The notes beneath the pieces were generated by a model. That model was not told the DNA's origin and ran no database searches. It saw nothing but the letters and a program-made list of their open reading frames with translations. A stretch of 39,939 bases of DNA, taken from IMG/VR virus record IMGVR_UViG_3300035698_010463, positions 1 to 39,939 of that record; one strand, given 5' to 3'. Numbering within the stretch: position 1 is the first letter of the stretch; each line of letters starts with the position of its first letter. The DNA is from a virus. Position numbers and translations under genes: made by a program. This document shows, one piece after another, positions 1 through 39,939 of the stretch.

Positions 1-161
1 ATTGGTTTGGTTAAGATGTAGGGATTGGTTTGGTTAAGATGTAGGGATTGGTTTGGTTAAGATGTAGGGATTGGTTTGGTTAAGATGTAGGGATTGGTTT
101 GGTTAAGATGTAAGGATTGGTTTGGTTAAGATGTAGGGATTGGTTTGGTTAAGATGTAAGG
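1..161. repeat. Seven tandem copies of a 23-bp repeat
   Basis: Seven head-to-tail copies of a 23-bp unit begin at 1, 24, 47, 70, 93, 116 and 139. The unit opens ATTGGTTTGG and ends GATGTAGGG. Copies 5 and 7 carry one G-to-A change (GTAAGG instead of GTAGGG) and the others are identical. The array starts at the first base, so its true length is unknown. The unit length is not a multiple of three and stops occur in the frames checked, so it is not a peptide repeat. It could be an iteron array, a terminal repeat or an assembly artefact at a contig end. Confidence 0.95.
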
Positions 162-260
162 TCTGAGTCAGGAAGTGATACAGGTTCTGGGAATGGTTCA
201 GGGTGAAATTGGGGTATAATGCTGTTAAGCTACTAGTGTATAGCAGTTATAGTCTAACAT

Positions 261-311
261 GCTGTTAGTATAAGTCTATAGCTACTATTTCAATAGACTT
301 ATACTAACAGC
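261..311. repeat. Perfect 19-bp inverted repeat
   Basis: The arm GCTGTTAGTATAAGTCTAT (261-279) is repeated exactly in inverse orientation at 293-311, around a 13-nt loop. No T-tract follows on either strand, so this is not a standard intrinsic terminator. Candidates are a protein-binding palindrome, a cruciform or replication element, or a structured RNA. Confidence 0.9.
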
Positions 312-339
312 TAAAATAAGCTATATATGTTAATATTAG

Positions 340-384
340 TTAACACTTTTTTAACACTTTGTTAATAGCTATAAAAAGTGTTAA
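340..384. repeat. TTAACACTTT direct and inverted repeats
   Basis: TTAACACTTT occurs twice in direct orientation (340-349 and 351-360) and once inverted (375-384). The outer pair extends to a 12-bp match (340-351 with 373-384). The spacing resembles iterons or operators. Confidence 0.75.
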
Positions 385-712
385 AAAATAACATGCTAAG
401 TATAGAAAAAGACTTTGTTTTTAAAAAACTTGTGTTATTTGTATGAAAATAGTAGTTAACAGTAAATATGTAAGTTATTGAAAAGGCTTTACTTTTAAAA
501 ATAAATTTGCAAATAAAATATAATAGACTATACTTTATTATAAATACTAAATATTAACTAATATGAAAGCGACACAGTCTAGCGAAAATAAGACACACAG
601 CAAGTTTAAGGCGTAGTTTAATATACAGCTATTACTACACAACAAAGTAGCTTGCAAAGCAGCTTAAAAGCTTATTTAAGCTGTCTGTGCGCTGTATAGA
701 AAGTAGTACATT

Positions 713-1231
713 ATGTTAAAAACAACTACAACCACAACTACACAGAAAACAATTAGTAATAATGTAAATGAGCTGTATACCGCTTGTCTTGGCAGTGAAG
801 TAAATAATGAAGTTAATATTGTTAATTTTAATAAGCTGTCTTCATACTGTAAAAAGCATAAGGTGAACTTAATAGATATTATTGAAAGCAGAAAAATTTG
901 TAAGGCTATATATAATACAATTTGTTATGCGAAAATAAGCCGTATTGAAAATAAATATATGCAAGCTGAAGAAGTTGAAAAAACGAAAGCAGAAAAATTT
1001 TCGAAAATAGCCAAAACTTTTGAAAAGACCTCAAGGCGCCATATTACGTTAAAATGTTTTTCAGCTAAAAATTGTACTAAGTCCGAAATATTAGAAATAC
1101 TTGACTTGTATGCAGATAGTAAATATTTCAGTTTAAGAAAAGCAAATAAAAAATGTATTGACAGCTGTTTATGTCAAAACAGTAAACTGTTCAAACTTAA
1201 TGAAGCTAACATAATTGTTGCCGTTAAATAA
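713..1231 (+). CDS. Hypothetical basic protein, 172 aa
   Basis: I do not recognise this protein. It is Lys- and Asn-rich and opens with seven consecutive Thr after MLK. Around residues 83-110 there is a charged, probably helical stretch. Cys residues are scattered through the C-terminal half (KCFSAKNC, KCIDSCLC) but in no standard zinc-finger spacing. The ATG at 713 has only a weak GAAAG at 700-704 as a ribosome binding site, unlike the AAGGAG sites elsewhere. Codon choice is more A-rich than in the late genes and the gene is isolated between two non-coding stretches. It may belong to a different functional module, such as early or replication-associated genes. The continuous frame supports coding; its function is unknown. 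Confidence 0.55.
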   Translation: MLKTTTTTTTQKTISNNVNELYTACLGSEVNNEVNIVNFNKLSSYCKKHKVNLIDIIESRKICKAIYNTICYAKISRIENKYMQAEEVEKTKAEKFSKIAKTFEKTSRRHITLKCFSAKNCTKSEILEILDLYADSKYFSLRKANKKCIDSCLCQNSKLFKLNEANIIVAVK

Positions 1232-1605
1232 ATTAAATTTATTTACAGTTTACAGACAGTTTAAATAAACTTTTAAGCTATAGCAGATGAAATAAATTGA
1301 CGTATGCCTACTTTTTTCTTAAGCCAAAAAAATTTAAAAAGTGGTGGAGAGTCCGCCACAATAAGTGAGCCGTTGAACGGAACGATTGTTGTTTCGGATC
1401 AACTAAGATTACATTAAAGATCAGCAAGTCCTATCCCAATCCTCCCAATAAATCCACCTGTTTTACAATCCAAAAAAGTTAAACGAGTATTAAAGATTAA
1501 TGCCGATCATATATCCGAGATTTGGTGAGCCCGCATTCTGTGCTATATGCAACCTGTTTATATTGTATTTATGGCTAGTAATATTAAAATAAAGTATAAA
1601 AAGGC
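1232..1605. other. Non-coding gap upstream of the packaging block
   Basis: This is about 370 bp without a credible gene. A weak AT-only inverted repeat (TTTATTTA at 1238-1245, TAAATAAA at 1262-1269) follows the preceding gene. A strong GC hairpin lies at 1341-1359. A 37-codon open stretch near 1370-1490 has no start codon or ribosome binding site. The gap ends at the promoter at 1606-1633. A small RNA could be encoded here, but nothing identifies a family. Confidence 0.5.
1326..1359 (-). terminator. Possible intrinsic terminator on the - strand
   Basis: GTGGTGGA (1341-1348) pairs with TCCGCCAC (1352-1359), with one G-U pair, around a GAG loop. On the + strand no T-run follows. On the - strand the stem is followed by TTTTTAAATTTTTTT (complement of 1326-1340), the arrangement of a rho-independent terminator for leftward transcription. 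No leftward gene is visible, so it may end an antisense or small RNA, or belong to a structured RNA. Confidence 0.45.
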
Positions 1606-1633
1606 TTGACATACACCGTAGATATGCTATTAT
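1606..1633 (+). promoter_or_regulatory. Sigma70-type promoter for the packaging block
   Basis: The -35 TTGACA (1606-1611) and the extended -10 TGCTATTAT (TG at 1625-1626, hexamer TATTAT at 1628-1633) are separated by 16 bp. It is the last element before the rightward late genes. Its flanks, AAAAAGGC before the -35 and ATGCTA at the -10, match the promoter at 5389-5417, which suggests a shared promoter type. Confidence 0.75.
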
Positions 1634-1667
1634 GTATATACCAACAATCAAGAACGGGGGAACTATT

Positions 1668-1856
1668 ATGGATAGGTACTATGAGGAGGGACAGAAAGTG
1701 TTAGCAGGTATTAATACGGACATAAGGTGTACAGAATGCGGTTCCACGATGTTATACAGCCTGGAAGAAACTATTGATCCTAACGAACTTTTGTTTAGAT
1801 GTCCTTGTTGTAATACTACCAAGATGTTGTCTGTAATGGAAGGAGAAATAGTGTAA
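1668..1856 (+). CDS. Small zinc-ribbon protein, 62 aa
   Basis: The protein has two Cys pairs, C21-TE-C24 and C45-PC-C48, separated by 20 residues. This is the classic Cys4 zinc-ribbon layout of nucleic-acid-binding or translation-associated phage proteins. An upstream in-frame ATG at 1632 lies inside the -10 element of the promoter and cannot be on the transcript. The ATG at 1668 has GGGGG (1656-1660) at good distance and is preferred. It is the first gene of the packaging block, and its stop overlaps the next ATG (TAATG). Zinc binding is inferred from the cysteine pattern. A regulatory or terminase-accessory role is possible but unproven. Confidence 0.7.
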   Translation: MDRYYEEGQKVLAGINTDIRCTECGSTMLYSLEETIDPNELLFRCPCCNTTKMLSVMEGEIV

Positions 1857-1927
1857 TGGCTGAGATCATATGTTTGGAGACTAGAGGAGAAGAGTTGTGG
1901 GTAGAGAAACTGAGAAAAATTCTTTAA
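1856..1927 (+). CDS. Possible 23-aa leader peptide
   Basis: An ATG overlapping the preceding stop (TAATG, 1854-1858) opens a 23-codon frame that ends inside the next gene. It encloses the ribosome binding site and start of the downstream gene, so it could couple translation of the zinc-ribbon gene to the terminase candidate. Length and context are the only support. Confidence 0.25.
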   Translation: MAEIICLETRGEELWVEKLRKIL

Positions 1928-2523
1928 AACCTACCAAGGGGAATTTTAGAGGGTATAAGTGGATCATATTCGATGCGGCTCCAGAATGTCAGGGGGAAGC
2001 TTGTGCGATATTCAATCAGTGTCCTTATGCTAATGTAGGGAAATGTACCGTGGAGACTAAGTATTGTTCTGCTGTGTTCGATACTATTATTGAGGATATT
2101 GGAGAGAAGCTCAGTCAGAAGTTATTGAACAAGATATCTCTCCATCTGATGCCTTTGTTTGGGCAGTTAGTCAAGTTTAAGAAGATTGAACTTTCAGTAT
2201 CAGATCCTGTCATCGTAATGGCGAACGGACGTATCCTGATGCATCCTATATATGAAGAGATACGAAAAGTAATATCGTCTATAGAACGTACTCAGAGAAG
2301 TATGGGTATAGACGGTGAGTATATGGAAGTAAAAGAGATGTGGAGAGGTAGAGGAGACGGAGCAACTTTGTTACCTGATGAAGGACCTCCTGTTCACGGG
2401 GATGCAAACTGGGTTACTCAGATGTCCGAAATGGAGAAAGAAGAAGTAAAGAGGGAGATATTCCCTGATGGACAGAGAAGTAATGCTAAGAGAAGGAGAC
2501 TGGTCGATGATGAAGATAGATAA
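1897..2523 (+). CDS. Candidate terminase small subunit with Cys-rich N-terminus, 208 aa
   Basis: The GTG start at 1897 has AGAGGAGA (1883-1890) upstream. Residues about 30-60 carry five cysteines in a region rich in PECQGEAC- and CPYANVGKC-type spacing, suggesting a bound metal or Fe-S cluster. The middle section (around residues 110-135) reads GRILMHPIYEEIRK, then a helical stretch ending in SMGI. This resembles the conserved helical core of P27-type small terminase subunits, which recognise the packaging site. The C-terminus is basic and charged. Position supports the call: two genes before TerL in the same block. The Cys-rich extension is not usual for small terminases. The alternative is an unrelated regulatory protein. 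Confidence 0.45.
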   Translation: MGRETEKNSLKPTKGNFRGYKWIIFDAAPECQGEACAIFNQCPYANVGKCTVETKYCSAVFDTIIEDIGEKLSQKLLNKISLHLMPLFGQLVKFKKIELSVSDPVIVMANGRILMHPIYEEIRKVISSIERTQRSMGIDGEYMEVKEMWRGRGDGATLLPDEGPPVHGDANWVTQMSEMEKEEVKREIFPDGQRSNAKRRRLVDDEDR

Positions 2524-2989
2524 TATGCCTGTGGTGTGTCCTTTGCCTATATGTACTGAAGATGCTAGATATTGGAAAGCTTTGTATATCTGGTTATTTA
2601 CTACTCGAAGATGGGTATTGGAAGAGGATTGGGAGTATAAGCTGAACAGCTGGGTATCTATATACATTCCTAAAGGATTTATATTTGACGGAGCCTCTGT
2701 ACCTCGTATATTCTGGTTCTTGTTTTCTCCGATAGGGATATTATTTATCCCTGGGCTAGTACATGATTTTGCTTATAAGTATACATATGTATATTTGAAG
2801 ATAGGTATTAAAGGTAAGTTAGTAGAGCATAGAGGAGAAAGTAGAGATTATTGGGATAGGATATTTAAAACGATAGCTATAAGAGTGAATGGTTTTAAAT
2901 TAATCAACCAGGCGGCTTATCTAGTATTGAAAGGCTTTGGATGGGTAGCTTGGAACAATCACAGGAGGAATGATGATGTGGAAGCTTAG
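2507..2989 (+). CDS. DUF1353-family protein, 160 aa
   Basis: The central motif IPKGFIFDGASVPRIFW followed by GLVHDFAYK is the signature of the DUF1353 family (Pfam PF07087), common in phage genomes and of unknown function. The conserved Asp and the His-Asp pair may form a catalytic or metal site. The longest frame begins at 2468. The ATG at 2507 is preferred because AAGGAG (2493-2498) lies 8 nt upstream, and this reduces the overlap with the preceding gene to 17 bp. Aromatic hydrophobic stretches flank the motif, but no clear signal peptide is present. The family assignment is confident and the role in the phage is not known. Confidence 0.75.
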   Translation: MMKIDNMPVVCPLPICTEDARYWKALYIWLFTTRRWVLEEDWEYKLNSWVSIYIPKGFIFDGASVPRIFWFLFSPIGILFIPGLVHDFAYKYTYVYLKIGIKGKLVEHRGESRDYWDRIFKTIAIRVNGFKLINQAAYLVLKGFGWVAWNNHRRNDDVEA

Positions 2990-3500
2990 AGATATATTTA
3001 AGAGTCTAGGAATTACCTGGATGGAGACTGCAGATGATGGAGATAAGCCTATATTGCATGAAGGTATAATTACACAATTTGATAATAAGAAGGGGGCAGT
3101 GACAGCTACATCCGCCTATACAGGAGACTTAGAAGATCTCCAAGATGTTTACTCAGCAGTAGCTCCAACTCTAAGTATTAAATCTTGTACTAATTGTGAT
3201 AACTTTACAGAAGAAAGTTTAGATAAGAGAACTAGGCCTCCTATCTGTCAGGAATGTTGGGCATCTGATGAAAAATATGTAGCTGGAGGTATTAATGGAG
3301 GCAGGTATAATTATCCTTCTAAAAGTAAACACATATGGGAGGATCCAAAAACAGAACCACATTATGATTGGTTGATGTTTAGAGGTAACTGCCCTGCGAA
3401 AAATAACGATTATGAAGAGCATTATACTACCTGTTTTATAAATAAGAAACCCTGCCGTATAGAAAACTGTACTCTGTCATATTGGTCAAGCAATGCGTAA
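2976..3500 (+). CDS. Cys-rich hypothetical protein, 174 aa
   Basis: Three in-frame ATGs lie at 2970, 2973 and 2976. The last is chosen because AGGAGG (2963-2968) sits 7 nt before it. The middle of the protein has CTNC, then about 20 residues later ICQECW, a plausible Cys4 zinc ribbon. The C-terminal part has further cysteines (GNCPAK, TTCFINKKPC, ENC). It is the last gene before TerL and overlaps the DUF1353 gene by 14 bp, so the two are translated from one message. I do not recognise a family. A DNA- or RNA-binding accessory to packaging is a guess from the cysteine pattern and location. Confidence 0.55.
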   Translation: MWKLRDIFKSLGITWMETADDGDKPILHEGIITQFDNKKGAVTATSAYTGDLEDLQDVYSAVAPTLSIKSCTNCDNFTEESLDKRTRPPICQECWASDEKYVAGGINGGRYNYPSKSKHIWEDPKTEPHYDWLMFRGNCPAKNNDYEEHYTTCFINKKPCRIENCTLSYWSSNA

Positions 3501-3574
3501 TATAACTTGTATGCACTACAGCATATTAATAAAGAATTCAGCATTTATCAGCCTTCTATTTGTATAGGATTTAT

Positions 3575-5371
3575 ATGTCAACACTAAAAGACTACAGAAA
3601 CGGCGGAGAAGGCTTTGCTCTTTGGGCGGAAGAAAATTGTAGGATTCCTGTCTACCCTGAAGGCTCTTCGATACCGCAGTGGTTCCTTATAGGCGGATTA
3701 CCTAAAGAATACTTAACTATATGGGAAGGTCAAAAAGAAGTATGTAAAGAAGCTCTCAGAATGGAAAACGGGAGATTTGTTCATACATTAATAGTATTAT
3801 GTTGGCCTCGTGGGGAAGGTAAATCTCTCCTTGTTTGTCTTATACAGCTTTGGAAATTTTTTTGTTGGCCTAAACAAAAGATAACTCTTGGAGCTAATTC
3901 AAAAGATCAGACTAAATTTGTACATTTTGATATTATGAAGGATATTATCAATAATAGTAGGAAGTTGATAAATATAGTAGGTACAAAAAATGTACAGGAT
4001 AGAATAATTAGACTTCTAGATGCGAATGGAAATATCACATCTACACTCCAGCCTATTTCAACTGCTTCAGGTATTGTTTCTAATATTACAGGCTATACAT
4101 TCTCAGAGTTTTTCGATATGAAGAATCCTAAGTTTTATGTACAGCTTGACGGATCTGTTAGAAATATACCCAATGCTCTCGGATTAATTGACTCCACAGT
4201 TTCAGATAAAACTCACCAACTATATAAATTGTTTGAAGTATACAGAGATAAACTGGATCCTACTGTATTTTTTAGCTATCGTTCCAGTCAATTAGGGGTT
4301 GTTGCAGATTATTGGAATCCTCATATGACTGAAAAACAGCTGAATGCTTATCGAGTTAGATGGGTTTTAGGAGATTTTGAGAGATATTTTTTAAATATTT
4401 GGGAAGCTGGAGCAAGAAAGATATTCACTCCTGAAATGATTGAAGCTACTAAGTATCTGGGAGCTAATGGTTCCTATAATAATATCGATGCTATGAAACA
4501 GTATATAAATAGGAAGATAAAGATAAAACAGCAGTATCAAGATGCTAAAGATAAAAATGTAGAATTTAAAGATCCTGGTGTAGTTTTAGACGATATTGAA
4601 AATTCTTTAATACCTGTAGAATCTATGTATTCTTTTGGTAACTTATCTACAGGCGTTCAGATGTGTTCTGGTGTCGATTTAGAAAGATTAGGAAAAGCTT
4701 TCGATACAGGATGGATAATTACGGCTGGGTTTGACCGTTCTGACCCTATGAAAACGGAACCTCTTGCAAGAACAATCTTTACCGTAGTTGCAAAAGGCTT
4801 GATAGGTTCATTATCTAAACCTTTTATGGGTTTAGAGGCTAATTATGTGCCTAAATATATATATTTCCTAATAAATATCCAACATTTGACAAATAACTCG
4901 TTGGAAGAGATGAAAAGATTGATTACTGAGGCTGATAAAGAATACGATGGATTAGATAAGATAACTGCTGAAAGTTGGGGAATGTTTGATCTAGACCCCT
5001 GGTGTCAAGCTAATGACATAGAATTCGAAGTAGTTCATCCAGGATATGAAAAACAGAAGGCCGCTTTTTCAGAGCTATTTGTACTATATAGAGATTATTG
5101 TCTAAAAACTCCTCAAGTTCCTATTGCAGGATATAAGACTAGAGACGTATTGGAAGAGGAAGCATTAGCATTTGACCACGATATTGTAAAGAGATGGTTC
5201 GGAAGTAACGAGAAATTTCAAAAAGGGGGTATTCAGGATGACTGTATTTATAGTTTAGGCTGGAATATCTGGGGTAGTAGAACATTAGGTCCTGAAAAGC
5301 TAAGATTAAGAAAATCTAATTTTGAATTTGGAGAAATGTTGGTAGCAGAAGGAAATTTAGGCAATTATTAA
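3575..5371 (+). CDS. Terminase large subunit (TerL), 598 aa
   Basis: This is the ATPase-nuclease motor that packages DNA into the prohead. The N-terminal ATPase domain has the Walker A motif WPRGEGKS at residues 77-84. The C-terminal RNase H-like nuclease domain is marked by an acidic residue in GFDRSD (D387), a candidate acid in ITAESWG (E466) and the terminal pair QDDC (D555, D556) before LGWNIWG. An in-frame TTG exists at 3560, but the ATG at 3575 has AGGA (3565-3568) at proper spacing. The length is normal for the family. It directly precedes the portal gene, with only a promoter region between them. I could not identify a canonical Walker B segment with certainty. Confidence 0.9.
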   Translation: MSTLKDYRNGGEGFALWAEENCRIPVYPEGSSIPQWFLIGGLPKEYLTIWEGQKEVCKEALRMENGRFVHTLIVLCWPRGEGKSLLVCLIQLWKFFCWPKQKITLGANSKDQTKFVHFDIMKDIINNSRKLINIVGTKNVQDRIIRLLDANGNITSTLQPISTASGIVSNITGYTFSEFFDMKNPKFYVQLDGSVRNIPNALGLIDSTVSDKTHQLYKLFEVYRDKLDPTVFFSYRSSQLGVVADYWNPHMTEKQLNAYRVRWVLGDFERYFLNIWEAGARKIFTPEMIEATKYLGANGSYNNIDAMKQYINRKIKIKQQYQDAKDKNVEFKDPGVVLDDIENSLIPVESMYSFGNLSTGVQMCSGVDLERLGKAFDTGWIITAGFDRSDPMKTEPLARTIFTVVAKGLIGSLSKPFMGLEANYVPKYIYFLINIQHLTNNSLEEMKRLITEADKEYDGLDKITAESWGMFDLDPWCQANDIEFEVVHPGYEKQKAAFSELFVLYRDYCLKTPQVPIAGYKTRDVLEEEALAFDHDIVKRWFGSNEKFQKGGIQDDCIYSLGWNIWGSRTLGPEKLRLRKSNFEFGEMLVAEGNLGNY

Positions 5372-5388
5372 AAAAGATTAAAAAAGGC

Positions 5389-5417
5389 TTGACATATATT
5401 AATTAAAATGCTAAAGA
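5389..5417 (+). promoter_or_regulatory. Promoter upstream of the portal gene
   Basis: TTGACA (5389-5394), a 17-bp spacer and TAAAGA (5412-5417) with an upstream TG at 5409-5410 form an extended -10 promoter. It sits in the 75-bp gap between terL and portal. Its AAAAAGGC flank and ATGCTA core match the promoter at 1606-1633. It could raise head-gene expression above that of packaging genes. Confidence 0.6.
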
Positions 5418-5446
5418 ATAAGTAACCATTTGGAGGTATATAAAAT

Positions 5447-7048
5447 TTGAAAGAAAAAAACGAATTAGATACACAATTTTTAGCGGAATTAGAAAAAATT
5501 CCGGATGAAGTTTTATCTAAAATTCAGTTTTCTATGCCTTGGCAAGATGGTGGATCTTCAAATGCTACGGATGAAGATGGTTTTCCTGTTGTAGCAGGAA
5601 GTAAGACAGATACTCCGAATACTCGCCTAGCTCTCCAGGAGGAGTGCTGGAGAAAGTTTAATCAAGATCCTTTCTTAAATACGTCTGTTCGAGGTCAAGT
5701 TGGTCGAAAGGCCGGCTGGGGCTTTGAAACTACTTCGGAAAATTGGGAAATACAAGAGAAAATAGATGAAATAGAGCTCGACCCAAGAAATAGACTATAT
5801 ACTTTTTGGCCCAAGTTTATTGGAAGATATGATATAGAAGGAGAGTTATTTTTACTGCTTACTCCTCATTTAGACGGTTTTGTTGAAGTAGACTTTATAG
5901 ATCCAGGAACTATTGTAGAGGGTGGAGATGATGGGTCTGGTATTATTTTTCATCCTAATAAATCTACAATGCCTCTATTTTATAATGTAAAGATAAGCGG
6001 TAATTCGAGAATACAAGCACCTTCTATATTTATAGCAAGATACCCCGAGTTAGTAAGTTCAGTTTATTCACATATAGATTACTCCAGAGGAGACCAACAG
6101 ACTTGTAGGAATAGAAAAGGAGGGTATAAAGCATTTGGCGGTTATTCCAAGTTTATAGTAGCTTGTGATAAAGGATTTATTACTAAAAGAGCCGTCTCCT
6201 ACCTAAGAACAACTCTCCAATGGTTGAATCATTATGAAAACCTTAAAAAATATGAAATAGACCATAAAAAATCTTCAGGTTCCTACCTCTGGACTTTTAG
6301 CTTTAAGGAGCTCAAAGATTTTAGGTTGTGGCTGTCTCTTACAGACGAACAGAAGAAAAAGACAGGCATACTTGCTAAAAAGACTCCAGGTTCTTCCCTT
6401 GTACTTCCCCCAGGAATGGACGCTCAAGTAATAAATCCTAATCTTCCTACTTTATCTGGTGAAGATCACGATATCAAAGAGTTAGTGGCCGCAGGTGTAA
6501 ATGAAGCATCTGATATTATGACAGGTACATCTAAAGGTACTTATGCCTCAGTAAAAGAAACTAGAGGTCCAATGTCAGATAGAACTGCTGACGATGTAGC
6601 TTATCACAAACGATTTCTTGTACATGATTTTTGGAGTAGTGTATTTTTCTTAGCAGGAAAGATATCAGATTTTCCAGAAACTTTTGCTGTTGAGATAGCT
6701 ACTCATTTTGAGAACAAGAAAGTAAAGAAAAAGAAAGTTAAAAGAACGCCTGAAAGACTGATAGATATTTCCTTCCCTGTTTCTGAAACATTAGATCTTG
6801 AAGCTAAGGCTAGGGCATTATTGGGAGTAAAACATGGACCTATGGCAGAACAACTCGGTATACCTAATTCTAGACTTTCTGAAATACTAGGATTAGCAGG
6901 ATACGGACGATATAGACTAGAAAAGGCACTTGAAGATGAGAAATATCCTGAATTAGAGTATAATGTGGATGCCGAGGCCATACAGGAAAGTAAAATTGAG
7001 CCTTCAAAAGAAGTTCGACAGAAATCAAAAGAAAAGGAGAAAAAGTAA
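5447..7048 (+). CDS. Portal protein, 533 aa
   Basis: The portal is the dodecameric ring at the capsid vertex through which DNA passes. The call rests on position (directly after TerL and before the protease), on length, and on portal-like features. These are an N-terminal region describing a non-wing fold (VRGQVGRKAGWGFET), a central segment with LYTFWPKFIGRYDIEGE typical of phage portals, and a long charged C-terminal helical tail (KKKKVKR, KEKEKK). The start is TTG at 5447 with GGAGG (5432-5436) upstream. No ATG near the N-terminus fits better. The stop overlaps the next start as TAATG. Confidence 0.8.
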   Translation: MKEKNELDTQFLAELEKIPDEVLSKIQFSMPWQDGGSSNATDEDGFPVVAGSKTDTPNTRLALQEECWRKFNQDPFLNTSVRGQVGRKAGWGFETTSENWEIQEKIDEIELDPRNRLYTFWPKFIGRYDIEGELFLLLTPHLDGFVEVDFIDPGTIVEGGDDGSGIIFHPNKSTMPLFYNVKISGNSRIQAPSIFIARYPELVSSVYSHIDYSRGDQQTCRNRKGGYKAFGGYSKFIVACDKGFITKRAVSYLRTTLQWLNHYENLKKYEIDHKKSSGSYLWTFSFKELKDFRLWLSLTDEQKKKTGILAKKTPGSSLVLPPGMDAQVINPNLPTLSGEDHDIKELVAAGVNEASDIMTGTSKGTYASVKETRGPMSDRTADDVAYHKRFLVHDFWSSVFFLAGKISDFPETFAVEIATHFENKKVKKKKVKRTPERLIDISFPVSETLDLEAKARALLGVKHGPMAEQLGIPNSRLSEILGLAGYGRYRLEKALEDEKYPELEYNVDAEAIQESKIEPSKEVRQKSKEKEKK

Positions 7049-7455
7049 TGCCTACATATGATTATTCAGGAGAGGTTACAAAAAAGTTCGCTAAGGTGTT
7101 GGTAGCACCCGGTGAAAGATTTGAAGTACCTGACTATTTATCGGATACGGATGTTACTCTTGTTTCAGATTTACCTGCTGTAGATGCTCAAACAGAAGAA
7201 TTTTTTGGAGACGATATTGTAGCTGGTACCGTTTCAGAGGTGACAATTAATCCTAGTTTCCCTAGAGTTACATTAAATAATACTTCAGGCGGAGTTTGTA
7301 GAGTTTATCCTAATGACGATACAGATAAGGCTATAGCTATTGCAGATGACGGAAGTTGGGAATTTGACAATAGAGAACATAAAATAGGTAAGTTAAATTT
7401 ATCCGGTGAAGCTTCTGGTAGAGTAGAGGTCATCGGCGATATGAACACAATATAG
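7048..7455 (+). CDS. Hypothetical structural protein, 135 aa
   Basis: This is a small, acidic, beta-rich protein with no family I can name. It starts at the ATG overlapping the portal stop (TAATG), so its translation is coupled to the portal. Two Ser-Gly-Glu tripeptides occur (YSGEV near the start, LSGEASGR near the end). The C-terminal part (residues 70-130) reads like a compact beta-sandwich with alternating hydrophobic residues. Location between portal and protease suggests a minor head or decoration role, which is inferred only from context. Confidence 0.55.
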   Translation: MPTYDYSGEVTKKFAKVLVAPGERFEVPDYLSDTDVTLVSDLPAVDAQTEEFFGDDIVAGTVSEVTINPSFPRVTLNNTSGGVCRVYPNDDTDKAIAIADDGSWEFDNREHKIGKLNLSGEASGRVEVIGDMNTI

Positions 7456-7463
7456 GGGGTAAC

Positions 7464-16052: not shown

Positions 16053-16946
16053 ATGAAAGAGATAGGAGTAGTAATAAATGCAGATACTAGGCCTGGTTAT
16101 TTAGATGCTGAAACATACTGTAGTAAAATAGGAGGTATGGGTGCTAATGGAGCAAGGTCTGTAGATTTTATGGTAGCTAATGTTGTGAATAAAATCCAGT
16201 TTTTTAGAGGATATGATATAGAGGTAACACTTTATATCGATTTTCATACTGCTTTAAATAAACAGGTGGTTGATATTTTTGGCAAGTTTTTGAATGAAGG
16301 TTATGTAGATAATTTAATAATTGCAAAACATACAGATACCTTTAAAGGAAAAAAAATTAGACAATGGCAAGATATAAATTATCTACATGCTTTGACGATG
16401 TCTAAGAGTAAGTATTTGGTTCATTTTGATGCGGATGCTTCTGCTTACAGAAGAGATGATTGTGATATTATCGAGAGATTTAAAAACTGGGTAGATTCAG
16501 GAGAGTATACATATATTTCCTACCCTACAGCTTTTAGTCCTAATGAAGGGGATGTTCCTGGAGAAAATGCTTATCCTAATCCTGGACAAGAAGATAGACC
16601 TGATTATCTTTGGGCTTCAACCAGATTTTTCTTTACCAAAAGAGAGTTTTTAAATTACAATAAATTTGTAGATCTTCTGGATGATAATTATTGGAAAGAA
16701 GCTCATGATGGTAAAGTTTATAGATATCCTAATGTAACAGAGCAGATATTAGGATTTATGGCAGGTTCTGGAGGAGTAATGTATGCCCCTAAAAATGTGC
16801 AGGAGTATATGATATTTTGTTGGCATACATATCATCAAGGAACAATAGATAAACTAGCTCCTTTAGATTACGATAGTGTTCTTAAATATGTAGAAGAAAC
16901 AGGAGGGGTTTGTCCTCCCTGCGATGTTAATGAAAAGAGGTTATAA
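16053..16946 (+). CDS. GT-A glycosyltransferase, 297 aa
   Basis: A DxD motif, HFDADAS (D126, D128), sits after a GT-A-like beta strand. N-terminal MKEIGVVINADTRPG and the conserved segment around EQILGFM are typical of family-2-type transferases with unusual N-termini. It has no signal peptide or membrane anchor, so it would act in the cytoplasm. The start ATG at 16053 lies 10 bases after the previous stop with no strong ribosome binding site. The end overlaps the next gene as TAATG. The acceptor is unknown. Confidence 0.75.
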   Translation: MKEIGVVINADTRPGYLDAETYCSKIGGMGANGARSVDFMVANVVNKIQFFRGYDIEVTLYIDFHTALNKQVVDIFGKFLNEGYVDNLIIAKHTDTFKGKKIRQWQDINYLHALTMSKSKYLVHFDADASAYRRDDCDIIERFKNWVDSGEYTYISYPTAFSPNEGDVPGENAYPNPGQEDRPDYLWASTRFFFTKREFLNYNKFVDLLDDNYWKEAHDGKVYRYPNVTEQILGFMAGSGGVMYAPKNVQEYMIFCWHTYHQGTIDKLAPLDYDSVLKYVEETGGVCPPCDVNEKRL

Positions 16947-17527
16947 TGAAACCTGAAAAAATAAATGGTAAAAATTATGTAGAGCTGTTGTCTTATGGAG
17001 AAGTACATCCTGTAGGGCTTTCTGTTGTAGAAGCTGAAAAACATTTTAGGTGTAAATCTTCTCCCTTGCATGTATTGGAAGTTGGGGTATTAAGAGGACA
17101 TAATGCAGAGGCTATAAATAAATATTTGAGTCCTAATCTTTTAGTTTTAGTCGATCCTTGGGGTTTTTGTAAAGAAACTCATGCTAATAATTGGGTGGAT
17201 ACATGGTTTAGAATACAAAATGATGAGAATATCGTAGTTGTAAAAGCTAAATCAGAAGTAGCTTCCAAGATAATTTCTTTAAATTTTGACTTTATCTACA
17301 TAGACGGAGATCATATAGGTGGAGACCTTTCACACGGAACAGAAGAGGAAGGGATAAGAAAAGATATTAAATTATGGTTGCCTAGAGTCAATGAAGGTGG
17401 TATATTAGCAGGACATGATTACAATTATGATAATATTAAATTAGAAGTGGATACAGTTTTTGGGGGTAGAGTACATTGTTCCCCTCTAATAGAAAACGGA
17501 TCTCAAGAGTGGTGGGTATATGTTTAA
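16946..17527 (+). CDS. Methyltransferase, Methyltransf_24-like, 193 aa
   Basis: The SAM-binding motif ExGxxxG is E45-V-G47-VLR-G51 (VLEVGVLRGHN). The catalytic region reads FDFIYIDGDHIGGD and later GGILAGHDYNYD, the family's Asp/His pattern. The N-terminus (residues 1-40) has no clear domain. The ATG overlaps the preceding stop (TAATG). Together with the 18259 and 20012 genes it forms a paralogous methyltransferase set in this cassette. Confidence 0.8.
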   Translation: MKPEKINGKNYVELLSYGEVHPVGLSVVEAEKHFRCKSSPLHVLEVGVLRGHNAEAINKYLSPNLLVLVDPWGFCKETHANNWVDTWFRIQNDENIVVVKAKSEVASKIISLNFDFIYIDGDHIGGDLSHGTEEEGIRKDIKLWLPRVNEGGILAGHDYNYDNIKLEVDTVFGGRVHCSPLIENGSQEWWVYV

Positions 17528-17548
17528 CAATCTTTTAAGGAGAATATT

Positions 17549-18259
17549 ATGATTTTTAATGAAGTAGCAAGTAATAATTTATTTGATGAGAAGCTTCAAG
17601 GCGAGAGAAACAAGGTACAAACTTGGATTAAAGAAAATAATCTGAGAACGATAGATATAGGAGGGGCAATGGGAGGCTGGGCAGAACCTAACGTTCACGC
17701 TTATTTAGATTGTAATGCCACCTCTTATTTAAGTAATAACTCGGATGCTCTTTTGTTTGACGGTAATATAAGTGATCCTGAAGGGTATATTTCTGTTTTA
17801 AATCATTTAGATGAATACGGGAAATTCGATTTTGCTATATGTACCCAAACACTTGAAGATATAAGGAACCCCTCCTTTGTTTTAGATATGTTGCCCAAAA
17901 TAGCTAAAGAAGGATATATTGATGTACCTTCTAAATATCATGAATTTAGACTTGCAGAAGTTCCCGATACTCTTGAGGAGTGGGGATTGACAGACTATAA
18001 TAGAGGATATACAGGACATCGTTGGGTAATGAATATGGTAAAAGGTGTGTTTGAAATGTATCCTAAATTACCTTTTATTTATAATATAAAGGAGTTGGAT
18101 TGGCTAAAATCGCAAGATCCAGAACCTCTTGAAAAAGCTATGTTGTGTTTTTGGTGGAAAGATAGTATTCCCTGGAGAATAGTTGGAGATGACTTTTTAG
18201 GACCTAATCCTCCTTCTGTTTATAAAATGTATGCTAATGGCTTAAAGAGGGGGCTATAA
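17549..18259 (+). CDS. SAM-dependent methyltransferase, 236 aa (paralogue of 15386-16042)
   Basis: Motif I is TIDIGGAMGGW (D36, G38). The middle block FDFAICTQTLEDIRNPS, then YIDVPSKYHEFRL and HRWVMNMVKG, with YPKLPFI downstream, matches the 15386 gene position for position. The conserved end FWWKDSIPW is also shared. It begins after a 21-nt gap with AAGGAG and a CAATCTTTTAAGGAG leader. It ends in an ATG overlap with the next, broken gene. Whether the two copies act on different substrates is unknown. Confidence 0.8.
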   Translation: MIFNEVASNNLFDEKLQGERNKVQTWIKENNLRTIDIGGAMGGWAEPNVHAYLDCNATSYLSNNSDALLFDGNISDPEGYISVLNHLDEYGKFDFAICTQTLEDIRNPSFVLDMLPKIAKEGYIDVPSKYHEFRLAEVPDTLEEWGLTDYNRGYTGHRWVMNMVKGVFEMYPKLPFIYNIKELDWLKSQDPEPLEKAMLCFWWKDSIPWRIVGDDFLGPNPPSVYKMYANGLKRGL

Positions 18260-18783
18260 TGAAACTTTGGAGAGATGTAGAAGGCTGGTTTAGTTTACAG
18301 GAAGGAAGAAAGCTTTAAGAGTTAGCAAAAGGCAAAATTTGTGTGGAGGTGGGTTCTTACAAAGGTAGATCTACTGTAGCTTTGGCGGAAGTAGCAGAGC
18401 ATGTTCATGCAGTAGATTATTTTAGATCTCATATAAATGGTCAATGCCAGGAAGAGAATTTTACTACATTAAAAGAGTTTAAAGAGAATACTCAAGGAGG
18501 ACCTATAACAATATGGATAGGTTCTTCTTTACATGCATGTAGAAATTTTGATGATAATAGTATAGATTTAGTTTTTATAGATGGATTACATACATACGAA
18601 GCTGTTTTATCAGATATTATTTCTTGGTGGGAAAAGGTAAAAATGGGAGGTGCATATTGTTTTCACGATAGTGATGTTCCTGGAGTACATAGAGCAATAC
18701 ATACAATTTTTAAAAAAGTTGAAGGAAGAGCTAGTGGGTTAACCTATGTTACAAAACAATTTCCAGATATTTGGAATAGATAG
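18259..18783 (+). pseudogene. Methyltransferase with in-frame TAA at codon 20
   Basis: ATG 18259 overlaps the preceding stop and opens MKLWRDVEGWFSLQEGRKL, then a TAA at 18316-18318. The same frame continues as ELAKGKICVEVGSYKGRST with the SAM motif (EVGSYKG), then VFIDGLHTYE and CFHDSDVPG. The whole reads as one Methyltransf_24-like protein of 173 aa plus the internal stop. Related proteins usually have an aromatic residue, often Tyr, at the stop position, so one base change (TAT/TAC to TAA) would explain it. A GTG at 18343 could restart a 146-aa fragment lacking the N-terminus. Nonsense mutation, sequencing error or readthrough are all possible. Confidence 0.75.
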
Positions 18784-18791
18784 GAAATATT

Positions 18792-20015
18792 ATGAATAAA
18801 TCTGATATAACATTAATTTTTCCAAGTAGCCCGTTTCTTTTGAATCAGGTTATGTTTCCTCCTTTAGGGATAATGTATTTAAGTGCCTTTTTAAAAAAAT
18901 GTGGAATGGATGTTCAATGTTTGGATATGGCTTTAGGACATAAACCTGAAGATACAAAGGCAGATATAATAGGGTTATCTTTTACTACACCTCAAAGAGA
19001 CGAAGCTTTTAAATTAGCAAAATATTATAAGAGTATGGGAAAGACAGTTATCGCTGGAGGACCTCATCCTACACATATGCCTGAAGAGTGCTTAGAGAAC
19101 GGTATAGACTTTGCTATTCCAGGCTACGGAGAAGTTCCTTTGTTTAATACAATTAAGCAGATACAAGGAGAGAATACAAGGATGACTACAGGAGATATTC
19201 ATATAGATGCTCTCCCTTTTCCGGATAGAGAATGTCTACCTATTTTTGATTACTTTCAAGAGATAGATGGAAAAATATCTACACCTTTAATAGCTTCACG
19301 AGGCTGTCCTTACGGATGTTCCTTTTGTAGCAAGGTGAGTCCTAAGTTTAGTATTCAATCTGCAAAGAGAACTCTGGAAGAAATAGAGTATTTAAACAGC
19401 ACATATGGTTTTGAATCCTTTTCAATTTATGATGATACTATAGCTGTAGACAAAGACAGATTAAAAATAATGGCAGAGTCTTTAGAAAGTAATGGAAAAG
19501 GCTATAAGTTTAGATGTTTTTGTAGAGCAGATCTTTTAAATGATATAGAAGTTTGCGAGTATTTAGCAAGAATGGGAGTCTTAGATGTAGGTATAGGTAT
19601 TGAGAGTGGTTCAGATTATATCCTTAAAAAGAATATGAAAAGAAGTACAGTAGATATTAACACCCTTGCTATTAAGAATTTACAGAAAGTAGGTATTAGA
19701 GCAAAGGCTTTCTTAATTGTAGGTTTACCGGGAGAAAATGAAGATACAGTAAATGAAACTAAAAGTTGGATAGAAACAGTTAAACCCGACGATATAGCTT
19801 TGTCTGTATTTCAACCATTACCTGGATCTGACATTTTTAAAAGCCCTGAAAAATATGATATAGAATTTAAGTATAATGGTAATCCTATGTGGTACAGAGG
19901 TACTCCTGGAGAGTACAAACCGTCTACAAGAACTAAAGAGTTATCAACGGAAAGAATTATTCAATTAAGAGATAATTTAGAGAACGATTACAAAAGGAAG
20001 GAGCTACTTCAATGA
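18792..20015 (+). CDS. B12-binding-type radical SAM enzyme, 407 aa
   Basis: Residues about 5-130 form a cobalamin-binding-like Rossmann domain (start TLIFPSSPF, PPLGIMYLSAFLKK, IIGLSFTTPQRDE, VIAGGPHPTHMP). The classical DxHxxG cobalamin motif is not evident, so B12 use is uncertain. The radical SAM domain carries the CxxxCxxC iron-sulfur motif at C172, C176 and C179 (GCPYGCSFC). Later landmarks are GIGIESGSDYILK and FLIVGLPGENEDT. The class B/BchE-like architecture usually performs methylations or radical rearrangements on unreactive carbons. It lies in the glycan cassette, 4-bp overlap with the next gene. The substrate is unknown. A radical SAM gene among virion structural genes is unusual. 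Confidence 0.85.
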   Translation: MNKSDITLIFPSSPFLLNQVMFPPLGIMYLSAFLKKCGMDVQCLDMALGHKPEDTKADIIGLSFTTPQRDEAFKLAKYYKSMGKTVIAGGPHPTHMPEECLENGIDFAIPGYGEVPLFNTIKQIQGENTRMTTGDIHIDALPFPDRECLPIFDYFQEIDGKISTPLIASRGCPYGCSFCSKVSPKFSIQSAKRTLEEIEYLNSTYGFESFSIYDDTIAVDKDRLKIMAESLESNGKGYKFRCFCRADLLNDIEVCEYLARMGVLDVGIGIESGSDYILKKNMKRSTVDINTLAIKNLQKVGIRAKAFLIVGLPGENEDTVNETKSWIETVKPDDIALSVFQPLPGSDIFKSPEKYDIEFKYNGNPMWYRGTPGEYKPSTRTKELSTERIIQLRDNLENDYKRKELLQ

Positions 20016-20398
20016 GTACTCGAAATGATTTAGTTAGAAAACACTATACTCAAATACCAGGAGAAATTTCTGAGGTAGAAATTAATAAATTGAGAGATAT
20101 GGCCAGAGGTAAAGTTTGTTTGGAAATAAACGGACAGTTAGGAAAAGAAACTGTTATTTTGGCTCAAACTGCAAGGAAGGTTGTGGTTGTTGTATCTGAA
20201 GATAACATAGATGCTTTAAGAGAAAACATTAAAGGGTACGGTAATATTGAAATATATATAGGTGATATATATGAAACCGCAGCAGGTTTACAATCTGAAT
20301 TTTTTGATTTAATTTATGCAGATAATTATAAGCAAGCAGATTATTTTGCATCTAAGCTTAAAAAAGACGGAGTTCTTATAGCAAGGGGTGTAATATGA
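20012..20398 (+). CDS. Degenerate methyltransferase-like protein, 128 aa
   Basis: The protein begins by ATGA overlap with the radical SAM gene and has AAGGAAGGAG upstream. GKVCLEINGQLGKE corresponds to the SAM motif of the 18259 paralogue (GKICVEVGSYKGRST), but the first Gly of ExGxxxG is Asn (E-I-N). FFDLIYADNYK replaces the usual acidic motif. It is short compared with the family and ends where the other copies continue. It may be inactive, a regulatory subunit of another methyltransferase, or a partial duplicate under decay. Confidence 0.6.
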   Translation: MSTRNDLVRKHYTQIPGEISEVEINKLRDMARGKVCLEINGQLGKETVILAQTARKVVVVVSEDNIDALRENIKGYGNIEIYIGDIYETAAGLQSEFFDLIYADNYKQADYFASKLKKDGVLIARGVI

Positions 20399-20790
20399 AA
20401 TTAAGAGTATTTGTAGTAGATGCTTATAGTTCTAAGTCTGATGTTTTAAAAACTGTAGAGTCTTTTAAAGGAAGAGTAGACGATTTTCAATTTGTAGATA
20501 GCTTGTTCGAAATTAATTTTACGGATAAGTATGAGGAAGGGTGGTTCGGAGTAATCTACAATAATGAAAAAATTACAGAAGAGTTGGTAGAAGCTTTACC
20601 AAAGTTTTTTGAATTTACGGAAGCTGATGTGTTAGTAGCATATAAAAGAGAGAATAAAGAAGAACCTAAAGTTTCAAGATCTCCTAGATTTTTTAGAGGA
20701 GATATACCTTTAAGTATAGAATGTTTAATGCCTGAGGATGAAACATTAGATCATCAAATAATGTTGGACGGATGGATTGAAGAACAATGA
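20395..20790 (+). CDS. Hypothetical cassette protein, 131 aa
   Basis: It starts by ATGA overlap with the preceding gene and ends by ATGA overlap with the tail-completion gene, so it is the last gene of the cassette. The N-terminal half (LRVFVVDAYSSKSDVLKTV) resembles a GT-A-like alpha/beta start, but no DxD metal motif is visible. The C-terminal part is acidic with RSPRFFRGDIPLS. It could be a truncated glycosyltransferase or an accessory subunit. No family is recognised. Confidence 0.5.
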   Translation: MKLRVFVVDAYSSKSDVLKTVESFKGRVDDFQFVDSLFEINFTDKYEEGWFGVIYNNEKITEELVEALPKFFEFTEADVLVAYKRENKEEPKVSRSPRFFRGDIPLSIECLMPEDETLDHQIMLDGWIEEQ

Positions 20791-21290
20791 TACAAATAAA
20801 GTTTAATTCCAAACATAGAAAAAGGTTGTATGATACTATAAGAAAAGTGTATAATGGAGCTAAAGTTGAATCAGAAAAATTGAATCAGAGATGTGCTATA
20901 AGGTACAGTTACAAGGTAAGAAGTAATTTAATGTCTCAGAAGTATGGAGGAAGTTATATACCTTTAAGTAAGCACTATGTTAGGAAGAAAGTAAATGTGG
21001 GAGCACCTGCAGGGTTTTGGAGATATTCAGATACTTTGCAATCTTCTATTACAGTTTTCAGAGTTATTATGGCAGACGGCTCGGCTTGGGCTGGAGGGGT
21101 TCCACCAGAAACCTATAATGAAAAGGGTGACGATGTAACTATGTATGGTTTAATATTAGAAGGCATGATCGCAAGTCCTAAAATACCAGCTAGACCTTTG
21201 TTTACACCTACATTACAAGATTTTAAAAAGCAGGAATATAAAGAGGAAGTCAATCGTACTATACGAAACCTTAGAAAGTATTGGAGATAA
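20787..21290 (+). CDS. HK97 gp10-like tail completion protein, 167 aa
   Basis: This size and composition match the HK97 gp10 family: a basic helical N-terminus, a central GGSYIPLSKHYV region and the closing PARPLFTPTL motif followed by a helical, basic tail. These proteins sit at the neck or tail terminus and help join head and tail. It begins in ATGA overlap with the glycan cassette, so the cassette is embedded within the neck module rather than beside it. Confidence 0.7.
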   Translation: MIQIKFNSKHRKRLYDTIRKVYNGAKVESEKLNQRCAIRYSYKVRSNLMSQKYGGSYIPLSKHYVRKKVNVGAPAGFWRYSDTLQSSITVFRVIMADGSAWAGGVPPETYNEKGDDVTMYGLILEGMIASPKIPARPLFTPTLQDFKKQEYKEEVNRTIRNLRKYWR

Positions 21291-21292
21291 AC

Positions 21293-21697
21293 ATGAAAAA
21301 TCTAAGTACTAAAGAGGATTGGGAAAACTTAACACCTAAAGAATTAGTAAGTATTATAGATCAGAATTACTACGAAGCTAAAAGAAGGAAATTATCAAGA
21401 TATGACGGCGGTTGGGGGTTGTGGTCAACTGCTATGAATATAGAAACCAGAAAAAGGGGTAAAGTAGCAGAAGGAGAGGAAAGAGGAAATCTTGTTTTAG
21501 TATTTAATTATTGGATTATTAAGTCTATTATACTAGAATGTTACAAAAGAAGCGGGCTAATAAATAGAATGAATATCAAAAGATACAGTAAGGATGCTAT
21601 GAAGATTAAGGATATAATTGTAAACGGAAAAGAACCACCTTTGTTTAATGAATCTTTTGATACTGTTGTTCAAAAACTTTTAAAGGTGTCAGAATAA
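21293..21697 (+). CDS. Hypothetical protein, 134 aa
   Basis: The longest frame begins at 21281, but the ATG at 21293 has GGAG (21283-21286) 6 nt upstream and is preferred. The protein is basic and helical, with a Trp-rich stretch (YDGGWGLWSTAM). No family is recognised. It is positioned among neck and tail-completion genes, so a structural or assembly role is possible. Confidence 0.5.
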   Translation: MKNLSTKEDWENLTPKELVSIIDQNYYEAKRRKLSRYDGGWGLWSTAMNIETRKRGKVAEGEERGNLVLVFNYWIIKSIILECYKRSGLINRMNIKRYSKDAMKIKDIIVNGKEPPLFNESFDTVVQKLLKVSE

Positions 21698-21894
21698 TGG
21701 GTATAGTAATAGAAGATATTCTTGCAAAAGATATTCACATTACTTTAACTATTCCTCTTAGGGAATTAATAAGTATAGAGAAATGTATTAATTTAAGTAC
21801 AGTGGATCTTCCAGATGAGGATGAAGATTTTATATACTTTAAAGAGGAGTTTCAGCCTTCTTTAGAGTCTATTATAAAGAAAGGCGGAGCATAA
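21697..21894 (+). CDS. Hypothetical small protein, 65 aa
   Basis: This acidic protein begins in a TAATG overlap with the previous gene and ends in a TAATG overlap with the next. It has a short hydrophobic N-terminal stretch (VIEDILAKDIHITLTIPL) and an acidic centre (DLPDEDED). Function is unknown. Tight coupling to both neighbours argues it is real. Confidence 0.5.
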   Translation: MGIVIEDILAKDIHITLTIPLRELISIEKCINLSTVDLPDEDEDFIYFKEEFQPSLESIIKKGGA

Positions 21895-22337
21895 TGGGTT
21901 TAGATCCTACGGCAAGAGAATCAAATATAAGAGATAGTGTTAAGAAGTATTTTATAGATAACCTGAAAGGTAATCATGGAGTAGAGCTAATTTTTGATAC
22001 AAGTATGGCAAATCCTAATGTTAGGAACAAAACTTTAGATCAGTGGGTTTCTGTAAGAATAGGAGGAAGCGATAGAGATTTAGTATCAGACATGCTGTTA
22101 ACCTTTCATTGTTCTCAGAGGAAAGATAATGAGGAACATAAGTTATCTCAGTTAGTAGATAAAGTAGTCAATCTTTTGACTACAGGAATTCCTTTTTATC
22201 AAAGTAGTACTAACCCTTGGACTTCTATAGGTTACTTGTTAACATACGATATTATAATTTCCGAAACCTTTTCGGCACAAGATGAAACTAAATATAAGAT
22301 TATTAATGCTCCTATGAAATGGGCTACAAAATTATGA
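21894..22337 (+). CDS. Probable tail terminator-like protein, 147 aa
   Basis: The length, position just before the tail tube and fold pattern (helix at residues 8-22, beta-hairpins, DKVVNLLTTGIPF, closing SAQDETKYK) suit the phage tail terminator family (lambda gpU and relatives), which caps the tail tube and determines its length with the tape measure. No single motif proves it. The start overlaps the preceding stop and the stop overlaps a possible small ORF. Confidence 0.5.
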   Translation: MGLDPTARESNIRDSVKKYFIDNLKGNHGVELIFDTSMANPNVRNKTLDQWVSVRIGGSDRDLVSDMLLTFHCSQRKDNEEHKLSQLVDKVVNLLTTGIPFYQSSTNPWTSIGYLLTYDIIISETFSAQDETKYKIINAPMKWATKL

Positions 22338-22423
22338 AACACTTAGCACTAGAAATTAAATTCAATGTATTCTCCGAAGTAATTCAGTCTTTGTTTTACA
22401 TGGAGTTTTTATATATACTATAA
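22334..22423 (+). CDS. Possible 29-aa hydrophobic peptide
   Basis: ATGA overlap with the preceding stop (22334-22337) opens 29 codons, ending in TAA at 22421-22423. The C-terminus is hydrophobic (SLFYMEFLYIL). The frame ends inside the TATAAT of the promoter at 22395-22424, so part of its sequence is constrained by that promoter. No independent ribosome binding site is seen. Confidence 0.25.
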   Translation: MKHLALEIKFNVFSEVIQSLFYMEFLYIL

Positions 22424-22424
22424 T
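22395..22424 (+). promoter_or_regulatory. Internal promoter for the tail tube block
   Basis: TTTACA (22395-22400), an 18-bp spacer and a perfect TATAAT (22419-22424) precede the Com-like gene, with AGGAGGG (22427-22433) just downstream. It would separately drive tail genes within the late operon. The -35 differs at the third position from TTGACA. The distance from the -10 to the ribosome binding site is very short, so a leader of only a few nucleotides would result. Confidence 0.5.
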
Positions 22425-22438
22425 ATAGGAGGGCCATA

Positions 22439-22738
22439 ATGGAAAACAAAAAGATATTTTATTCTTGTAGTAAATGCGGAAAAAGGATGATTCAGAGACT
22501 AAGTAATGGTACTTGGAAATTTCTTTATGGGAAAAACCCAAAAAATTCTAGTAGACCCTACCCGCCTGTAGAAATGTATATTTTTGGTTCTTTAAAAATG
22601 AGATGTTTATCAAATAAATGTGGCATGATGAACACATTTAATTTTTTTCCTGGTCGCACTATGGATGAGGAAATAGCAATCGTGAATAACGAAATCTCCG
22701 GAAACACAAATACTAATAATAACGATAGAAAGGAATAG
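22439..22738 (+). CDS. Com-like zinc-ribbon protein, 99 aa
   Basis: The cysteines C10-SK-C13 and C56-LSNK-C61 flank a Lys/Arg-rich segment. This arrangement, with a short aromatic hydrophobic strand between, resembles the Mu Com family of small zinc-binding translational regulators (known to act on the mRNA of a downstream gene). It sits just before the tail tube gene with its own promoter and a strong ribosome binding site AGGAGGG. A regulatory role in tail-gene translation is plausible but inferred. The C-terminus is an Asn-rich tail. Confidence 0.55.
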   Translation: MENKKIFYSCSKCGKRMIQRLSNGTWKFLYGKNPKNSSRPYPPVEMYIFGSLKMRCLSNKCGMMNTFNFFPGRTMDEEIAIVNNEISGNTNTNNNDRKE

Positions 22739-22743
22739 AACTT

Positions 22744-23340
22744 ATGACTATTCGAAGTGGACCAACTACTAAAAATAGCGGTAGTGTAGTTATTGGTTTG
22801 ATGCAGATTCGCATTGGACCATCAGCCGCAAATATCGCTGAAACCGAAGCAGTTCTGGAAACAGGAGATTCCCTAGGTGCTATGGCTAGCACTAAATATA
22901 TGGGAAACGTAGACTGGTGGAAACTTGAATCAGGATATACCCTTCAGACAGATGCATTTTTTCCTATTAGGGAAGAGTCTGCCATTGAGTGTGCATTTCA
23001 GGAACAGAGTCCGTATAATATAGTACTTGCTCATGGACTTGATCCTAGTGGAGAATATCCTAATCAGTGGTCTGGAGAAATTAAACTTGGAGCTAGATCT
23101 GCACCTGAATATCTAAGATGTGAAGCTATTAGAACTTATCCTGATCAGACTCACAAAATGTACATTATTTACCCGAGATCTCAGATTACTTCTTCTGTAG
23201 AGATTGAAGATAGTAAAGAAGAAGGAGCGAGCACTCCTATTACAATCACTGCTACTCCTGCTGATAGTGGAGTAACAGGCGGAAACGTGGTCTGGGATAA
23301 TATGCCTCTTGGCAGAATTTACTGGGATCCGATAACTTAA
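22744..23340 (+). CDS. Major tail tube protein, 198 aa
   Basis: The length, position before the tail chaperone and beta-rich composition are those of the siphophage tube protein, which stacks as hexameric rings. Internal landmarks are STKYMGNVDWW, the GLDPSGEYPNQWSGEIKLG loop with two Ser-Gly-Glu tripeptides and a C-terminal beta stretch (ITITATPADSG). The start ATG 22744 has AAAGGAAT upstream. Confidence 0.75.
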   Translation: MTIRSGPTTKNSGSVVIGLMQIRIGPSAANIAETEAVLETGDSLGAMASTKYMGNVDWWKLESGYTLQTDAFFPIREESAIECAFQEQSPYNIVLAHGLDPSGEYPNQWSGEIKLGARSAPEYLRCEAIRTYPDQTHKMYIIYPRSQITSSVEIEDSKEEGASTPITITATPADSGVTGGNVVWDNMPLGRIYWDPIT

Positions 23341-23368
23341 TTATTAACAACTCTTTAAGGAGATAGAT

Positions 23369-23914
23369 ATGGATTCACCGGAGAATTTTAATTCAACAAT
23401 GAATCCTCGCATCACGAGTATCATAATAGGTACTCGTGATTGTGAGGAAATCAAGCTTTACCCGTTGTCTTTGGGGCAACAGATGGATTTGGAAGAACTT
23501 ATTCAGCAGTTTTTATCAGAATACTTTGGAGCAAACCCTGACGGAGGAGATACAGTAGGAATGCTCTCTTTTGTGCTGGGGTTTATTAAAGATAATATTT
23601 TTAAAATACTGGGCTACATTACAGATTTTGAAGGAGATGAACTTACCAAAAAAATAAAGAGTATGGATAATTATCAGTTAACCCAAATAATAGGAAAAAT
23701 TTTGGAAGTTAATTATACGGATCCGTATGAAAAAAACTTAAAAAGCCTCCCTCTAGTGAAAAAACTATTTCAATTGGGGAGGCAGTTTGTATCTTTATCG
23801 GAAGATTCCCTCAGTACAGAATCGACGATGTCTACAGAAAATCTTTCAAAGACGGCGGACTTACTCTCGGACAGTTTAAACTCCTCTTTACTAAAGCCCA
23901 GGAGGACGACCTAG
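23369..23914 (+). CDS. Tail assembly chaperone G, 181 aa (zero-frame product)
   Basis: This is the first product of the frameshifted chaperone pair that helps assemble the tape measure with the tube. The helical N-terminal part (residues 1-123) carries typical content: LYPLSLGQQMDLEEL and NYQLTQIIGKILEVNYTDPY. After the slippery site at 23731-23737 the zero-frame sequence becomes a low-complexity Ser/Thr-rich stretch (SEDSLSTESTMSTE), consistent with a frame not under normal constraint. The start has AAGGAG and a CAACTCTTTAAGGAG leader. The frameshifted longer product is listed separately. Confidence 0.75.
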   Translation: MDSPENFNSTMNPRITSIIIGTRDCEEIKLYPLSLGQQMDLEELIQQFLSEYFGANPDGGDTVGMLSFVLGFIKDNIFKILGYITDFEGDELTKKIKSMDNYQLTQIIGKILEVNYTDPYEKNLKSLPLVKKLFQLGRQFVSLSEDSLSTESTMSTENLSKTADLLSDSLNSSLLKPRRTT

Positions 23915-24138
23915 AAAAAATGAAATTTGATGCAGGCCTTCAAGGGGTTGATTTAGAAAAAGTTATAAAAGAAAATCAAGGTCAGCAAACTATTAAAACA
24001 AAAGGCGGAAAAGAAATGACAGTAGGAAAAGAATTCATGTTTGCACCAGAGGAGGAATATGAACATCTCACTCAAGAAGAAAGAGTGGAGCTTACTAAGA
24101 AGATGATGGGGATGCATAAGAAAGCATTCGGAGGTTAA
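23369..24138 (+). CDS. Tail assembly chaperone GT, about 256 aa by -1 frameshift
   Basis: The first 123 codons are read in the G frame; at A AAA AAC (23731-23737) ribosomes slip back one base. They then read 133 further residues to 24138: a coherent protein (SIGEAVCIFIGRFPQYRIDDVYRKSF, TLGQFKLLFTKAQEDDLEK as separate segments) ending in KKAFGG. The T-frame is closed by TGA at 23728-23730 and open from 23731 on, so the frame begins exactly at the slippery site. The 72-aa frame starting at 23920 is only the tail of this product. This is the standard way siphophages make the G/GT pair. Confidence 0.8.
23405..23447 (+). other. Strong RNA hairpin in the chaperone gene
   Basis: ATCACGAGTA (23411-23420) pairs perfectly with TACTCGTGAT (23431-23440) around a 10-nt loop. 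Six further pairs, 23405-23410 with 23442-23447 (one G-U), extend it after a one-nt bulge (T23441), giving 16 pairs. It lies about 40-80 nt into the coding sequence, where it could slow translation or mark RNA processing. No T-run follows. Confidence 0.7.
23731..23783 (+). promoter_or_regulatory. Programmed -1 frameshift signal
   Basis: The slippery heptamer A AAA AAC (23731-23737) is in the correct register for the G frame. A 7-nt spacer is followed by a 7-bp stem, GCCTCCC (23745-23751) with GGGAGGC (23777-23783), around a 25-nt loop. The T frame first opens at the heptamer. Confidence 0.8.
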
Positions 24139-24140
24139 AA

Positions 24141-27100
24141 ATGCCAGCTAGTAATTCAGAACAGTTAATACTTGCCACTCTATTTACAGGAAAAGTAGAT
24201 AAGAGATTTGTAACTATTGTAAGAGAGCTTAAGATTTTATTGAACGGTTTAAATAAAGTTCTTAATAAAGCTCAAAAAGCAGGAGACAATGCGGCCAGGG
24301 GTATAGGAAGGACAAATGCTCAAGCTCGTAAAGGTAAAGCAGATATGTCTGCCTATCAACGAGCTGTAGTAGGTGTAGGTACAGCATTTAGAAGATACTT
24401 ATCCACCCAAGTAGTTAGTCGTTCTATTATGTATTTAAGTATGGCTTTAAGAGCAGGAGTATATGAAGTATTTGCGTACGATCAGGCTCTTCATAATTTA
24501 CAAGCTATTACTGGAGCTACTGATAGAGAAATAGAGGCTATGGGAGATACTATTCAGGATGTAGCTACCCGCACTAAATTTTCTACTAGTGAAATTGGAC
24601 AGGGTATGGTATTACTTGCTCAGTCAGGTTTTGATGCTAGTGAATCTATGTTGGCTATGCAGGATGTAGCAGACCTAGCTACCGGTACTCTTTCTAGTAT
24701 GTCTACTGTTTCTGATTTACTTACTACCTCTATTAGGGCATTTAATTTAGAAGCTTCTCAGTCAGGTAGAGTAGCTGATGTAATGGCTAATGCTATTAAT
24801 AAATCTAAGTTGACTGTAGATAAGTTGAGGATAGCATTCAACTTTGTAGGAGCTTCTGCTTCTCTAGCAGGTGTTAGTTTAGAAGAGACGGCCGCCAGTG
24901 CCATGGTCTTAGCTAACAATGGTATTAGAGCTTCAACCATTGGTACAGGTTTAAGGCAGGTTCTTAAAAGACTTATTGCACCTAATTTAGATCTTCGTGA
25001 AGCCTACGAGGAAGCAGGTATTAAATTAGATGAAATTAATCCTAAAACAGTAGGGTACCAAAAAGTACTATTAAATCTTGCTAAAGTATTATACGATTCA
25101 AAAAGAGATACGATAAATATGTCAAAGGCTTTTGAGCTTTTCGGATTAAGAGGAGCTCAGGCCGCTTCTATTTTAGTTAAAGAGTATGCTTCAGGTAAAT
25201 TTAACAAAGCTATTGATTTTGTGTATGAAGTAGGAACGGCCGCTCGTATGGCAAGTACACAGTTCGACGGGCTAGCTGTATCTTTGAAAAATTTTAAAGA
25301 TATCTGGGGAGTATTATGGACCACAATAAGTGAAGCAGGACTAAGGGATGTATTTGCAGGATTATTGGATACAAGTAGATTTTTACTTTCTACTTTAAAT
25401 GATCTTGGACAGACTATGGGCGGTAAAATGGTCATACAGGCGGGTCTACTTGTAGGTGCTTTAGGTGGACTTCTTGTAGTTGTTCAAAGTCTTATGTTTA
25501 TTTTTACTGCTTTACAGAGTGCTGTAGGTGCTTTAGGTATTACAGTTAGTTTAGTTAACCCAATCACTGCATTGATAGCTGTTCTAAGTGTAGTAACTGT
25601 AGGAGTATACAACTATACTACAGCTCTTAAAAATGCAGGAGATGCTCATGCTAAAGAGGCTGTTAAGCTAAAAGGTACTATCACCTCATTAGAAGTTTAT
25701 CTAAGTGCTTTGGAGAATTTGAAGGAAAAATCTAAAGATAACAAGGAAGCTAAAAAAGAGTATCTCTCTACACTTCAAAGACTTGTGGAAGAATTTCCAG
25801 AACTTACAAATAAAATAGAACTTTCTACAGATGCTCATGAAGAGAATTTAAAAATAGTTAAAGATTTAACAAGTGCTCAAACTAAAGTTAGACTTAAAGA
25901 ATTAACTGAATCTATAAATAAATATGGGAAGGCCGCACAAAGGGCCGCTCTTTGGGTAGGAATATGGAATAAGTTTAGAATAAAAGGAACCGTTACTGAC
26001 GATCAGAAAAAGAAAAGAAAAGAGGAGATTTCAGATCTTCGAAAAGAACAGGCTGAAAGAAGTAAAGCGGTAAGAGGCTGGTTAAAAGAAACAGCAGGAA
26101 AAGTTCTTATTACAGGTGGACCTCTTTCAGAAGCTACCAGAAGGATTAAAGAGACCTTAGATTCTTTAGTTTCTTCTGTTAAAAAAACAATGGAAGAGAT
26201 GTATGAAGAAGGAAAAAAGTCTGAAAAATCTTTAGATTTTTTAGCTCTACAAGCAGGAGGTCTTAAAGAAATTGCTCAATTATATTTGGATGCCTCAGCT
26301 TCATTTTTTAAAGAAACAGGGAAAGAGTTATCTTTTGATGATTGGTTAAAAAAGAATCACCCAGAATTGCTTCCTGAGAATATTACAAAATTAGGAAATT
26401 TAATATTAGAGCAAAGAAAAATAAGAGAAAAAGATGCGAAGGATGAAGCTAAGAGAAAAGCTTTAATAGCAGAGAAACCTGAGAAGAAAACAGATGTAAG
26501 ATTCGAACAGCTAATGACTGAGGCTAATACAAGACAGCAAAGAATTTTACTTAGAATGAATCGTAGAAGGAAATCTGCTCAAGCTTCTCTAAGGCAGGAC
26601 TTTGAGGCTTCTTTGGAAGGTCAAGATTTAACAGAAAAGCAGAAATCTTTAAGGTGGGAGATGTGGCTAGATAAAAGAAATGATTTAATGGTAGAACATT
26701 TATCTGATATGAAGAAATTCTTAATGGAGGATGAAATAGAGATCGTTAAAAACTCTATGAGAGAATTTAAAAATGTTTTAGCTGAGTATAAAGCTATCGA
26801 TCCTATGGAAGTTACAGGAGAAGATGATAAAAAAGTTCTCGATAAGTATACAGCTTTAAAGCAGAAAGTAGAAGCTCTTATTCAAACATGGGCAGATTGG
26901 AAAACTCTTGTAGAAACTACTCCTAAAGAAGATGCTCCAATAAATAAGCTTGCTCAGTCTTTTGATGCTATTACTATTAAGACAGATAAAGTTAAAAAAG
27001 ATGTAAAAGATATGGGCGATGGATGGAAAAACAATCTTACTGAAATAGGAGAATCTTTAGTAAGTGATATAGGCGATAATCTTACAGACATAGGAGATAA

Positions 27101-27575
27101 AACTAAAAATGTAAGACAGCAGTTTGAAGATATGGCTCGAGATATGTTGAAAGATATATCTGCTTTAATACTTAAATGGCTGATTTTTAGAGCTCTAATG
27201 GGAGTATCAGGAGGAATAGGAGGAAGTAATGTTATAAATGAATTTGCTAAAACAGGTTTATCTAATCTAGGATTTGGAGGATACAAGGTTGCAAGTAAAG
27301 GAGTAAGTTCTGTAGTTAAAGGGATCACCCCATCTACAGATTTTCTTCCTACAGTAAACTCTAGAATGGTAGCTAATCCTGCTAGCGGCCTAAATACAAG
27401 ATCTGTTAGTGAGCAGAGTAATAATAATTCTGCTCAAAATTTTAATTACTGGCAGGTAAGTGCAGTAGATGGTCCTTCTTTTTATAGGATGCTTTCAGAC
27501 AAAGGAGCCCAGCAAGTTATTATTAAGAATATAATAAATAATAAACAGCATAATGGAATGATAAGGAGAGGCTAA
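24141..27575 (+). CDS. Tape measure protein, 1144 aa
   Basis: This determines tail length and is ejected with DNA. The N-terminal region (residues about 110-400) carries the TP901/PhageMin_Tail pattern: DQALHNLQAITGATDREIE, then TKFSTSEIGQGMVLLAQSGF, then SLEETAASAMVLANNGI. Residues about 430-490 are hydrophobic membrane-segment-like stretches (GLLVGALGGLLVVVQSLMF). The rest is helical and charged, with a long coiled-coil-like middle (residues about 500-950). The length would predict a tail near 170 nm using the common ruler of about 0.15 nm per residue. It lacks Ser-Gly-Glu tripeptides entirely. Confidence 0.9.
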   Translation: MPASNSEQLILATLFTGKVDKRFVTIVRELKILLNGLNKVLNKAQKAGDNAARGIGRTNAQARKGKADMSAYQRAVVGVGTAFRRYLSTQVVSRSIMYLSMALRAGVYEVFAYDQALHNLQAITGATDREIEAMGDTIQDVATRTKFSTSEIGQGMVLLAQSGFDASESMLAMQDVADLATGTLSSMSTVSDLLTTSIRAFNLEASQSGRVADVMANAINKSKLTVDKLRIAFNFVGASASLAGVSLEETAASAMVLANNGIRASTIGTGLRQVLKRLIAPNLDLREAYEEAGIKLDEINPKTVGYQKVLLNLAKVLYDSKRDTINMSKAFELFGLRGAQAASILVKEYASGKFNKAIDFVYEVGTAARMASTQFDGLAVSLKNFKDIWGVLWTTISEAGLRDVFAGLLDTSRFLLSTLNDLGQTMGGKMVIQAGLLVGALGGLLVVVQSLMFIFTALQSAVGALGITVSLVNPITALIAVLSVVTVGVYNYTTALKNAGDAHAKEAVKLKGTITSLEVYLSALENLKEKSKDNKEAKKEYLSTLQRLVEEFPELTNKIELSTDAHEENLKIVKDLTSAQTKVRLKELTESINKYGKAAQRAALWVGIWNKFRIKGTVTDDQKKKRKEEISDLRKEQAERSKAVRGWLKETAGKVLITGGPLSEATRRIKETLDSLVSSVKKTMEEMYEEGKKSEKSLDFLALQAGGLKEIAQLYLDASASFFKETGKELSFDDWLKKNHPELLPENITKLGNLILEQRKIREKDAKDEAKRKALIAEKPEKKTDVRFEQLMTEANTRQQRILLRMNRRRKSAQASLRQDFEASLEGQDLTEKQKSLRWEMWLDKRNDLMVEHLSDMKKFLMEDEIEIVKNSMREFKNVLAEYKAIDPMEVTGEDDKKVLDKYTALKQKVEALIQTWADWKTLVETTPKEDAPINKLAQSFDAITIKTDKVKKDVKDMGDGWKNNLTEIGESLVSDIGDNLTDIGDKTKNVRQQFEDMARDMLKDISALILKWLIFRALMGVSGGIGGSNVINEFAKTGLSNLGFGGYKVASKGVSSVVKGITPSTDFLPTVNSRMVANPASGLNTRSVSEQSNNNSAQNFNYWQVSAVDGPSFYRMLSDKGAQQVIIKNIINNKQHNGMIRRG

Positions 27576-28234
27576 TGAGTAATGAAATATTTAAATGGCA
27601 ACCACAAATGGTGTCTCCGTCTTCCGATGTTTCTTTTTACACAGTAGCATCGGAATTTGAAAATGGAATGACACAAAGAGGCTTGATTTCTTCAAGAGAA
27701 CGTAATAAACTAGTATTTACATTTAAGCATGCCTTACTCACACCAGGGGAGGAGACCACTTTGAAAAATGAGATACTAGTCTTTTTTAAAGCTCGACAAG
27801 GTGCTTTCGATAATTTCTTCCTCCCTTCCTGGAAACTTGAAGCTGTTACATTGGAAGCTATCACAGTCGGAGACAATACTTTTAAACTATCTAAGGACCC
27901 TTCTTATTTAGGATTTTCCAAAACAATTTATGATGCAGGGAATTACTTATACTTTTGTAGGAAGTTTGCTCGAGGATTTGAAGTAGATGGTACTGTACAT
28001 GAAATAAATAGAATAACGGATTGGGAACAGGATGGAGATGATTGGGTAGTTACAGTAGAAGATAATTTCACCAATAGCTACCCTATTAATATATTTGTTC
28101 AGAAAGCGTATAAGGCTAATTTTGCAACTTCTACATTAAAGGGTGTGGCAGAAATACCTTATGGAATAGAGTATCAAATAGAATTTATAGAAGATCTAGC
28201 ACAAGCATATCAAACTAATTTTGGGTTAACATAA
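27575..28234 (+). CDS. Distal/minor tail protein (gpM position), 219 aa
   Basis: The gene lies directly after the tape measure, the place of lambda gpM or DUF2460-like tip proteins. The N-terminal MSNEIFKWQPQMVSPSSDV, then HALLTPGEETTL and FFKARQGAFDNFFLPSW, and a closing beta strand with GIEYQIEFIED, fit that tip family. The start overlaps the tape measure stop (TAATG), and its end overlaps the next gene. Confidence 0.65.
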   Translation: MSNEIFKWQPQMVSPSSDVSFYTVASEFENGMTQRGLISSRERNKLVFTFKHALLTPGEETTLKNEILVFFKARQGAFDNFFLPSWKLEAVTLEAITVGDNTFKLSKDPSYLGFSKTIYDAGNYLYFCRKFARGFEVDGTVHEINRITDWEQDGDDWVVTVEDNFTNSYPINIFVQKAYKANFATSTLKGVAEIPYGIEYQIEFIEDLAQAYQTNFGLT

Positions 28235-29187
28235 TGAGAGACGTACCTTTAAATTTTTTAAGCGAGAAGAATAAGCTACAATATAAGCTTATAGACTTAA
28301 TTACTATGGAAGCATCTCATGTTTATATGGCTTATGCTCAGGATGATTCTACTACTACTGAAATAGTAGTAGATGATACTGTTAAAGAGCTATTAAATGA
28401 GTCAGGGTATAATTTTATAGATTCAGGAGAAGGTTATTGCTGGACAGCATCTTTTGAAGATGGAATAAATGTAGGTGCTTTAAGACAGATTATAGATTAT
28501 GATGATACTGATGGGGTGTTTACATTATCTGTTCCTTTAGATGAAACTCCTGTAACTGACTCTGATAGAATAAGAATAGCTAAAAACATTTTCCTTACTA
28601 ATAGAAATACTCCTGTAGACTTTTACTTGCCTGACGAGTCTTATGGGGAGGATGTAGAGATAAAATATATGCCTTTCCCTATGTCAATAACGCCCATAGG
28701 AACTAATTCTAAAGGCGAAGTTATGACGTTAGACGTAGCATTGTCCAGTGTAGATAAAGTCATATCTAATGCTATTCTGTTAGCAGAAGGGTTACAATCA
28801 AACAGGGTTAACCATTTAAGGGTTTTCAGTAATACATTAGACCAGGGAAAAGAGTACTGTATGAAAGACTCCTCTTATATAGATACTGTAACTATCGATA
28901 ATACACAGATAAAATTCTCTTTAGAAAGTAAGTATAATATTGTAGATGTACAGATACCTCAAAGAATATATACAAGAGATTTTTGTGGATTTAGATTTAA
29001 GAGTGCATCTTGTGGATGGACTACAAGTGTAGGAACTTATGTTCGTAAAAATGCAGAAGGAGATACAGTTTTACACTATCCTGAATATGACCCTAATACT
29101 TGTGATCATACTTTATATGGTGCTAATGGATGCCAAGCTCATAATAATACACGGAGGTTCGGAGCATTTCCAGCTCTAGCTAAGTAA
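28234..29187 (+). CDS. gpL-like minor tail protein with Fe-S-type cysteines, 317 aa
   Basis: Four cysteines, C251, C260, C290 and C300, sit in the C-terminal domain: DFCGFRF, SASCGW, NTCDH and NGCQAHNN followed by RRFGAFP. This is the conserved cluster of the lambda gpL family, whose members bind an iron-sulfur cluster. The N-terminal part is DUF2163-like, beta-rich (residues 1-230). It follows the gpM-position gene with TAATG overlap and precedes the gpK homologue, as in lambda. Confidence 0.75.
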   Translation: MRDVPLNFLSEKNKLQYKLIDLITMEASHVYMAYAQDDSTTTEIVVDDTVKELLNESGYNFIDSGEGYCWTASFEDGINVGALRQIIDYDDTDGVFTLSVPLDETPVTDSDRIRIAKNIFLTNRNTPVDFYLPDESYGEDVEIKYMPFPMSITPIGTNSKGEVMTLDVALSSVDKVISNAILLAEGLQSNRVNHLRVFSNTLDQGKEYCMKDSSYIDTVTIDNTQIKFSLESKYNIVDVQIPQRIYTRDFCGFRFKSASCGWTTSVGTYVRKNAEGDTVLHYPEYDPNTCDHTLYGANGCQAHNNTRRFGAFPALAK

Positions 29188-29588
29188 TGAAAAAATACAA
29201 ACAATACTTAAAAATACCATTTAAACATTGTGGCCGAGATAGAGAAGGGCTAGATTGTTATGGTTTAGTGATGCTATGGTTTAAGGAACAATATGGAGTA
29301 GATCTTAAAGATTGGTGGTATGAAGAAAAATGGTCCAAGAAAGGGAATAATTACTTTTTGGATAACTATGAGGATTATAATTTTGTAAAAGTAGATACTC
29401 CTCAAAAAGATGATGTAGTTTTATTTACTATGGACATACATAGTAGTATACCAAATCATGCAAGTATCGTTGTGAAACCTCCCAATATTGCCATTAGTGC
29501 CGAGAAATGTGGAGTTGTATTGGTAGACTTAAATAGAAATATTTTAAAAAGAAGAATACAAGGATTCTATAGATTATGCCAAAACTAA
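29187..29588 (+). CDS. NlpC/P60-type tail-tip peptidase (gpK-like), 133 aa
   Basis: The catalytic Cys is C24 in GLDCYGL, followed by a catalytic His near residue 91 (NHASIVV). This is the NlpC/P60 cysteine-peptidase pattern that in phage tails can cleave peptidoglycan or process tail proteins. It lacks the N-terminal JAB/MPN domain that many gpK proteins carry. It occupies gpK's place between gpL and gpI-J. The start overlaps the gpL stop, and the end overlaps the next gene by 13 bp. Confidence 0.8.
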   Translation: MKKYKQYLKIPFKHCGRDREGLDCYGLVMLWFKEQYGVDLKDWWYEEKWSKKGNNYFLDNYEDYNFVKVDTPQKDDVVLFTMDIHSSIPNHASIVVKPPNIAISAEKCGVVLVDLNRNILKRRIQGFYRLCQN

Positions 29589-32500
29589 CATTAGTAAAAA
29601 ATCCTTTAGTATCTGAAGATAAAGTTACTTTTATAAGTAAGGATACCAAATTTATTCCTTTTATTAAAAAGTTTCTTTCAGTTAACCCTGCTTATCGTTC
29701 TCTTTTAGACTCGAGTAGTTTTATTTTAAGGGTTAATAATATAAAAATAGATGACCCTTTAAGAGCTTTAAATTTAAAACTTTCAAATTCTGACGAGCTT
29801 GTACTCTATCCTAATATTCAGCAAGCGGGTTTTTGGGCGGCCGTTTGGAATGGTATACAGGCAGGAGCAGAAATAGCTACAACTGTAGGAGCAGAAGTAG
29901 CACCTGCCGCCGGTGCAGGCGGTACTTTATCTGTACCCGGTACTTTGGGTGTGTATATAGGATACGGTGCTATAATTTTAGGGGAGTTTGCTCTTATAGC
30001 CGGTGCATCTTACGGTATAAATGCTCTGTTTGCTCCTTCTATGTCATCCCCCTCAGGTCCTACTGAAGATTCTCCTACATATGGTTGGAATATTACCCCT
30101 ACAGCTAGAGAGGGAATACCAATTTCTGTTGTATATGGGGAACATATGGTAGGAGGTAATTCTATAATTACAGCCAAAGAATACACTATTTACTCTCCTT
30201 ATAGATGGATGGATGCCGCGGAAGAATCTAGAAGAATACAGGTAACAAAGGATATTCCTTTTTGTAATCTGTTTGCTGTAGGAATGAGAAAACCTTGCAG
30301 AGGTGTAAGATTTGATTGCAGAGAAATGAGAACCCCTTTCTTATTTTTTAGTTACAGGTTTTGGACTAAAGCTGGTCAAGCTTACTTTTGGGAAGAGTTC
30401 TTCGATTACATTGAAGATGAAAAAGAAGGTCTAGCCAAGACTATAGCAAGCACGAGCGATTATAATAGGCTCACAAAAACTGTATCCACTGCTATTACTA
30501 AAAAGATACAATCTAAAGCTCAAGACTTTAATGATAAATTGGGAAGAATAATAAATGATCCTAATCAGTCTTTAAATGAAACTGATGTTAGGGCAATAAT
30601 ATATGAATTGTTTGCAGATGCTCAAGAAATAAATTATAAACGAGAAGATTTTGTTTATAATGCAGATAACCAAAATAATGCTGAAATTATAGAAGATGGT
30701 CTTTATTATGCATCTAAAAAAGCTCAGCAGGAATTAACCGATATTGTTTGGAATTGGCATGATCCTACTACTTCTGGTAAGTTTTATTCTGAAGTTTTCT
30801 ACTCAAATCCTTATGCTGATGAAAACTTAGGATCATATATTGTAGGATGTGTTTACATCAATGAAAAAGGTATGCATTATGATATTTCCGTAGATGGTGA
30901 AGATGAAACCACCCAAGAAATAAAAGCTAAGAAAATGAGCGATTATGCGGTTACTTTAGCTAAAGCATATGAACCTAGATATCAGTCAGAAGAAGATAGA
31001 ATAAGAATAATAGACGGAAATAAACATCAGCCTGATACTAGATACGAACAAAATTTACATCAGATATTAGGTTTATCTGAAGGTCCTTGTGCAGGAATAA
31101 AAGAAATATTTGTGAACGGTTCTCCTTCTGATACTGTACCAGAGTTTGGAGCAGAATTTTTTAGAGGAGATAAAGTTCAGAAATTAGATGTAGGTGATTC
31201 TGATGCTAGTACATATGATGATTATAATCATGCTAGTATTTTTCACGGAAGAAGTGAAGAATTAAAAACATTTGGCTCTTATTCAGAGTTTACTACTACT
31301 GAAAATTTTGATGTAGATAATGTTCTAATAGAAGTTCAATCTTCTATATATATGGTTTCTTCTGGAGGGCATGTCAGACCTATCCAACAGAAAGACCAAA
31401 ATTTTAAATTTGGTATACAGATAGGGTTTGAGGGTATTTCAGATTTTGGTTATTTACTAGCTACAGATACTTATCCTTCTCAAGGAGTGTTAGAAGAAGG
31501 TAGATTTCTTTATTTTGAAAATGAATTAAACGGACAATTTTCTGCCAATCCTGTAGTATCAGTATGGCCTTGTCTGCCTACAAGAGATTTCCTTTTTGAA
31601 GATGCTACTTTAGATCAAATGGAAGCTATGGCTCTTAGATTTGAAGGACAGTTACTCGGCTTATGTGCTTGGCTAGGAATAAAACCTGAAGGTATTTCAT
31701 ACAGTCATTCTCAGTATAAAAGGAGTAGTAACTATAGAGAACTTGTTTTAAACTCTATAAGGGAGTCTATGATAGATTACTTTCTTGTTCAGAAAGTTCG
31801 AATGAAAGTAAGAGTAACAAGATTAGTAGGGGCTTATGATTCTTATGATTTTAATAGATCTGGAGCTTTTGATTTTACTGTAAAAGGTTACCAAGAAGTA
31901 ACATACACAGGACAAGATTACATAGATACTGCTCTGCTTGCTATTAATGCTAAAGCTACTTCTGAATCTAGTGCCTCTGTACCGGAAATTAAATCTGTAC
32001 TTAAAGGTAAATTAGTATTAGTTCCTAAATTATTTGCAAATATTACAGGAGATTCAGAAGAAAGAGTTTACCATGAATTTGCATGGTATGATGAAGATGT
32101 TAAGAGCTATAGAAGTTATCTACATAATGGTAAGAAATGTAGATATGCCCGAAATGCTAATACTAATCAAATAGAATGGGTAGAGGAGTGGAGTAGTAAT
32201 CCTGTTTGGTGTCTGTATGATTTACTTTTAAATAGAAGATACGGTCTTGGAAATTACACAGCTCAATATAATGTTCCTGTAGATTGGTTTATAGAGGCCG
32301 CAGAATACTGTGATACTTTAGTACCTGACGGAACTGTTAGGTATGCTGAAGATACAATAAAAACTACTCTGACTGATACAGACTCTGATTTCTTTAGAAG
32401 AGGTAATCCTTACTATGATGAGAACTTAGATGGATTAGATAAAGCGGGTCAAGGTGTTTTTGGACAGCATTTGGCAGACTCCTTAAATAGATTTAATGAG

Positions 32501-35500
32501 ATAGAGTTTGATGAAGTAATGACAGGCTCTTCCATATTTGCTAGAAAAGAAGATGGTACTTGGACTAGAGCCGTAGTTGAAACAATAGTCAGGAACATAC
32601 CTAGTTTAGTAACTGAGGATTCTCAAGCCGATCTTACTTTTTCAGCTAAAGCATATCCTACAGCCGAAGAGAGTAGTTATTGGACAAACGGATTACCTTG
32701 TAGTAACCATAGTTCTGATTATTGGAAACAATATGAAATGTCGGAGAAAAGGCATAGATTAGATCTTGTTATAGATAATACCTCTTCTGCTATAGATTGG
32801 TTGAAAACAATATGCGATACTTTTAGAGCATTTCCTATATGGATTGGGGGAGGTTATAGACCTATAGTAGATAAACCTCAAGATCCTGTAACAACAATAG
32901 GTATGGGAAATATTCTAAAAGGTTCTTTAAGTATTAGCTATACACCTATATCTAAATCATATAATTTATTAGAAGGACAGTTTATAAATAGAGAGAATCA
33001 ATTTAGCAGGGATATAAGACAAGTTGTTGATGCAGATGTAGATGTTGCTACAGCTACAGATGTTCTAAATACTATAAGGAAGAAAACTGTTAAGATGTTC
33101 GGAGTTACAAGACCTACTCAGTTAGTAAGAGATTTAGCTTATGGTCTTTTGAATTATAAATTAAATAAAAAAATAATTACTTTTTCAATGGGTATAGAAC
33201 ATCTTGGGATGATAGCAGGAGATGTATTTACTTTCTCCCATTATTTACTTATAGGCGATAAGAAAAGTGGTAGACTTTTAGGTTATGGTACAGACGGGGG
33301 AGAGCATGTAATTATAGATACAGATGTCTCTGCTTTAACTGAACCTCTACAGCTCGTTGTTCGACTTACTATAGGCAAAGGTTTTTGTGATAAATGTCAA
33401 AAATATATACTTAATGAGGACGGTACTTTAGATATTACAGCTACAGAATGTAGCTGCGGTTATCCTATAGATGGTGAGGAGATAGCTCAGGAATATGTAG
33501 TTTCTTCTGTGGATGGACAAAAGATATATTATACTCCGTTTGGAAATATTAAACCTAAAGCTTATGATCCTTATGAAATAGGAGAAAGTACAGAAGTAAC
33601 GAATAAATATAGAGTTATGTCTATTGTTCCTAATGAAGCTCGACAAGCCTCTATTATGGCTATAGAATATACTGATTCTGTTTTTGGTCAAATAAGACAG
33701 TTGGTGAATGGGGGAAGAGCAGGATATGATGAGCCTAAGTTAGCGGCTCAATCAGATAGAGTTAAGCCTTTAAATTCTTTACCTGTAGCTTTACCTCCTA
33801 AAGATGTACTTGTCTATCCTTACGATTTAGAAAAAGGTCAAATAAAGGTAACTTTTTGGAAACCAGATAATTTATCTTCTTCTTTGACTTATTTAGGCGG
33901 AGAAATAAAAATATTAAGTGTAGATGGTGCGGAAGAAGAAAGTAGAAGAATTTATTTAGGTTTTAAAGGTGCTTTATTTACATTACCTTCCAAGACGGAA
34001 ACATATACGATTGAAGTTAGAGCCGTATATATGTTTAATAAGGTTTCGGAAGTTGTTGTTTCAGAGTTTAATTTCAGTACTCTAAAAGAAGAAGATCTCT
34101 TAGTAGACCCAAGACCTGCTAATGTAACAGGATTAAGATTATCCTATAAGTGTAGACCTTGGGAAGAGAAGTTTAATTCTAATTATAATTATTTTGCTAC
34201 AGATTATATTCATTTACTTTGGGATAGGATTGCAAGATGTATGGATGACGATCCTAATCCTTTTAATAAGAATATGAATATAATAGCAGGCTATAAACTT
34301 AAAATAGAATTATTAGATAATTTTGGTAATTGGTATTTGTCTAAAGATTTAGAGTTAGGTGCAAGTGATAATGAAAAGAGATTAGAGTTTCACGATCTAC
34401 TTCAAGATACAGGAGATGTTTCTTTAGCTGTAGCTTTAAGTAAAATAAATGGTCTTAGAGCTACTGTTATAGCTTACACAGAATTAGGATTTGAAAGTAA
34501 ATTGCCTGCTGTAGAAGAATTTTATCCTTATACTCCGTTTTCACCTAAAGGTGTGAAGGTATTTGAATTTCTAGGTAGTGTATTTATTAATTGGGAACAT
34601 CAGGATGATTGGGAAAATGTAAAAGAATTCCATGTTAGCCTTAGAGTTACAAGGACTGGTTCTCTTATAGATCCTAATGGTGCTGAATGGACTACTCCTG
34701 AACCTGTAGTTACTACCAAAACACATTGTTGTATAAATATTCCTCCTGATGTGAGGACTACTTTCACACCTTTAGGTTTTTTATGGGGCTGTAGATTTGA
34801 ACCTACTATTAAAACTATTACTAAAGTAGGAGGATCCTATTCTACTAGAGTGCTTCCTGCTACAACTGTAGATCCCAATCATTCTTCTCCTAACGATTGG
34901 GATGAAGATATACCTTCTGCTACTGAATCACAGAAAACTATACCTGACTATATGCTGGAAAATCCTGCAACAAATATTATAGTATATGATCTTGTTTATA
35001 GATTTCATGGCTTTTTTGGAATAATACCTACAGTAGCATACCAAAGAGATAATAATTTTTCATCTTTTGAAGATAGGCAGAAATTAATAGACGGCTATTT
35101 GGGTACGGGCATAACTTACACGGGCCTTGACTGGGGAAGTACTAAGAATGTAGTGAGAATTACTTATCAGTCGCCTACTGAAGAGGAGTTTAGTCGTACA
35201 ACATTTAATGTAGACCAAGCCTGTAGAATATGGATAGAATATTTAAACCAAGACGAAAACGGAGACTACATAAATGGAGACTGGGAATACTTAGGAGGAG
35301 ATGCTTCACATGAATTAGATGCCGATGATAAAATGACAGAATACGCTACCAGTACTTTAGCAGAAGATAAATATTGGGAAGTAAGCTCTGGTACTAATGA
35401 AGCTACTTTTCCTCTACCTCTTAAAAATAAATATATAAGGTTAATAGTATCCCCTATAGGTGCAGATACTGTAACCGTTAATGAAGTAAGATTTATAAGA

Positions 35501-36835
35501 GTAGGAACATTTGAAGAACTTGAAGTAAATTTAATTAAGAATCAGGGATGGGATTCTGGAGATCATAAGTTTTATTTGGATGCTAATGCTCAAGGATTAA
35601 TTTCAGGAGAACCTGTACTATGGTCAGCAGATGCAGGTATAGGGGGAACAAGAGATAATCCTTTAATAAAACTTACACCAGAAGGAATGAATGTTATTTC
35701 TACTGAGGCTATTACAGTACAAAGTAGTGGTGAAGTAGGAACGAGCGGAGAGACTTGGCCTTTATTACCTGAGTTCTATTTAGGTAAATGGGCTACTACA
35801 GTACCTTTCTTTTCTGATGATAGAGATAATATTTCCTGGGGAACAGGAGAATTTAAATTTTCAGACGGTACAATTTTTAATATAGACTCAGGAAGCGATA
35901 CTATAGATGCAGACGGTAGTAGCTATGTTTATTTCGATGCTAATGAAATTACCACTCAGTTCTATGCTACTAACGATTTTACGGATTTAGTATTGTTGGG
36001 GAGAGTTTCCATTGCAAGGGGGTTGTATAATACAGATTCAGAGCAAGTGGCTACTATTATAGGTGATAGTACTTTAATGCCAACCATCACAGAAACCGTC
36101 TTAGGTGAAAACTGTATCTCAACCCAACAGTTACAGGCTAATTCTGTTACTGCTGGAGAAATACAAGTGAATTATTTGAGTGCTATAGTTAGTGATGTAG
36201 GAACATTAATAGCAGGGCTAATAAAGTCAGAATCTGAAGATGTTTGGTTTAATTTAGATAGCGGAGAGATATATACCAATAAAGAAGGTGGATTTAGAAT
36301 TGGCGGGTCTGGAGGAATGATTTTAGAAGAAGGCGGGGATATCACATTTGAAAATTGTTCTACATTAAATGCTGAGACTAGCTTTTTACAAATTTATCCT
36401 TATGATTCAGGAGAACAAGCACTTCTTATAGGGCGTGGAAATACCCCTGCTAAACCTTGGAGAAAGGTTTTAATAGATACAGTAGAGTGTAGTTTCTACT
36501 TAGACGATGATGGAGATGGTTTAGATTTAAATTCGATTTATGATATAGATATAACTTCATATTTAGGAAAAATAGATTTAGAATGTAGTACAGAATTTGG
36601 AATTGTTAGTTTATACAATGAAGTTAGGATAGAGGCCGCTAAAGAAACATACGATTTTATAGACCCCGATGTAGCTTTAGCTCATGCAGGAGGGGATATT
36701 GTTTTAATACCTGGAGCTGGTAGCGGTGAAAAACTTTATATGTATCTTCCTACTAGTCAAGGAGGTAGCACTAAAGAAATGGTTGAAGTATGGTTTAGTG
36801 ATTTAACAAATACCATAAAAGCTGAAAAGATATAA
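29576..36835 (+). CDS. Tail tip protein, gpI-gpJ fusion, 2419 aa
   Basis: The first ~190 residues match lambda gpI: a ubiquitin-like beginning, hydrophobic segments at about 82-152, then the conserved SPTYGWNITPTAREG junction. Thereafter the protein is a gpJ-type central hub for host recognition and DNA passage. gpJ itself is usually about 1100-1200 aa, so this fusion is more than twice as long. A CxxC-CxC zinc-ribbon insert lies at C1271, C1274, C1292, C1294. Ser-Gly-Glu tripeptides are absent in the first ~2000 residues but occur six times in the last ~420 (ISGEP, SSGEV, TSGET, DSGEI, DSGEQ, GSGEK). The end continues into fibre-like beta repeats. Confidence 0.85.
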   Translation: MPKLTLVKNPLVSEDKVTFISKDTKFIPFIKKFLSVNPAYRSLLDSSSFILRVNNIKIDDPLRALNLKLSNSDELVLYPNIQQAGFWAAVWNGIQAGAEIATTVGAEVAPAAGAGGTLSVPGTLGVYIGYGAIILGEFALIAGASYGINALFAPSMSSPSGPTEDSPTYGWNITPTAREGIPISVVYGEHMVGGNSIITAKEYTIYSPYRWMDAAEESRRIQVTKDIPFCNLFAVGMRKPCRGVRFDCREMRTPFLFFSYRFWTKAGQAYFWEEFFDYIEDEKEGLAKTIASTSDYNRLTKTVSTAITKKIQSKAQDFNDKLGRIINDPNQSLNETDVRAIIYELFADAQEINYKREDFVYNADNQNNAEIIEDGLYYASKKAQQELTDIVWNWHDPTTSGKFYSEVFYSNPYADENLGSYIVGCVYINEKGMHYDISVDGEDETTQEIKAKKMSDYAVTLAKAYEPRYQSEEDRIRIIDGNKHQPDTRYEQNLHQILGLSEGPCAGIKEIFVNGSPSDTVPEFGAEFFRGDKVQKLDVGDSDASTYDDYNHASIFHGRSEELKTFGSYSEFTTTENFDVDNVLIEVQSSIYMVSSGGHVRPIQQKDQNFKFGIQIGFEGISDFGYLLATDTYPSQGVLEEGRFLYFENELNGQFSANPVVSVWPCLPTRDFLFEDATLDQMEAMALRFEGQLLGLCAWLGIKPEGISYSHSQYKRSSNYRELVLNSIRESMIDYFLVQKVRMKVRVTRLVGAYDSYDFNRSGAFDFTVKGYQEVTYTGQDYIDTALLAINAKATSESSASVPEIKSVLKGKLVLVPKLFANITGDSEERVYHEFAWYDEDVKSYRSYLHNGKKCRYARNANTNQIEWVEEWSSNPVWCLYDLLLNRRYGLGNYTAQYNVPVDWFIEAAEYCDTLVPDGTVRYAEDTIKTTLTDTDSDFFRRGNPYYDENLDGLDKAGQGVFGQHLADSLNRFNEIEFDEVMTGSSIFARKEDGTWTRAVVETIVRNIPSLVTEDSQADLTFSAKAYPTAEESSYWTNGLPCSNHSSDYWKQYEMSEKRHRLDLVIDNTSSAIDWLKTICDTFRAFPIWIGGGYRPIVDKPQDPVTTIGMGNILKGSLSISYTPISKSYNLLEGQFINRENQFSRDIRQVVDADVDVATATDVLNTIRKKTVKMFGVTRPTQLVRDLAYGLLNYKLNKKIITFSMGIEHLGMIAGDVFTFSHYLLIGDKKSGRLLGYGTDGGEHVIIDTDVSALTEPLQLVVRLTIGKGFCDKCQKYILNEDGTLDITATECSCGYPIDGEEIAQEYVVSSVDGQKIYYTPFGNIKPKAYDPYEIGESTEVTNKYRVMSIVPNEARQASIMAIEYTDSVFGQIRQLVNGGRAGYDEPKLAAQSDRVKPLNSLPVALPPKDVLVYPYDLEKGQIKVTFWKPDNLSSSLTYLGGEIKILSVDGAEEESRRIYLGFKGALFTLPSKTETYTIEVRAVYMFNKVSEVVVSEFNFSTLKEEDLLVDPRPANVTGLRLSYKCRPWEEKFNSNYNYFATDYIHLLWDRIARCMDDDPNPFNKNMNIIAGYKLKIELLDNFGNWYLSKDLELGASDNEKRLEFHDLLQDTGDVSLAVALSKINGLRATVIAYTELGFESKLPAVEEFYPYTPFSPKGVKVFEFLGSVFINWEHQDDWENVKEFHVSLRVTRTGSLIDPNGAEWTTPEPVVTTKTHCCINIPPDVRTTFTPLGFLWGCRFEPTIKTITKVGGSYSTRVLPATTVDPNHSSPNDWDEDIPSATESQKTIPDYMLENPATNIIVYDLVYRFHGFFGIIPTVAYQRDNNFSSFEDRQKLIDGYLGTGITYTGLDWGSTKNVVRITYQSPTEEEFSRTTFNVDQACRIWIEYLNQDENGDYINGDWEYLGGDASHELDADDKMTEYATSTLAEDKYWEVSSGTNEATFPLPLKNKYIRLIVSPIGADTVTVNEVRFIRVGTFEELEVNLIKNQGWDSGDHKFYLDANAQGLISGEPVLWSADAGIGGTRDNPLIKLTPEGMNVISTEAITVQSSGEVGTSGETWPLLPEFYLGKWATTVPFFSDDRDNISWGTGEFKFSDGTIFNIDSGSDTIDADGSSYVYFDANEITTQFYATNDFTDLVLLGRVSIARGLYNTDSEQVATIIGDSTLMPTITETVLGENCISTQQLQANSVTAGEIQVNYLSAIVSDVGTLIAGLIKSESEDVWFNLDSGEIYTNKEGGFRIGGSGGMILEEGGDITFENCSTLNAETSFLQIYPYDSGEQALLIGRGNTPAKPWRKVLIDTVECSFYLDDDGDGLDLNSIYDIDITSYLGKIDLECSTEFGIVSLYNEVRIEAAKETYDFIDPDVALAHAGGDIVLIPGAGSGEKLYMYLPTSQGGSTKEMVEVWFSDLTNTIKAEKI

Positions 36836-36859
36836 ACAATCTTTAAAAGGAGAAAATTA

Positions 36860-37057
36860 ATGGAAAAAAATGAAATGTTGACAAAAGAAAAGATGCAGGC
36901 TACATTAAGTACAGTAGTATCGCAATATTTGAATGATTTTCTAAATAGGAATCATTCAAATAAAGTAACTGAGGAGCTTGTTGTAGGTTTAGGACAGAAG
37001 ATAATTTTAAAATTGACTCCTGCCCTTGAACCTTGGATACCTAAAAAGGAGGATTAA
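36860..37057 (+). CDS. Hypothetical small protein, 65 aa
   Basis: The ATG is preceded by AAAAGGAG in an ACAATCTTTAAAAGGAG leader. The protein is helical and amphipathic (QATLSTVVSQYLNDFLN) with a C-terminal charged PKKED. It lies between the gpI-J fusion and the tail fibre, with two bases between its stop codon and the next start. No family is recognised. An assembly or fibre chaperone role is possible from place only. Confidence 0.5.
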   Translation: MEKNEMLTKEKMQATLSTVVSQYLNDFLNRNHSNKVTEELVVGLGQKIILKLTPALEPWIPKKED

Positions 37058-37058
37058 A

Positions 37059-39939
37059 ATGATTTATAAGGCTGGAACTGTAACATTAACGCAGGGTTCT
37101 ACAACTGTAATCGGAGTGGATACAGAATTCTTAAAATACGTTAACAGTTTCGGTATTTTTAGAAGAGTTGGTGATTCCTCTAGATATATGGTTACTAAAG
37201 TAATAAGTAATACGGAATTAAGATTAGCTAATCCTTATCAAGGAGTTACTATCTCCTTAGCTACTTACTCTATAAATATGAATAGAACAGCTAATATATC
37301 TCTGCCTCTTTTAAATGCTAATCTTCCTGACCCTACTAATACTATTAATGATGCTTTAGTTACTATAGATAGATATGCAGGAACATTTTTAGACTTTGAT
37401 GAGTTAAGACAAGTTTCATACTCCGGAGAAGATGGGTTTTTTATTAGAGGGGATTTCCATGAAAGTCAGCTCACAGAAGGTAGAGCTTTAAAATTTCTAG
37501 GAGGTACAGGAGAGCTTATAACATATGATTATGTAGAGGATAATTCTTTCTTTGATGCTGTAATTTCTACCACTCCTACAGATGAAACTATTGACTATAT
37601 GAGTCCTACTAGCGGTGAAGTATTGATTGAAGAGTGGGATGTTATAGATAATACTACTAAAGATTCATATGCTTTTGTTAAAACTTCTTCACCAGGTAAC
37701 GATAAGTTTACTATATCTGGGGAAGTTATAGGGCTTGCCTGGGCTTCTAACGATGTAATTAAGTGTTATGGGCATACTATGGGCATAGCTGAAATAGATA
37801 CAGATCTTTCAGAATCTTCTGTTCCTGTTACAAATGTTTCAGGAGAGTCTATTGACTTAACAGAATTTAAAACAAACGATATACTTTATAATTACAATAG
37901 AGGAACTTCAAGAACTATTATATCCGGGGAATCTGCAATTTTAACTACTGCAAATTCTACAGATGATTGGGCGGAAGGAGATAGAGTTTATACTGTTAAA
38001 GCTGATATAAAAACTGCTCAAGCTAACCTCAGTTCTTCTATATCTTTAGTAGAGTACGGAGCTCAAACTCAAATAGGAGTAGATAGTGTAAAAGAATCTC
38101 ATATAGATTTCGGATTAGGTGCTGAGCAAATAAGTGGAGCGAATATACCAGTTTCTATAGATGCTTTAGACGCCACTAATGTAAGCGATGGGCTAACAGA
38201 AATTGAAGCAGAACTTGCAAATCATCTTATAACGGGAGAAGCTCATGTAGGAAACGATTCTTCCTTTGAAGATGACGGTCAAGGCCCTTATGCTCTAACT
38301 TCTGTTCATATGCAGGATGCTGTTAATGAAATTAAATCAAGAATAAATTCTAGTGCTTATATACAAGGAGTTGTAGATGATGCTGATGATGAACTTAGTT
38401 TTTATGCTTATGATTTCATATCTTATGCTGAAGATTTCTTTAGCGGTGAGTGGTGGGTAAGAGCAGAGTCAGGTTCTAATATAGGTGAAGTAAGAAGATT
38501 AGACGATTTTAACCAACCTTCAGGAGAGTTTATATTTGCAAGCGGGGAAACATTTACCTTTACTATGTCGGAAGGAGATATTTTTTCTACTATTTCTCAA
38601 GCAGGGGGTGGAGGGAGCGGAACTTCTGTACATAATGATTTGACAAGTATACAGGGAGGTACTACTACCGAAAGGTATCATTTAGATTCTGGGGAATATG
38701 CCACTATCCCAGATATAGTAACTAACACAGCAGATATCGCTACTAATGCTTCTGACTTAATAGACCATGAGGCTTTGGTTAATGAACACATTGATTGGAC
38801 TGATCATGAAGTTTCTGGGGTAGGAGAGGGCATTGCTCTGGGCGTTACAGGCACTACCAATGGGCAAGGTATACTTTCTGCCTTTACCTTAGACTATTAT
38901 CCTGAAGAGCTTGTTTCTGGGACTGATGATATTGTAGCGGGACTTTTTTTCGCTGATTATGGTATAACTGAATATACTTGGCTGTGCCATGCTAACTTAA
39001 GTGATGACGCAGATTATGGTGTCGCTTTCGGGATCGGCTTACACGGAGAAGGACAGAGGGGGATTCTTCTTGAGCAGTCCTACGCCACAAACGATAATGG
39101 TGAAGGTGCTTGTATCCATATGGTTGATAAGTTTAAGACCTCCGATCCCGGCGTTCTCCCTTGGATAGATATTTATGAAGGGGAATATGACCAAGCTACA
39201 CATACATGGTCTGATAAAGAAAACATTTTTAAGATTGAAAGAGACGGACAAATCACAGGGAGGTCAATGCAACTTATTGGATGTACTGGTGAGAATACTG
39301 TCTTAACTGTTGGTAATATTACGGGACAAAAATTAGAAAATGTTGGCAGTACGTCTGGGCTACTTGTTACAGCAGTTCATGAACCAATATCGATATCTTC
39401 TTCTAATAGAACAGGGATAAATGGATTTAATTATATTAGGGGTACTAATTATTATACTGAAGCTAATGCAAGGGGGTTACTTTTTGGTAATGCAACTATT
39501 GTGGAGGATGGGGGTAGTGGATATTTAGATGCTACAGGAGCAGAAATTTTTGGTGGGGAAGGTGTCTCTGTTGTAATAGACCCTTTCCCTCCCTTCCCCT
39601 CTTATTTTACTGTAAATAATATATGGGGAATCCAAGTTAGGTCTGCTCTAGAACAAGTTATTATAGGGGGTAATGCAACCACTGCGTTACTAAAGGCTTC
39701 TCTGTCAGCATGTTCTGGGGAGGAGGTTATGTTAGACATAGAGGAACCAACCTTGGGCTTAGCTGGCAACTATCAAGTTGTATTACAAGGTTCTGGGGAA
39801 GGTGCTGGTATTTGGTTTGATAGTGCGGAACGTATTTATTCAGACGGTACAAACCTATGTGTTGCCCCTTCTGTTGTAGCAGAAACAAATATAAGCGTAG
39901 GAACGGATTCACCTTCAGCAGGGTTTAGAGGTACAGGAG
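37059..39939 (+). CDS. Tail fibre protein, partial (C-terminus beyond the window)
   Basis: The ATG at 37059 has AAGGAGG (37046-37052) and the frame stays open through the last base, so at least 960 residues are encoded with no stop. The N-terminus (MIYKAGTVTLTQGSTTVIG) is a phage virion attachment-type domain. Residue ~525 onward has HNDLTSIQGGTTTERYHLDSGEY, listed here as HNDLTSIQGG then TTERYHL, a repeat commonly found in tail fibres. The remainder is beta-rich with many Gly/Ser. Eleven Ser-Gly-Glu tripeptides occur, using varied codons. This would be the host-contact fibre; receptor unknown. Confidence 0.8.
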   Translation, partial: MIYKAGTVTLTQGSTTVIGVDTEFLKYVNSFGIFRRVGDSSRYMVTKVISNTELRLANPYQGVTISLATYSINMNRTANISLPLLNANLPDPTNTINDALVTIDRYAGTFLDFDELRQVSYSGEDGFFIRGDFHESQLTEGRALKFLGGTGELITYDYVEDNSFFDAVISTTPTDETIDYMSPTSGEVLIEEWDVIDNTTKDSYAFVKTSSPGNDKFTISGEVIGLAWASNDVIKCYGHTMGIAEIDTDLSESSVPVTNVSGESIDLTEFKTNDILYNYNRGTSRTIISGESAILTTANSTDDWAEGDRVYTVKADIKTAQANLSSSISLVEYGAQTQIGVDSVKESHIDFGLGAEQISGANIPVSIDALDATNVSDGLTEIEAELANHLITGEAHVGNDSSFEDDGQGPYALTSVHMQDAVNEIKSRINSSAYIQGVVDDADDELSFYAYDFISYAEDFFSGEWWVRAESGSNIGEVRRLDDFNQPSGEFIFASGETFTFTMSEGDIFSTISQAGGGGSGTSVHNDLTSIQGGTTTERYHLDSGEYATIPDIVTNTADIATNASDLIDHEALVNEHIDWTDHEVSGVGEGIALGVTGTTNGQGILSAFTLDYYPEELVSGTDDIVAGLFFADYGITEYTWLCHANLSDDADYGVAFGIGLHGEGQRGILLEQSYATNDNGEGACIHMVDKFKTSDPGVLPWIDIYEGEYDQATHTWSDKENIFKIERDGQITGRSMQLIGCTGENTVLTVGNITGQKLENVGSTSGLLVTAVHEPISISSSNRTGINGFNYIRGTNYYTEANARGLLFGNATIVEDGGSGYLDATGAEIFGGEGVSVVIDPFPPFPSYFTVNNIWGIQVRSALEQVIIGGNATTALLKASLSACSGEEVMLDIEEPTLGLAGNYQVVLQGSGEGAGIWFDSAERIYSDGTNLCVAPSVVAETNISVGTDSPSAGFRGTG

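Follow-up and report, generated by a model that had tools for sequence, protein, structure and literature searches.

An exact Ser-Gly-Glu tripeptide in virion proteins of uncultured tailed phages accompanies a GT4-GT9 glycosyltransferase gene and is a probable O-glycosylation sequon

The tripeptide Ser-Gly-Glu (SGE) was enriched in mostly external virion proteins of a family of tailed phages, in this exact form, and the enrichment was tied to the gene of a GT4-GT9 fusion glycosyltransferase. This led us to hypothesize that these phages O-glycosylate their own virion proteins, with S-G-E as the acceptor sequon and the GT4-GT9 enzyme as the writer, a reading to which we assign a probability of roughly 85% on comparative sequence evidence. 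The argument rests on a strict separation of relatives with and without the enzyme gene, on switches at matched sites, and on two distant replicates. The window, i.e. the whole stretch of DNA analysed, was a virus record of 39,939 bases. It covered late genes of a tailed phage, which encode terminase, portal, protease, capsid and neck, followed by a modification cassette, tail proteins, a gpJ-like protein and a fibre (Table 1).

The 40 genes of the window (12,763 amino acids) encoded 30 SGE, whereas the compositions of the individual proteins predict 4.64 (Poisson p = 4e-15). SGE was by far the most over-represented tripeptide in the window proteins; the runner-up, YLS, reached only p = 4e-5. 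The permutations GSE, ESG, EGS, SEG and GES and the near forms TGE, SGD, NGE and AGE were all at or near expectation in the window, or below it. The copies were located in the fibre, the gpJ C-terminus, the neck, the major tail protein and two small head-region proteins. None of 10,000 shuffles each reached the observed count for the fibre (11 SGE vs 0.68 in shuffles), the last 420 residues of gpJ (6 vs 0.28) and the neck. For the products of the genes starting at 7048, 10633 and 22744, 13, 14 and 61 shuffles per 10,000 did so. SGE was absent from the capsid protein, from the tape measure and from gpJ up to residue 1999. An earlier sequence-only reading had described this enrichment, and a recount reproduced all of its per-protein counts (fibre, gpJ end, neck, 7048, 10633 and 22744 products, portal, capsid and tape measure). 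It had put the chance expectation for the fibre below one, in agreement with the shuffles, and the outcome it had set against itself, counts no higher than shuffled, proved false for the fibre, gpJ end and neck. Its inventory overlooked two single copies, in the products of 16053-16946 and 28234-29187, and its coordinates were right for the fibre and gpJ end but too narrow for a phenomenon that extends over the whole late region.

Table 1. Positions of SGE-bearing proteins and cassette genes in the window.
Feature	Position	Strand	Evidence and SGE copies
Portal	5447..7048	+	one SGE, 6455-6463, chance level (reached by 2227/10,000 shuffles)
135-aa protein after portal	7048..7455	+	SGE at 7066-7074, 7402-7410
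Jelly-roll protein after major capsid protein	10633..11121	+	SGE at 10915-10923, 10951-10959
Neck (stopper-fold) protein, 203 aa	11962..12573	+	four SGE: 12037-12045, 12259-12267, 12280-12288, 12487-12495
GT4-GT9 fusion glycosyltransferase, 683 aa	12598..14649	+	Pfam PF00534, PF01075
GT2 glycosyltransferase, variable cassette	14652..15389	+	PF00535 E 1.1e-6
Methyltransferase (Methyltransf_23), variable cassette	15386..16042	+	PF13489 E 4e-9
Cassette protein, no significant Pfam match	16053..16946	+	one SGE, 16497-16505, residue 149
Methyltransferase (Methyltransf_24), cassette	16946..17527	+	PF13578 E 2.3e-10
Methyltransferase-like protein, cassette	17549..18259	+	PF13489 E 3e-4, under curated cut-off
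Methyltransferase (Methyltransf_24), cassette	18343..18783	+	PF13578 E 3.6e-19
B12-binding radical SAM enzyme, cassette	18792..20015	+	PF04055 E 6.6e-22, PF02310 E 2.1e-17
Short methyltransferase-like protein, cassette end	20012..20398	+	phrog_15516 E 3.2e-4
Major tail protein	22744..23340	+	phrog_476 E 2.8e-4; SGE at 23047-23055, 23071-23079
Minor tail protein	28234..29187	+	phrog_18 E 5e-9; one SGE, 28423-28431, not significant alone
gpJ-like central tail protein, C-terminal part	35603..36730	+	gene 29576-36835, 2419 aa; SGE starts 35603, 35726, 35744, 36260, 36407, 36722, all between residues 2010 and 2383
Tail fibre, 960 aa, open at contig end	37059..39939	+	phrog_1980 tail fiber E 2.9e-11; 11 SGE: 37422, 37611, 37716, 37839, 37923, 38442, 38520, 38541, 38688, 39714, 39792

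A capsid-protein scan of IMG/VR yielded 65 loci, picked without regard to SGE. Mapping of the window genes on these loci separated two groups: in one the GT4-GT9 gene directly followed the neck gene (GT+), and in the other the neck was joined to the tail genes without it (GT-). After pooling and removal of duplicates, GT+ loci had 71 SGE vs 14.2 expected and GT- loci 27 vs 31.4, many of these relatives being contig fragments for which absence of the enzyme gene is not certain in all cases. Equal enrichment in relatives lacking the cassette, the second outcome that the sequence-only reading had held against its proposal, was thus not seen. Near motifs in GT+ relatives fell short of expectation (TGE 4/12.3, SGD 8/13.6, GSE 6/14.2, SEG 3/14.2; observed/expected), and SAE and CGE were likewise without enrichment; since the near variants were not enriched, the motif is strict. 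Across 75 capsid-distinct loci, the SGE z-score split 52 GT+ from 23 GT- loci with an AUC of 1.00, and SGE ranked first of the tripeptides tested. YMT, LSW and QEG, which followed in the ranking, are fragments of the enzyme sequence itself. The presence of the enzyme gene changed about four times on the capsid tree, twice on well-supported branches, so independent contrasts are few and pooled p-values overstate the evidence. In paired comparisons, SGE in the neck and tail tube differed in the same direction as the GT state or not at all, never in the opposite direction, in pairs too few for a sign test.

The association was also found when loci were chosen by the enzyme. A profile search returned 80 loci in IMG/VR and two in genome bins, and the enzyme-chosen GT4-GT9 loci contained 501 SGE vs 112.7 expected. 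Those without an excess were fragments missing the virion genes (L112, L144) or had their virion genes beyond the fetched stretch (L143; these genes were analysed separately). A GT4-domain scan added ten previously unused phages; all ten were SGE-enriched, and most had three to five SGE in the neck. Other tripeptides enriched in single relatives (IYP, CYC, CQD, LDT) were rejected because they came from repeats confined to one place and were not distributed over the virion proteins; no gene of the relatives was found to contain LSN four or more times.

The proteins that accounted for the enrichment are, apart from the 135-aa protein, ones we expect on the particle exterior: neck, 10633 protein, tail tube, gpJ C-terminus and fibre. 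SGE occurred in all four GT+ homologues found of the 135-aa protein (8 vs 0.2 expected). The AlphaFold model of the 10633 protein (pLDDT 87) resembled head decoration, fibre and TNF-type trimers (Z about 7-8.5, the best matches at about 8), and two chains from phage capsids aligned with it, 7eel_H (Z 7.5) and 8h89_J (Z 6.8); judged by this model, the protein is probably a head decoration or spike. SGE was present in 47/47 of its distinct sequences (100%), with 90 vs 2.5 expected in GT+ phages, and the gene was not found among GT- relatives. The neck model showed a double stopper fold. No PDB match was found for it with a Foldseek E < 0.001, and the stopper assignment follows from the alignment of each half with phage neck/stopper proteins at Z about 9-10 (9.6-9.9); the lambda and SPP1 neck proteins were among the matches to both halves. 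In GT+ phages, the neck contained 213 SGE vs 5.7 expected and 95% of 66 distinct sequences had the motif, compared with 3 SGE in 18 GT- sequences, where one neck type (L023/L071) had one SGE. In three related GT+ loci (L132, L139, L149) the neck was free of SGE and the motif lay elsewhere. The tail tube had 34 SGE vs 2.5 expected and SGE in 97% of homologues in GT+ phages, compared with a single SGE in 17 GT- homologues (6%). SGE in GT+ homologues of the portal (7 vs 9.5 expected), protease, capsid, tape measure and enzymes was at chance level.

Both halves of the fusion enzyme were recognized by Pfam. The GT4 half matched PF00534 over the cut-off at residues 192-376 (E 1.4e-14) and the GT9 half matched PF01075 at residues 566-633 with E 4.3e-6 (26.7 bits vs a cut-off of 22). 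The EX7E motif of the GT4 domain was seen in most homologues, although it had also served as a retrieval pattern; in a minority, including the minimal-cassette locus L025, the second Glu was Gln. The cassette 3' of the enzyme gene was about 0.5 to 9 kb long across relatives. The sequence-only reading had proposed a Ser-O-glycosylation sequon tied to this cassette. The GT+/GT- contrast supported the sequon; the tie narrowed to the GT4-GT9 gene, the variable cassette being dispensable. In two pairs of loci (L025/L073 and L146/L151), the cassette consisted essentially of the GT4-GT9 gene alone and SGE was kept, so SGE does not depend on the other cassette genes. The records of L146 (22 SGE vs 4.1) and L073 (17 vs 4.0), like that of L025, contained neither a GT2 gene nor another GT1-type gene; one of these three records is near-identical to another. 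In G044 (record of locus L068) the only homologue was of the GT4 half, elsewhere in the genome, and SGE was the top tripeptide of the late genes (12 vs 3.36), the conserved tail-tube site included. G057 was a distant phage without a detectable capsid homologue; it encoded the full enzyme at another genome position, and SGE was again the top late tripeptide (13 vs 3.19), with six copies in one 243-aa protein beside gpJ. Locus L054 had only a GT9-like match and no SGE (0 vs 2.2). Together, these three cases make the GT4 half the best candidate for the part that reads the sequence. The G057 and G044 enzymes as queries returned only themselves. Neither the late region nor the capsid protein had a match among cultured phages, where the sole match to GT4-GT9 was in Tetrasphaera phage TJE1 (24%), which had no SGE excess (2 vs 4.35). 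No relative was found in a gpJ search of IMG/VR.

Judged by the enzyme families, the most likely course is that the GT4 domain would take a sugar from a nucleotide donor and attach it to S-G-E at the Ser hydroxyl. The acceptors would be exposed loops and strands of the neck, the tail tube, the fibre, the gpJ C-terminus and the head decoration. Extension and decoration of the glycan would then most likely fall to the fused GT9 domain and the downstream cassette (GT2, methyltransferases, B12 radical SAM enzyme), so that phages would differ in the surface glycan that they display but share one attachment code. We infer Ser as the modified residue and an O-glycosidic bond as the linkage.

Alternatively, SGE might serve another modification or binding, such as Ser phosphorylation or a carrier protein, through an unseen co-inherited gene, with the GT4-GT9 enzyme acting elsewhere. 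Such a gene could be missed where phages are known from partial contigs, as many are, and S-x-E is a kinase motif in eukaryotes. We nonetheless regard this as unlikely. The window cassette had no annotated kinase, the only glycosyltransferase of the minimal-cassette records (two families searched) was GT4-GT9, directly after the neck gene, and SGE remained the top late tripeptide in G044 and G057, in which the GT4 half or the enzyme was encoded at other genome positions.

The sequence-only reading had offered a beta-turn preference as the simpler alternative, in which SGE would be merely a favourable turn or loop sequence of beta-rich, unmodified virion proteins. SGE does suit turns, and at neck site 26 the N-V-S-G-E-Y of GT+ phages was N-V-T-G-E-Y in GT- phages, which suggests that the turn is ancestral there. 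At the tail-tube site at 23071, however, the HSGEIxLG of GT+ phages corresponded to H[TLYS]G[SANQT] in GT- phages (H-T-G-S, H-T-G-A, H-L-G-N). The x-G-x turn was thus retained in GT- phages as TGE, TGS, TGA or LGN, without SGE, so a turn preference alone fails. Relatives of the same fold without the enzyme gene also lacked an excess, as the GT- counts above indicate, three of the four neck sites lay in predicted strands and not in turns of the AlphaFold model, and SGD, SGN and TGE, which make equally good turns, were not similarly enriched. Turn preference by itself is therefore very unlikely.

SGE could also be an inherited signature of one phage clade, tied to the enzyme only by the accident of descent. 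The neck sites speak for this, being largely the same four positions across GT+ phages, and this sharing is partly by descent; the few changes of GT state point the same way. In the gpJ C-terminus, on the other hand, at most one or two of about a dozen SGE sites were common to the window and its relatives G001 and G058 (10/11 were not), with several sites in each, so that the motif persisted while its positions did not. Non-homologous proteins bore SGE in different phages, SGE tracked the GT state in the independent pairs tested, and it was found in the distant G057. We consider mere descent highly improbable. That SGE is only the by-product of a signal in the DNA itself (for recombination or packaging, or ribosome-related) has a negligible chance of being correct: TCAGGAGAR, about a third of the window copies, resembles a ribosome-binding core, but codon use inside SGE was at background rates in the relatives (AGY and TCN both used), 444 SGE were in frame vs 2-10 in each of the five other frames, and the varied Ser, Gly and Glu codons that the sequence-only reading had noticed were confirmed in the window.

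The O-glycosylation reading can be compared with known systems. Three-residue O-glycosylation codes readable in sequence have a precedent in Bacteroides, where a membrane enzyme acting in the periplasm uses the sequon D-(S/T)-(A/I/L/V/M/T) and accepts Thr; the phage enzyme, in contrast, is predicted to be soluble and apparently tolerates no replacement of Ser, Gly or Glu. Eukaryotic proteoglycans are attached at Ser-Gly with a nearby acidic residue, a likeness by analogy only, as no homology is expected. TibC-type GT9 enzymes (TibC/BAHT protein heptosyltransferases) glycosylate Ser of proteins, and a profile comparison matched the GT9 half to WaaC and WaaF, which are ADP-heptose heptosyltransferases, and to 3tov. 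Unlike in these enzymes, the GT9 half is dispensable for SGE here, as seen in G044. The GT4 half matched the chlorovirus B736L (PDB 3oy2, E 2e-8), also a virus-encoded GT4; the phage enzyme differs in its GT9 fusion and in being tied to one strict tripeptide of the phage's virion proteins.

Work of Freeman et al. from 2023 reportedly holds that phage-encoded glycosyltransferases decorate head and tail proteins of a siphophage among the mycobacteriophages. The glycosyltransferase genes are likewise phage-encoded here, GT4-GT9 and GT2 lying in the late region. According to PMC12619734, which cites the original work, mycobacteriophage virion glycans are at the C-termini of the capsid and tail tube and have a shielding role. 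In the phages studied here, S-G-E is instead internal in the neck, tail tube and decoration protein, occurs in the fibre as well, and is missing from the capsid protein. Because the C-terminal feature was not found, we do not class the two as the same system; a relative of the GT4 was not found in any mycobacteriophage either. In the GT- sister clade, runs of Thr/Ser close the capsid, neck and tail-tube proteins at their C-termini, which looks much more like the known mycobacteriophage type. No single gene stood out as a candidate shared with this Thr-tail phenotype among the GT- relatives, which are partial contigs. In the literature searched, we found no report of a defined sequon for phage virion glycosylation or of an S-G-E code.

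Taken as a whole, a somewhat bolder picture is fairly likely: a large family of uncultured tailed phages would use a portable three-residue S-G-E code, a single GT4 writer and interchangeable finishing genes, while its sister clade would have swapped to C-terminal Thr/Ser tails. With variable glycan-finishing genes and an unchanging attachment code, these phages probably exchange the glycan on their surface without altering the way it is attached. The purpose would be a virion glycan coat; our guess at its benefit is either adhesion or a shield against binding or enzymes, the latter by analogy with the mycobacteriophage shielding cited in PMC12619734. Phage virion glycosylation is known from a few cultured mycobacteriophages. 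Comparative genomics here yields a rule (exactly S-G-E) and a probable enzyme in uncultured tailed phages, by which glycosylation of phage particles would become predictable from sequence, with an indication of which surfaces are coated. Should the bolder picture hold, a genome sequence by itself is enough to identify the modified sites and their writer, and the enzyme paired with an SGE tag could be used as a minimal tool for glycosylating proteins.

In relatives without the GT4-GT9 fusion glycosyltransferase gene, the capsid protein, the neck protein and the major tail protein terminated in runs of Thr and Ser (e.g. SSSTTTTTTA). When the same three proteins were compared in relatives encoding GT4-GT9, no such C-terminal runs were present. 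Judged from these sequences, the Thr/Ser tails look like an alternative, C-terminal glycosylation code. In the neck homologue of locus L066, the C-terminus carried Ser-Pro repeats (PSHSPSSSPSPSSSPS...) in place of Thr runs, perhaps representing a third surface code. In a third capsid clade, neither enrichment of the Ser-Gly-Glu tripeptide nor, in the neck and capsid proteins examined, C-terminal Thr/Ser tails were found.

A repeat protein with a very high cysteine content was encoded in one phage record. Contigs of this phage family had been binned into two bacterial metagenome-assembled genomes (MAGs), and this placement, in which the binning may be wrong, provided the only host hints found.

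The variable cassette of the window contained two pairs of like-type methyltransferases, suggesting duplication or several methylation steps. The late gene cluster also encoded a B12-binding radical SAM enzyme, possibly one that modifies glycans, with near homologues in several related cassettes (for example L075–L078, L082 and L110, at 54–76% identity).

Features of the window and of related phages (L, loci; G, phage record)
Feature	Position or locus	Details
Methyltransf_23-like pair	window 15386-16042 and 17549-18259	
Methyltransf_24 pair	window 16946-17527 and 18343-18783	
B12-binding radical SAM enzyme	window 18792-20015	
C-terminal Thr/Ser runs	L020, L022, L027, L028, L031, L032, L037, L042, L044, L048, L052	capsid, neck, tail-tube genes
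Third capsid clade	L054, L056, L059, L064, L067, L072	
Cys-Gln-Asp/Gly/Asn repeat protein	G072 39549-40184 (L178)	212 aa; CQDCQDCQNCQGC...
Binned contig DYLN01000029.1	L151	Melioribacter MAG
Binned contig MNUG01000004.1	L152	Alphaproteobacteria MAG
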